A stretch of DNA of 64,000 nucleotides from Pseudomonas sp. MUP55 (GTDB lineage: Bacteria > Pseudomonadota > Gammaproteobacteria > Pseudomonadales > Pseudomonadaceae). Positions 1 through 64,000 of the stretch are shown here, piece after piece (position 1 is the first letter of the stretch; each line of letters starts with the position of its first letter). The stretch spans positions 4,030,001 through 4,094,000 of the forward strand of contig NZ_CP138214.1 of the NCBI RefSeq assembly GCF_034043515.1, in the 5' to 3' direction. Both the position numbers and the translations under genes were made by a program. The notes beneath the pieces are model-generated. The model saw nothing but the letters and a program-made list of their open reading frames with translations. It did no database searches and was not told the DNA's origin.

Positions 1-1422
1 TTACTCATGGCAAATTTTTAGTTTTTCAAGCCGGCGATAAAACGCGCTGCGGCTCAGGCCCAGCGATTCGGCAGCCTTGACCGCGTTGCCGTCGTACTGA
101 CGCAGGCGTCGTAGCAGCAAGGTTTCTTCGACCTCGGCCAGGGTGCACGCATCGCTTATCCCTGCCGACGCGTCGGTGACCGAACGCGCCGTGCTCTGCG
201 ACAACACCGAAGGCGGCAGGCAAAGGTCTTCCAGGTCAATCACACTGGCGCGACACAGCAACACGGCACGTTCCAGCAGGTGACTGAGTTCACGGATATT
301 GCCGGGCCAGGAATACTCAAGCAGGCCCTGTCGCGCTTGCGGCAATAACACGGGCCGGGGCTTGTTGTACTTGCGCGCAAAACGCTTGAGGAAACGCTCG
401 GTCAACGGCTCGATGTCTTCCAACCGCTCTCGAAGCGGCGGCAGCTGAATCTGAATCAGGTTCATGCGATACAGCAGGTCCTGACGAAAACGCCCCTCGA
501 GCACGGCCTTTTCCAGGTCTGAATTGGTGGCAGCGATAATTCGGCACTGCGTGGTCTGCGTACGTGAAGATCCGACGCGCTCAAACTGCCGCTCCTCCAG
601 CACCCGCAGCAACTTCACCTGCTGGGTCAGGGGCAAGTTACCGATTTCATCGAGAAACAGCGTGCCTTTGTCGGCCAATTCGAATCGACCGATTCGGTTT
701 TCCCGTGCATCGGTAAAGGCGCCCTTGATGTGGCCGAACATCTCGCTTTCAAAAAGCTGCTCGTTGATGCAGCCCATGTTCACTTCGACAATACTGTGTT
801 CGCAGCGTGACGAAATCTGGTGGATGTAGCGCGCGAGCAGGCTTTTACCGGTACCGTTTTCGCCCAGGATCAGCACGCTGGTATCCGTGACCGCCACCTT
901 TTCCACGAGGCTGATCAGACGTTGCATCGCCGACGATCGGACAACCCATTCGCTGTCCATGTCATCTTCGAGCGCCAGCTTGAGCAGCTTGTTTTCTTCA
1001 CGCAGGCAATTGCCCGAACGACGCGTCTGGCTCAGCGTGATCTGCTGTTGGACGATGCTCAGCAAACGCTCGTTATCCCAGGGCTTCTGAATAAAGTCGG
1101 CCGCCCCCGCACGCATGGCGTTGACGATGATGTCGACGCTTCCCCACCCGGTCATCGCCACAGCCGGCAAGCAATCATCGAATTTCTTCATTTCGGCCAG
1201 CAGTTGCAGCCCTTCCACGCCTGACGTCGTGTCCTTGCGAAAATTCATGTCCATCAACACCAGATCAACGGGCCTCGCATACAAATGCGCAAGCAGGCGA
1301 TCAGCGTGGGTTTCCATCGTCACGTCGTAGCCGTGCATGCGTAGCAGGATATCGAGGCTGGTCAGGATGCCGGCGTCGTCGTCTATAACCAGGATGTGTT
1401 TCTTATCGTTCATGTTAAGCAT
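1..1422 (-). CDS. NtrC-family sigma-54-dependent response regulator
   Basis: Cytoplasmic transcriptional activator of 473 residues. An N-terminal receiver domain (about 9-125) carries acidic residues DDD at 14-16 and the likely phospho-acceptor Asp58. A central AAA+ sigma-54 interaction domain (about 160-395) has Walker A GENGTGKS at 187-194, Walker B TLFLDE near 254-259 and the sigma-54 contact loop at 234-239, which reads GAFTDA instead of canonical GAFTGA. A C-terminal Fis-type helix-turn-helix lies at about 430-470. The stop codon is at the window edge but the protein looks complete. A second in-frame ATG at 1413 is an alternative start; neither has a strong ribosome site. It lies 38 bp downstream of the exporter permease gene on the same strand, and a sigma-54-type promoter precedes that operon, so it probably activates its own exporter operon. 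The partner kinase is not in the window. Confidence 0.9.
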   Translation of the reverse strand: MLNMNDKKHILVIDDDAGILTSLDILLRMHGYDVTMETHADRLLAHLYARPVDLVLMDMNFRKDTTSGVEGLQLLAEMKKFDDCLPAVAMTGWGSVDIIVNAMRAGAADFIQKPWDNERLLSIVQQQITLSQTRRSGNCLREENKLLKLALEDDMDSEWVVRSSAMQRLISLVEKVAVTDTSVLILGENGTGKSLLARYIHQISSRCEHSIVEVNMGCINEQLFESEMFGHIKGAFTDARENRIGRFELADKGTLFLDEIGNLPLTQQVKLLRVLEERQFERVGSSRTQTTQCRIIAATNSDLEKAVLEGRFRQDLLYRMNLIQIQLPPLRERLEDIEPLTERFLKRFARKYNKPRPVLLPQARQGLLEYSWPGNIRELSHLLERAVLLCRASVIDLEDLCLPPSVLSQSTARSVTDASAGISDACTLAEVEETLLLRRLRQYDGNAVKAAESLGLSRSAFYRRLEKLKICHE

Positions 1423-1460
1423 CCAGCTTGTACTACCGTGCGTGGAAGCACGGCAGTCGT

Positions 1461-3890
1461 TTATTCATAACGAATCGCATCGGCGGGCGACATATTGGTC
1501 GCCCGGCGGGAAGGAAGCCAGACCGCCAAGGCCACAACCAGCGTAATCATCAGTGCCACCATCCAGAAGAGCAGCACAAACGGGGTGTTTCCATTACCCA
1601 GGATACGCGTCAACTTGGGCGCCACGAAGAACGCCAACGGCAAGCCAATCACAAGTCCGGCCAACAATTGCTTGCCGCCCTGGAGCATCAACATACGTAA
1701 CAAATTGCTTTCAGTGGCGCCCATGGCCATGCGCAGGCCTATTTCCTGGGTACGCTGATTGATCAGATTGCACATCACTGCGTAAATACCCGTTGCGGCC
1801 AATATCATCGCCACCAGGCCGAACAACATGAAAAGGTTGGCGATAAAATGCAAGCCTGCAGTGTTGCGGGCCAGGCGTTCATCCAGCGTCTGGATCTGAT
1901 TGACCGAAAGATTGTTATCCACCTGGCGGACCGCATCGATCAGCGCCGGGCCCACGCCTTCCGGCTGTTGGGTGCGCAGCACCAGCATCAATGAGGAAGA
2001 GGGTTGCTGTTCCAGGGAACGATACACCGTGGCGCGGTGGCGAAATGCACTGAAAGGCCGCCCATGAATAACGCTGGGCACCACGCCTACGACTGAGTAC
2101 CAGCGCTGGTCATCGTTATCACGAAACCGCAGACGCTTGCCGATCACATCCCGTTGCCCGGGCCAGAACTGCTCGGCAAAGGACTGACTGACGACAACGA
2201 CCGGTTCTGAGCCCTGGGTATCACCATGGGAGAACTCCCTGCCCGACGTCGGCGTGATTCCCATCGCGGACAGGCTGCCGGGCATGACCTGTACATCGTT
2301 GACTATCGGGTAAGACCAGCGCTCATTGGTGTTGTTGGTCGACGAGTCGACATCCACCTGGCGCGGCAGGGTGAATTGCCCGACGGCACTGGTGGTCAAT
2401 GCGGCACGTTCGACCCCTGGGATCGTGGCGACGCCGTCATGCAAGCGCTGATAAAACAGGATACGGCTGGCATCGTCGGGGTAACTGTTGGGGTTGAGGT
2501 GGATCTGTGCGGTCAGGTAGCCATCAGTATCGACACCGTAGTCCGCGCGTGTCGCCTGGTAGACCAGGACTGCGAATAGCGCGCTGATACACAGGATCGA
2601 GCAGGAAAGCCCGACTTCGAAGATCACCAGAATCCGTGACATCCGGCCCGCACCACGACTTTGCGCGCCACGGGTACCGTCGCGCAGCACGTCATTGAAG
2701 TTGCCATGCACGATTTTCCAGGCCGGTAAGGCGCTGGTGAGCAACGCCGTGATGGCTACCAGCGCCAGTGCATTGAAGATCAGCACATTGTCGAGGGACA
2801 GTTGCCACCAGAAAGGGATCTTGATGGGTACGAAACCAGGCAGTATCTGGTTGGTGACTTCCAGCCCCCATGCAGCCAGCAAGACCGCCACGACACCGGA
2901 CAGACAACAGATGAATAAGCTTTCGAGCATCATTTGAAGCACCAGACGGCCCGCGGGAGAGCCCAGCGCCACGCGAATCGCGATTTCCTTGGAACGCTCG
3001 GTGGTCCGTGCCAGCAGCAGATTCCCGACATTGCAGCACGCCAACAGCAGCACAAAACTGACCGCGAACAACATGACGATAAAGATCGGCCGGGTCTCCT
3101 CGCCCATGAAATTTTCCTGGAAGGTCAATGCTTGCGCAGAGAGCCCCTTGTTACTTTCCGGGTGCTCAAGCGCGACGGCCTGCATCACCCTGTTGAGGTC
3201 GCGATTGGCATCCTCAACGCTCGTGCCGGGCTTCAAACGCGCGTACACCGACACTTCCGGAGCGCCCTTGCGCGCCAGGTACCGCGAAGGTTCAAGCTGC
3301 GACGGCAGCCATAAGTCATGGAAGAAAGGAAAGGCGAAATTTTGCGGCATGATGCCGACAATGCGCGTAGGGACGCCGTTGATCCTGATATCGCGACCGA
3401 TGACCTGCGTGTCCTGAGCAAAGTAGTTTTGCCACATGGCATAGCTGATCACCGCGACGGGCTCGGCACCTGCCTGTACATCTTCCTGATTCAGGACTCT
3501 TCCTTGAAATGGCTGAACGCCTGCATATGAAAACATCTGTGGGGTGTTTCTGATGGCCATATAGGAAACTGCCTTGCTGCCATCACTGATATCCGCGCGC
3601 TCGGCATAAAAATACCCCACCTCTTCAAGCTCGGTAACGCGCGCCTTGATGTCGCTGTAATCCATGAAGTTCAAGCCCGAGTCACTGAGGCTGACGCCAT
3701 TCACGGTCGGATTGATCAGGACCATGTTTTTCCCGTCCGGATAAGGGAGCGGCGCGAACATAATGGTGTTGATCACCGAGAACATATACAGGGTCAACGC
3801 CAGTCCACAGGACATGATCAACACGGTAATAAAGGTAAAACCAGGACTCTTCAGGAGTAGACGCAAGGCGTAGCGAATGTCAAAAAGCAT
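1461..3890 (-). CDS. MacB/FtsX-type ABC transporter permease, duplicated form
   Basis: Inner-membrane permease of 809 residues, about twice the usual FtsX-domain subunit. It has an N-terminal membrane helix (about 17-40), a periplasmic MacB-like core, three membrane helices around 270-400, then a second helix-plus-periplasmic-core unit starting near 420 and a final three-helix FtsX domain at 690-800. The motif ERSKEIAIRVALGS in the first half and RTQEIGLRMAMGA in the second are typical FtsX-domain signatures, so the protein is an internally duplicated permease with no fused ATPase. The ATPase gene ends 1 bp upstream. With the adaptor gene at 4655 it should form a MacAB-like tripartite exporter. 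The substrate is not evident; such systems export macrolides, lipopeptides or peptides. Confidence 0.9.
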   Translation of the reverse strand: MLFDIRYALRLLLKSPGFTFITVLIMSCGLALTLYMFSVINTIMFAPLPYPDGKNMVLINPTVNGVSLSDSGLNFMDYSDIKARVTELEEVGYFYAERADISDGSKAVSYMAIRNTPQMFSYAGVQPFQGRVLNQEDVQAGAEPVAVISYAMWQNYFAQDTQVIGRDIRINGVPTRIVGIMPQNFAFPFFHDLWLPSQLEPSRYLARKGAPEVSVYARLKPGTSVEDANRDLNRVMQAVALEHPESNKGLSAQALTFQENFMGEETRPIFIVMLFAVSFVLLLACCNVGNLLLARTTERSKEIAIRVALGSPAGRLVLQMMLESLFICCLSGVVAVLLAAWGLEVTNQILPGFVPIKIPFWWQLSLDNVLIFNALALVAITALLTSALPAWKIVHGNFNDVLRDGTRGAQSRGAGRMSRILVIFEVGLSCSILCISALFAVLVYQATRADYGVDTDGYLTAQIHLNPNSYPDDASRILFYQRLHDGVATIPGVERAALTTSAVGQFTLPRQVDVDSSTNNTNERWSYPIVNDVQVMPGSLSAMGITPTSGREFSHGDTQGSEPVVVVSQSFAEQFWPGQRDVIGKRLRFRDNDDQRWYSVVGVVPSVIHGRPFSAFRHRATVYRSLEQQPSSSLMLVLRTQQPEGVGPALIDAVRQVDNNLSVNQIQTLDERLARNTAGLHFIANLFMLFGLVAMILAATGIYAVMCNLINQRTQEIGLRMAMGATESNLLRMLMLQGGKQLLAGLVIGLPLAFFVAPKLTRILGNGNTPFVLLFWMVALMITLVVALAVWLPSRRATNMSPADAIRYE

Positions 3891-3891
3891 C

Positions 3892-4608
3892 TTATGCTTC
3901 CTTCACCAGAGTCAGTTGCCGCACCTGTTCTCCATCACCGACAACCTTTCCGTCAGACAGGACAATGCTGCGCTGTGCACGCTCTGCCGAGCGTGGATCG
4001 TGAGTGACGATGCAGATAGTGGCTCCCTCACCATGCAATTTGTCGAGGATGTTGAGTACCGCCTCGGCATTGTGCGAATCCAGGTTGCCGGTGGGTTCGT
4101 CCGCGAGAATAATTGAGGGGTTGCCGACAATCGCCCGGGCCACCGCGACGCGTTGCTGCTGGCCGCCTGAGAGTTGTGACGGGTAGTGGCGACTGCGATG
4201 AGACATATTGACCTTGGCCAGGGCTTCGACGACCCGCTGATGCCGCTCGGCTTTGGAAATGTCCGCGCGATACGTCAGTGGCAGCGCGACATTTTCTTCG
4301 ATGGTCAGGTCGCTGATAAGGTTGAACGACTGAAAGATGAAGCCGATGTCTCGGTTACGCACCTGCGCACGCTGTTTTTTGGAAATACTGTCGACATTGT
4401 GGCCGGCCAACTGATAAGTGCCGCTCGAAGGCGTATCCAGCAGCCCCAGCACCGAGAGGAGCGTCGATTTCCCACAGCCAGATGGCCCGGAGATGGCTAC
4501 ATACTCACCTTTTGAAAGGGTGAAGGTGATCTTGCTGAGCGCATGAGTCTCGATTTCGTCGGTCAGGAAGATTTTGTTTACGTCAGTCAGTTTTACCAGC
4601 GGTTCCAT
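3892..4608 (-). CDS. ABC transporter ATP-binding protein, LolD/MacB type
   Basis: ATPase subunit of 238 residues powering the permease encoded just downstream. It shows Walker [10 protein letters not shown], the Q-loop in IFQSFNL, the ABC signature [14 protein letters not shown], Walker [13 protein letters not shown] and the switch His in VTHD, all in the LolD/MacB arrangement. The open frame extends upstream to 4704, but the ATG at 4608 has AGGAG about nine bases before it and gives the standard family N-terminus ([14 protein letters not shown]). The stop codon is separated by one base from the permease start, so the two are translationally coupled. It follows the adaptor gene by 46 bp in one operon. 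Confidence 0.93.
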
Positions 4609-4654
4609 GGTTGCTGTCTCCTGGGCATTGTTGCGAAGGCCGGCGCGAGCGGTA

Positions 4655-5905
4655 TCAGTTGACGATTTCAATCTGGTCGGCCCCCTGCCACGCGGTGCTG
4701 TCACTTAGAATTATCTTGTCGCCAGCCTTGAGCCCGGCGGTGATCTGGATGTAATCAGCAGACCCTTGCCCGAAATTGACTTTCATTTTGGTAGCCGAGC
4801 GGTCCTTCTCATCCAAGCGGTAGAGCATAGAGGGTAGGTTATTCTGCGCGAACGGAGGACGCTCGACATATAGCGAATGATTGATTTTCGTCACGGCGAT
4901 CAAGCCGTCGACACTCAGATCAGGACGTGCCTCCTGAGGCAGCGGCTGATTGAACGTGACATCCACTTTGACCGTCCCGTTCGTCACTGCCGGGTCCACC
5001 CTGGACAACACACCGGTAAAACGACTGCGCCCTGTGTTGATCGTGACAGCCTGCCCCACCGCAAGATCGCGTGACTGCAACTCGGGGACCTTAAGCTCGG
5101 CGTACAGCTCTTTTTCCTTGGCGAGGCGGGCAATATCACTGCCCACCGTCACCCGCTGGCCGACCTGCACCTTGACGTCCTGCAGGATGCCGTCAATGGG
5201 GGATTTGACCTTGAGCGAATCAACTTCCTGCTGACTCAATGCCACCTGCGACTCCATCTTGTTGAGGCGCATCAAGTTCGCCTTCACATCCGCCTGCACG
5301 CTGAGTTTGAGTGTCTTTAACCGCCGCTCTTCAAAGCCGACCTGCTGCGTGTACTGTTCAGTCAGAATGCGCGTCGTTTCATATTCCAGCCTGGGCACTG
5401 CGGCAATATATTTTTTCTGGGCCGCCAGGCGCAGGGTAGAACCAAGCAGTCGACTCTTTGCATCCAGCGTCAACGCTTCCTGGTTCAGAATCTTGTTCTG
5501 CAGCTCGGCATTCTTTGCCTCCGTCTCCGCGCGACGCGCATCCAACTCCAGCCGATTTTCCTGAAGCCGCTGTTCAAGTGTCGGATTGCTCATGACCACC
5601 AGCAATTGACCTTTGCTGACTTTCATTCCCGCTTTATAAATGACTTCCTCTACCCGAGCGTCAACGTTCGCGGCCACCCAGTTGATGTCCCAAGGAAGAA
5701 GCACGCCATTGCCCCTTACTTCAACAGAAAAATCACCGTATTTGACTTCCGCAATGGCCACGCTGCTGCGAACTACCTGGTAGGGCGAAAATCGGTAGTT
5801 ATAGATAAGCAACAGCAGCACGAGTAGAAAAACACCACCGGCAATAATATTACGGTGCTTTTTCCATTGACTCTTGTTTCCCTCGTTTGAAATCGAGATA
5901 TCCAT
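4655..5905 (-). CDS. HlyD/MacA-type periplasmic adaptor of ABC exporter
   Basis: Membrane-fusion protein of 416 residues, first gene of the exporter operon. A short cytoplasmic tail (1-20) is followed by one membrane helix (about 21-37). Next come a first lipoyl half-motif (about 75-110), a long helical hairpin (about 110-230, rich in Glu/Gln/Leu/Arg), the second lipoyl half (KSPIDGILQDVKVQVGQRV, near 237) and beta-barrel domains to the C-terminus. This is the MacA/HlyD architecture linking an inner-membrane permease to a TolC-like outer-membrane channel. No TolC homologue is encoded in the window. A sigma-54-type promoter ends about 35 bp upstream of the start codon, which fits control by the regulator encoded at 1-1422. 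Confidence 0.92.
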   Translation of the reverse strand: MDISISNEGNKSQWKKHRNIIAGGVFLLVLLLLIYNYRFSPYQVVRSSVAIAEVKYGDFSVEVRGNGVLLPWDINWVAANVDARVEEVIYKAGMKVSKGQLLVVMSNPTLEQRLQENRLELDARRAETEAKNAELQNKILNQEALTLDAKSRLLGSTLRLAAQKKYIAAVPRLEYETTRILTEQYTQQVGFEERRLKTLKLSVQADVKANLMRLNKMESQVALSQQEVDSLKVKSPIDGILQDVKVQVGQRVTVGSDIARLAKEKELYAELKVPELQSRDLAVGQAVTINTGRSRFTGVLSRVDPAVTNGTVKVDVTFNQPLPQEARPDLSVDGLIAVTKINHSLYVERPPFAQNNLPSMLYRLDEKDRSATKMKVNFGQGSADYIQITAGLKAGDKIILSDSTAWQGADQIEIVN

Positions 5906-5940
5906 AACCGTACCAATTCAAAAAAGCTCAAGCAGGCTTT

Positions 5941-5956
5941 AGCACGCATCGTGCCA
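5941..5956 (-). promoter_or_regulatory. Putative sigma-54 promoter of the exporter operon
   Basis: Read on the minus strand the site is TGGCAC-N5-GTGCT, against the sigma-54 consensus TGGCAC-N5-TTGCW. The -24 element is perfect, the -12 GC is present and the GG-to-GC spacing is exactly 10 bp. Transcription would start near 5930, giving a short leader before the adaptor gene (start 5905). The operon's last gene encodes a sigma-54 activator, which makes the match more meaningful. The rest of the 424-bp intergenic stretch (5906-6329) is AT-rich. It holds the araC-type gene's promoter region and an inverted GTTTC-N9-GAAAC pair around 6178-6198 that could be an upstream activator site; nothing else is clear there. 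Confidence 0.65.
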
Positions 5957-6329
5957 ATTTAAGCTAAAACTCATAACGTGCTGATAATAAAATGATTTAT
6001 CCGCCTCGTCGTCTTTCAAAGCCAAACAGCAATGGCCGACAGTTTCACTTCCGGAACCACCGTATAAGCATTTTCGAGACACTGATTGCGCTGCCTTCCC
6101 CACACGCCGCTCAGCAATCCCATTAGCGGGACGAACAACAACGTGGTTTTCAAAAATATCCCGAAAATGGGACTGAGCGTTTCTGGTAGTGCGAAACATC
6201 TAAAAAAACATTGAACAAACAGCCACTTAAATTCGTTAAATAGTGGCATAGCATTTGCCTGTTCATTCGCGAGTCAACGCCAACACCATAATAAAGCTAC
6301 GCCATCGAGCGCTGCAGAACGGAGTCTGT

Positions 6330-6875
6330 ATGTGGGAACGTAAAATTACTTACGCGGAACAGTCATTATTTACACAACAGATAATGGACGACCTGAATAA
6401 GCGTCACTTCGAAACCTATGGGAAATATGCACACACCGATAAAACGCTGTGCATTGTCAGAGTGATTAACCACATGGTGGAAAATATTTCAGAGGAGATC
6501 ACCCTGGAAGACCTGGAGAAAGTCTGTGGCAAGTCCCGCTTCGACATCTGTCGAATGTTCAACCTGTTTTACAACGTCACACCGATCAAGTGGATGTGGA
6601 AGGTCCGACTGGCACTGGCGAAGGAATTTATCCTGCTGGCGCCAGAATGGTCATTGACCGATATCAGCTATGCCTGCGGCTTTTCCTCACTGCCACACTT
6701 CTCGCGAAGTTTCAGCAAAACCTATAATGAAACCCCGCTTAAACTCAAACAATGCATCATGAAGTCAACACGACAGGACCCCAGAAAAGAAGCTTGCGAG
6801 TATGACTTTATTTTTGGGATACAGCGCAATGACTTCTCGCGCAACATGCTGATCAACAACATCAACTCCTTATAA
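6330..6875 (+). CDS. AraC-family regulator, DNA-binding domain only
   Basis: Protein of 181 residues with an AraC-type double helix-turn-helix at about 40-150 (ITLEDLEKVCGKSRFDICRMF for the first, DISYACGFSSLPHFSRSFSKTY for the second). The N-terminus of about 40 residues is too short for a normal effector-binding domain, so it is of the MarA/SoxS size class with a C-terminal extension. The frame is open to a TTG at 6255, but the ATG at 6330 has GGAG five bases upstream and is preferred. It is AT-richer than the flanking core genes. It points toward the convergent biosynthetic-like operon (7075-11291) and away from the exporter operon, so it is a candidate regulator of either. Confidence 0.85.
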   Translation: MWERKITYAEQSLFTQQIMDDLNKRHFETYGKYAHTDKTLCIVRVINHMVENISEEITLEDLEKVCGKSRFDICRMFNLFYNVTPIKWMWKVRLALAKEFILLAPEWSLTDISYACGFSSLPHFSRSFSKTYNETPLKLKQCIMKSTRQDPRKEACEYDFIFGIQRNDFSRNMLINNINSL

Positions 6876-6902
6876 CAAGTCACCCAACCAACGACGCACT
6901 AA

Positions 6903-7046
6903 CCTCAGGCCACTCGCACGCTGTGTATAGCACGGACTTTTCCCATTAGTGCCAGGCTGTCGTCTTCCTGTTGCCGGGTAACAGCGACAATGGCAGTAAC
7001 GGTATTATTTCGGTCGGGCTGTATGTCAGGTGAGTGGGGCCTGAGG
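6903..7046. repeat. Imperfect inverted repeat between convergent genes
   Basis: The arm CCTCAGGCCACTC (6903-6915) is matched by GAGTGGGGCCTGAGG (7032-7046), complementary apart from two extra bases. It brackets most of the gap between the converging araC-type gene and the hydrolase gene. It could form a long-range stem at the 3' ends of both transcripts. No oligo-T run follows, so it is not a clear intrinsic terminator. Confidence 0.4.
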
Positions 7047-7074
7047 GGAAGGCCACGACGCGGGATGCAACGCA

Positions 7075-8121
7075 TTAACTCTTGAAACGTACATCAATAG
7101 TTGGGCGCAGGCGCAATACGGGATTGGCCATGCGGGTAGCGTCTTCCTGCGCGGTAGGCTCCAGAAAAGCAGAGATACGCTTGAATACACTGGCATCGCG
7201 CAAAGCGCCATTGTGGCCCTGACCCGCTGTGACTATCAGTTTGCTTTTTTCCAGTACGTGGGTAAGCACCATCGCATCTTCCAGGTCGATGCTGATATCC
7301 CCCTTGTCATGCACAATCAAGACCGGCTGTTTTATCTGTGCAATCCATTCAGGCCCAATCTTGTCGGGATGAACACCGTAACGCAGCTGATAAAGTTTTT
7401 TCATCGCGCTGGCGATATGACGAGGCAGTTTATGGCTGAGTACATAATTATCCACTACCTCGCCGAAGCAGCACGGACTGCTGATCAGGATCATGCGCTT
7501 GAAGTGCAGCCCTTGCATGGCGGCCATACAGCCCACCAACCCGCCGGACGAGTGGCCGATCACTATCGAAAACGGACCATATTGTCGCTCGATAGCAATC
7601 ACAGCGCTGGAGAGGTCGTAAAAAGACACGCCCCTGCCCGGGGACGCTCCATGTGCAGGCAGATCAGGCGCATGCACACTGTACCCTGTTGCCTGCAGGC
7701 GCTGGGCAAGGTGCCTGAGCATGATGCTTCGACCGTCCCAGCCGTGCAGCAGCAAAACTTTCTCTGCTTGCTGATCTGATTGTGGGTAGATGAACATGTT
7801 GACGAGAGCATGGCGCCACGTGAAGTTTTCCTGCCGGCACTGCTTGAGCAACATCATCTCTGCGGGCTTGTAGGGCAATGGCCGGGTCTTTTCAAACAAG
7901 TACATGGCATACAGTGCGGACAGGTAAGACGACATCATGTCCAACGAATACAGATCAAATAATCTGATTGAACGACACACTCGGACGTAGTGCGTCGTCG
8001 GCCTGACTTTAGCTTTCATCAGCAATGTCGGCCGCCGGTGCATCACCACCAATATACGAAGGTAATTCTGGTGGACCAGCGACACGATCAGCAGCAGCGG
8101 ATAAATAACACTAAAGAACAT
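7075..8121 (-). CDS. Alpha/beta hydrolase, last gene of KASIII-ACP operon
   Basis: Protein of 348 residues. A hydrophobic N-terminal helix (about 3-17) suggests membrane anchoring. The hydrolase fold begins near 120 with the HGWDG oxyanion loop. The catalytic residues are Ser191 in GHSSGG, a likely Asp275 in HDKGD and His303 in GQGHNG. The motif set fits serine esterases, lipases and stand-alone thioesterases. The ATG at 8121 overlaps the end of the MATE gene by 11 bp, which supports this start over the longer frame to 8196. Within this operon it could release an acyl chain from the carrier protein or hydrolyse the final product; that role is inference. Confidence 0.85.
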   Translation of the reverse strand: MFFSVIYPLLLIVSLVHQNYLRILVVMHRRPTLLMKAKVRPTTHYVRVCRSIRLFDLYSLDMMSSYLSALYAMYLFEKTRPLPYKPAEMMLLKQCRQENFTWRHALVNMFIYPQSDQQAEKVLLLHGWDGRSIMLRHLAQRLQATGYSVHAPDLPAHGASPGRGVSFYDLSSAVIAIERQYGPFSIVIGHSSGGLVGCMAAMQGLHFKRMILISSPCCFGEVVDNYVLSHKLPRHIASAMKKLYQLRYGVHPDKIGPEWIAQIKQPVLIVHDKGDISIDLEDAMVLTHVLEKSKLIVTAGQGHNGALRDASVFKRISAFLEPTAQEDATRMANPVLRLRPTIDVRFKS

Positions 8122-9463
8122 GCTCGCGCCCCAGCTTGTTCGCGAGCCGCCAGTATTCATTGGCAAACGCCAGAAAATTGATGGCGCTGAATACAATAAT
8201 GGTCGCCATGATTGGCTTCACGCTGGAGAAGTGCTCCCAACCCGCCCATAAAACTATCGCCATCGTCAACTCGATGATGACCGTCAGTATCAACACACGT
8301 CGCGCCTGATCCAGTTGCTCGAGCAGCGCCTGCAACGACGCTACAAACGCTGTCAGAAAGAACGTCGGCAATAAAACCAGCATCATCTGGCTACTCGCCT
8401 CCCTGATCGCGCCGTCGCCGGAAAGTAGACCGATCAACGTACGCTCGCTGAAATAGACCCCGGCAGTGAGCACCAGATAGAGCCCAGCGATAAACATTAA
8501 CCCGCGGTGCAAAAGCCACTTCAGCCCTTCACCGCTGGTGACCGTCAATCGCTGGTTTATCAGGATCGCCAACGCGGAGCCGCAGGCCACGGCAGGAATG
8601 ACAATGAACATCCTGATCTTGGTAATGATCAGGAACGCGGCCACATACTGTTCGCCGGCTTTTGCTATCAAGGGAAATACCAGCAGTGAACTGAGAAACA
8701 CCACGATAAACGATATGAAAATCGGCAAGCCAACCTGCTGAAGCAAACCTTTCAAGCGCGCAGTGAATGCGTGCGGGCGATCATCCTGTGCCTGGCGACC
8801 GACATGCCACACCAACCATGTGGCAACGGGAATCAACAAACAGGACGCCAGCGCGTTAGCCACGATAATGGAATAAAAACCCAAGCCGTACACGTGGTAG
8901 CTGGTATAGCAAATCACGCCGTTCAAGAGGATGAAGGCAATCACCAGAAGCATGCTCGACGCGCTTCTGCCCTGCCCGCGCAAGGCGCTGTTGCACATTT
9001 CCAGCTGAATGAACGGCACCATCGAAAGGAAATACAGGGGAAGCGCCTCTTGATAAAAATGTTCCCCCGCGACAGGAAGCACTCTTTCCAGCCACGGCGC
9101 AGATAAGGCCACCGCCGCACTTAGCAAGGCAATGACCACAACCCCCAACACGGCTAAAAGAAGGGTGGCGCGCAACACTTTCTGTTTTGACCAGAGGTTC
9201 ACTGACCTGGCGCTGAACACCTGATTGCTGATAGCCAAACATTCCAGAATCGCCAGGAACAGAAAACTGAACGGTTGAATCATCGACAACCAATAAATCG
9301 AGGTGGTCTCGGCGCCGTGTCCCAGAATGGCGGTCTGCATGTTTTGTGAAAAAGACACCGCGACGGCTACCACAATCATGGGCCAGGCGAGCTTCAACAG
9401 GTCTGCGATATCCCGTCCAGCCCTGCGGCGTTGCGACAGAACCAAGCTGGGTGATGTGTTCAC
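8111..9463 (-). CDS. MATE-family efflux transporter
   Basis: Integral inner-membrane protein of 450 residues with about twelve hydrophobic segments in two similar halves, the pattern of MATE (multidrug and toxin extrusion) antiporters. These export organic compounds in exchange for Na+ or H+. The start is GTG at 9463, overlapping the TGA of the upstream gene as GTGA and preceded by GGGAGGG, so translation is coupled. It sits inside the KASIII-ACP operon, which suggests it exports the operon's product rather than acting as a general drug pump. Confidence 0.9.
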   Translation of the reverse strand: MNTSPSLVLSQRRRAGRDIADLLKLAWPMIVVAVAVSFSQNMQTAILGHGAETTSIYWLSMIQPFSFLFLAILECLAISNQVFSARSVNLWSKQKVLRATLLLAVLGVVVIALLSAAVALSAPWLERVLPVAGEHFYQEALPLYFLSMVPFIQLEMCNSALRGQGRSASSMLLVIAFILLNGVICYTSYHVYGLGFYSIIVANALASCLLIPVATWLVWHVGRQAQDDRPHAFTARLKGLLQQVGLPIFISFIVVFLSSLLVFPLIAKAGEQYVAAFLIITKIRMFIVIPAVACGSALAILINQRLTVTSGEGLKWLLHRGLMFIAGLYLVLTAGVYFSERTLIGLLSGDGAIREASSQMMLVLLPTFFLTAFVASLQALLEQLDQARRVLILTVIIELTMAIVLWAGWEHFSSVKPIMATIIVFSAINFLAFANEYWRLANKLGREHVL

Positions 9464-10104
9464 ACACCCTCCCCCAGGCTATCGCGCTGTGGCAGGCCGT
9501 GATGACGGGTAGTCTTGCCATACAGGCTGTAAATCATCATCGAGAGATAAGACAGCGTGTGGGTCGCGCCAAGCAGATAGCCATGGCCTCCCATCAATTT
9601 TTCCGCTCTGTTAGTCAATTGTGTGATGTGCCAATGGTCCTCTTCAGCGTCCTGGAAATCCTGCGCCTCGATCCGCATGCCCCACTGCAACGACAACAGG
9701 CTGCAGTGGCTGCTCAGATCCGCGAACTCGGCTTTGATCAACTGGTGCCGGGTGGCTTTCACGCCAAAGCTTCTGCGAGCGGACAGGTGTGTCCAGCTCA
9801 TACCCAGCATGCGGGTCAACAGGCCCAGTCGGGCAGCGACAGAGACCATGAGCGGGGTATCGTCGGCAGCGATCACTTGCTCTTCTCCCAGCCAGCGCAG
9901 GTCCAGGCCAAGGGAGGCAAGCACCCGGTCTACCTGCGCTGATGGGTCGGCCAGTGCCACATGCTGCTGGGGCACCAGTTGATAGCCCTGACTGAACGTG
10001 CGCCGGGTCTGGGGCGGCAATTCCAGGCGCAACTGCCGCACTGCCTCGGCAGGCTCATTGCCCGCAAACAGCTGATAAATCCTGTTGAACGGACGGTCAG
10101 GCAT
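9460..10104 (-). CDS. Truncated acyl-CoA-dehydrogenase-like protein
   Basis: Protein of 214 residues whose second half resembles the C-terminal four-helix domain of acyl-CoA dehydrogenases. The segment SARRSFGVKATRHQLIKAEFADL matches the family pattern ERRQFG...FQxVxxxLAxM, and GGHGYLL near 180 matches the conserved HGGxGY. Normal family members are about 380-400 residues; the N-terminal helical domain and most of the middle beta domain are missing. The first ~85 residues have no recognisable fold. The ATG at 10104 overlaps the ACP stop by 8 bp and has GGAG upstream. It may be a partner of another subunit, or a non-redox or acyl-handling protein; whether it binds FAD cannot be told from sequence. 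Confidence 0.65.
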   Translation of the reverse strand: MPDRPFNRIYQLFAGNEPAEAVRQLRLELPPQTRRTFSQGYQLVPQQHVALADPSAQVDRVLASLGLDLRWLGEEQVIAADDTPLMVSVAARLGLLTRMLGMSWTHLSARRSFGVKATRHQLIKAEFADLSSHCSLLSLQWGMRIEAQDFQDAEEDHWHITQLTNRAEKLMGGHGYLLGATHTLSYLSMMIYSLYGKTTRHHGLPQRDSLGEGV

Positions 10105-10357
10105 ATGCACGCTCCGCCTGCAGGTGCTGCTCGATCCAGGCAATCAACTTACCGACCGAGGTGAACGCATCCTGACTGATTTGATCAGGCTCAAACATTA
10201 ATCCAGGCACTTTCTCTTCAAGCGTCAGCAAGAACTGCACAAACAACACCGAATCTAGATCGAGGTCTTCGTTAAAGTCCGTTTCCAGGCTGACCGTCAC
10301 CGCCGAAGCCATGACTTCGTTAAGTGCTTTATTAATCGCCACAAGAAGATCTGACAT
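10097..10357 (-). CDS. Acyl carrier protein
   Basis: Small acidic protein of 86 residues with the carrier-protein pattern: helix I about 4-18, then DLDLDSVL with Ser36 as the predicted phosphopantetheine attachment site, helix II after it and a final helix near 65-82. The ATG at 10357 has GAGG upstream; an in-frame ATG at 10369 lacks one. The start lies 26 bp inside the end of the KASIII-like gene. As a dedicated carrier it should hold the acyl intermediate handled by the neighbouring KASIII-like and dehydrogenase-like proteins. It is distinct from the housekeeping AcpP, whose motif is GADSLD. Confidence 0.9.
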   Translation of the reverse strand: MSDLLVAINKALNEVMASAVTVSLETDFNEDLDLDSVLFVQFLLTLEEKVPGLMFEPDQISQDAFTSVGKLIAWIEQHLQAERAYA

Positions 10358-11291
10358 GTAAAACCTCACTGGATTGGTGTCTTTCGATTAGCACGCATGA
10401 AAGCGTAACGCCCATGCCCATGGTCAGGCAGAGTATTCTTTGCCCTGTAAACTTCTTCAGCAGCGCGGACAGATTAAATAGAATATCGGCGCAGTAAGCG
10501 TGCCCATACTCGGCAATATGCTCGGTAAACAGAATGCCTTTGAACTCGAGTTTCTCCACCACGCGTTTAAGCATCGGCAGGTCCAGATTACACGGGACGA
10601 TCGCGTCGATACTCTCCAGCGGAACATTGAACTGGCGCACGGCATAAAGATAAAAGTCGTGGTAATCATGTTCCAGCGACGCATATAACTCGCGTCGGCG
10701 CGCGGGTGTCTGCTGGCGGTGATTATCATAGAAGCCGGCCATGTGCCGGACGGCGGTATGTGTCACATTCCACTGGGCAGGCCCCGCATTGAGCAGCATC
10801 ACCGCGGGCACTTCGGCCAGCACGCTGTTATCGAGCCGATTGATCGCGCTGTGAAAGGCTTTTTCTCCCGTCAACAGCAACATCGGCTCGCCACGTTTAA
10901 TTAATCTGTTTTTCAGCAAGTGAACCGCCGACAAGGCCGACGAACAATGATTCAAGCTGACGCTAAGTACTTCCCAATGACCAAGCCCGCACACGTCGGC
11001 GACTTCGTGCAGCCAATCATTATCAAAAAACGTGTTATGCGTCTGGGTCTTGGCATACACCAGACAACCTTTGCGCGCTTTCAAGTGCGGGTTGGCAACG
11101 ATCAGCGATTCCAGTGTTTCCACAAGCATATGTGCGTGTGTGCGGGAAGACAGCGCGACGGCATTCAGAAAATAATAACGTTGCAATACCTTGCACGCGC
11201 CCGACTTGAGGTCGTGCGACTGTTCAAGGGTATCCAAGGGGTTTAATGAAATACGATCCGGCAACCAACATAAATAATTAAGTGGCAGCAT
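10332..11291 (-). CDS. KASIII-like (FabH-fold) protein with altered active site
   Basis: Protein of 319 residues with a thiolase/FabH-like layout. The nucleophile region is SLNHCSSAL (Cys116). The C-terminal half carries VPCNLDLPML, IAEYGHAYCADI and the terminal LCLTMGMGVTLSCVLI strand. In FabH the catalytic residues are Cys112, His244 and Asn274. Here the two later positions are Cys234 (VPC for VPH) and His264 (YGH for YGN), and their 30-residue spacing matches FabH exactly. So Cys is kept and His and Asn are replaced. It may transfer acyl groups without decarboxylation, as other divergent KASIII enzymes do; the reaction is unknown. First gene of the operon. Confidence 0.78.
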   Translation of the reverse strand: MLPLNYLCWLPDRISLNPLDTLEQSHDLKSGACKVLQRYYFLNAVALSSRTHAHMLVETLESLIVANPHLKARKGCLVYAKTQTHNTFFDNDWLHEVADVCGLGHWEVLSVSLNHCSSALSAVHLLKNRLIKRGEPMLLLTGEKAFHSAINRLDNSVLAEVPAVMLLNAGPAQWNVTHTAVRHMAGFYDNHRQQTPARRRELYASLEHDYHDFYLYAVRQFNVPLESIDAIVPCNLDLPMLKRVVEKLEFKGILFTEHIAEYGHAYCADILFNLSALLKKFTGQRILCLTMGMGVTLSCVLIERHQSSEVLHVRSSCGD

Positions 11292-11499
11292 AACGTTCCC
11301 GCGTGGCGTAATTTTTAGTTCATCTAATTACCCACATCGTCCCAGAAACGGTTCGTGCTTTTTGCCTCAAATTGCTTAAAACCAAGAATTTCCCATTTGC
11401 AGGTCCCACAAACGGAATTTTCCAACCACTTCATCGACTCGTCGTCTGCCGACGCGGGCATTTGAGCAACGCCAACGCCAGCAGAGAGGCTGCTTGTTG

Positions 11500-12102
11500 T
11501 CAGTCCATCATCGGGACATGTCCTGGATGGCCGGCCACCCGAGCCAGCCATGCCTGTACACCCGGATAGGCCGCCAGATCAAACCCACCTTCATGGGCCA
11601 CATGGGTGTAGGCATACAACGCGATGTCGGCAATCGAATACTGCTCGCCCACCAGATACGGCGTGGCTTGCAGCTGACGCTCCATGACCTTGAGCGCCTT
11701 GTAACCGCCCTTGTGGGTGGTTTTGTATTCCTCCAGACGATCTTGCGGCATGTTCAGGTAAAACTGAATGAACCGCGCCACTGCGATATACGGCTCGTGG
11801 CTGTATTGCTCGAAGAACTGCCACTGCAACACCTGGGTGCGCAAGCGCGGCTCGCTCGGCAGAAACTCGCTGCCGTCGGCGAGGAAGTTAAGGATCGCGT
11901 TGGACTCCCAGAGGCAGGTCCCGTCTTCCAGTTCCAGTACCGGGATCTTGCCGTTGGGGTTCTTGGCGAGGAATTCTGCGGTTTGGGTGTCACCCTTGAG
12001 GATATCGACATCAATCCATTGATACGCAATGCCCAGCAGGTTGAGCATCAATTTGACCTTGTAGCAGTTGCCCGACCTGTAATCGCCATAAACCTTGTAC
12101 AT
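11500..12102 (-). CDS. Glutathione S-transferase family protein
   Basis: Cytosolic protein of 200 residues with an N-terminal thioredoxin-like domain (1-80: YGDYRSGNCYKVKL, the cis-Pro region GKIPVLEL, then the glutathione-binding ESNAIL) and a helical C-terminal domain (90-200, with SIADIALYAY). Length and order are those of a standard single-chain GST. The ATG at 12102 is preceded by GGGGAG, preferred over the open frame extending to 12318. Its stop is 208 bp from the KASIII-like gene on the same strand; a link to that operon is not shown. The 11292-11499 gap shows no clear feature. The substrate is unknown. Confidence 0.93.
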   Translation of the reverse strand: MYKVYGDYRSGNCYKVKLMLNLLGIAYQWIDVDILKGDTQTAEFLAKNPNGKIPVLELEDGTCLWESNAILNFLADGSEFLPSEPRLRTQVLQWQFFEQYSHEPYIAVARFIQFYLNMPQDRLEEYKTTHKGGYKALKVMERQLQATPYLVGEQYSIADIALYAYTHVAHEGGFDLAAYPGVQAWLARVAGHPGHVPMMD

Positions 12103-12272
12103 GGGCTCCCCTTTATGCCGCTGTGCGCGCTCTGAGCGAGCGCTTGCGCCAACAAAATGAGGGTAGCGAAGCATTGTTTCAAGGCGTATTGCGCAATTAA
12201 ACCTGCTGAGCCGCTGTGGAAGCTGCCTTTCATCCCCTTGCGCCAAGATAATCGAAAACATTATTTGCTTTA

Positions 12273-12284
12273 TTTGTATACAAA
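12273..12284. promoter_or_regulatory. Palindromic operator candidate TTTGTATACAAA
   Basis: A perfect 12-bp palindrome in the 303-bp divergent region between the GST and purine-permease genes (12103-12405). The same core, TTGTATACAA, lies upstream of puuE, and TTGTACACAA lies upstream of uraH, so it is probably the binding site of a purine-responsive regulator, by its form a GntR-type one. The rest of this intergenic stretch shows no other clear feature. Confidence 0.5.
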
Positions 12285-12405
12285 AGCATAATTCGCTTCG
12301 TGCGAGTTCCTGACCCATTGGTCAACAAAACCCGCCAGTACCTCAAAGCGCTGTTGCCCACTGATGTGACCGGCGCTGGAAATAACAATAAGAGGAGTAC
12401 TCGCT

Positions 12406-13752
12406 GTGGATAGCCGCAAAACCGAAGCCCCAACCCTGGACCTCAGCCCGCCGCAGCACGGCTGGCTGGAACGCCTGTTCAAACTGCGCTTGCATGGCAC
12501 CACAGTGAAGACCGAGCTGATTGCCGGCCTCACCACCTTCATCACCATGGCCTACATCATTTTCGTCAACCCCAACATCATGGCCGACGCCGGTATCGAC
12601 CATGGCGCAGCCTTCGTCGCCACCTGCATCGCCGCCGCCCTGGGCTGCCTGTTGATGGGCCTGTACGCCAACTGGCCGGTGGGCCTGGCGCCGGGCATGG
12701 GCTTGAACGCGTTTTTCACCTACACCGTGGTCGGCACCATGGGTTACCACTGGGAAACCGCGCTGGGTGCGGTGTTTGTCTCGGGCGTGCTGTTCATGGG
12801 CCTGACCTTGTCCCGCGTGCGCGAATGGCTGCTCAACAGTATTCCGGTGAGCCTGCGCCACGCCATGGGCGCGGGTGTCGGGTTGTTTCTGGGGGTAATT
12901 GGCCTGAAAACCGCCGGCATCATCGTCGACAGCCCCGCCACGCTGATCAAGCTCGGTTCGCTGCACGAACCCGCACCGCTGCTGGCGGCGGTGTGCTTTT
13001 TGCTGATCGCGATCCTCAGCTACCACCGGGTATTCGGCGCGATCCTGATCAGCATCATCGCCGTGACCCTGGCAGGCTGGGGCCTGGGCCTGGTGCACTA
13101 CAACGGCATTCTCTCCACCCCGCCGAGCCTGGCGCCGACCTGGATGGCCATGGACATTAAGGGTGTATTCAATATCAGCATGATCAGCGTGGTATTTGCC
13201 TTTCTTTTTGTACACATGTTCGACACAGCCGGTACACTGATGGGCGTTGCGCAGCGCGCCGGGCTGGTCAAGGCCGATGGCAAGATCGATAACCTGTCCC
13301 GCGCATTGAAAGCCGACAGCGCGTCCAGCGTGTTCGGGGCCATGGTTGGCGTGCCACCCGTGACCAGCTACGTGGAAAGCGCCGCCGGGGTTGCCGCTGG
13401 CGGGCGCACAGGGCTGACGGCCGTGACGGTGGGCATTCTGTTTGTGGCGGCGATGTTTTTTGCGCCATTGGCCGGCATGATTCCGGCCTATGCCACAGCG
13501 GGCGCGCTGATTTACGTGGCGATGCTGATGATGGCGAGCATGGCGCATATCAACTGGGACGAGGCCACCGACAGCATTCCGGCCATCGTCACAGCGATCA
13601 TGATGCCGCTGACGTTCTCGGTGGCCGACGGCATCGCGCTGGGCTTTATCACCTATGTCGCGCTGAAGGCCGGCACCGGCAAGCACAAGGAAATTTCCGC
13701 CAGCCTGTGGGTGCTTTGTGTGATCTTTATCGCCAAGTTTGTATTTCTATGA
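12406..13752 (+). CDS. NCS2-family purine permease, AzgA/GhxP type
   Basis: Inner-membrane permease of 448 residues with the AzgA-subgroup features: GLTTFITMAYIIFVNPNIM near 40, GLAPGMGLNAFFTY near 96-109, about 13 hydrophobic segments, DTAGTLMGVAQRAGL and the conserved GVPPVTSYVESAAG near 310-325. Members carry adenine, hypoxanthine or guanine by proton symport. The start is GTG at 12406 with AGAGGAG eight bases upstream. The TTGTATACAA palindrome upstream links it to the urate genes at 19859-27615. The exact purine specificity cannot be read from sequence. Confidence 0.92.
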   Translation: MDSRKTEAPTLDLSPPQHGWLERLFKLRLHGTTVKTELIAGLTTFITMAYIIFVNPNIMADAGIDHGAAFVATCIAAALGCLLMGLYANWPVGLAPGMGLNAFFTYTVVGTMGYHWETALGAVFVSGVLFMGLTLSRVREWLLNSIPVSLRHAMGAGVGLFLGVIGLKTAGIIVDSPATLIKLGSLHEPAPLLAAVCFLLIAILSYHRVFGAILISIIAVTLAGWGLGLVHYNGILSTPPSLAPTWMAMDIKGVFNISMISVVFAFLFVHMFDTAGTLMGVAQRAGLVKADGKIDNLSRALKADSASSVFGAMVGVPPVTSYVESAAGVAAGGRTGLTAVTVGILFVAAMFFAPLAGMIPAYATAGALIYVAMLMMASMAHINWDEATDSIPAIVTAIMMPLTFSVADGIALGFITYVALKAGTGKHKEISASLWVLCVIFIAKFVFL

Positions 13753-13769
13753 CATAGCAGCACGTTTTC

Positions 13770-13814
13770 AGCGGCAAGCGACAGGCTTTAACTTGCGGCT
13801 TGAAGCTTGCCGCT
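13770..13814. repeat. Short inverted repeat (REP-like hairpin)
   Basis: AGCGGCAAGC (13770-13779) pairs perfectly with GCTTGCCGCT (13805-13814), between the purine permease and the LysE-type gene. It is GC-rich and could act as a weak terminator or attenuator. It resembles the dispersed intergenic palindromes of fluorescent pseudomonads but belongs to a different family from the large REPs further on. Confidence 0.45.
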
Positions 13815-13832
13815 GACTACTGGAGCAATGAA

Positions 13833-14471
13833 ATGACGATTGAAACCTGGCTGCTGTTCAGCGGCGCGGCGCTGGTGGTGATCCTGATCCCCGGCCCTCT
13901 TTCCCTGCTGATGATCAGCAACAGCTTGAATTACGGTCTGCGCCGTTCCTACCCGGCGTTCCTGGGCGGGGTGTTTGCCTCGATCTGCCTGCTGAGCGCC
14001 TCGGCCCTGGGCCTGGGCGCGCTGTTGCTGGCCTCCGAACAGGTATTCAGCGCGCTGAAAATCGTCGGCGCGCTGTACCTGTTCTACCTGGCCTGGCAGA
14101 GCTGGCAGCAATCACGCCAGCCGGCCGAGGCTGCCAATGTGCCGCAGGTGGCCTGCACCCCGCGTTTTCGCGTGCTGTTCGGCCGCGCCTTTGTACTGGG
14201 CGCCAGCAACCCCAAGGACATCCTGTTCTTTGCCGCCTTCCTGCCGCAATTTCTCAGCCCCGAGCACGCATTCCTGCCGCAACTGCTGACCATGATCGCC
14301 ACCTGGACCGCACTCGACCTGCTCTGCAAGCTGGGTTACGGCCTGGGCGCCCAGGGCGCCGCGCGGTATTTGCGCAGCGGCTCGGGCCAGAGCTGGTTCA
14401 ACCGCATCAGTGCCGCCTTGTTCGGCTGTGCCGGCGTGGCGTCGCTGATCAAGGTTCGAGCGACAATTTGA
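13833..14471 (+). CDS. LysE/RhtB-family amino-acid exporter
   Basis: Inner-membrane protein of 212 residues with six hydrophobic segments. The LysE-family N-terminal motif IPGPLSLLMISNSLNYGLRRS lies at about 18-40, and NPKDILFFAAFLPQF near 130-145. Members export amino acids or related small compounds. The ATG at 13833 has GGAG seven bases upstream, preferred over the frame opening at 13800. Its 3' end overlaps that of the large convergent DUF6543 gene by 23 bp. The substrate is unknown. Confidence 0.92.
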   Translation: MTIETWLLFSGAALVVILIPGPLSLLMISNSLNYGLRRSYPAFLGGVFASICLLSASALGLGALLLASEQVFSALKIVGALYLFYLAWQSWQQSRQPAEAANVPQVACTPRFRVLFGRAFVLGASNPKDILFFAAFLPQFLSPEHAFLPQLLTMIATWTALDLLCKLGYGLGAQGAARYLRSGSGQSWFNRISAALFGCAGVASLIKVRATI

Positions 14472-17400
14472 TGAAGTAAACGGAGGGCGGGACTCGTCCC
14501 GCAGTCGGCCATTGGATACCTGCAATAATCCGAACCAGGCGATTACTCCTCAGTGCACGGTTGATATCGTCTGTCAGCTCCGAGTCTATGGGAGCCCGGA
14601 ACGCACGTATCCAGCTTTGCCTGGCCTTTGCCCCTTTTCTGAAGGACGCCCTTGAAACCCATTCACAGGTCACATAGTAGAGTTGGCCAGGAGAGTTGGG
14701 ATGCGTGGCGATCAATTCATGGGCAGGTCTGAAGTAGCGTGTCCCGCTGCGCTCCACGACAGTGAAACCCTGCCGCTCAAGCACCGTCCTGACGGCCGCA
14801 CGCTGCGCGCCCTCTCTCTGCGCCATCACCGCTTTGCCGCCGTGCTGGAGCTGCACCTCCAAAGTGGCCGGCACGTAGTCAACACGCGTGAAACCAGGCG
14901 CCTTGCCGTCATAGCCGATGAACACCGAGTTGCCGGGGCTTTCAGTGGGGCGCAACATTTTCAACAGATCATCCGTCTGCCCAGGCCTGGCGGGTAGCGC
15001 TGGTAACCACTCATCCAGCGTCGCACGGATATTGAGCAGATGAGTGGCCGTTGCCGGACGATCCGGACCGCTCAACTCGACCACCCTTGCCACGACAAAT
15101 TCGCGGCTATGGCTTGTCAGGTTGGGGAAGGCCGTCGTCGTATAGTCCACCAAAGGCCTGTCAAACAAGCGGGCATGGAGCGTCCATCCGCCTGCCGAAT
15201 TGTAAGAGACCGGGAAAGGTTGTTCGTGCATCGCCGTGCTGGTCCAACGCCTGATGTCGACCCAGGCTGCTGATCCGGATACTTTGTCCGGCTGGATAAA
15301 AACGATCCCGGTCAAAGGCGCCTGGTCCCCCGCGGGAAGCAATCTGTAATACGCGGGCGTGTCCGTTGTGGGTATCATCAGGGCGTTATGGGGCACCCCC
15401 CCGGCATCCGCCGGAACGTAAAAAATGTCGGGCGCCACCGAACTCATACCTGGGTCCATCTGACGTTGAATAGGCCACTCCAGCCATTGGGTAGACGTTG
15501 AGAATGTCTGGGTGATTCTGTTCTCCGTCGCGGTCCGTACAGCGGGTGGTTGCCAGCCCGGCGGCTCTGGCGTGGGCGCACGCCACGGACGCAGTGTCCC
15601 CGAACTCGTTCCCGCGACCGGCTGCGGCGCGTCCGCACCGAGCAACCACTCCCTGGGCTGGTGAATGTTCAAAATCAACTCATCCTGCCCCGGCGTCTGC
15701 GAGTTTTTCACGCGATACGTGGTTTCACCGGCGCGCTTGTAAAGTGGGTAATGGCCTGCGTCATCGGTCACAAACGCCTCGCCATTCTTGACATAGACGC
15801 CCTTCTCGCTCGGCGCTCTCAGTTCAACCGCCCCTTGAGGCACACCGTCGACTTTGAAACGCGTCAAGACGTCCAGTTGAGTACCCGCTGACGACGCCGA
15901 GCGCGAAGCGCCTCGCGTCGTCATGCGCAAACGGTGCAAGCCTTTCAAGGCAAGCTTATGGACGGCGCGCCCAGTACCCACAACAGCCCTGCCCACCTTC
16001 TTGGGGCCGGGTAAAAAGCTCAGCAACAGATCAATCGCCATGTAGGCGCTCATAAAGCCCACATCGACCGCATCGTGGGGATCGCCAAAACGGTGATAAC
16101 GCCGCGCAGCCACCAGCAATTCATAGAAGTCATTGAGCATCCCGAATAGCGGGAAAATAAACCCCACCAACCGCCTTGGAGTGCCCTCGTGTCGCTCAGC
16201 AAGGCGGCGGGTTCGATAGGCTTTCAGCGCCTTGCCGGACTGACTGGCGGCCTGGGTCTGGCGTTGCAACTCAAAGACATTGGCGTGGTATAACAAGGCC
16301 TGGGCGTCACTGTGTGATGTGGGCACCAGCACCAGCCAGCGCCCCTTATCACTGGCAATCTGCTCATGAATTATTTTTTCAATCTCATCAAGTATCACGG
16401 TCGGCTCTAGATGCGTGATGTTGAATGAGCGAATGAACTCACGTACCTGCCATATCCCACGCACCAGCATAAATGCAGGCGTCATCTCATAAAACCTGAG
16501 CGTCTCGTCGAGCTTGTCCGGATGGTGGTTGATGGCCTCGAACGCCCAGCCCGGGGCGACTTGCCGTGCGAGTATCCTGATGTTTTCAGGCAATGCGCCA
16601 ATGCGATTAAGGGCGTCCTGGGCCTGTTGCAAACTGCTGTACTCGGTCAGGACCAAGGCGGGCGCAGCCTGCGGCCAATAAACCACGCAAAGACCAGTGC
16701 GTTTGTCCTGCACCACCACTAGCCCGGCGATATAGCGATCATGCTGCATGGTGTGGCCCACCAGATGCACCGCGTGCACTTGCAACTCGTGCTGGTTTTT
16801 CATCAGGTCTTGCGGGATGCGGGCCGCCATCGCCGTGCTGAACAGACTTTGCGCATCTGCCGTCAGGCCGCACTGTATCGCTGAAAACAGATGATGCTGA
16901 ACACCTGCGCGTAAAGCGCGCTTGAGTAACTCGGGAATCCGTCCTTTGCTGAGCGACTGGTCATGCGCCACTGGCGGATAAAATTCCTTGCGGATCAAAG
17001 CGTCGTGCTGGCCACCTATATCCAGCGACGAGACTATACGGATCAGAAATTCGGCGCTGAGCCGTTGTTTCCAGGCAGGTTGCAAAAACGAGGCGTATTC
17101 AAATCGCCACTTTGTCCACGTCGCCAGAGGGTCCAGGTTATGCAGCGCCAGTTGCAGCAGGCTGAAGGTCATCCGCGTTTCGCTCGGGGTTAATATGATT
17201 TTGCGATCACCCACCACACAGCGGCTATCAAATCGGTCGCAAAAGCTGGCGTACACATTATCGGGCATATCCACCAGGGGCTGGTCGATATCCAGCTCCT
17301 CGGAGATACCCTCCTGGCGCAACCGCGCAGTCAAGGCGGCGCGAGCGAAGGTGTACAGGTTGGGCAAGCGCTCCTCAAGCCGGGTCCTGTAAGCAAACAA

Positions 17401-19707
17401 GCCACTCAGATAAACACGCTGAGAGCGCTTGAAGTGTTTACGCCGGGCACGTGTGGCGGACGCCAGCCATACCGGCATTTTTTTCGCTTCTGACATGACC
17501 TTGCGCACCAGCTCAATGTTGGCCTGAGCCTGATTCAGGGCGCTATTGGGCGGGACGTTAAGATGCCGCTCCAGCTCATACGCCAGCAGCGTGCGGCTCA
17601 ACTCGGCGCTCGTCACCTCGCTGAAAATCCGGGTGATGTCCTCGGTGCTTTTATTCAGGCGATCATGGCAACCCAGAAGTTTCTTGAGTGCGACCAGTGC
17701 AGGCTTGCCATCGATGGGCAAGTAGCGCACGGCCAATGTTTTACGCACAGCATGGGCGCGCAGGTCGTTGCGTTTATCGCGTTCGACACAGCCCCACAGC
17801 ACAGAGTCATCCAGACTGCCCAAGCTCGCCTTGACGCCCAGGGTCAAGGCGTCCAAACCGGCAAAGGCCTGGAGACCGCCATCCTCGCCGAACATGTACA
17901 GCACCACCGGAAGCTGGCGGACCGGAACCCGCACCGCCGCAGCCGTCGTGACCACCCACGCGTTATGGAGTGGGTAGAAGGCATCCGGCTCGTTGCCCAC
18001 GGCGATCGACAGCACCTGGGTTTGACTGTCTGCACGTTGGCGGGGCAGCGGATGGTCCAGCACCTCGATGACCAAGTCGCGATGGGCCGTGCTCAGTAGC
18101 TTGAGCCGGTGTTGCAACTCAACTTCGCAGCGCAGCACCTCGGCTTGGGCGCTCAAAAACGCGGTAGCACGCCTGGGCGTTCCGGTGCCGTCGGGGCGTT
18201 CGCTCCAAAAGCCCAGGGTAAGCAATCGCGGCCGCGCGTCCCGAACCAACGCACTCAACGTCTGCGTATGCTCCTTAAGGCGGTTGGTCAGCGACACGAA
18301 CTCTTTATACGCTGGCGTCTCTACGCTGAGATCCTGCGGATCCAGCAGCGCAAGCAGCCCTGTTTCGTAACGTTGGATCTGCTGCTTCGCGGTGCGTAGG
18401 GCCAAGCCGAGGCCGGTGCTGGCGAAGATGATTTCCGTGCGTCGTCGTTGCTCGTCCCATTTGAGCAACGGCTCACGAAGCTCGCCAAGCCGAGCGCTGC
18501 CGATCAGTTGCTTTCTGGTCCCTTCCACATACCTGAGAAAGCGTGCGGCATTGCGTGGCGGGGCGCGCGGTCGCTCATCAGAAAACACATGGGCGGAATT
18601 GACCATCACCGCGCAGGCCAATTCGTTTCCCCATTGCTCACTCAGTAGCGCCTGCGCGCCAAGTGCCAGTGCATCGCCCATCACTTCCAGGCCTCGAACA
18701 ACACTGGACGCCGGGGACAAGTCCTCGGGCCGACATAGCTTGTTGCGACGGTTCAACGGCAAACAGTGCCAGAGGTTGTGAAACAGGGAACGGTTTAACT
18801 CCAGCAGGCCGCATTGCGCGACGGCAAAGGAGGGATACTCGTAAAAATTGCGCGTCACGCCCGGCAGGTAAACAATATGAGGAACATCGGCGGGATCATT
18901 CTCGCGGTAAATATGCACTGCGCCGGGGATCGCTATTGACGGCGTACCGGGCCACATCAACGCGGCCACCCGCACGCTGGCCCGCTCCCCACCTGCACGC
19001 TGGCGTGCCTCTGAGGTTGGAGCATCAATCACGGCCTGGACCATGGCCATCCCCGCGCTCGAGAGTTCTTCCAGTTGCCGCGCTATAAACGCCCGCTCCG
19101 CAAACAGATGCTTGTGTAACTCCACCCAGCGCTCCCGACGCGAGAGCCATGATCCTTGCGCCAGGGAGTCCCAGTATTGGCTTGCCGCCTGGGCCAGCCG
19201 CTCAAATAGCCTCAACGCGATTACGCGCTCCAGGGCCACCAACGGTGTGAAGGGCAAGCGTCGCCCCGGATCGCCTTTGATACTCAAGGCCGTGAATTGA
19301 TTGACGTTGATCGACACGTGCGGCTGCACCAGCAATGCCAGCGCTCGATCGGTCAGGGTATTGACCTTCTCGGGCTGGAGGGGCGGCTTGGGCTCGGTGA
19401 AAAGCAAGCTGTCCGGGTCGATGTCGAACGCATTGCGCAGCTCGGCGCGGACCACCTGGAGGATTTTTGGCGAGCGGCCTGTCAGGCGTAACAGTGCGTT
19501 TACCGACTCGCTGCACCGCATGTCGGCCAGGCAGATCTGGTTGACCAGGCGGCTGGGATGGGTGGCGCTGTTGACCCGCGCTTCCAACTGCTCGCGAATG
19601 TTCCGAGACTGCTCTTCGATAACGACATCCGGCGCCTCGGTATCGGTGGGCTCGGCGGAGCGACTGGCGGGGGGAGCGGCACCCGGCGGATTGGGCAAGG
19701 ACGTCAT
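14449..19707 (-). CDS. Giant DUF6543 / dermonecrotic-toxin-like protein
   Basis: Protein of 1752 residues, one uninterrupted frame. The mostly helical first 1000 residues (EQLEARVNSATHPSRLVNQICL, HIYRENDPADVPHIVYLPG, RHFLSDERP-like repeats) resemble the DUF6543 proteins of Pseudomonas, often named dermonecrotic toxin domain-containing. No leucine-rich-repeat or NEL ligase region is seen. A hydrophobic stretch near 1220-1260 (AYMAIDLLLSFLPGPKKVG) could insert in a membrane. The last ~450 residues are a separate region with several Trp-containing repeats. No signal peptide is visible; the N-terminus is Pro/Ala-rich. The ATG at 19707 is preferred over 19746 because of AGAGAAG upstream. It stands alone, without immunity or secretion genes beside it. 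A secreted effector is plausible, not shown. Confidence 0.7.
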   Translation of the reverse strand: MTSLPNPPGAAPPASRSAEPTDTEAPDVVIEEQSRNIREQLEARVNSATHPSRLVNQICLADMRCSESVNALLRLTGRSPKILQVVRAELRNAFDIDPDSLLFTEPKPPLQPEKVNTLTDRALALLVQPHVSINVNQFTALSIKGDPGRRLPFTPLVALERVIALRLFERLAQAASQYWDSLAQGSWLSRRERWVELHKHLFAERAFIARQLEELSSAGMAMVQAVIDAPTSEARQRAGGERASVRVAALMWPGTPSIAIPGAVHIYRENDPADVPHIVYLPGVTRNFYEYPSFAVAQCGLLELNRSLFHNLWHCLPLNRRNKLCRPEDLSPASSVVRGLEVMGDALALGAQALLSEQWGNELACAVMVNSAHVFSDERPRAPPRNAARFLRYVEGTRKQLIGSARLGELREPLLKWDEQRRRTEIIFASTGLGLALRTAKQQIQRYETGLLALLDPQDLSVETPAYKEFVSLTNRLKEHTQTLSALVRDARPRLLTLGFWSERPDGTGTPRRATAFLSAQAEVLRCEVELQHRLKLLSTAHRDLVIEVLDHPLPRQRADSQTQVLSIAVGNEPDAFYPLHNAWVVTTAAAVRVPVRQLPVVLYMFGEDGGLQAFAGLDALTLGVKASLGSLDDSVLWGCVERDKRNDLRAHAVRKTLAVRYLPIDGKPALVALKKLLGCHDRLNKSTEDITRIFSEVTSAELSRTLLAYELERHLNVPPNSALNQAQANIELVRKVMSEAKKMPVWLASATRARRKHFKRSQRVYLSGLFAYRTRLEERLPNLYTFARAALTARLRQEGISEELDIDQPLVDMPDNVYASFCDRFDSRCVVGDRKIILTPSETRMTFSLLQLALHNLDPLATWTKWRFEYASFLQPAWKQRLSAEFLIRIVSSLDIGGQHDALIRKEFYPPVAHDQSLSKGRIPELLKRALRAGVQHHLFSAIQCGLTADAQSLFSTAMAARIPQDLMKNQHELQVHAVHLVGHTMQHDRYIAGLVVVQDKRTGLCVVYWPQAAPALVLTEYSSLQQAQDALNRIGALPENIRILARQVAPGWAFEAINHHPDKLDETLRFYEMTPAFMLVRGIWQVREFIRSFNITHLEPTVILDEIEKIIHEQIASDKGRWLVLVPTSHSDAQALLYHANVFELQRQTQAASQSGKALKAYRTRRLAERHEGTPRRLVGFIFPLFGMLNDFYELLVAARRYHRFGDPHDAVDVGFMSAYMAIDLLLSFLPGPKKVGRAVVGTGRAVHKLALKGLHRLRMTTRGASRSASSAGTQLDVLTRFKVDGVPQGAVELRAPSEKGVYVKNGEAFVTDDAGHYPLYKRAGETTYRVKNSQTPGQDELILNIHQPREWLLGADAPQPVAGTSSGTLRPWRAPTPEPPGWQPPAVRTATENRITQTFSTSTQWLEWPIQRQMDPGMSSVAPDIFYVPADAGGVPHNALMIPTTDTPAYYRLLPAGDQAPLTGIVFIQPDKVSGSAAWVDIRRWTSTAMHEQPFPVSYNSAGGWTLHARLFDRPLVDYTTTAFPNLTSHSREFVVARVVELSGPDRPATATHLLNIRATLDEWLPALPARPGQTDDLLKMLRPTESPGNSVFIGYDGKAPGFTRVDYVPATLEVQLQHGGKAVMAQREGAQRAAVRTVLERQGFTVVERSGTRYFRPAHELIATHPNSPGQLYYVTCEWVSRASFRKGAKARQSWIRAFRAPIDSELTDDINRALRSNRLVRIIAGIQWPTAGRVPPSVYFIKLSLEP

Positions 19708-19788
19708 AGGCTTCTTCTCTGTGAGGAAAAGACCCAGCCTAGGCACCGGCGCCGTTCAAAAGGTGCTAGATAAGTGAACGCGCAGCCG

Positions 19789-19814
19789 AAAAAAAGCCCG
19801 CAGTGTGGGCGGGC
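19789..19814 (-). terminator. Rho-independent terminator after uraH
   Basis: On the minus strand a GCCCGC/GCGGGC stem with a 7-base loop is followed directly by seven T. It lies 45 bp past the uraH stop codon, where an intrinsic terminator is expected, and separates uraH from the large DUF6543 gene. Confidence 0.8.
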
Positions 19815-19858
19815 GAAAAACCAACGAAGAGCTTTGGGGGTATGAAGCGAGGTGACGC

Positions 19859-20212
19859 TCAGCTACCGCGATAGGTGGAGTAGCTGTAAGGCGAAATCAG
19901 TAGCGGGACGTGGTAATGATCCTGCTCGGCGCTGATGCCGAAGCGCAGCACGACGACGTCGAGAAACGCAGGTTCCGGCAATTGCACGCCACGGGCGCGG
20001 TAATAGTCGCCGGCGCTGAACTGCAATTGGTAGACACCGCTGCGGTAGTCGTCGCCCTGCAGCAATGGCGCATCGCAGCGGCCATCGTCGTTGGTCACGG
20101 CCGTGGCGACCAGGGCCAGCTGCGCGCCTTCGACGCGGTACAGTTCAACCTTGATGGCGCTGCCGGGGCAGCCGTGTGCAGCGTCCAATACATGTGTAGT
20201 CAAGCGTCCCAT
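19859..20212 (-). CDS. uraH: 5-hydroxyisourate hydrolase
   Basis: Transthyretin-like enzyme of 117 residues that converts 5-hydroxyisourate to OHCU, the second step after urate oxidation. The diagnostic N-terminal TTHVLDAAHGCPG (active-site His7 region) and the C-terminal YRGS tetrapeptide are both present, as is the conserved Arg in YRARGVQLPEPAFLD. It is a homotetramer in the family. It is divergent from the puuE operon across a 389-bp region (20213-20601) with two related palindromes, so it is likely co-regulated with that operon. Confidence 0.97.
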   Translation of the reverse strand: MGRLTTHVLDAAHGCPGSAIKVELYRVEGAQLALVATAVTNDDGRCDAPLLQGDDYRSGVYQLQFSAGDYYRARGVQLPEPAFLDVVVLRFGISAEQDHYHVPLLISPYSYSTYRGS

Positions 20213-20310
20213 GGCGTTGTCGCGCCTCCCGCAGTCAGTCGTAGAGAGCCCGCACTCTTTCAGGGCATCGAAAAAGCCGGCGATGGCTGATTAAGACATT
20301 TTCTAAAAAA

Positions 20311-20322
20311 ATTGTACACAAT
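20311..20322. promoter_or_regulatory. Palindromic operator candidate upstream of uraH
   Basis: ATTGTACACAAT, a near-perfect palindrome about 100 bp upstream of uraH. It matches the TTGTATACAA sites at 12273 and 20506 except for one base. It lies in an AT-rich stretch suitable for a promoter. Confidence 0.5.
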
Positions 20323-20425
20323 AAAAATCACAAAACTTCGGATTCGCCCGTGCTTGTTGCTTGAGCGGCCAGTTCCCGAGTAATCCTTGCTTTTAAACGA
20401 CCTTTTGTCCATTAGCTGACCAGTC

Positions 20426-20441
20426 AGGCAAGTTTCTTGCT
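20426..20441 (+). promoter_or_regulatory. Putative sigma-54 promoter of the puuE operon
   Basis: AGGCAA-N5-TTGCT has the required GG and GC with 10 bp between them, and its -12 box is a perfect TTGCT. The -24 box differs from TGGCAC at the first and last base. Sigma-54 control would fit nitrogen-regulated urate use. The palindrome at 20506 lies about 55 bp downstream of the predicted start. A TGACCAGTCA motif at 20417-20426 overlaps the -24 side and recurs at 26740. Confidence 0.45.
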
Positions 20442-20505
20442 ACACCCCTTATGGCGAGCCCCAGCGAAAAAATGCAGAAATGCGGGCTTACAAAGTTCGC
20501 GATAA

Positions 20506-20517
20506 GTTGTATACAAT
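20506..20517. promoter_or_regulatory. Palindromic operator candidate upstream of puuE
   Basis: GTTGTATACAAT contains the perfect TTGTATACAA palindrome, about 85 bp upstream of the puuE start. It is identical in core to the site before the purine permease at 12406. Confidence 0.55.
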
Positions 20518-20601
20518 CACTCATCGCTGTGACGCCACCCAGTCTGTCCACTGCCCGGCCGCCACACACACTTGCTACCACGAACAAGAAGGAAGACTGC
20601 A

Positions 20602-21528
20602 GTGAGCGCTGACTACCCACGCGACCTGATCGGTTACGGCAGTAACCCTCCTCACCCCCATTGGCCGGGCAAGGCACGCATTGCGCTGTCGTTCGTACTC
20701 AACTACGAAGAAGGCGGCGAGCGCAATATCCTGCACGGCGACAAAGAGTCCGAAGCCTTCCTTTCGGAAATGGTCTCGGCGCAACCGCTGCAGGGCGCGC
20801 GCAACATGAGCATGGAGTCGCTGTATGAATACGGCAGCCGTGCCGGGGTGTGGCGCATCCTCAAGCTGTTCAAGGAATTCGACATCCCGCTGACGATCTT
20901 CGCCGTGGCCATGGCCGCCCAGCGCCATCCGGACGTGATCCGCGCGATGGTTGCCGCCGGCCACGAGATCTGCAGCCACGGCTACCGCTGGATCGACTAC
21001 CAGTACATGGACGAGGCCCAGGAACGCGAGCACATGCTCGAAGCGATCCGCATCCTCACCGAGCTGACCGGTGAACGCCCGCTGGGCTGGTACACCGGCC
21101 GCACCGGGCCGAACACGCGGCGCCTGGTGATGGAGGAAGGCGGCTTTCTGTATGACTGCGACACCTACGACGACGACCTGCCCTACTGGGAACCGAACAC
21201 GCCCACCGGCAAGCCGCACCTGGTCATCCCTTACACTCTGGACACCAACGACATGCGCTTCACCCAGGTGCAGGGTTTCAACAAGGGCGATGACTTTTTC
21301 GAGTACCTCAAGGACGCCTTCGACGTGCTGTATGCCGAAGGGGCCGAGGCGCCGAAGATGCTTTCCATCGGCCTGCACTGCCGCCTGATCGGCCGCCCGG
21401 CGCGCCTGGCCTCGTTGAAGCGCTTTATCGAATACGCCAAGAGCCACGAACAGGTGTGGTTCACCCGCCGCGTCGACATCGCCCGGCACTGGCAGCAAAC
21501 CCACCCCTATACGGGAGCGGCGAAATGA
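20602..21528 (+). CDS. puuE: Allantoinase PuuE (polysaccharide-deacetylase type)
   Basis: Metal-independent allantoinase of 308 residues, hydrolysing allantoin to allantoate in the cytoplasm. The fold is of the NodB/polysaccharide-deacetylase type: FVLNYEEGGE near 27-36, ICSHGYRWIDYQYM near 123-136 and GWYTGRTGPNTRRL near 157-170, all characteristic of PuuE rather than of metal-dependent AllB. The start is GTG at 20602 with AGGAAG upstream. The TGA overlaps the uraD ATG (ATGA). First gene of the urate operon. Confidence 0.96.
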   Translation: MSADYPRDLIGYGSNPPHPHWPGKARIALSFVLNYEEGGERNILHGDKESEAFLSEMVSAQPLQGARNMSMESLYEYGSRAGVWRILKLFKEFDIPLTIFAVAMAAQRHPDVIRAMVAAGHEICSHGYRWIDYQYMDEAQEREHMLEAIRILTELTGERPLGWYTGRTGPNTRRLVMEEGGFLYDCDTYDDDLPYWEPNTPTGKPHLVIPYTLDTNDMRFTQVQGFNKGDDFFEYLKDAFDVLYAEGAEAPKMLSIGLHCRLIGRPARLASLKRFIEYAKSHEQVWFTRRVDIARHWQQTHPYTGAAK

Positions 21529-22040
21529 CTGCGTTCCAAACCCTGACACCGTCGAGCTTGAGCCGCGATGAGTTCGTCGCCGCCTTCGCCGATATCTACG
21601 AACACTCGCCATGGGTGGCCGAAAAGGCCTTCGACCTGGGCCAGGACGCATCGATCGACCAGATCGAAACCCTGCACCAGCGCATGAGCGATATCCTGTT
21701 GAGCGCCGATCACGCCAGTCAACTGGCACTGATCAATGCTCACCCGGACCTGGCCGGCAAAGCCGCCGTCCAGGGCCAACTGACCCAAGCCAGCACCGAT
21801 GAACAAGCGGGCGCGGGTATCCACCAATGCACGGCCGAAGAGTTTTCGCGCTTCACCGAGCTGAACGAGGCCTATAAAGCCAAGTTCAAGTTTCCCTTCA
21901 TCATGGCGGTAAAAGGCAGCAACCGGCACCAGATCCTCGCCGCGTTCGAAACGCGCATCCACAACAACACAGACGTCGAGTTCAAGTGCGCGCTGGACGA
22001 GATCAACAAGATCGCGTTGTTCCGATTACTGACCCTCTAA
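21525..22040 (+). CDS. uraD: OHCU decarboxylase
   Basis: Protein of 171 residues that decarboxylates 2-oxo-4-hydroxy-4-carboxy-5-ureidoimidazoline to S-allantoin, the step after UraH. The family features are [25 protein letters not shown] at the N-terminus, the catalytic-His segment [10 protein letters not shown] near 79-88 and [11 protein letters not shown] near 126-136. The ATG at 21525 overlaps the puuE stop by 4 bp; the longer frame to 21456 runs inside puuE. Confidence 0.96.
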
Positions 22041-22081
22041 ACGACCATTCCCAGCCACTCTATCCAAGGCAGACAAGAAGA

Positions 22082-23077
22082 ATGAAAGCTTACGCCGTAC
22101 CTTTCGAAAAGTTCGTCAACCTGGCCGACGCCCGCCTGGGCACCAAGATCATTTCCGTTACCGATGACTGGTTTGCCGACGCCAACCGCCTGTTCCAGCC
22201 GACCCCGGCCGTGTGGAAGGAGGGCGTTTTCGATGACAACGGCAAGTGGATGGACGGCTGGGAGTCACGCCGCAAGCGCTTCGAAGGCTACGACAGCGCG
22301 GTGATCCGCCTGGGTGTACCGGGTTCGATCAAAGGCGTGGACATCGACACTTCATTCTTCACCGGCAACTTCCCGCCATCGGCCTCCCTGGAGGCCTGTT
22401 TCCTCGCCTCGGGCGAGCCGGATGCCAACACCCAGTGGGTGGAAGTGCTGTCGGCCGTGGAGCTGCAAGGCAACAGCCACCATTACCACGAGATCAACAA
22501 CGCGCAGGCGTTCAGCCACCTGCGGTTCAACATCTACCCGGATGGCGGCGTGGCCCGTTTGCGTGTGTACGGCGTGCCGTTCCGCGACTGGTCCGCCGTG
22601 GGCGACAACGAACAGGTCGACCTGGCAGCAGCCTTGAACGGCGGGCGTGCCCTGGCCTGTTCCGATGAACACTTCGGGCGCATGAGCAACATCCTCAACC
22701 CGGGCCGTGGCATCAACATGGGCGATGGCTGGGAAACCGCGCGTCGCCGTACGCCGGGCAATGACTGGGTAATCGTCGCGCTGGGCCACCCTGGCGAGAT
22801 CGAGAAAATCATCGTCGACACCCTGCACTTCAAGGGCAACTACCCGGACACTTGCTCGATCCAGGGCGCCTTCGTCAAGGGCGGTACCGACAGCCAGATC
22901 GAGACCCAATCGCTGTTCTGGCGTGAACTGCTGCCGGCACAGAAGCTGGAAATGCACGCCGAACACACCTTCGCTGAGCAGATCAAGGCGCTGGGGCCGA
23001 TTACCCACATCCGTCTGAATGTGTTCCCGGATGGCGGTGTGAGTCGCCTGCGGGTACTGGGCAAGGTAGCCAAATAA
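22082..23077 (+). CDS. alc: Allantoicase
   Basis: Enzyme of 331 residues hydrolysing allantoate to ureidoglycolate and urea. It consists of two repeated jelly-roll domains: each half carries a DSAVIRLG / [12 protein letters not shown] strand followed by [11 protein letters not shown] or [11 protein letters not shown], and each ends in a [23 protein letters not shown] segment (second copy [19 protein letters not shown]). The length matches the family. It lies 41 bp after uraD in the same operon. Confidence 0.97.
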
Positions 23078-23088
23078 GCGGTGAACCC

Positions 23089-23182
23089 TGTGGCGAGGGA
23101 GCTTGCTCCCGCTGGAGTGCGAAGCGCTCCCAAGATTTCAGGGCCGCTACGCAGCCCAGCGGGAGCAAGCTCCCTCGCCACA
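23089..23182. repeat. REP/BIME palindrome pair
   Basis: A 27-bp arm (23089-23115) starting TGTGGCGAGGGAGCTTGC is matched by its exact reverse complement at 23156-23182. It is inside the urate operon between alc and allA, where it could modulate transcript stability. It is a different REP subfamily from the GTGGGAGGGGGC type elsewhere in the window. Confidence 0.85.
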
Positions 23183-23221
23183 ACAACAGATCCAACACAG
23201 AATTCGGATAAGAAGACAGCC

Positions 23222-23725
23222 ATGCGCACCCTGATGATCGAACCCCTGACCAAAGAAGCCTTCGCCCCTTTCGGAGACGTTATCGAAACCGATGGCAGCG
23301 ATCACTTCATGATCAACAATGGGTCGACCATGCGCTTTCACAAACTGGCGACGGTCGAAACAGCACAGCCTGAAGACCACGCCATCATCAGCATCTTCCG
23401 CGCCGACGCGCAGGACATGCCGCTGACCGTGTGCATGCTGGAGCGACACCCGCTGGGCAGCCAGGCCTTCATTCCGCTGCTCGGCAACCCCTTTCTGATC
23501 GTGGTCGCGCCACTTGGCGATGTACCTGTATCAGGCTTGGTCCGCGCCTTCGTCACCAACGGCAGGCAGGGCATCAATTACCATCGCGGCGTCTGGCACC
23601 ACCCGGTGCTGACGATCGAAAAGCGGGATGACTTCCTGGTGGTTGATCGCAGTGGCACAGGCAATAACTGCGATGAGCATTTTTTCAAAGAGGATGAGCG
23701 GTTGATCCTCGCCCCCCACCAATAA
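23222..23725 (+). CDS. allA: Ureidoglycolate lyase
   Basis: Cupin-fold enzyme of 167 residues cleaving ureidoglycolate to glyoxylate and urea, which ends the allantoate branch begun by Alc. Family features are IEPLTKEAFAPFGDVIE at the N-terminus, the central MLERHPLGSQAFIPL with the conserved His/Glu cluster, and RQGINYHRGVWHHPVLTI near 118-135. The longer open frame to 23081 passes through the REP repeat, so the ATG at 23222 is used. It is followed by puuD after 51 bp. Confidence 0.97.
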   Translation: MRTLMIEPLTKEAFAPFGDVIETDGSDHFMINNGSTMRFHKLATVETAQPEDHAIISIFRADAQDMPLTVCMLERHPLGSQAFIPLLGNPFLIVVAPLGDVPVSGLVRAFVTNGRQGINYHRGVWHHPVLTIEKRDDFLVVDRSGTGNNCDEHFFKEDERLILAPHQ

Positions 23726-23776
23726 GAGAAGGTCTGATCACCCGACAACAAGGGTGACAGGCGAGAGGTAAAGACT

Positions 23777-25063
23777 GTGGAAGCACATTTGATGGAATGG
23801 CTGAACCTGAGCGTGCGCTGGGTTCACATGATCACCGGCGTCGCCTGGATCGGCGCTTCTTTCTACTTCGTCTGGCTGGAAAACAACCTCAATCGCGTCA
23901 ACCCCAAGAGCGGCCTGGCCGGTGACTTGTGGGCGATTCACGGTGGCGGCATCTACCACCTGGAAAAATACAAACTGGCCCCGCCGACCATGCCGGACAA
24001 CCTGCACTGGTTCAAATGGGAAGCCTATTTCACCTGGATGTCGGGCATTGCGCTGCTGTGCGTGGTGTTCTACTGGAATCCGACCCTGTACCTGCTCGCC
24101 CCCGGCAGCAGCCTGAGCGGCACCGAAGGCGTATTGCTGGGCATCGGCTCACTGTTTGCCGGCTGGTTCATCTACTCCTTTCTCTGCGACTCGGCCCTGG
24201 GCAAGCGCCCTGCCCTGCTCGGTTTGATCCTGTTCGTGCTGTTGATTGCAGCGGCCTACGGCTTCAGCAAGGTGTTCAGCGGCCGTGGCGCTTACCTGCA
24301 TGTGGGTGCGGTGATCGGTACGATCATGGTCGGCAACGTGTTCCGCATCATCATGCCTGCCCAGCGCGCACTGGTGGCGGCCATCGCCGAAAACCGCACA
24401 CCCGACCCGGCGCTGCCGGCCAAGGGTTTGCTGCGCTCGCGGCACAACAACTACTTCACCCTGCCGGTGCTGTTCATCATGATCAGCAACCACTTCCCGA
24501 GCACCTATGGCAGCCACTACAACTGGCTGATCCTGGCCGGGATCGCCGTGGCGGCGGTGTTGGTGCGGCACTACTTCAACACTCGGCATAACAGCCAGAA
24601 GTATGCGTGGACCTTGCCGGTGGGCGCGCTGGCAATGATCAGCCTGGCGTACGTGACCGGGCCAAAACCCGCCGAGCCGATCGCCAAGGCACCAGCGGCC
24701 ATCGAGTACCAGCCATTGCCGGAAACCGCCCTGGGTGGGGGTTTGAAAAAACCGGCCGAGCCTGCCGCTCCTGCGGCCGAACCGGCACCGACCCAGGCCA
24801 GCACCGATTTTGGCCAGGTGCACAACGTGATCGAACAGCGCTGTACCGTCTGCCATTCGGCCAAGCCCACCAGCCCGTTGTTCAGCACCGCACCGGCTGG
24901 GGTGATGTTCGACACGCCTGAGCAGATCCAGCAACAGGCCGCGCGCATTCAGGCGCAAGCCGTGGCGAGCCAGATCATGCCGCTGGGCAACATTACCCAG
25001 ATGACTCAGCAGGAGCGGGATTTGATTGGCACCTGGATCAACCAGGGGGCCCGCACCAACTAG
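23777..25063 (+). CDS. puuD: Urate hydroxylase PuuD, membrane type with cytochrome c domain
   Basis: Integral membrane protein of 428 residues that oxidises urate to 5-hydroxyisourate, the first step of the pathway encoded around it. The N-terminal ~300 residues form about eight hydrophobic segments (MITGVAWIGASFYFVWLENNLNR, AYFTWMSGIALLCVVFYW and others). A Pro/Ala linker follows. A cytochrome c-like C-terminal domain has the haem-binding CTVCH near 356-360 and the distal Met region QIMPLGNITQM. Start GTG at 23777 with GAGAGG upstream. It replaces soluble uricase in many proteobacteria. Confidence 0.95.
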   Translation: MEAHLMEWLNLSVRWVHMITGVAWIGASFYFVWLENNLNRVNPKSGLAGDLWAIHGGGIYHLEKYKLAPPTMPDNLHWFKWEAYFTWMSGIALLCVVFYWNPTLYLLAPGSSLSGTEGVLLGIGSLFAGWFIYSFLCDSALGKRPALLGLILFVLLIAAAYGFSKVFSGRGAYLHVGAVIGTIMVGNVFRIIMPAQRALVAAIAENRTPDPALPAKGLLRSRHNNYFTLPVLFIMISNHFPSTYGSHYNWLILAGIAVAAVLVRHYFNTRHNSQKYAWTLPVGALAMISLAYVTGPKPAEPIAKAPAAIEYQPLPETALGGGLKKPAEPAAPAAEPAPTQASTDFGQVHNVIEQRCTVCHSAKPTSPLFSTAPAGVMFDTPEQIQQQAARIQAQAVASQIMPLGNITQMTQQERDLIGTWINQGARTN

Positions 25064-25080
25064 TTGATTCACACAGATCC

Positions 25081-25173
25081 AATGTGGGAGGGGGCTTGCC
25101 CCCGATGAGGGTGTGTCAGTGCATGCATCTGTAAATGACCCACTGCTATCGGGGGCAAGCCCCCTCCCACATT
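25081..25173. repeat. REP/BIME palindrome pair
   Basis: Two inverted copies of the AATGTGGGAGGGGGCTTGCC unit separated by about 40 bp, 18 bp after the puuD stop. The same family recurs at 27634, 32637, 35373, 37991, 39928 and inside the large repeats near pvdL. It could act as a 3'-end stabiliser or terminator between puuD and the urate permease gene. Confidence 0.9.
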
Positions 25174-25257
25174 TGGGCCTGCATCGTTTGAAGATTGAGT
25201 TACACCCGGCAATTGAATGCCACACAACACAACAATAAAAAAGATTCGAGGTGTTGC

Positions 25258-26604
25258 ATGTCCCAGTTAGAAACGCAGCACCCTGCCGCGCCCGCCATGG
25301 TGCGGCTGCCCCTCTTGCAACTGATTCTGGTAGGCCTGCAACACGTCTTGCTGATGTACGGCGGTGCCGTCGCCGTGCCCCTGATCATTGGCCAGGCCGC
25401 CGGGCTGAGCCGTGAAGAAATCGCCTTTCTGATCAACGCCGACCTATTGGTCGCCGGCATCGCCACCATGGTGCAGTCGTTCGGCATCGGCCCGGTGGGT
25501 ATTCGCATGCCGGTGATGATGGGCGCCAGTTTCGCCGCCGTCGGCAGCATGGTCGCCATGGCCGGCATGCCCGGTATCGGCTTGCAGGGGATCTTCGGCG
25601 CAACCATCGCCGCCGGGTTCTTCGGCATGCTCATCGCGCCGTTCATGTCCAGGATCGTGCGTTTTTTCCCGCCGCTGGTGACCGGGACCGTGATTACCGC
25701 CATCGGCCTTTCGCTGTTTCCGGTGGCCGTGAACTGGGCCGGTGGCGGCAGCGCCGCCGCTACGTTCGGCTCGCCGGTGTACCTGGCGATTGCTGCGCTG
25801 GTGCTGGGCACCATCTTGCTGATCAACCGCTTCATGCGCGGCTTCTGGGTGAATATCTCGGTGCTGATCGGCATGGGCCTGGGCTACGCATTGTGTGGCA
25901 CCCTCGGCATGGTCGACCTCAGCGGCCTGGCCCAGGCGCCGTGGGTGCAGGTGGTGACGCCGCTGCACTTCGGCATGCCCACGTTCGAGTTGGCGCCGAT
26001 CCTGTCGATGTGCCTGGTGGTGGTGATCATTTTTGTCGAGTCCACCGGGATGTTCCTCGCCCTGGGGAAGATCACCGGCCAGGACGTCACGCCGAAAATG
26101 CTGCGCCGCGGTTTGCTGTGTGATGCCGGCGCGTCGTTCTTTGCCGGCTTCTTCAATACCTTTACCCACTCCTCGTTCGCGCAGAACATCGGCCTGGTGC
26201 AGATGACCGGCGTGCGCTGCCGCTCGGTCACGATCATGGCCGGGGCATTCCTGATTGTGCTGAGCCTGTTGCCCAAGGCCGCCTACCTGGTGGCGTCGAT
26301 TCCTCCGGCGGTACTGGGCGGCGCGGCGATTGCGATGTTCGGAATGGTCGCGGCGACCGGCATCAAGATCCTGCAGGAAGCCGACATCGCCGACCGGCGC
26401 AACCAGTTGCTGGTGGCGGTGAGCATCGGCATGGGCCTGATCCCGGTGGTGCGTCCGGAGTTCTTCGCACAATTGCCGTTATGGATGAGCCCGATCACCC
26501 ACAGCGGCATCGCCATGGCCACCCTCAGCGCCTTGTCGCTGAACATCCTGTTCAACATTCTCGGCGGCGCTGAACGCCCTGCCGTTGAGCACGCCCACAG
26601 CTGA
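25258..26604 (+). CDS. NCS2-family urate/xanthine permease
   Basis: Inner-membrane nucleobase:cation symporter of 448 residues with about 13 hydrophobic segments. The NCS2 (COG2233) signature regions are present: LQHVLLMYGGAVAVPLIIG near 24-42, the FVESTGMFLALGKITG segment in TM8, and THSSFAQNIGLVQMTGVRCRSV near 305-325 including the NCS2 motif QN-G. Its place directly after the urate genes argues for urate uptake (UacT/UapA-like). The ATG at 25258 has GAGGT upstream. Substrate choice between urate and xanthine is inferred from context. Confidence 0.92.
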   Translation: MSQLETQHPAAPAMVRLPLLQLILVGLQHVLLMYGGAVAVPLIIGQAAGLSREEIAFLINADLLVAGIATMVQSFGIGPVGIRMPVMMGASFAAVGSMVAMAGMPGIGLQGIFGATIAAGFFGMLIAPFMSRIVRFFPPLVTGTVITAIGLSLFPVAVNWAGGGSAAATFGSPVYLAIAALVLGTILLINRFMRGFWVNISVLIGMGLGYALCGTLGMVDLSGLAQAPWVQVVTPLHFGMPTFELAPILSMCLVVVIIFVESTGMFLALGKITGQDVTPKMLRRGLLCDAGASFFAGFFNTFTHSSFAQNIGLVQMTGVRCRSVTIMAGAFLIVLSLLPKAAYLVASIPPAVLGGAAIAMFGMVAATGIKILQEADIADRRNQLLVAVSIGMGLIPVVRPEFFAQLPLWMSPITHSGIAMATLSALSLNILFNILGGAERPAVEHAHS

Positions 26605-26710
26605 AGCGTGCCCCATCGTCGCCTGGTGCGCGCTGTAAAGGCGCACTTGAGCCCAGACGTGGGAGCCAGTATTCTCCGCGCCCGCTTGAATCGACGGTTT
26701 TTTATCGCCT

Positions 26711-26726
26711 TGGCGCGGCTTTTGCT
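26711..26726 (+). promoter_or_regulatory. Putative sigma-54 promoter of the Tsx/OmpK-like gene
   Basis: TGGCGC-N5-TTGCT matches the sigma-54 consensus at all but one position, with correct 10-bp GG-GC spacing. The start site would be near 26738, about 90 bp before the channel gene at 26830. A TGACCAGTCAG motif shared with the puuE upstream region lies at 26740-26750, overlapping the predicted start. Confidence 0.55.
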
Positions 26727-26829
26727 ACAGCCATAAAGTTGACCAGTCAGACGAGTTCTTCAGCAAATCCAAAGGCGCCACACCAGAGCGCCAGATAAAA
26801 AACATAAAACTTTAACTCGGGAGCACCGA

Positions 26830-27615
26830 ATGAAACCTATGTTCAAAGGCCTGATGCTGGCGGGATCCCTGCTGGCCGGTGGCCAAGCCGTGGCCGGCGA
26901 TTTGTTGCAGTGGCAGAACAACAGCCTGACGTATCTGTGGGGCAAGAGCTTTACCGTCAACCCGCAGATCCAGCAGACCGTCACGTTCGAACATGCCGAC
27001 GCGTGGAAATACGGCGACAACTTCTTCTTCCTCGACCGCATCTTTTACAACGGCAAGGAAGACGGCAACGTCGGTCCGAATACCTACTACGGCGAGTTCA
27101 GCCCACGGTTGTCGTTCGGCAAGATTCTCGACAAGGATTTGTCATTCGGTCCGATCAAGGATGTATTGCTGGCCTTCACTTACGAGTTCGGCGAAGGCGA
27201 CAACGAGTCGTACCTGCTGGGCCCGGCGTTTGATTTGAATATTCCGGGCTTCGACTACTTCCAGTTGAACTTCTACCAGCGCCAGACCGAGGGCAACCGC
27301 CCGGGTGACGGCGTGTGGCAGATCACGCCGGTGTGGTCGTACACAATTCCCGTGGGCAACTCCGATGTGCTGATCGACGGCTTCATGGACTGGGTGGTGG
27401 ACAACGACAAGAACGCCCGCGGCACTTACCACGCCAACCTGCACTTCAACCCCCAGGTTAAATACGACCTGGGCAAGGCGCTGCATTGGGGCGACAAACA
27501 GTTGTATGTGGGCTTTGAATACGACTACTGGAAGAACAAGTACGGGATCGAGGATTCGGGGGCGTTCAAGACGACTCAGGATACGGCGAGCTTCCTGGTC
27601 AAGTATCACTTCTGA
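26830..27615 (+). CDS. OmpK/Tsx-family outer-membrane channel
   Basis: Outer-membrane beta-barrel of 261 residues. A signal peptide (MKPMFKGLMLAGSLLAGGQAVAG, cleavage near residue 22) precedes alternating amphipathic strands and the terminal aromatic residue (VKYHF), as in barrel proteins. The segment LLQWQNNSLTYLWGKSF and the overall pattern match the nucleoside-specific channel-forming family (Tsx, OmpK). After the urate permease it probably passes purines or allantoin across the outer membrane; the specificity is inferred from context. Confidence 0.85.
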   Translation: MKPMFKGLMLAGSLLAGGQAVAGDLLQWQNNSLTYLWGKSFTVNPQIQQTVTFEHADAWKYGDNFFFLDRIFYNGKEDGNVGPNTYYGEFSPRLSFGKILDKDLSFGPIKDVLLAFTYEFGEGDNESYLLGPAFDLNIPGFDYFQLNFYQRQTEGNRPGDGVWQITPVWSYTIPVGNSDVLIDGFMDWVVDNDKNARGTYHANLHFNPQVKYDLGKALHWGDKQLYVGFEYDYWKNKYGIEDSGAFKTTQDTASFLVKYHF

Positions 27616-27633
27616 TTGAACACCGCAGGTCAA

Positions 27634-27665
27634 AATGTGGGAGGGGGCTTGCCCCCTCCCACATT
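27634..27665. repeat. Single REP hairpin with perfect 14-bp stem
   Basis: AATGTGGGAGGGGG pairs with CCCCCTCCCACATT across a CTTG loop. It fills the gap between the channel gene and the convergent patatin gene, touching the patatin stop codon, so it likely serves both 3' ends. Confidence 0.85.
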
Positions 27666-28795
27666 CAGTTCAGCGTCAGGCCGAGGAATCGCGACAGTTC
27701 CTCGCGCTTGGCCAACGCATCTTTGCGCCCCAACTCGATCAACTCGCTGCAATACCCCGCCTCGAACAACAAGTAACTCAACACCCCTGCACCACTGGTC
27801 TTGGTCGCCCCAGGCCCGCGCAAGAACATGCGCAACGCTGCTGGCAGTTCCTGGCGATGGCGCGCCGCGATTTCGTCGATCGGCTGGCTGGGTGCAATCA
27901 CCAACACGTCAACTGCCGCCACGCCGGGCGAGGCATGGCTGAATTGATTCAAGCGTTCCAGCAATTCGATATCGCTTTCCAGGCTGTCGATGAATGTGCT
28001 GTTGAGCATGTGCCCGCCGATTTGCGCGAGTGTCGGCTCCTGGCCGGTGTAGGTGCGCGGTGCCGACGGTTCATTGCCGCGCGGGTTACCGCTGACGCCC
28101 ACCACCAGCACACGACTCGCGCCCAGGTGCAAGGCCGGGCTGATGGGGGCCGACTGGCGAACGGCGCCGTCACCGAAAAATTCCTGGTCGAGTTTCACCG
28201 GGGCAAACAGCAAGGGAATCGCCGAACTGGCCAGCAAGTGTTCCACCGTGAGTTGGGTCGGCACGCCGATCCGCCGATGGCGCAGCCAGGGGTCGATGGT
28301 TCCGCCGCCTTGGTAGAAGGTCACCGCCTGACCGGATTCATAGCCGAACGCGGTGACCGCCACGGCCTGCAGATGCTTGAGCCGGATGGCTTCGTCGATG
28401 CCCGCCAGGTGCAGTTTGTCCTGCAGCAGCTCGCGCAGCGGTGAACTGTCGAGCAAGGCCACCGGCAACTGCCGGCCCAGGCCCAACAGGCTATGAATGA
28501 AGAACCGGCTCGCCTGGCGGATCACGCCCGGCCAGTCGCTGCGCAACACCAGATGGCTGCGAAAGCCTTGCCAGAATGCCGTAAGGCGTTCGACAGCGGC
28601 GGTGAAATCAGTTGCGCCACTGGCCAGGCTGACCGCATTGATCGCCCCGGCCGAGGTGCCGACAATCACCGCAAATGGATTCGGTGCCCCTGGCGGCAGC
28701 AACTCGGCAATCGCCGCCAACACCCCCACCTGATACGCCGCTCGCGCCCCGCCGCCGGAAAGAATCAAGCCTGTGACCGGTTCAGCTGGACGCAT
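27665..28795 (-). CDS. Patatin-like phospholipase
   Basis: Protein of 376 residues with the patatin Ser-Asp dyad. The oxyanion loop is GGGARAAY (14-21), the nucleophile Ser48 lies in GTSAG, and the catalytic Asp lies in FGDGAVRQ near 210. No signal peptide is seen, so it is probably cytoplasmic or peripheral. Bacterial homologues of the RssA/YchK type hydrolyse phospholipids or lysophospholipids. The ATG at 28795 is preceded by GGAG. It is followed, in the reverse direction, by the lipid A acyltransferase gene 29 bp upstream. Confidence 0.9.
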   Translation of the reverse strand: MRPAEPVTGLILSGGGARAAYQVGVLAAIAELLPPGAPNPFAVIVGTSAGAINAVSLASGATDFTAAVERLTAFWQGFRSHLVLRSDWPGVIRQASRFFIHSLLGLGRQLPVALLDSSPLRELLQDKLHLAGIDEAIRLKHLQAVAVTAFGYESGQAVTFYQGGGTIDPWLRHRRIGVPTQLTVEHLLASSAIPLLFAPVKLDQEFFGDGAVRQSAPISPALHLGASRVLVVGVSGNPRGNEPSAPRTYTGQEPTLAQIGGHMLNSTFIDSLESDIELLERLNQFSHASPGVAAVDVLVIAPSQPIDEIAARHRQELPAALRMFLRGPGATKTSGAGVLSYLLFEAGYCSELIELGRKDALAKREELSRFLGLTLN

Positions 28796-28824
28796 TGCAT
28801 TACTCCATGTGGAAAAAGGAAGGC

Positions 28825-29760
28825 TTACCGACGGCGTTTTTCGTACAGCTTGGGTTCACCCGATGGCCGGCTCTTGAAGCGGCGGTGGGTCCACAGGTAT
28901 TGCTCGGGGCACTCGCGAACCGAGGCTTCGACCCACTGGTTGATGCGCAGGCAGTCGATCTCGTCCGTCTCGCCCGGGAAATCGGTGAGCGGCGCATGGA
29001 TCACCAGACGGTAGCCACTGCCATCGGCCAGGCGCTCCTGGGTGAACGGCACCACCAGCGCCTTGCCCAGGCGTGCAAATTTGCTGGTGGCCGTGACCGT
29101 GGCGGCCTGGATACCGAACAGCGGCACGAAGATACTTTGCTTGGCGCCGTAGTCCTGGTCCGGCGCGTACCAGATCGCACGGCCAGCGCGCAGCAGCTTG
29201 AGCATGCCGCGCACGTCATCGCGTTCGACAGCCAGGGAATCGAGGTTGTGGCGCTCGCGGCCACGGCGCTGGATGAAGTCGAACAGCGGGTTGCCGTGCT
29301 CGCGGTACATGCCGTCGATGGTGTGTTTCTGCCCGAGCAGAGCGGCGCCGATTTCCAGGGTGGTGAAGTGCAGGGCCATCAGGATCACGCCCTTGCCTTC
29401 CAATTGCGCCTGGGTGAGATGCTCCAACCCCTGCACATGGGCCAGTCGCGCCAGGCGCGGCTTGGGCCACCACCAGCTCATGGCCATCTCGAAGAAGGCG
29501 ATACCGGTGGAGGCAAAGTTTTCCTTGAGCAGGCGTTTGCGCTCCTTGGCGGACTTCTCCGGGAAGCACAACTCCAGGTTGCGCGCGGCGATGCGGCGAC
29601 GTTCGCCGGCCACGCGGTACATGCCCGCGCCCAGCAGGCGACCAATGGTCAACAGCACGCGGTACGGCAGTTGGGTGACCAGCCACAGCAGGCCCAGCCC
29701 CAGCCATAACGGCCAAAAACGCGGGTGCAGAAATACAGCTCGAAAACGCGGGCGATCCAT
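28825..29760 (-). CDS. lpxL: Lipid A biosynthesis lauroyl acyltransferase
   Basis: Inner-membrane acyltransferase of 311 residues, adding a secondary acyl chain to lipid A on the cytoplasmic face. It has an N-terminal membrane anchor (about 16-36), the HX4E catalytic motif at His131-Glu136 (HFTTLE), then GMYREHGNPLFD and WYAPDQDYG near 190-200, as in LpxL/HtrB/LpxM. The neighbouring divergent minCDE is the same arrangement as in P. aeruginosa. The start at 29760 is chosen by family alignment; an in-frame ATG at 29781 is possible. Confidence 0.93.
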   Translation of the reverse strand: MDRPRFRAVFLHPRFWPLWLGLGLLWLVTQLPYRVLLTIGRLLGAGMYRVAGERRRIAARNLELCFPEKSAKERKRLLKENFASTGIAFFEMAMSWWWPKPRLARLAHVQGLEHLTQAQLEGKGVILMALHFTTLEIGAALLGQKHTIDGMYREHGNPLFDFIQRRGRERHNLDSLAVERDDVRGMLKLLRAGRAIWYAPDQDYGAKQSIFVPLFGIQAATVTATSKFARLGKALVVPFTQERLADGSGYRLVIHAPLTDFPGETDEIDCLRINQWVEASVRECPEQYLWTHRRFKSRPSGEPKLYEKRRR

Positions 29761-29878
29761 TACAGATTCCGGTAAAGACAAGGGCCGCGCATTCTACAAC
29801 GGTTCGACTCGGCTTGCGGCGGGTGAGTGTTCTCGTTATAAGTCTCGACACTTTTCGTGACAAGCCGCTTTGCCGACC

Positions 29879-30616
29879 ATGAGCCAAACCGAACCGCTAG
29901 ACCAAGATCCCGTGTTCCAGCTGAAGGGCAGCATGCTCGCCATTACTGTGCTGGAACTGGCGCGCAATGACCTCGACGCCCTCGACCGCCAACTGGCCGC
30001 CAAGGTCGCCCTGGCGCCGAACTTTTTCAATAATGCCCCGCTGGTGCTGGCCCTGGACAAACTCCCGGCCGGCCAGGGCGTCATCGACCTGCCCGGACTG
30101 ATGCGCGTGTGCCGTTCACACGGCCTGCGCACCCTGGCGATTCGCGCCAGCCGGATCGAAGACATCGCCGCCGCCATCGCCATTGAACTGCCAGTACTGC
30201 CGCCGTCCGGTGCGCGCGAGCGTCCACTCGAACCGCCGGTCGGTGAAGAGAAGAAAAAACCGGAAAAACCCCCTGAGCCGACGATCAGGCCGACCCGGAT
30301 CATCACCTCGCCCGTGCGCGGCGGGCAGCAGATTTACGCCCAGGGCGGCGACCTTGTGGTGGTTTCCTCGGTCAGCCCGGGCGCGGAACTTCTCGCCGAC
30401 GGTAATATCCATGTATACGGCCCGATGCGCGGCCGTGCACTGGCCGGCATCAAGGGCGATACCAAGGCGCGTATTTTCTGCCAGCAGTTGACCGCTGAGC
30501 TGGTTTCCATCGCGGGTCAGTACAAGGTTTCCGAAGATTTGCGCCGTGATCCGCTGTGGGGGGCTTCGGTACAGGTCAACCTGTCGGGCGATGTGTTGAA
30601 CATCATCCGCCTTTAA
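29879..30616 (+). CDS. minC: Septum-site determining protein MinC
   Basis: Cell-division inhibitor of 245 residues that blocks FtsZ polymerisation at the poles. The N-terminal domain (about 1-105) starts with [16 protein letters not shown] Pro/Lys-rich linker (about 108-140) is followed by the C-terminal beta-helix domain with [38 protein letters not shown] and a conserved RVRSGQ-like surface, which binds MinD. It is followed by minD after a 201-bp gap, longer than usual within the operon and able to fold (see 30701-30819). Confidence 0.97.
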
Positions 30617-30700
30617 CGGATACTGCCGCATTTTCCAAGCATCTCTAGACTCTGATAGCAAAGCGAAACCGGCAATACTTGCGTAGGACTATTTGAAAGT

Positions 30701-30819
30701 AAGGTGTTTCCCCTGGGGAAAACCTGGCTTTCCCCTACACAGGCTGTCCGCCTGCAGCGAGTTTCAAGAGATGTTTTTCAGGGACCGAAAGTCCTTTTTC
30801 CTTAGGGGTGAAACACCTT
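30701..30819 (+). promoter_or_regulatory. Structured leader sequestering the minD start
   Basis: AAGGTGTTTCCCCT (30701-30714) is complementary, with one bulged base, to AGGGGTGAAACACCTT (30804-30819), which contains the minD Shine-Dalgarno AGGGG and part of its TTG start. Two smaller hairpins fit inside: GGGGAAA/CTTTCCCC at about 30715-30738 and GGAC/GTCC with a CGAAA loop at about 30782-30794. The RNA would be a three-stem structure closed over the ribosome site. It could set MinD:MinC ratios or respond to temperature or a ligand. It is not a riboswitch class I know. Confidence 0.5.
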
Positions 30820-31630
30820 GGCCAAGATTCTCGTGGTTACATCCGGCAAGGGTGGTGTGGGTAAGACCACCACCAGCGCCGCTATCGGTACCGGCCTCGC
30901 TCTGCGCGGCCACAAGACAGTCATCGTCGACTTCGACGTGGGTTTGCGTAACCTCGACCTGATCATGGGCTGCGAACGCCGCGTGGTGTACGACTTCGTC
31001 AACGTGGTGAACGGCGAAGCCAACCTGCAACAGGCCCTGATCAAGGACAAGCGCCTTGAGAACCTGTACGTGCTGGCCGCCAGCCAGACCCGTGACAAAG
31101 ACGCACTGACCAAGGAAGGCGTAGGCAAAGTCCTCGCCGAGCTCAAAGAAACCTTCGAATACGTGGTGTGCGACTCCCCGGCCGGTATCGAAACCGGTGC
31201 TCACCTGGCGATGTACTTCGCCGATGAAGCTATCGTCGTGACCAACCCGGAAGTGTCCTCGGTACGTGACTCCGACCGTATGCTCGGCCTGCTGGCCAGC
31301 AAGTCCAAGCGCGCCGAAGAAGGCCAGGACCCGATCAAGGAACACCTGCTGCTGACCCGCTACAACCCTGAGCGTGTCAACAACGGCGAAATGCTCGGCG
31401 TTGAAGACGTCAAGGAAATCCTCGCAGTGACCCTGCTGGGTGTGATCCCCGAGTCCCAGGCCGTCCTGAAAGCTTCCAACCAGGGCGTGCCGGTTATTCT
31501 CGATGACCAGAGCGACGCCGGCCAGGCGTACAGCGATGCCGTTGATCGCCTGCTGGGCAAGACCGTGGAACACCGCTTCCTCGATGTGAAGAAGAAGGGA
31601 TTCTTCGAGCGTATCTTTGGAGGCAACTAA
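30818..31630 (+). CDS. minD: Septum-site determining ATPase MinD
   Basis: ParA/MinD-type membrane-associated ATPase of 270 residues that recruits MinC and oscillates with MinE. The deviant Walker A SGKGGVGKTT is at 9-18, the switch I/II regions include DFDVGLRNLDL and CDSPAGIE, and the C-terminal amphipathic membrane-targeting helix is KKKGFFERIFGG. The start is TTG, with AGGGG upstream buried in a predicted stem. minE follows after 3 bp. Confidence 0.98.
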   Translation: MAKILVVTSGKGGVGKTTTSAAIGTGLALRGHKTVIVDFDVGLRNLDLIMGCERRVVYDFVNVVNGEANLQQALIKDKRLENLYVLAASQTRDKDALTKEGVGKVLAELKETFEYVVCDSPAGIETGAHLAMYFADEAIVVTNPEVSSVRDSDRMLGLLASKSKRAEEGQDPIKEHLLLTRYNPERVNNGEMLGVEDVKEILAVTLLGVIPESQAVLKASNQGVPVILDDQSDAGQAYSDAVDRLLGKTVEHRFLDVKKKGFFERIFGGN

Positions 31631-31633
31631 ACA

Positions 31634-31888
31634 ATGAAATTTCTCGACTTCTTTCGTGCCAACAAAAAGCCAAGCACCGCGTCGGTCGCGAAAGAGCGTC
31701 TACAGATCATCGTGGCGCACGAACGCGGCCAACGCAGTACCCCGGACTACCTGCCAGCCTTGCAGAAGGAACTGGTCGAGGTGATCCGCAAGTACGTCAA
31801 TATCGGCAACGATGACGTGCATGTCGCCCTGGAAAATGACGGCAGTTGCTCGATTCTGGAACTCAATATCACCCTGCCTGATCGTTAA
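31634..31888 (+). CDS. minE: Cell-division topological specificity factor MinE
   Basis: Protein of 84 residues that stimulates MinD ATPase and restricts MinCD to the poles. It has the N-terminal membrane-binding segment [17 protein letters not shown], the anti-MinCD helix [16 protein letters not shown] (about 19-34) and the C-terminal dimerisation domain. It sits 3 bp downstream of minD. Confidence 0.98.
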
Positions 31889-31906
31889 TCGAACAGGCGG
31901 CCGCCA

Positions 31907-31958
31907 CGGCGGCTCGCTCACCTGATCCCGTTAGGGGAACCGGGTGGGCGAGCCGCCG
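31907..31958 (+). terminator. Hairpin after minE
   Basis: CGGCGGCTCGCTCACC (31907-31922) pairs with GGTGGGCGAGCCGCCG (31943-31958) with one mismatch or bulge. It is a strong stem between minE and rluA but has no long T run, so it is at most a partial terminator or an RNA 3'-end stabiliser. Confidence 0.55.
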
Positions 31959-31983
31959 TTGGCGTTTGTTACGAGGCTGTTTA

Positions 31984-32619
31984 ATGCCGCTGTCCACTAT
32001 CCACATCCTGCATCAGGACGACGCTGTCCTGGTGGTGAACAAGCCGACCCTGCTGCTCTCGGTGCCCGGCCGGGCCGACGACAACAAGGACTGCCTGATT
32101 ACCCGCCTGCAGGAAAACGGCTACCCCGAAGCCCGCATCGTTCATCGCCTGGACTGGGAAACCTCGGGCATCATCCTGTTGGCGCGTGACGCGGACACCC
32201 ACCGCGAACTGTCCCGCCAGTTTCATGACCGTGAAACGGAAAAGGCCTACACGGCATTGGCCTGGGGCCAGCCGGAACTGGACAGCGGCAGCATCGACCT
32301 GCCCTTGCGCTATGACCCGCCGACCAAGCCACGTCATGTGGTGGACCACGAATTCGGCAAGCACGCGCTGACCTTCTGGAAGGTGCTGGAACGTTGCGGC
32401 GACTGGTGCCGCGTCGAACTGACGCCGATCACTGGGCGCTCGCACCAGCTGCGCGTACACATGCTGTCCATCGGCCATCCGCTGCTCGGTGATGGCCTAT
32501 ATGCCCACGAACAAGCCCTCGCGGCCTGGCCGCGCCTGTGCCTGCACGCGAGCATGTTGAGTTTTACTCATCCGCAAAGCGGCGAGCGCTTGCGTTTCGA
32601 GTGCCCCGCGCCCTTCTAA
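31984..32619 (+). CDS. rluA: RluA-family pseudouridine synthase
   Basis: RNA modification enzyme of 211 residues making pseudouridine in 23S rRNA (and tRNA in E. coli RluA). The catalytic Asp lies in HRLDWETSGI (about 55-62); the RluA-type LTGRTHQLRVH motif is present as ITGRSHQLRVHM, then GDGLY. There is no S4 domain, as for RluA. The ATG at 31984 is used instead of the upstream in-frame start at 31966. The order minE-rluA-apeB is that of P. aeruginosa, apart from the insertion sequence that follows. Confidence 0.93.
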   Translation: MPLSTIHILHQDDAVLVVNKPTLLLSVPGRADDNKDCLITRLQENGYPEARIVHRLDWETSGIILLARDADTHRELSRQFHDRETEKAYTALAWGQPELDSGSIDLPLRYDPPTKPRHVVDHEFGKHALTFWKVLERCGDWCRVELTPITGRSHQLRVHMLSIGHPLLGDGLYAHEQALAAWPRLCLHASMLSFTHPQSGERLRFECPAPF

Positions 32620-32636
32620 AGCTCTAAACACAGTAC

Positions 32637-32715
32637 CTGTGGGAGGGGGCTTGCCCCCGATAGCAGTGGGTCAGCTAAACATTGGCTGACTGATACACCG
32701 CAATCGGGGGCAAGC
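32637..32715. repeat. REP element, left part, interrupted by an insertion sequence
   Basis: Left arm CTGTGGGAGGGGGCTTGC, spacer and most of the right arm of a REP pair, broken after GGGGGCAAGC. The missing end (AGCCCCCTCCCACAT) resumes at 33969 after the IS. The bases AGC occur at both junctions (32713-32715 and 33969-33971), a 3-bp target duplication. Confidence 0.88.
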
Positions 32716-32753
32716 TGTTCTGGTCAAGTTTTTCCGGACACCGGTTACGGTGA

Positions 32754-33901
<1,148 letters not shown>

Positions 33902-33968
33902 TCGGAACCTCCTGATTGGGCGAATCATATCGCCCTTAAGAGGTGTCCGGGATCATTAGGCCAGTTCA

Positions 33969-33984
33969 AGCCCCCTCCCACATC
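33969..33984. repeat. REP element, right end resuming after the IS
   Basis: AGCCCCCTCCCACAT continues the palindrome broken at 32715. Joining the two parts after removing the IS and one AGC restores a normal REP pair of about the usual length. Confidence 0.85.
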
Positions 33985-34058
33985 TTGTTCTGTGTCAGTT
34001 CTAGACACCGAGTCAAACCAATACGGTAAACTCGGCGCATTGCTGTCTGGAGCTAATT

Positions 34059-35348
34059 ATGCGCGAAGCGTTGAATCAAGGCCTGATCGACTTCCTCAAG
34101 GCCTCCCCTACTCCCTTTCATGCCACCGCTGCCCTGGCCCAGCGCCTGGAAGCAGCCGGTTACCAGCGTCTCGACGAGCGCGACACCTGGACCACCGAAG
34201 CCAACGGTCGCTATTACGTGACCCGTAACGACTCCTCGATCATTGCATTCAAGCTGGGCCGCCACTCGCCGCTGCAAGACGGTATCCGCATGGTCGGCGC
34301 CCACACCGACAGCCCGTGCCTGCGGGTCAAGCCCCAGCCCGAGCTGCAACGCCAGGGTTTCTGGCAGTTGGGCGTGGAAGTCTACGGCGGCGCATTGCTG
34401 GCCCCGTGGTTCGACCGCGACCTGTCCCTGGCTGGCCGCGTCACGTTCCGTCGCGATGGCAAGGTCGAAAGCCAGCTGATCGACTTCAAGCTGCCGATCG
34501 CCATCATTCCCAACCTGGCCATCCACCTCAACCGTGAGGCCAACCAGGGCTGGGCGATCAATGCCCAGACCGAACTGCCGCCGATCCTCGCGCAATTTGC
34601 CGGTGACGAGCGCGTGGACTTTCGCGCTGTACTCACCGAGCAACTGGCGCGCGAGCACGGGCTCAATGCCGACGTGGTGCTCGACTACGAGCTGAGCTTC
34701 TACGACACCCAGAGCGCTGCGGTGATTGGTCTCAATGGCGACTTCATCGCCGGTGCGCGCCTGGACAACCTGCTGTCGTGCTACGCCGGCTTGCAAGCCC
34801 TGCTCACCCGCGACACCGATGAAACCTGCGTACTGGTGTGCAACGACCACGAAGAAGTCGGCTCCTCCTCGGCCTGCGGCGCCGATGGCCCGATGCTGGA
34901 ACAGACCCTGCGCCGGCTGCTGCCGGAAGGTGAAGAATTCGTGCGCACCATTCAGAAATCGCTGATGGTGTCTGCGGACAACGCCCATGGCGTGCACCCC
35001 AACTACGCCGAGAAACACGACGCCAACCACGGCCCCAAGCTCAACGCCGGCCCGGTGATCAAGGTCAACAGCAACCAGCGCTACGCCACCAACAGCGAAA
35101 CCGCCGGGTTCTTCCGTCACCTGTGCATGGCTCAGGAAGTGCCGGTGCAGAGCTTTGTGGTGCGCAGCGACATGGGCTGTGGCTCGACAATCGGGCCGAT
35201 CACCGCCAGCAACCTGGGTGTGCGCACCGTGGACATCGGCCTGCCGACGTTTGCCATGCATTCGATTCGTGAACTGTGCGGCAGTCATGATCTGGCGCAC
35301 CTGGTCAAGGTACTGGGCGCGTTCTATGCAAGTCGCGACCTGCCCTGA
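34059..35348 (+). CDS. apeB: M18-family aminopeptidase
   Basis: Zinc aminopeptidase of 429 residues, of the aspartyl-aminopeptidase family. Metal-ligand motifs are [16 protein letters not shown] (His near 78), [11 protein letters not shown] (Asp near 236), [16 protein letters not shown] (Glu pair near 268) and the C-terminal FAMHSIREL with the last His. Length matches bacterial ApeB. It should act on N-terminal acidic or neutral residues in the cytoplasm. It follows rluA, separated only by the IS-disrupted REP. The same gene lies at this place in P. aeruginosa. Confidence 0.95.
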
Positions 35349-35372
35349 TCTCAGGGGCTGAATGCGCTCAAA

Positions 35373-35466
35373 AATGTGGGAGGGGGCTTGCCCCCGATAG
35401 CGGTGGACCAGCCAATACATCTGTTGACTGACCCGCCGCAATCGGGGGCAAGCCCCCTCCCACATT
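35373..35466. repeat. REP/BIME palindrome pair
   Basis: AATGTGGGAGGGGGCTTGCC and its inverted copy flank a ~45-bp spacer, between apeB and the small membrane-protein gene. Confidence 0.9.
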
Positions 35467-35557
35467 GGTTATGTGTTCACCTGATCCATATCACCTGCAT
35501 TTCCCATAATCCGACCTAGACTTGTCAGTATTCCCACTCTGACAAGGCCGTCACACC

Positions 35558-35734
35558 ATGATCTCCATGTCCTCCTTCCACGCCATGCTGATCCCCATCC
35601 TGATCGGCATGATCATGCTTGCTGTCGGCTTCAACTTTCGCGACAAGCCCGTTGGCGTGTTCGGCATGTGGGTCGGCATGCTGCTGATCCTGGGCACCGT
35701 GGTGTACAAGATCCTCGCTAAATTGGCGGAATGA
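35558..35734 (+). CDS. Small two-helix membrane protein, 58 residues
   Basis: Short frame from ATG 35558 to TGA 35734. The protein has two hydrophobic segments (about 9-25, HAMLIPILIGMIMLAVG, and 36-50, GMWVGMLLILGTVVY) separated by the polar turn NFRDKPVG. Both ends have few charges. Only a weak AAGG lies upstream (about ten bases). It lies 72 bp before the mechanosensitive channel gene on the same strand and may be co-transcribed. I do not recognise the family; it could be a small accessory membrane protein. Confidence 0.65.
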   Translation: MISMSSFHAMLIPILIGMIMLAVGFNFRDKPVGVFGMWVGMLLILGTVVYKILAKLAE

Positions 35735-35806
35735 CAAATGCGCTCGCATCTGGCATAGCGGCCTCGTACACTCGATCAATTCGTCGTTTTCAAGGTTGAC
35801 CGCCTC

Positions 35807-37975
35807 GTGCTTTCCCGTCTGCTTGCCCTGCCCTGCTACCTGCTCATCGCCCTGCTCACCCTGCTGCCGCTGACGTCCGCCCAAGCCGTCGGCCTGCCCG
35901 GACTGCTGGGCAGTTCCACCAAGGCCCAACCCCAGGCCGAGGTACCCTTGGGGCAGTCGCTGGACGAAGTGATCAAGACCCTGGAGAACGACCAGCAGCG
36001 CACCCAATTGCTGAGCGACTTGAAGAAACTGCGCGCGGCCACGCAAAAGGCCCAACCGGCCGCCGAACTTGGTGTGCTGGGCCTGATCGGCAGCACGCTG
36101 TCGGGGTTTGAACAGCAGTTCTCCGGCGCCGACAGCCCGCTGGGGCGCTGGTCCAATGAGGTCGACCTGGCCAAGGATGAACTCAGCACGCTGATGCTGC
36201 CGGCCAGCGAATGGTTGCCGATCATCTTTGGTTTTGCCGTGATCCTGGCGGTGTGGAGCCTGTTGGCCGCGGCGCTGATCTGGCTCAGCCATCGCGTGCG
36301 CGAACGCTTCGGCCTGCCCGAGGAGCTGCCGCAACACCCACGCACCTGGGACATGCTGCGCTTCGCCCTGCGCAAGCTCGGCCCGTGGTTGATCGCACTG
36401 GTCATCACGGTTTACCTGAGCTACGCCCTGCCTTCGTCCCTGGGCAAGTCCCTGGCGATGGTGCTGGCGTACGCCCTGGTTGTCGGCACCTGCTTCTCGG
36501 CAATCTGCGTGATTGCCTTTTCCCTACTGGACGGCCCGCACCGCCACCGCGCCCTGTATATCCTGCGCCACCAGGCCTTCCGCCCGCTGTGGTGGATCGG
36601 CAGTTTTGCCGCCTTTGGTGAAGCCTTGAGCGACCCGCGGCTGGTCGCGGCGCTCGGCCAGCACCTGGCCCACACGGCCGCAACCGTGGCCAATGTGATG
36701 GCGGCGCTGTCCACGGGCGTATTCATCCTGCGGTTCCGTCGACCGATTGCCCACCTGATCCGCAACCAGCCGCTGTCGCGTCGCCTCACCCGCCGCGCCC
36801 TCACCGACACCCTGTCGATCATCGGCACTTTCTGGTACTTGCCCGCGCTGTTGCTGGTGGGCATTTCGCTGTTTGCCACCTTCCTGTCCGCCGGCGACAC
36901 CAGCACCGCCCTGCGCCAGTCGCTGCTGTGCACGGTGCTGCTGGTGTTGTGCATGGTGATCAATGGGCTGGTGCGGCGCCACGCGCTCAAACCGCAGCGC
37001 GGGCACAAGCGCCATGCGTTGTACTCCGACCGCCTGAAAAGCTTCGTCTACACCCTGGCGCACCTGCTGGTATGGCTGGTGTTCATTGAGCTGGGCCTGC
37101 GCGTGTGGGGCCTGTCGCTGATTCGCTTTACCGAGGGTGACGGCCATGAAATCAGCGTCAAGCTGTTCAGCCTAGGCGGCACCCTGCTGTTTGCCTGGCT
37201 GATCTGGATTCTCAGCGACACCGCGATCCACCACGCCCTGACCCGCTCGCGCAAAGGCCTGGCCAACGCACGTGCGCAAACCATGATGCCGCTAATCCGC
37301 AACGTGCTGTTCGTGACCATCTTCATCATCGCCGCCATCGTCGCCCTGGCGAACATGGGCATGAACGTCACGCCTCTGCTGGCCGGTGCCGGTGTGATCG
37401 GCCTGGCAATCGGTTTCGGTGCGCAGTCGCTGGTGGCCGACCTGATCACCGGCCTGTTCATCATCATCGAAGATTCCCTGGCCATCGATGACTACGTCGA
37501 CGTCGGCGGCCACCTCGGCACCGTCGAAGGGTTGACCATCCGCACCGTGCGCCTGCGCGATATCGACGGCATCGTGCACACCATCCCCTTCAGCGAAATC
37601 AAGAGCATCAAGAACTACTCGCGCGAATTCGGCTACGCGATCTTTCGCGTGGCGATCCCCTACAACATGGAGATCGACGACGCGATCAAGCTGATGCGCG
37701 ATGTGGGCCACGCCATGCGCAATGACCCGCTGCAACGCCGCAATATCTGGTCGCCGCTGGAAATTCAGGGCGTGGAGAGTTTCGAATCGGGCAGCGCCAT
37801 CCTGCGCGCGCGGTTCAAGACGGCGCCGATCAAGCAGTGGGAAGTGTCGCGGGCGTTCAACCTGTCACTCAAGCGGCATCTGGATGAAGCAGGGCTGGAC
37901 CTGGCGACACCGCGCTTGAGCGTGCAGGTGGTGACAGGGGGATCGGGCGCATTGGAGAAAGAGAAGAGCGTTTAG
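35807..37975 (+). CDS. MscS-family mechanosensitive ion channel, large form
   Basis: Inner-membrane protein of 722 residues. A signal peptide (1-27, LLIALLTLLPLTSAQA) is followed by a periplasmic helical region to about 140 and then roughly ten membrane helices. The MscS pore helix and beta domain lie at about 515-620: GAGVIGLAIGFGAQSLVADLITGLFIIIEDSLAIDDYV, then GTVEGLTIRTVRLRDIDG and IPFSEIKSIKNYSR. A cytosolic alpha/beta domain ends it. It is longer than E. coli MscS (286 residues), as for the MscK/YbdG-like group. It likely relieves turgor on osmotic downshock. Start GTG at 35807. Confidence 0.92.
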   Translation: MLSRLLALPCYLLIALLTLLPLTSAQAVGLPGLLGSSTKAQPQAEVPLGQSLDEVIKTLENDQQRTQLLSDLKKLRAATQKAQPAAELGVLGLIGSTLSGFEQQFSGADSPLGRWSNEVDLAKDELSTLMLPASEWLPIIFGFAVILAVWSLLAAALIWLSHRVRERFGLPEELPQHPRTWDMLRFALRKLGPWLIALVITVYLSYALPSSLGKSLAMVLAYALVVGTCFSAICVIAFSLLDGPHRHRALYILRHQAFRPLWWIGSFAAFGEALSDPRLVAALGQHLAHTAATVANVMAALSTGVFILRFRRPIAHLIRNQPLSRRLTRRALTDTLSIIGTFWYLPALLLVGISLFATFLSAGDTSTALRQSLLCTVLLVLCMVINGLVRRHALKPQRGHKRHALYSDRLKSFVYTLAHLLVWLVFIELGLRVWGLSLIRFTEGDGHEISVKLFSLGGTLLFAWLIWILSDTAIHHALTRSRKGLANARAQTMMPLIRNVLFVTIFIIAAIVALANMGMNVTPLLAGAGVIGLAIGFGAQSLVADLITGLFIIIEDSLAIDDYVDVGGHLGTVEGLTIRTVRLRDIDGIVHTIPFSEIKSIKNYSREFGYAIFRVAIPYNMEIDDAIKLMRDVGHAMRNDPLQRRNIWSPLEIQGVESFESGSAILRARFKTAPIKQWEVSRAFNLSLKRHLDEAGLDLATPRLSVQVVTGGSGALEKEKSV

Positions 37976-37990
37976 AAGGCAACACTGTGC

Positions 37991-38085
37991 AAATGTGGGA
38001 GGGGGCTTGCCCCCGATGGCGGTGGGTCAGCTGAAAATAAGCTGACTGACAGACCGCTATCGGGGGCAAGCCCCCTCCCACATTT
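37991..38085. repeat. REP/BIME palindrome pair
   Basis: AAATGTGGGAGGGGGCTTGC and its inverted copy lie between the 3' ends of the mechanosensitive channel gene and the convergent mbtH-like gene, ending one base before the mbtH stop codon. It probably serves both transcripts. Confidence 0.9.
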
Positions 38086-38086
38086 G

Positions 38087-38308
38087 TCAGGCGAGTGCGG
38101 CGCCATCCATTTTCTGGCGCAGGCTCAGCGGACGCATATCCGTCCAGGTCTCTTCGATGTAGGCCAGGCACTCTTTCTTGAAGCCGCTCTTGCCTACAGT
38201 GCGCCAGCCCTGCGGCACAGCCTTGTAGTCGGGCCAGATCGAGTATTGCTCTTCGTGGTTGACCACTACCTGAAACAGGATGTCGTCGCGGTCAAATACT
38301 GAGGTCAT
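38087..38308 (-). CDS. MbtH-like NRPS helper protein
   Basis: Protein of 73 residues with the MbtH signature: [22 protein letters not shown] (14-35), with the three invariant Trp residues, and [13 protein letters not shown] near 52-64. These small proteins bind adenylation domains of NRPSs and support their folding or activity; in pseudomonads one is used for pyoverdine. It has its own PvdS box about 62 bp upstream, overlapping the pvdH stop codon, so it is iron-regulated independently of pvdH. Confidence 0.96.
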
Positions 38309-38369
38309 TGCTGTTCTCCGTCGTTCAAAGGCTGGCTGTGCACCATGCGCAGCGCTGATATCTGTAGAA

Positions 38370-38393
38370 ACGTACCAAGGGTCACGAAAATTA
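38370..38393 (-). promoter_or_regulatory. PvdS (iron-starvation) box for the mbtH-like gene
   Basis: Minus-strand TAATT-N16-CGT, against the published PvdS-dependent consensus TAAAT-N16-CGT. Spacing is exact, one base differs. It overlaps the TAA stop of pvdH (38391-38393), so the promoter sits at the end of the preceding gene. Confidence 0.75.
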
Positions 38394-39791
38394 GAGGCCG
38401 GCGAGCGCCGCCGCCAAGGCGCGCCCGAAGATCTCGGCGACCTGGTCGACTTCAGCAGCGGTGATCACCAGCGGCGGCAGGAAGCGCACCACGCTGCCAT
38501 GTCTCCCCCCCAGTTCAAGGATCAGGCCACGCTTGAGACACTCACGCTGGAGCAGCGGCGCGAGCAGCCGATGCACAGGCGGGTGGCCCTGGATGTCGCG
38601 CTTGCCAGCCGGGTCCACCAACTCCACGCCAAGCATCAGCCCACGCCCGCGAATATCCCCCAGTTGCGGGAAGTCACGCTGCAACAGGCGCAGGTGTGCG
38701 CCCAGGCGCTCGCCCATGGCCGCCGCATGACCGGCCAGGTCGTGCTCCTTGAGGTAGCGCATCACCGCCGAACCTGCCGCCATCGCCATCTGATTGCCCC
38801 GGAACGTCCCCGCATGGGCACCGGGCAGCCAGGTGTCAAGCCAGTCGCGATACACCACCACCGCCAGCGGCAAGCTGCCACCAATGGCTTTGGACATGAC
38901 CACCACGTCCGGGATGATGCCCGCGTGCTCGAAGGCAAACATTTTGCCGGTACGGCCAAAACCACTCTGGATTTCATCGACGATCAGCGCGACGCCCGCC
39001 TGCTCGGTGATACGCCGCAGGCCGCGCAGCCAGTCGAGGTCCGCCGGGACCACGCCGCCCTCGCCCTGCACCACTTCAACGATCACCGCCGCCGGCGGCA
39101 ACACGCCCGCTTCGGGATCGTTGAGCAGGTTTTCCAGGTAATGCAGGTTGACCCGCACCCCCTCAGCGCCACCCAGACCGAACGGGCAGCGGTAGTCGTA
39201 GGGGAATGGCAGAAATTGCACGCCACTGCCGAGCAATGCGCCCAGCGGTTTCTTCGGCCCGAGGCTGCCCATCAGGCTCAACGCGCCCTGAGTCATGCCG
39301 TGATAACCGCCCTGGAACGACAGCACCGTGCTGCGCCCGGTGGCCGTGCGCGCCAGCTTCAACGCCGCTTCCACCGCGTCGGTGCCGGTGGGGCCGCAGA
39401 ACTGGATTTTCGCCTCTCGCGCCAGTTCCGGCGGCAACAGGCCGAACAGATCCTGCACGAACTGATCCTTGACCGGTGTGGTCAGGTCCAGGGTGTGCAA
39501 CGGCAATTCATCGCTCAGGACCTGTTGAATGGCCTGGATCACCACCGGGTGGTTATGGCCGAGCGCGAGGGTTCCGGCACCGGCCAGGCAGTCAATGAAA
39601 CTACGACCTTCCACGTCTTCCACATAGATCCCCCTGGCACGTTTGAGGGCCAGGGGAATGCGCCGAGGATAGCTGCGGGCATTGGACTCCTGCTGGCGCT
39701 GGCGGGCCAGCAACGGGCTGTCGTCGAACTGGTAAAGCGTTTCGCTGACGTGCACGGGCGCGGCGTCGATGGGGCTGGTGGCGACTGACAT
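38391..39791 (-). CDS. pvdH: L-2,4-diaminobutyrate:2-oxoglutarate aminotransferase
   Basis: Class-III PLP aminotransferase of 466 residues making 2,4-diaminobutyrate from aspartate semialdehyde and glutamate, the precursor for the chromophore residue activated by the last PvdL module. Motifs are [12 protein letters not shown] (70s), [16 protein letters not shown] (130s), [23 protein letters not shown] and the PLP lysine Lys301 in SKAIGG. Two in-frame ATGs lie upstream (39827, 39875), but only 39791 has a Shine-Dalgarno (GAGGGA). A PvdS box ends 78 bp upstream. PvdH of P. aeruginosa has about the same length. Confidence 0.96.
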
Positions 39792-39869
39792 CTCGTTATC
39801 CCTCAATACGCGGGTGATGGTGGTCATCCGTGGGGGGCGGAAAATGCGCACGGACTTTATATTCTGAAG

Positions 39870-39893
39870 ACGCATCAGGCTCGAGGGGATTTA
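39870..39893 (-). promoter_or_regulatory. PvdS (iron-starvation) box of pvdH
   Basis: Minus-strand TAAAT-N16-CGT, a perfect match to the PvdS-dependent promoter consensus, preceded by CC. It is 79 bp from the pvdH start codon (39791). Confidence 0.88.
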
Positions 39894-39927
39894 GGGCCTT
39901 GCTCGGACTTACAGCTGTATACAGATC

Positions 39928-40022
39928 AAATGTGGGAGGGGGCTTGCCCCCGATAGCAGTGTGTCAGCTAACCATTGGCTGACTGATACAGTGCAATCGG
40001 GGGCAAGCCCCCTCCCACATTT
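39928..40022. repeat. REP/BIME palindrome pair
   Basis: AAATGTGGGAGGGGGCTTGC and its inverted copy, between the pvdH promoter and the end of the ampDh3 gene. Confidence 0.9.
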
Positions 40023-40036
40023 GGCCCGTGTTCGGC

Positions 40037-40804
40037 TTAAAGCCCGCGGTATTTTTCATTCAGTGCGTACAGGATCGCGCAGGTCTCGGCATCCAGAAGC
40101 CCACTGTAATCGCGCGCGCGAAAGTGCATTTGGAACGCCCGGGTGCGCTGTTCAAAGGCCTGGCGATTCCACGCCGGCTTGTAGCCATAGCGCTGAAATG
40201 CCCGCTCCACCTCCACCTCCGGCGGCAGCCCCAGGCAGAACCGGCGCTGGTACATCGCTCGGGTTGCCTCGTCAAACCAGGCCCCTGCCCCGGCCTCATA
40301 CAGGCACCGCCAGGGCAGCCGGGGCCCCGGATCGCTTTTGCGCCAGTACGCCACGTCCGAATGCCCGAGCACATCAGCCGGCCCGATGCGCGGGTAGCGC
40401 TCGAGAATGTCACGCACCAGCGCAATCAGAACCTGCACCTGTTCCTCGCCATAGGCCGGGAAGGTGAACACCCCTTTGTCATCACGCGCCAGGTTGACGA
40501 TTTCGATGCCAATCGAGCGGCTGTTGAGGTTATCCCGCCCACCCCAATGGCTGGCGCCGGCATGCCAGGCGCGCTGGTCCTCGCTCACCAGGCGGAACAC
40601 GCGCAGTTCGTCATAACCGGCGGCGCGGTAGGCGGGTTCATCGGGATCGGGCAGCAGATAGTGAGCGCTGACCCCGTTCTGCGTCAGGGTGCGCAACGAC
40701 GACGTAAAGGGCGCCGCGGTGTAATGCAGGATCACCTGCCCCACGGACTCGCCATTACGTTCATTGAAATCCCTGGCAGGGAAACTGGTATCGATGACCA
40801 ACAT
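40037..40804 (-). CDS. ampDh3: N-acetylmuramoyl-L-alanine amidase, AmpDh3 type
   Basis: Zinc amidase of 255 residues. The amidase_2 domain (about 1-175) shows VILHYTAAPF (first zinc His), GVSAHYLLPDPDEPAYRAAGYDELRVFRLVSEDQRAWHAG, NSRSIGIEIVNLARDDKGVF and VLGHSDVAYWRKSDPGPRLPW with the last His/Asp/Lys. A peptidoglycan-binding-type C-terminal domain ends in MHFRARDYSGLLDAETCAILYALNEKYRG, the typical AmpDh3 end. No signal peptide is present, as in P. aeruginosa AmpDh3. ATG 40804 has AGGA upstream; the open frame to 40912 would add an unrelated stretch. Confidence 0.92.
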   Translation of the reverse strand: MLVIDTSFPARDFNERNGESVGQVILHYTAAPFTSSLRTLTQNGVSAHYLLPDPDEPAYRAAGYDELRVFRLVSEDQRAWHAGASHWGGRDNLNSRSIGIEIVNLARDDKGVFTFPAYGEEQVQVLIALVRDILERYPRIGPADVLGHSDVAYWRKSDPGPRLPWRCLYEAGAGAWFDEATRAMYQRRFCLGLPPEVEVERAFQRYGYKPAWNRQAFEQRTRAFQMHFRARDYSGLLDAETCAILYALNEKYRGL

Positions 40805-40822
40805 AAGATCCGTCCTTTCAGT

Positions 40823-40845
40823 AAGGGCCGAATCATTCGGCCCTT
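40823..40845. repeat. Perfect 10-bp hairpin upstream of ampDh3
   Basis: AAGGGCCGAA and TTCGGCCCTT with a 3-base loop, in the leader of ampDh3. No T run follows on the minus strand, so it could be an operator or RNA stem rather than a terminator. Confidence 0.5.
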
Positions 40846-40853
40846 TCAAGCGC

Positions 40854-40901
40854 AAAAAAATTACCGCCATCCTGAAGACTTGAGCCTCAGGGGGGCGGTA
40901 A
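40854..40901 (-). terminator. Rho-independent terminator of the two-component operon
   Basis: On the minus strand TTACCGCC pairs with GGCGGTAA and is followed by seven T. It lies 25 bp beyond the sensor-kinase stop codon at 40927. The loop between the stem arms is about 25 bases and has further CCTGAGG/CTTCAGG pairing. Confidence 0.8.
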
Positions 40902-40926
40902 CTATTTGGCACGTGCAGAAAAGCGA

Positions 40927-42246
40927 TCAGCGTCGCAACGGCATACCCAATTCAACCCGCAGGCCATCGGCCTGGCTGTCGAACTTCAGCGAGCATGAGC
41001 AGCGCTGGACGATCGCTTGAACGATCGCCAGGCCCAGGCCACAGCCCTCGCTGCTGCCATTGCGCCAGAAGCGCTGGGTCAGGTATTGCAGGTCATCACT
41101 GGAAATCTGCGGGCCATGGTCCCGCACGCGAAATACCACGTTGTCAGCGCTGGAAAACACCTTGAGCTCCACCCGCGTATCGGCCGGGGTATGCCGCAAG
41201 GCGTTGTCCAGCAGGTTGCGCAAGGCCGCGACGGCCAGGCCCACGGGCATGTCCACCGGCGTGTCGACCAGGTTGTCGGCAAGGATCAGGTCAATGCGCG
41301 AATTGTCCCCGGCGCTGGCATCCTGGATCGCCAGCCTGGCGACTTCCTCGGCGCTGGACTGCAAACCATCGTCAAACGACAAACTGCCCTCCACCCGCGC
41401 CAGCAGCAACAATTGCTCCAGGGTGCGATGCAGCCGGTCGGCGCCTTCCTCGGCGTGGGCCAGGGATTGGTCGCGGGCCGCGCCCTCGGTCATGCGGGCC
41501 ACTTGCAGGTGGGTCTTGATCGCCGTCAACGGGCTGCGCAGTTCATGGGCCGCGTCGCCGGTCAGGCGCCTTTCGCGCTCGATGGCCTTGGCGATGCGTT
41601 GCAACAGTTGGTTCTGGGTGTCGAGCAACGGTTTGAGTTCGCTGGGCAGCGGATGGATCTCCAACGGTTCGAGTGAGTCCGCACTGCGGCGCATCAGGGC
41701 GTCACGCATGCGATTGAGCGGCACCAGACCCTGGCCGATGCCCAGCCACAACAGGCACAGGCAGCCCAGCAAGGCCACGCCGACCGGCACCGATGCGGCC
41801 AGCAGGATCGACAGGTTCAACGCCTCGCGCTCCACCTGGCGGTCCGCCGTGGTGATCAGCAGGTCACCGCGGGACAGGGTGAAGCTGCGCCAACCCACGC
41901 CGTCGATGATCTGGTCGCGAAAACCGCTCTTGCGCGACTCCAGCCCTTCATCCGGCGCGGTGTGGCTGCGCGCAAGGATTTCGCCGTGCAACGAGCTGAC
42001 CTGGCAGGCCATGCCCCCCGGCACGTTGAGTTGTTCGGTGCGTAAACGGGTGCCAGCGCCTACGCTGGCCAGGCCCGGCATTTGCTCGGTCAGACCCGCC
42101 ACCATGCGCGCCGACGCCACCAGACGCTGGTCAAGGGAAAACATCATCTGGTTGCGCAGGTCGTTGAGCATCCAGGCCGCCGCCAGGGCCCAGATCAGCA
42201 CAAAAGCGGCGCCGAGCTTGAACGTCAGGCGCAGGCGCAGGCTCAT
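40927..42246 (-). CDS. Sensor histidine kinase (EnvZ/QseC-like)
   Basis: Inner-membrane kinase of 439 residues. The first membrane helix is at about 8-27, a periplasmic sensor follows (about 30-148) and a second helix lies at about 149-170 with a short HAMP-like linker. The HisKA domain carries His234 in HELRSPLTAIKTH. The ATPase domain has the N-box NLLDNALRH, G-boxes (FRVRDHGP and GCGLGLAIVQAIV) and a degenerate F-box. The regulator gene ends in TGATG, sharing one base with this ATG; a GTG three codons upstream is an alternative. The divergent dsb genes suggest a role in envelope stress or redox sensing; this is inference. Confidence 0.92.
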   Translation of the reverse strand: MSLRLRLTFKLGAAFVLIWALAAAWMLNDLRNQMMFSLDQRLVASARMVAGLTEQMPGLASVGAGTRLRTEQLNVPGGMACQVSSLHGEILARSHTAPDEGLESRKSGFRDQIIDGVGWRSFTLSRGDLLITTADRQVEREALNLSILLAASVPVGVALLGCLCLLWLGIGQGLVPLNRMRDALMRRSADSLEPLEIHPLPSELKPLLDTQNQLLQRIAKAIERERRLTGDAAHELRSPLTAIKTHLQVARMTEGAARDQSLAHAEEGADRLHRTLEQLLLLARVEGSLSFDDGLQSSAEEVARLAIQDASAGDNSRIDLILADNLVDTPVDMPVGLAVAALRNLLDNALRHTPADTRVELKVFSSADNVVFRVRDHGPQISSDDLQYLTQRFWRNGSSEGCGLGLAIVQAIVQRCSCSLKFDSQADGLRVELGMPLRR

Positions 42247-42926
42247 CACGAAGCATCCTCTCCCGCATCGGCCGAGCCCAGGCGATAGCCGAGGCCGCGT
42301 ACGGTCTCGACGATGCCATTGCCCAATTTGCGCCGCAGGTGATGGATGTGCACGTTCAGCGCGTTGCTCTCCAGCTCGTCGTTGAACCCGTAGACGCTGT
42401 CCTTGAGTTGCTCACTGGAGAGCACACGGCCCTTGTTGTGCAGCAACGCCTGCAACAGCGCTTGTTCACGGCGCGACAGGTCCACCGGCTGGCCGCCCAG
42501 GAAGGTTTCGCGGCTGCTGGGGTCATAGGCCAGGCGGCCATGTTCGATCAGGTTGACACTGCGCCCCGCCACCCGGCGCAGCAGGGTTTGCAGGCGGGCG
42601 GCGAGTTCGCGCAGGTCGAAGGGTTTGAGCAGGTAATCATCGGCGCCCGCCTGCAGGCCGTCGACACGGTTGGTCACCGAATCGCGCGCGGTGAGGATCA
42701 GCACCGGAATCTCCAGGCCCTGGCTGCGCTGTTGCTGCAGCAGTTTCAGGCCGTCTTCGTCGGGCAGGCCGAGGTCGAGCACCATGATGTCGAAGGTCGC
42801 CGCCCTGAGCATCGCCCTGGCCGCCGCGGCCGTGCCCACGCGTTCTACCGTGAAGCCCTGGGCGGTAAGGCCGGCCACAATGCCGCTGGCGATCAGTTCG
42901 TCGTCTTCGCAGACCAGTACGTGCAT
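42246..42926 (-). CDS. OmpR-family response regulator
   Basis: Protein of 226 residues with a receiver domain (acidic ED at 7-9, phospho-acceptor Asp51 in MVLDLGLPDEDG, Lys near 101 in YLLKPFD) and an OmpR/PhoB winged-helix domain (about 125-222, LSRREQALLQALLHNKGRVLS and DELESNALNVHIHHLRRKLG). The ATG at 42926 has AAGGG upstream and is preferred over the longer frame to 42968. Same operon as the kinase. It is divergent from dsbD, with a tandem repeat between them that fits an OmpR-type binding site. P. aeruginosa has a two-component pair in the same position next to dsb genes. Confidence 0.94.
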   Translation of the reverse strand: MHVLVCEDDELIASGIVAGLTAQGFTVERVGTAAAARAMLRAATFDIMVLDLGLPDEDGLKLLQQQRSQGLEIPVLILTARDSVTNRVDGLQAGADDYLLKPFDLRELAARLQTLLRRVAGRSVNLIEHGRLAYDPSSRETFLGGQPVDLSRREQALLQALLHNKGRVLSSEQLKDSVYGFNDELESNALNVHIHHLRRKLGNGIVETVRGLGYRLGSADAGEDAS

Positions 42927-43036
42927 GCTGAACCCTTCATGAAAGATGCGGGTGATTAGAAAAGGCACGGATTAAGCGCGCATTATGCCGCTAACTTCGC
43001 AACACCAGATAATCCCTACGCTCTAGAATAGCCCCC

Positions 43037-43058
43037 GGTTAATCATCGGTTAATCAAC
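43037..43058 (+). promoter_or_regulatory. Tandem 11-bp repeat, likely response-regulator site
   Basis: GGTTAATCATC is followed at once by GGTTAATCAAC. Two direct half-sites with 11-bp period are what OmpR/PhoB-family dimers bind. It lies between the divergent regulator gene (42926) and dsbD (43103), 45 bp before the dsbD start. Confidence 0.65.
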
Positions 43059-43102
43059 GCCACACATTGTGTGCCTCACTTGCATCGAACTAAGGCTGGA
43101 CC

Positions 43103-44830
43103 ATGCGGCATCTATTGACCTTTCTGCTGGTGTTGTTCGCCGGGACGGCCCAGGCCGCGGCGGGCAACCCTTTCGAGACCAAACCCGATTTTCTCCCGGT
43201 GGGCAAAGCCTTCACGTTTACCTCCGAACGTCTTGAAAGTGGCGAGACGCAGCTGTATTGGCAGATTGCCGACGGTTATTACCTCTACCAGCAACGCATG
43301 AAATTCGACGGCCTGGCCGAAAAGCCCGTGTTGCCCCAGGGTGAAGCCCACAGCGATGAATTCTTCGGCGAACAGCAGGTGTATCGCCAGGGCCTGGAAG
43401 TGAAGATCCCGGCCGGCACTACCGGCCAGGTCAAGCTGGGCTGGCAGGGCTGCGCCGATGCCGGCCTGTGCTACCCGCCGCAATCGATCACCGTGGACCT
43501 GGGCGGCAATCCGGCGGTCGCCGCCACCGCCCAGGCCCAGGACCAGAGCCTGGCCAGTGGCCTGCAACAACGCAGCCTGGGCTGGAGCCTGCTGATCTTT
43601 TTCGGCCTGGGCCTGTTGCTGGCGTTTGCTCCTTGCTCGTTGCCGATGCTGCCGATCCTCGCCGGACTGGTAGTGGGCAGCGGTGCCAGCCCGCGCCGCG
43701 GCTTTGCCCTGGCCAGCAGCTACGTGGTGTGCATGGCACTGGTGTATGCCGCGTTGGGCGTAATGGCCGCCCTGCTCGGCGGCAACCTCGCCGCGCTGCT
43801 GCAAACCCCGTGGATCCTCGGCAGTTTCGCCGCGCTGTTCGTGATCCTGGCCCTGCCGATGTTCGGCTTCTTTGAACTGCAACTGCCGGCCTTCCTGCGT
43901 GACCGCCTCGACAACGTCAGCCGCCAGCAAAGTGGCGGCAGCCTGATCGGCGCCGGTGTTCTCGGTGCGTTGTCCGGCCTGCTGGTGGGCCCGTGCATGA
44001 CCGCGCCCCTGGCCGGCGCTCTGCTGTATATCGCTCAGAGCGGCAACGCGCTGCACGGTGGCCTGATCCTGTTCGCCATGGGCGTCGGCATCGGCATCCC
44101 GCTGTTGCTGCTGGTCACCGTGGGCAACCGTTTCCTGCCCAAGCCGGGCACCTGGATGAACGTACTCAAGGGTGTCTTCGGCTTCCTGTTCCTCGGCACC
44201 GCCGTGCTGATGATTCGCCCGGTAGTCGGTGAAAGCCTGTGGATCGGCCTGTGGGGCGTACTGGCACTGGTCATGGCCTATTGCGGCTGGACGCTGGCCC
44301 GTGAACACGGCCTGGCCGCCAAGGTGCTGGGTGCCGGCTCCCTGGTGCTGGGCCTGTGGGGCGCGGTGCTGGTGGTGGGTGCGGCAGGTGGCAGCAATGA
44401 GCTGTGGCAACCGCTGAAGGTGTACAGCGGCTCGCGGGTCGCTGCGGCAACCAGCGCGCACGACGCCTTCGTGACCCTCAATGACCCCGCCGCACTGCAA
44501 GGCCAGCTCGACAGCGCCAAGGCCCAGGGCCAATGGGTGCTGGTGGATTACTACGCCGACTGGTGCGTGTCGTGCAAGATCATGGAAAAACAGGTGTTCG
44601 GCAAACCCGAAGTGATGGACGCGCTCAAAGACGTGCGCCTGCTGCGCCTGGACGTTACCGCCGACAACGCCGCCAGCCGCGAGCTGCTCGGCCGTTATAA
44701 AGTGCCTGGGCCACCGAGCTTCGTCTGGATCGGCCCGGACGGTGAAGAGCGTCGCGCCCACCGCATCACTGGCGAAGTGGATGCCGCCGCCTTCCTGCAA
44801 CGCTGGACGCAAACCCGAGACGCGCCTTGA
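43103..44830 (+). CDS. dsbD: Thiol:disulfide interchange protein DsbD
   Basis: Inner-membrane reductant transporter of 575 residues. A signal peptide (1-20) precedes the periplasmic alpha domain (to about 150) with the cysteines in QGCADAGLCYPP. A membrane domain of eight helices (about 165-440) has one cysteine in APCSLPML and the other in GPCMTAPLAGA. The C-terminal thioredoxin-like gamma domain has the active site WCVSC (Cys488, Cys491). It passes electrons from cytoplasmic thioredoxin to periplasmic partners such as DsbG. The stop shares one base with the next ATG (TGATG). It corresponds to the DsbD2 locus of P. aeruginosa by neighbourhood. Confidence 0.95.
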   Translation: MRHLLTFLLVLFAGTAQAAAGNPFETKPDFLPVGKAFTFTSERLESGETQLYWQIADGYYLYQQRMKFDGLAEKPVLPQGEAHSDEFFGEQQVYRQGLEVKIPAGTTGQVKLGWQGCADAGLCYPPQSITVDLGGNPAVAATAQAQDQSLASGLQQRSLGWSLLIFFGLGLLLAFAPCSLPMLPILAGLVVGSGASPRRGFALASSYVVCMALVYAALGVMAALLGGNLAALLQTPWILGSFAALFVILALPMFGFFELQLPAFLRDRLDNVSRQQSGGSLIGAGVLGALSGLLVGPCMTAPLAGALLYIAQSGNALHGGLILFAMGVGIGIPLLLLVTVGNRFLPKPGTWMNVLKGVFGFLFLGTAVLMIRPVVGESLWIGLWGVLALVMAYCGWTLAREHGLAAKVLGAGSLVLGLWGAVLVVGAAGGSNELWQPLKVYSGSRVAAATSAHDAFVTLNDPAALQGQLDSAKAQGQWVLVDYYADWCVSCKIMEKQVFGKPEVMDALKDVRLLRLDVTADNAASRELLGRYKVPGPPSFVWIGPDGEERRAHRITGEVDAAAFLQRWTQTRDAP

Positions 44831-45675
44831 TGCTGACCCTTACCATCGGCACCTTCGCCATCGCCCTGAATCATATCCTGCTGATCAGCGCGCTGATCCT
44901 CGCCACCCTGGTGGGCTGGCGCGTAGCCAAAAGGGGCGGTGAAAACCCGGAGTCGGTGCTGTTCAGCCTGTTCCTGCTCGGCATGCTCACCGCCCGCATC
45001 AGCTTTGTGCTGATGTACTGGAGCGAGTACAGCAACGACTGGCTGCAGATGGTCGACCTGCGCGACGGCGGCTTTCTTGCCTGGCCCGGCATTATCGCCC
45101 TGGTGCTGGGTGCGCTGGTCTACGGTTGGCGGCGCCCGGCCCTGCGCAAGCCGCTGAGCGCCGGGGTGATCACGGGCCTGGTGTTCTGGGGCATGACCAG
45201 CCTGTCCCTGAACCTTTACGACAAGGGCTCGCAACTGCCGGATATCACCTTGCGCGACGCCAACGGCAATGTGGTGCAACTGGCCGATTACAAAGGCGGC
45301 CCGCTGGTGATCAACCTCTGGGCCACCTGGTGCCCGCCGTGCCGTCGGGAAATGCCGGTACTGGAACGCGCCCAGCACCAACGCCCGGATGTCACCTTCC
45401 TGTTCGTCAACCAGGCCGAGAGCATGCAAAGCGTCAGCACTTACCTGGCCACCCAGGGCCTGAACCTCGACAACGTGCTGTTCGACGCCAGCGGCCGCCT
45501 CGGCCAGGCCGTCGGCTCCATGGCTTTACCCACCACGCTGTTCTATACCGCCGATGGACGCTTGATCAACAGCCACCTTGGCGAGTTGTCCCAAGCCAGC
45601 CTGGCCCGTGCCATGGAACCCTTCGACACCGCCCCACAAAGGAAACCCACATGCCTCGCCTCCGCCACCTGCTGA
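44830..45675 (+). CDS. Membrane-anchored TlpA-like thioredoxin with Lgt-like N-terminus
   Basis: Protein of 281 residues. The first ~125 residues have four hydrophobic segments, and the middle (LLGMLTARISFVLMYWSEYSND...DGGFLAWPGIIALVLGALVY) resembles the core of prolipoprotein diacylglyceryl transferase. It is much shorter than Lgt and is unlikely to be catalytic. The periplasmic thioredoxin domain (about 133-270) has the active site WATWCPPC (Cys168, Cys171) and the cis-Pro region MALPTTLFY. It is probably a DsbD-dependent reductase for periplasmic substrates. ATG 44830 overlaps the dsbD stop, and its end overlaps dsbG by 25 bp. Confidence 0.88.
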   Translation: MLTLTIGTFAIALNHILLISALILATLVGWRVAKRGGENPESVLFSLFLLGMLTARISFVLMYWSEYSNDWLQMVDLRDGGFLAWPGIIALVLGALVYGWRRPALRKPLSAGVITGLVFWGMTSLSLNLYDKGSQLPDITLRDANGNVVQLADYKGGPLVINLWATWCPPCRREMPVLERAQHQRPDVTFLFVNQAESMQSVSTYLATQGLNLDNVLFDASGRLGQAVGSMALPTTLFYTADGRLINSHLGELSQASLARAMEPFDTAPQRKPTCLASATC

Positions 45676-46412
45676 CCCTGCTGCCTTTGACGCTGGCCGC
45701 CACCCTGGCCCAGGCCGAAGACTGGCCGGCCCCGATCAAACAGATCGAAGCCAAGGGCGCCAAGATCCTCGGCAAATTCGACGCCCCCAGCGGCCTCACC
45801 GGCTACGCGGCGCAATACCAGAACCGCGGCATGGCGCTGTACCTGACCGCCGACGGCAACAGCGTGCTCGCCGGCAACCTGTACGACGCCCAGGGCAATG
45901 ACCTGAGCAGCGCGCCCCTGGAAAAACTGGTGTACGCGCCGATGGCCAAGGAAGTCTGGGCCAAGATGGAAAAGAGCAGCTGGATCCAGGACGGCGACAA
46001 AAACGCGCCGCGCACCGTCTACCTGTTCAGCGACCCCAACTGCCCCTACTGCAACATGTTCTGGGAACAGGCCCGCCCATGGGTGAAGGCCGGCAAGGTG
46101 CAACTGCGCCACATCATGGTTGGCATCATCCGCGAAGACAGCCCCGGCAAATCCGCCGCGCTGTTCGCCGCCAAGGACCCGCAAAAGGCCCTGGAAGAAC
46201 ACGAAGCCGCCGGCAAGGGCAGCAAGTTGCAGGCCCTGGCCAAGATCCCGGCGGATATCGAAGCCAAGCTCGATGCCAACATGAAGTTGATGGAGGAGCT
46301 GGAGTTGTCGGCGACGCCGGCGATTTTCTATCTGGACGACAAGGGTGGCTTGCAGCAACAGCAGGGGGCGCCGTCGCCGGATAAGTTGGTGAAGATTCTG
46401 GGGCCGAAATAA
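45651..46412 (+). CDS. dsbG: Thiol:disulfide interchange protein DsbG
   Basis: Periplasmic protein of 253 residues. A signal peptide (1-22, ending AQAE) precedes an N-terminal dimerisation domain (about 25-85) and a thioredoxin-fold domain with the active site CPYC (Cys131, Cys134) in SDPNCPYCNMFW, cis-Pro in ATPAIFY. DsbG-type proteins repair sulfenylated or mispaired cysteines and are kept reduced by DsbD, encoded two genes upstream. ATG 45651 has AAAGGA upstream. Last gene of the dsb operon. Confidence 0.94.
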   Translation: MPRLRHLLTLLPLTLAATLAQAEDWPAPIKQIEAKGAKILGKFDAPSGLTGYAAQYQNRGMALYLTADGNSVLAGNLYDAQGNDLSSAPLEKLVYAPMAKEVWAKMEKSSWIQDGDKNAPRTVYLFSDPNCPYCNMFWEQARPWVKAGKVQLRHIMVGIIREDSPGKSAALFAAKDPQKALEEHEAAGKGSKLQALAKIPADIEAKLDANMKLMEELELSATPAIFYLDDKGGLQQQQGAPSPDKLVKILGPK

Positions 46413-46588
46413 GCGCCGTCTGGACTGAAGTTATCGGGGGCAGCTACTCCCCCTCTGTGCATACACATCACACCCTGTGGGAGCAGCTTGCCCCCGATGA
46501 GCATGGGTATCTACACAACTTTGGCTCGGCCCTGAATCTATGACGGGGCGGGGAGCCGAAGCCTCTCTAACTGACGCTCCGCGTTCCA

Positions 46589-47012
46589 AATGTGGGAGGG
46601 GGCTTGCTCCCGATGGCGGCCTTACAGCCGACCATGGTGTTGGATCAGCGCGCGTACATATCCGTTGCTGCGGTAACGGCGGCTTAGGGTTCCGCCCTGA
46701 CGGCGGGTCACTTTTGGAAAGAGCCCCAAAAGTAACCAAATGGGCTCCTGCCCCACCACTCGGCACCTCGCCCAGGCTCGGTGTGCCCGTAACCCGACAT
46801 TGATTTGGAGGGCCGCCGCCACGCGCCATCCATGGCGCGGGGCGGCTAAACCGGCATCCCTGCCGGTTTACCCTCCAAATCAATGTCAAATTCCGGCCAG
46901 CGTGGTTTAACGGGGCGCCTAAGATCAAGAGCAAGATCAAGAGCGGCTCGCTTCGCATCGTGGTTACCGTAAGCTGCTACAAGATTGTGTAGATACCTAT
47001 GCCCCGACGAGG
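46589..47012 (+). repeat. Large structured intergenic repeat, copy A (424 bp)
   Basis: Nearly the whole 619-bp gap between dsbG and pvdL (46413-47031) is repetitive. Copy A starts as a half REP (AATGTGGGAGGGGGCTTGC), then matches copy B at 61604-62037 over its length with scattered substitutions and an 8-bp difference near the end. Internal palindromes are GGTCACTTTTGG/CCAAAAGTAACC, GACATTGATTTGGAGGG/CCCTCCAAATCAATGTC and, inside it, GCGCCAT/ATGGCGC and AAACCGGCA/TGCCGGTTT. The sequence GGGTATCTACACAAC just before it (about 46505-46519) is inverted at its end (GTTGTGTAGATACC-like, 46984-46998), suggesting terminal repeats. A further REP-like half (GTGGGAGCAGCTTGCCCCCG) lies near 46477. Confidence 0.85.
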
Positions 47013-47031
47013 CCCTCAAGTACGGCGACCT

Positions 47032-59928
<12,897 letters not shown>

Positions 59929-59981
59929 GATGGGTTCCTGCCTGAAATCGGCTTACGGGAAATACGGAAAGTCGGTGAGGG

Positions 59982-60734
59982 TCAGCCGGCAACGCGTTGC
60001 CGCGCCGCGCCACTGCGCCAGCGCGCCAGGTGTTCGTCGGCATAGCGGCGCAGGCAGCGCAGCACGGCGCTTTCGTGCTGCACGAGAAAGAAGTGATGAC
60101 CGTCGAACATGTCGAGGGAAAAACCGCTGGCGGCATCGAGCTGCCAGTCGAGCAATTGGTCGGCACGCACGCTGTCCTGCTTGCCGCCGAACACATGGAT
60201 CGGCAGGCCCAGCGGCTCGCGCTCGCCATAGGTGAAACTGCCGCACAGCAGGAAATCGGCGCGCAGGATCGGCAGCATCAACTGCATCAATTCGGCATTG
60301 GCCAATGCGGCGTCGCAGGTGCCCTGCAGTTCGCGCAGACGGGCGATCAGTTGTGCGTCGGTCTTTTCGATGGCGTATTCGCTGACATCGCGCCGCGCCG
60401 GACCGGCGGTACCGGAGGCAAACAAGGCCAGCGGGGCCGGCGCGTTGCGCGCTTTCAACGCGTGCGCCAGTTCGAACGCCAGCAGGCCGCCGAGGCTGTG
60501 GCCGAACAATGCGTAAGGGCCCTTGAGATCGCGGCTGATTTCAGCGGCGAGCTGGGCCGCCAGGGCCTTGATATCGCGCTGCAGCGGCTCGCCCATGCGC
60601 ATGCCGCGCCCCGGCAGTTCCAGCGGGCAGACCTGCAACCAATCGGGCAGCACGCGGCGCCAGCGTGCGTAGACCGAGGCGCTGGCGCCTGAATGGGGCA
60701 GGCAAAACAGACGCAGCGGCGCAGGCGTACTCAT
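59982..60734 (-). CDS. pvdG: Type II thioesterase PvdG
   Basis: Stand-alone thioesterase of 250 residues that clears wrongly loaded carrier domains of the pyoverdine synthetases. The motifs are those of the GrsT/SrfAD family: [17 protein letters not shown] at the N-terminus, [12 protein letters not shown], catalytic Ser80 in GHSLGG, the Asp in GGKQDSV and His in DGHHFFL. The open frame extends to 60836, but ATG 60734 gives the family N-terminus and has GGGGG upstream. It forms an operon with pvdL, and a PvdS box lies about 110 bp upstream. It sits between pvdL and divergent pvdS, as in P. aeruginosa. Confidence 0.95.
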
Positions 60735-60844
60735 CGAGCGAAGCCCCCAAGCTGAAACACGCTGCGTGCACGATAAAAACCCATTTCGCCCTCCTGCGGG
60801 TGCTGATCCTTGGCCACTTGCTAACGGACCTGTCACCCAAAAGA

Positions 60845-60868
60845 ACGGACGGCTGCGGTAAATAATTA
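60845..60868 (-). promoter_or_regulatory. PvdS (iron-starvation) box of pvdG-pvdL
   Basis: Minus-strand TAATT-N16-CGT, the same variant of the PvdS consensus as in front of the mbtH-like gene. It is about 110 bp upstream of the pvdG start, in the 301-bp region (60735-61035) shared with divergent pvdS. Confidence 0.72.
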
Positions 60869-60936
60869 GTCGCCGCGGTCGAGCGCGACGTGCTTCACAC
60901 CTTCCGGGAAGGCATAAGATTAGTTCGCCTTCTCAT

Positions 60937-60965
60937 TTGACAATCATTATCATTCAGCATAATTT
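60937..60965 (+). promoter_or_regulatory. pvdS promoter with overlapping Fur box
   Basis: TTGACA (60937-60942) and TAATTT (60960-60965) are separated by 17 bp, a good sigma-70 promoter. The spacer carries ACAATCATTATCATTC (60940-60955), close to the Fur consensus of GATAAT/ATTATC hexamers. Fur with Fe2+ would cover the -35 and spacer, which is the expected way pvdS is shut off in iron-replete cells. The pvdS start is about 60 bp downstream of the start site. Confidence 0.85.
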
Positions 60966-61035
60966 GTTGCCCGATGTGTAGGAGGCCTCAGCAAGGACGC
61001 CCTCCCCTAACCTCTTTTGCAACAAGGTGATTTCC

Positions 61036-61587
61036 ATGACGGAACCAGTATCCACAGGCAGGTGCGACTCACCACTTCTCCAGGCGTTCGTCGACAATCG
61101 ACTGATTCTGGTGAAGATCGCGGCACGTATTACCGGCTGTCGTTCCCGTGCCGAGGATGTGGTGCAGGACGCCTACTTCCGGCTGCAGTCGGCACCGACC
61201 ATCACCTCCTCGTTCAAGGCCCAGCTGAGTTATCTGTTTCAGATCGTGCGCAACCTGGCGATCGATCACTACCGCAAGCAGGCCCTGGAGCTCAAGTATT
61301 CCGGGACCGAAGAGGAAGGCTTGAATGTGGTGATCCACGGCGCTTCACCGGAAACGTCCCACATCAATTTCAACACCCTGGAAAACATCGCCGACGCCCT
61401 GACGGAGCTGCCGCAGCGCACCCGCTACGCGTTCGAGATGTATCGCCTGCACGGCGTACCGCAGAAGGATATCGCCAAGGAACTGGGGGTTTCACCGACG
61501 CTGGTGAACTTCATGATTCGCGACGCGCTGGTGCACTGCCGCAAGGTGTCGGGCAACCACAGCGACACCTTTGCGCGCAGGGTTTGA
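61036..61587 (+). CDS. pvdS: Pyoverdine sigma factor PvdS
   Basis: ECF-type sigma factor of 183 residues that directs RNA polymerase to pyoverdine genes. Region 2 (about 12-80) includes DNRLILVKIAARITGCRSRAEDVVQDAYFRLQSAP, which is strongly PvdS-like; region 4 (about 120-175) has LTELPQRTRYAFEMYRLHGVPQKDIAKELGVSPTLVNFMIRDAL. ATG 61036 has AAGGTGA six bases upstream; the GTG nine bases upstream is less likely. A Fur box controls it. The three PvdS boxes found in this window are its expected targets. The anti-sigma factor is not in the window. Confidence 0.97.
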   Translation: MTEPVSTGRCDSPLLQAFVDNRLILVKIAARITGCRSRAEDVVQDAYFRLQSAPTITSSFKAQLSYLFQIVRNLAIDHYRKQALELKYSGTEEEGLNVVIHGASPETSHINFNTLENIADALTELPQRTRYAFEMYRLHGVPQKDIAKELGVSPTLVNFMIRDALVHCRKVSGNHSDTFARRV

Positions 61588-61603
61588 AAAAACAGCAGAA
61601 ACC

Positions 61604-62037
61604 AATGTGGGAGGGGGCTTGCCCCCGATGGCGGCCTAAAAGCCGACAATGATGTTGGATCAGAGCGAGTACATATCCGTTGCTGCGGTAACGGCGGCTT
61701 AGGGTTCCGCCCTTACCGCGGGTCACTTTTGGAAAAGAGCCCCAAAAGTAACCAAAAGGGCTCCTGCCCCACCACTCGGCACCTCGCTCACGCTCGGTGT
61801 GCCCGTAATCCGACATTGATTTAGAGGGCCGCCGCCACGCGCCATCCATGGCGCGGGGCGGCTAAACCGGCATCCCTGCCGGTTTACCCTCCAAATCAAT
61901 ATCGGATTCCGGCCAGCGTGGTTTAACGGGGCGCCAAAGATCAAGAGCAAGATCAAGAGCGGCTCGCTTCGCATCGTGGTTACTGGGTTACCGTAGGCTG
62001 CTACAAAGTTGTTTAGATACCTATGCCCCGATGAGGG
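61604..62037 (+). repeat. Large structured intergenic repeat, copy B (434 bp)
   Basis: Second copy of the element at 46589-47012, in the same orientation, about 15 kb away. The flank 61588-62114 (527 bp) holds only this and a REP half. Arms are conserved: GGTCACTTTTGG/CCAAAAGTAACC, GACATTGATTTAGAGGG with its partner, GCGCCAT/ATGGCGC, AAACCGGCA/TGCCGGTTT, and the doubled AAGATCAAGAGC. It begins in a REP half, and a second REP arm (62066-62100) follows, so the unit looks inserted into or grown from a REP pair. The left GGTATCTACACAAC end of copy A is missing here. Confidence 0.85.
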
Positions 62038-62065
62038 AGTGTCAGCAAATCCATCTGTTACTGAC

Positions 62066-62100
62066 CCACCGCCATCGGGGGCAAGCCCCCTCCCACATTT
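62066..62100. repeat. REP arm after the large repeat
   Basis: CCGCCATCGGGGGCAAGCCC and on to CCCACATTT, the inverted partner of the REP half at 61604-61634. It lies 15 bp before the stop codon of the solute-binding protein gene. Confidence 0.85.
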
Positions 62101-62114
62101 GACCTTCTGCAACC

Positions 62115-62903
62115 TCAGGGGACAGGTGTTACATCAATTCGATACGGCTCGAAAATCTTCAGCATCTGGCCATTGTCCCGCAGTTGCTTGAGCATCCCGG
62201 CGAACACCGGGCCGCTGATCGGGGCCTTGGGCCGCAGCAACGCGTAATGGTGATAGACCTGGTCAGTGCGCTCCGACACCAGGAATTTGCCCGCCATGTC
62301 GGCGTTGCGCACCATGAAGTCACTCAGGTACGAACGCGTCACCAAGGCGATGTCCGCACGCCCGCGGGCCACCATCAGCAAGTTGCTGTCGTGGGAGTAG
62401 GTCAAGGTGGCGTGAAAGTGCTCGGTCAGGTATTTGGGGTCGGGGTTGAAGTTGGCGAAGGCGTAGTGATAACCGCTGAACACCGCCAGCCGTTTACCGC
62501 CCAGGTCGTTGAAAAAGCTCTGGTCGCGACCGGGTTCACGCTCGGCGACGAAGATTTCAGCGTCTTCCAGGCCCATGTCGACGCTGGTATGGGCAACCTC
62601 GTTCCAGCCCCAGGACGGGTTTTCGAAGATCGCCATGTCGACCCGGCCTTGCTCGAAATCGCGGAACCGCCGGGGGATCGAGGTCGGCACCAGCACAAAC
62701 TGGTAGTCGCTTTGCACGGCGTTCAGCGCTTCAACCAATTGCGGCAGTAAACCGGTATCGGCGCCTTGCTCAGGGCGTACGGTATACGGCGGGAAATGCG
62801 CGGCGCCCACCCTCACCAACTGCGCCGCGCCAGCCTGCGTCCACCCTGCGGTACCCAGTGCCAAAAAAGTAAGTCCTGCAGCCAGCCGCCATGGCGAAAA
62901 CAT
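62115..62903 (-). CDS. Periplasmic solute-binding protein (family 3)
   Basis: Protein of 262 residues with a signal peptide (1-27, ending AGAA) and a type-II periplasmic binding fold: VRVGAAHFPPYTVRPEQGADTGLLPQLVEALNAV, then RFRDFEQGRVDMAIFE, FFNDLGGKRLAVFSGYHYA and ALLRPKAP. Family-3 proteins bind amino acids or similar solutes for ABC importers; no permease or ATPase is adjacent, so it may serve a distant transporter or act as a sensor. It is the only gene between the large repeat and the TetR-type regulator. The ligand is unknown. Confidence 0.85.
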   Translation of the reverse strand: MFSPWRLAAGLTFLALGTAGWTQAGAAQLVRVGAAHFPPYTVRPEQGADTGLLPQLVEALNAVQSDYQFVLVPTSIPRRFRDFEQGRVDMAIFENPSWGWNEVAHTSVDMGLEDAEIFVAEREPGRDQSFFNDLGGKRLAVFSGYHYAFANFNPDPKYLTEHFHATLTYSHDSNLLMVARGRADIALVTRSYLSDFMVRNADMAGKFLVSERTDQVYHHYALLRPKAPISGPVFAGMLKQLRDNGQMLKIFEPYRIDVTPVP

Positions 62904-62995
62904 CTAGGCACACACCGTCGAATTCTATGATGGCGATAAGCTAGGCGTTTTTCCCAGGCGAGACAACGCTCGCCCGCAAATTAATAGCATGCGCC

Positions 62996-63619
62996 TCAGT
63001 CCGCCTTGAGCACCATCAGCAGGGCCTCTTCGGCCAGTTGTTCGAGTGTCAGGCTGCCCTGGGTGCGGAACCAGGTGGTGGTCCAGGACAGCGCGCCGGT
63101 CAGGAAGCGCCGGGTGATAAACACGTCGCCCTTGATATAGCCGGCAGCCTTGGCCTCGCCCAGCACCTGCAGCCAGACGTCTTCATACACATCACGCAAG
63201 GCCAGCACCTGGGCTTGACCCTCGGCCGACAGTGAACGCCATTCGTACACCAGCACCGCCATCGCCTCCCCGCTGCCGCCCATGATCGACTGCAATTCGC
63301 AGCGGATCAGCGCCAGCACGCGCTCGCGCACCGTGCTCGCCTCTTCCAGCGCAGCCCGCATCATCGCGGTGTTGTAAAGGATGGTTTCTTCCATCACCGC
63401 GCGCAGGATCTCGTCCTTGCTCTTGAAGTGATGAAAGATGCTGCCGGACTGGATGCCCACCGCGCTGGCCAGGTCGCGTACGGTGGTGCGCTCGAAGCCC
63501 TTGTTGCGAAACAGGTGCGCCGCGGTTTGCAGCAACTTGCCCCGGGCACTCTCGGGGTCGGTCAATTGTCCACCGTCGACCATGGTGCGCATTACCCGCA
63601 GGGCCTGGGGGTCATCCAT
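62996..63619 (-). CDS. atuR: TetR-family regulator, AtuR-like
   Basis: Protein of 207 residues with an N-terminal TetR helix-turn-helix (about 22-68: ARGKLLQTAAHLFRNKGFERTTVRDLASAVGIQSGSIFHHFKSKDEIL) and a helical ligand-binding domain. The ATG at 63619 has GGGAG upstream; the long frame to 63850 overlaps the divergent gene. It lies 153 bp from the atuA-like gene, with two palindromes between. In P. aeruginosa AtuR represses the acyclic-terpene (citronellol) genes. The symbol rests on this arrangement; other TetR paralogues are possible. Confidence 0.75.
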   Translation of the reverse strand: MDDPQALRVMRTMVDGGQLTDPESARGKLLQTAAHLFRNKGFERTTVRDLASAVGIQSGSIFHHFKSKDEILRAVMEETILYNTAMMRAALEEASTVRERVLALIRCELQSIMGGSGEAMAVLVYEWRSLSAEGQAQVLALRDVYEDVWLQVLGEAKAAGYIKGDVFITRRFLTGALSWTTTWFRTQGSLTLEQLAEEALLMVLKAD

Positions 63620-63676
63620 GCTGCTCTCCCTCATGTCTACTATCGTCTTGGGCGGCAATTTAGGCCGTGACCGCCA

Positions 63677-63737
63677 ACCAAGCAAGCGCTCGGGTAAAAC
63701 TTGTGCACAGGGTTTACAAACCAAGCGCTTGCTTGGT
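63677..63737. promoter_or_regulatory. Paired operator sites between atuR-like and atuA-like genes
   Basis: ACCAAGCAAGCGCT (63677-63690) and its exact reverse complement AGCGCTTGCTTGGT (63724-63737) are separated by 33 bp. Each sits in a near-palindrome (CCAAGCAAGCGCTCGG and ACCAAGCGCTTGCTTGGT), as for two TetR dimer sites that would cover both divergent promoters. Confidence 0.75.
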
Positions 63738-63772
63738 AGCCTCGCCACCAGCCATTCGAGGAAGGATTTCTC

Positions 63773-64000
63773 ATGAGCAAGACCGTTCGCATCGGCTGTG
63801 CCAGCGCCTTCTGGGGCGACACCTGCACCGCCGCCGCCCAACTGGTGCATGGCGGCGCCCTGGATTACCTGGTGTTCGACTACCTGGCGGAAGTCACGAT
63901 GTCGATCCTGGCCGGGGTGCGCATCAAAGACCCCAAGGCCGGTTACGCCACCGACTTTGTCGAGGTGCTCACGCCGCTGCTGGCCGATATCCAGCGCCAG
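63773..64000 (+). CDS. atuA: AtuA-like acyclic terpene utilisation protein, 5' part
   Basis: The first 76 residues only; the frame runs off the window end. [46 protein letters not shown] resembles the N-terminus of the DUF1446/AtuA family, which is required for citronellol and geraniol catabolism in pseudomonads, though its biochemical role is not settled. GAGGAAGG lies upstream of the ATG. The divergent TetR gene and palindromes support the call. Length and the rest of the operon cannot be judged. Confidence 0.8.

Follow-up and report, generated by a model that had tools for sequence, protein, structure and literature searches.

A probable Vfm-type quorum-sensing locus, apparently complete and horizontally acquired, in a Pseudomonas

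Near the left end of the window (the whole 64-kb stretch of Pseudomonas sp. MUP55 DNA that was analysed), five minus-strand genes overlap end to start beside a plus-strand gene for an AraC-type protein (Table 1; gene names follow Dickeya). The ORFs and the junction sequences confirm overlaps of 26, 8, 4 (GTGA) and 11 bp, as given in the original prediction, and its view of one tightly coupled operon with an AraC regulator of its own is borne out. These overlaps result from ATG starts at 10357 (carrier protein, ACP), 10104 (dehydrogenase-like protein) and 8121 (hydrolase) and a GTG start at 9463 (MATE transporter); the longer starts of the ORF tool would give 38 and 47 bp for the first two. The annotated locus of Rahnella victoriana has the same four overlaps (26/8/4/11), and thus the overlap pattern is conserved between genera. 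The AraC gene likely starts at 6330, because the annotation of the Rahnella homologue begins at the equivalent place and gives 181 aa and because the longer TTG start falls within the predicted promoter. The start of vfmF was picked by reference to homologues.

Table 1. Features of the vfm locus in the window, with the part to its left
Feature	Position	Strand	Remarks
vfmI, J, X, W-K and Y	genome 4,009,767-4,030,000		left of window
vfmH: response regulator, GAFTDA loop, 473 aa	1..1422	-	63-64% identity to Dickeya gene
vfmG: ADOP/MacB-type permease, 809 aa	1461..3890	-	54-56% identity to Dickeya gene
vfmF: ABC ATPase	3892..4608	-	PF00005; 74-75% identity to Dickeya gene
membrane-fusion (HlyD-type) protein, adaptor	4655..5905	-	without match in two Dickeya loci
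dyad TCCCATTAGCGGGA	6118..6131		predicted VfmH site
dyad TCCCGAAAATGGGA	6159..6172		predicted VfmH site
predicted sigma-54 promoter of vfmE, TGGCATAGCATTTGC	6244..6258	+	strict scan
vfmE: AraC-type activator, 181 aa	6330..6875	+	AraC HTH (Pfam); KWMWK for RWIWR; start likely
vfmD: alpha/beta hydrolase	7075..8121	-	PF12697; 41% identity to Dickeya gene
vfmC: MATE-family transporter, 450 aa	8111..9463	-	PF01554; 46-47% identity to Dickeya gene
vfmB: ACAD-like, 214 aa	9460..10104	-	likeness to ACAD C-terminal part only; Dickeya counterpart present
vfmZ: carrier protein, ATG start	10097..10357	-	PF00550; 53-54% identity to Dickeya gene
vfmA: KASIII-like protein, 319 aa	10332..11291	-	PF08541; 43% identity to colinear D. 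undicola/D. oryzae gene
dyad upstream of vfmA, two mismatches	11404..11417		predicted VfmH site

Pfam agrees with the predicted gene content, giving the KASIII C-terminal, PP-binding, MatE, alpha/beta hydrolase and AraC HTH domains. In VfmA the KASIII C-terminal domain scores 37.7 bits against a cut-off of 26.6, the predicted structure (input: 15 of 19 aligned rows) resembles KASIII folds (TM 0.73 to 2ebd), and Cys116 and His264 are invariant in all 19 aligned homologues. VfmA thus has the fold and the catalytic Cys in common with KASIII of the FabH family, but only the Cys of the Cys-His-Asn triad is kept: the position of the FabH His holds Cys in VfmA here and C, G, Y or H across the 19 homologues, and that of the Asn holds His in every one of them. 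VfmB resembles acyl-CoA dehydrogenases in its C-terminal region, and the sequence matches span part of that domain only. Its sole Pfam match, the ACAD C-terminal domain, lies under the cut-off (21.0 versus 22.4 bits), its length falls short of a full-length, three-domain ACAD, and the fold search (prediction input: 16 of 19 aligned rows) gave weak ACAD matches only, with TM values of 0.36-0.50 among the 50 matches listed.

The operon is part of a locus of 31.5 kb and 31 genes, the remainder of which lies directly left of the window. Colinear counterparts of 26 of the 31 genes are found in both D. undicola and D. oryzae, two of these having identities of 49% and 48-49% besides those of Table 1; a KAS-like gene, a hydrolase, a P450, a luciferase-like monooxygenase and the membrane-fusion protein are extra. 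The order agrees with that published for the Dickeya vfm cluster (PMC9650423, as far as available), the M/N pair excepted, and NCBI gives the name VfmE to a homologue 48% identical to the AraC protein. Shared with Dickeya Vfm are vfmAZBCD, the AraC protein VfmE, VfmH/VfmI, VfmFG, a PPTase, three stand-alone adenylation proteins, the VfmM code, GAFTDA and three arginines of VfmH, and a sigma-54 site upstream of vfmE, whereas the five extra genes, the VfmO and VfmP codes, KWMWK in place of RWIWR, the genus and the flanks differ. In our judgement it is highly probable that the five overlapping genes and their AraC neighbour are vfmAZBCD and vfmE, members of a Vfm-type quorum-sensing locus that is apparently complete and was acquired horizontally; from the sequence, we infer a corresponding function in MUP55.

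This identification overturns the earlier statement that the cluster matches none known, as the five genes correspond to a named operon of a published locus. The minimal small-acyl pathway likewise gives way to a 31-gene locus, the biosynthetic part of which (three stand-alone adenylation proteins and more carrier, KAS-like and ACAD proteins) lies for the most part outside the window. The predicted neighbouring exporter is present, but it belongs to the same Vfm locus and is not a separate system. The proposed accessory island is supported, and the GC content is 54.4% for positions 1-11291 versus 62.3% for the remaining window.

Upstream of vfmE, TGGCATAGCATTTGC is the sole strict sigma-54 match on either strand of the window, and it is accompanied by the dyads TCCCATTAGCGGGA and TCCCGAAAATGGGA. 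Dyads of the form TCCCA-N4-TGGGA are putative VfmH sites. In 12 of 13 loci, the region ahead of vfmE contains a sigma-54 site plus at least one dyad. The dyad ahead of vfmA sits within a longer conserved inverted repeat (11390-11418) and recurs at the equivalent position in 10 of 13 loci; with two mismatches allowed, it is absent from two Dickeya loci and Xenorhabdus. No strict sigma-54 site precedes vfmA, where a looser scan ranked by GG/GC position gave poor candidates. In a search of the strain's own genome with a degenerate pattern, the tandem dyad occurs once, at the vfmE promoter (reversed control, 0). The only match to a perfect dyad followed by TGGCA lies at an unrelated place; this pattern does not capture the vfmE promoter, since each of the two dyads there deviates at one position. 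Shuffled regions contained on average 0.035-0.145 chance dyad matches per region, which is a within-sample check, as the dyad was derived from these very regions, and not an independent one.

VfmH would act together with sigma-54 at this promoter. The GAFTDA loop is present in all 14 VfmH homologues, and the three c-di-GMP arginines in 12 of the 14, MUP55 among them. It should be noted that the GAFTDA loop, together with a D. dadantii pull-down in which, according to the available part of the report, sigma-54 was not recovered with VfmH (PMC10714721), was counted against sigma-54 use. The conserved site at vfmE bears on whether a GAFTDA-type VfmH uses sigma-54 and makes the question directly testable.

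The motif RWIWR, described as the c-di-GMP motif of D. dadantii VfmE, occurs in three of the 24 VfmE homologues in which the region is readable (26 in total); for three Pseudomonas rows and Pseudomonas sp. MIACH it was taken from the protein search and not from the alignment. Its absence from VfmE here was counted against the Vfm reading. RWIWR is also missing from the D. poaceiphila-type VfmE (P0019), so the motif is not a defining trait of Vfm. Homologues of VfmE in various species are mentioned in the available part of PMC9045272.

The VfmM code DYYINAMRCK is identical in MUP55, seven other Pseudomonas, Rahnella aceris and two Dickeya (11 of 16 rows). For the two Dickeya loci, the extracted codes are the same as those in the literature, and VfmO (DVFVICTVAK here) and VfmP (DMLFFAGGMK) are thereby identified. 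Both match none of the Dickeya specificity groups I-V, the groups compared here (Musicola makes up a group VI), and this deviation, which is variation within the Vfm system and not a defining feature, predicts a different signal. The product may even differ in kind, because neither the membrane-fusion protein nor the four extra enzymes have a counterpart in Dickeya. VfmO codes were read in 13 of 14 rows, MIACH being blank owing to a stop inside vfmO.

The gene-by-gene comparison took in 16 loci, drawn from 25 loci, seven of them from Pseudomonas, plus plasmid matches. Within the genus the locus is present in 6 of 398 species genomes, and in two Pseudomonas genomes without it the flanking genes directly adjoin each other (empty site); this rarity and the empty site indicate that it was probably gained horizontally. 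On the R. aceris megaplasmid pRAHAQ01, all 31 genes have matches in unchanged order, including the five that Dickeya lacks, and the vfmA there is 64% identical to that of MUP55, but this locus is plasmid-borne and its VfmP code is DMLFYGACVK. R. victoriana has kept the vfm operon and is missing the adenylation/carrier/KAS-like/ACAD core, with gene remnants at the edges, so that the loss looks secondary. The Lonsdalea locus has vfmH, vfmI and vfmG. In the parts available, publications as recent as July 2026 describe Vfm as confined to the plant pathogen Dickeya (PMC8860905, PMC9650423, PMC11462315, PMC9088014, PMC13395407), PMC10319131 lists vfm in Musicola, and the open-licence literature searched, as far as accessible, contains no report of a vfm locus in Pseudomonas or Rahnella. 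Its presence in Pseudomonas contradicts the statements of exclusivity and suggests that Vfm is more widely distributed and more mobile than has been assumed.

Alternatively, the product of a Vfm-related cluster might in the main be a bioactive metabolite that is secreted and acts, for instance, against microbes or on plants, with the two-component system and the AraC protein serving only self-induction and no wider regulon. This explanation, to which we give a small but real chance, would fit the extra tailoring enzymes (P450 and luciferase-like monooxygenase) and three alphaproteobacterial loci that have biosynthetic genes in common with it but whose compared stretches contain nothing matching vfmE, G, H or I. 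It is opposed by the Pseudomonas loci compared, which wholly retain the regulatory half of the Dickeya locus, with conserved promoter elements. The restriction of the tandem dyad to a single promoter in the genome was also put forward in its favour, but the wider Dickeya regulon is reported, in the accessible part of PMC7912708, to run via VfmE and not VfmH, so that either reading predicts just one VfmH target promoter pair.

That the import is decaying and without present function seems very improbable: rarity in the genus and decay elsewhere (the R. victoriana deletions, the stop in MIACH) would be in line with it, yet all 31 genes are open in MUP55 and 98-100% identical in strain W4I3, and the key residues as well as the promoter elements have been retained. 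Still further down the scale, and scarcely credible, is a stand-alone five-gene pathway for a small acyl product. In spite of the tight overlaps and the coherent gene content, the operon is accompanied by adenylation, carrier, KAS-like and ACAD genes in Pseudomonas, R. aceris, Dickeya, Lonsdalea, Xenorhabdus and alphaproteobacterial loci; R. victoriana has it without the core, yet by an apparently secondary loss. Independence of the five genes was rejected because of the larger Vfm locus conserved across genera. Dialkylresorcinol, aryl-polyene and polyyne clusters were other candidates taken into consideration.

For the Vfm quorum-sensing system, production of a signal and a VfmI-VfmH-VfmE cascade have been reported in Dickeya. 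By analogy, the PPTase VfmJ would arm the carrier proteins, the stand-alone adenylation enzymes VfmM, O and P would load amino acids, and a small signal would be built and tailored by ACAD, PLP-decarboxylase-like and KAS-like enzymes, presumably joined in this locus by the P450 and the luciferase-like monooxygenase. VfmA, Z, B and D might provide or pass on an acyl moiety and also carry out product release, and the product could be moved by VfmC and/or a VfmFG-adaptor pump; these enzyme roles are deduced from sequence. Upon accumulation outside, the signal would activate VfmH via VfmI, perhaps with VfmG as co-sensor, and VfmH would bind the dyads and, with sigma-54, turn on vfmE, the product of which would activate the vfm operons and further targets.

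We see about an even chance that all of this combines as follows: Vfm is a horizontally moving, cross-genus quorum-sensing module, the signal of the Pseudomonas-Rahnella type is oxidised further and belongs to a separate specificity group, VfmH is a sigma-54 activator despite GAFTDA, and some carriers, such as R. victoriana, lack the signal-making core but keep the receiver and are natural listeners. With the Pseudomonas and Rahnella loci, new hosts beyond the soft-rot pathogens become available for isolating the Vfm signal, together with a natural set of specificity variants and a defined promoter that could drive a reporter. Plant-associated bacteria might also engage in cross-talk or eavesdrop on one another by way of such loci. 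According to the available part of a review (PMC11462315), an isolate of Pseudomonas chlororaphis quenches the Dickeya Vfm signal.

The five minus-strand open reading frames of the vfmAZBCD operon and the neighbouring AraC-type open reading frame lie where the original prediction had placed them, and the likely starts yield overlaps of 26, 8, 4 and 11 bp, which recur identically in the annotated locus of Rahnella victoriana. Pfam matches comprised KASIII C-terminal, PP-binding, MatE, alpha/beta hydrolase and AraC HTH domains, and a sub-threshold match to the ACAD C-terminal domain. The operon had been read as an unrecognised, stand-alone pathway. The genome of Pseudomonas sp. MUP55 (5.95 Mb, a single contig), of which the window covers 4,030,001-4,094,000, has more KAS-like matches directly left of the window. 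Reading of this flank yielded the full locus (Table), and its layout, as judged from sequence, agrees with that of the Vfm quorum-sensing locus known from Dickeya. Gene names were taken from Pfam or NCBIfam; VOC, DUF2807, P450 and some others were taken from annotated R. aceris homologues. A tblastn search of plasmid records with the KASIII-like protein gave 17 matches (11 in Rahnella, about 64% identity), and two Rahnella plasmid records that were inspected had the MUP55 gene order across the shared part.

Table. Genes of the MUP55 locus, counted from the left, and coordinates of further features
Feature	Strand	Coordinates
Full locus, 31,525 bp		genome 4,009,767-4,041,291
1 carrier protein; 2 ornithine/DAP-decarboxylase-like PLP enzyme; 3, 4 KAS-like or unclassified
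5 adenylation protein; 6 carrier; 7, 8 adenylation proteins
9 VOC protein; 10 ACAD; 11 small unknown protein; 12 hydrolase
13 KAS-like; 14 ACAD; 15 unknown; 16 KAS-like
17 P450; 18 luciferase-like monooxygenase; 19 DUF2807
20 PPTase; 21 histidine kinase	-
22 response regulator	-	window 1-1422
23 MacB/FtsX permease; 24 ABC ATPase; 25 HlyD-type adaptor (Pfam)	-	window 1461-5905
26 AraC gene	+
27-31 five-gene operon	-
1765-aa protein, match to ToxA_N (dermonecrotic toxin N-terminal) domain	-	window 14449-19746
4298-aa modular NRPS (four condensation, four adenylation, four carrier domains)	-	window 47032-59928
R. victoriana, two strains lacking the biosynthetic core		L091 record 356826-360012; L127 contig 15072-19493
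Pseudomonas sp. MIACH vfmO, in-frame stop (adjoining genes open)		L077 6974-8524

In Dickeya, the 26 genes vfmA-Z include those for the stand-alone adenylation proteins VfmM, VfmO and VfmP, the two-component system VfmH/I, the ABC permease VfmG, the multidrug transporter VfmC and the oxoacyl-ACP synthase VfmW (PMC9306890); vfmAZBCD is a single polycistron, VfmE an activator and VfmFG an ABC transporter (PMC7912708), and the published gene order is AZBCDEFGHIJXWVUTSRQPOMNLKY (PMC9650423). For 26 of the 31 MUP55 genes, D. undicola and D. oryzae each have a colinear match. Extra relative to both are KAS-like gene 04, hydrolase gene 12, the P450, the luciferase-like monooxygenase and a membrane-fusion protein; any Dickeya matches of genes 04 and 12 fall on other paralogues. 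Letters without an anchor in the papers were inferred from gene order. The mapping is supported because the adenylation codes extracted from Dickeya as a control equal the published ones (VfmO DVYVICTVAK in both species; VfmP DLMFAGCCMK in D. undicola 2B12 and DMMFFGACVK in D. oryzae ZYY5), and because NCBI gives the name VfmE to a protein homologous to the AraC one at 48% identity. M adjoins O in PMC9650423, whereas a carrier gene separates them in the loci compared; this carrier fits VfmN, with the order K-L-M-N-O-P.

The VfmM code DYYINAMRCK recurs in 11 of 16 rows, those of MUP55, seven further Pseudomonas, R. aceris and the two Dickeya. VfmO reads DVFVICTVAK in 8 of the 13 rows that could be read (MUP55, six further Pseudomonas, R. 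aceris), and Pseudomonas VfmP reads DMLFFAGGMK (6/8) or DMLFFAGCMK (2/8). These Pseudomonas-type VfmO and VfmP codes are absent from the Dickeya table of groups I-V, which our comparison covers; group VI is Musicola (PMC10319131). Variation of VfmO and VfmP determines signal specificity in Dickeya (PMC9306890), and therefore the Pseudomonas-type locus is predicted to make a signal analogue unlike that of Dickeya, which the literature to date calls uncharacterised.

The FabH-type cysteine of VfmA is present in 19/19 homologues. In contrast to FabH, the histidine position is a cysteine in the window protein, and the asparagine position is His264 in all 19 homologues. The structural model (pLDDT 81) matches KASIII folds (2ebd, E 7.8e-17, TM 0.73), and we infer that VfmA acts as an acyltransferase whose catalytic pair is altered. 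The likeness of VfmB to ACADs is confined to their C-terminal region; it may be a partner subunit instead of a dehydrogenase.

The c-di-GMP motif of D. dadantii VfmE, RWIWR (PMC9045272), is KWMWK in MUP55, and RWIWR was found in 3 of 24 readable homologues. In Dickeya poaceiphila-type VfmE it is KWLWK, and VfmE (60%) and VfmA (54%) of this type (P0019, P0057) are nearer to the Pseudomonas type than those of other Dickeya (about 48% and 43%). The VfmH arginines required for c-di-GMP (PMC10714721) are present in 12/14 homologues, including that of MUP55. In D. dadantii VfmH, GAFTDA replaces GAFTGA, sigma-54 was not pulled down with the protein, and the authors left its use undecided (PMC10714721); GAFTDA occurs in 14/14 homologues. 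Twelve of 13 loci (eight Pseudomonas including MUP55, two Rahnella, two Dickeya) have the strict site TGGCAY-N5-TTGC upstream of vfmE, Xenorhabdus being the sole exception, and the site has no second occurrence in the 64-kb window. In the same 12 loci it is preceded by TCCCA-N4-TGGGA dyads (at most one mismatch); in Pseudomonas the main one begins 126-127 bp before the -24 element. In the MUP55 genome the tandem pair TCCCR-N4-YGGGA is confined to the vfmE promoter, and the reversed control gave 0 matches. With at most two mismatches, a related dyad precedes vfmA in 10/13 loci; the three without a match are those of Xenorhabdus and both Dickeya. A review describes Dickeya VfmH as binding to, and activating, the promoters of vfmE and vfmA (PMC7912708).

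Five papers treat Vfm as restricted to Dickeya, with the words unique, exclusive or specific (PMC8860905, PMC9650423, PMC11462315, PMC9088014, PMC13395407, July 2026), and among the open-licence papers listed by our literature searches none reports a vfm locus in Pseudomonas or Rahnella. A genome-contig scan yielded 25 loci: seven in Pseudomonas, two in Rahnella, two in Dickeya, four in Lonsdalea, one in Xenorhabdus and nine in alphaproteobacteria. Among 398 Pseudomonas species genomes searched, vfmA was found in six, MUP55 counted. When the flanking genes were searched in 38 genomes, the LysR-type gene was found in 7 and the GST-like gene in 18 (MUP55 counted), and both together in five besides MUP55. 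They are neighbours in G034 and G021 (about 100 and 30 bp apart), both of which have no vfmA match and empty sites confirmed by DNA alignment; in G023, G037 and G039 they lie apart. Dickeya, Lonsdalea and Xenorhabdus belong to the same order as Rahnella (the latter's placement taken from its record); in contrast, a concatenated five-protein tree (16 loci, FastTree) places R. aceris beside Pseudomonas and apart from these three genera.

Xenorhabdus and Lonsdalea retain VfmH, I, G, F and the adaptor, and no VfmE match was found in the Lonsdalea stretches searched. Loci of Tritonibacter, Agrobacterium vitis and Mesorhizobium (L003, L004, L088/L089) share vfm-like biosynthetic genes. Matches to VfmE, G, H and I were not found in the stretches read of the three alphaproteobacterial loci compared, and in Tritonibacter, A. 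vitis and Mesorhizobium a putative vfm-like chemistry exists without the sensing module in these stretches. Conversely, R. victoriana JZ-GX1 (judged on a plasmid stretch) and DSM 27397 (no close VfmP in a whole-genome search, best E 1.7e-22) miss the biosynthetic core. The left edge of the deletions is a shortened PLP-enzyme gene, and the right ends differ (PPTase or luciferase-like gene). Kinase, regulator, permease, vfmE and vfmAZBCD are retained, and the two strains are possibly signal listeners.
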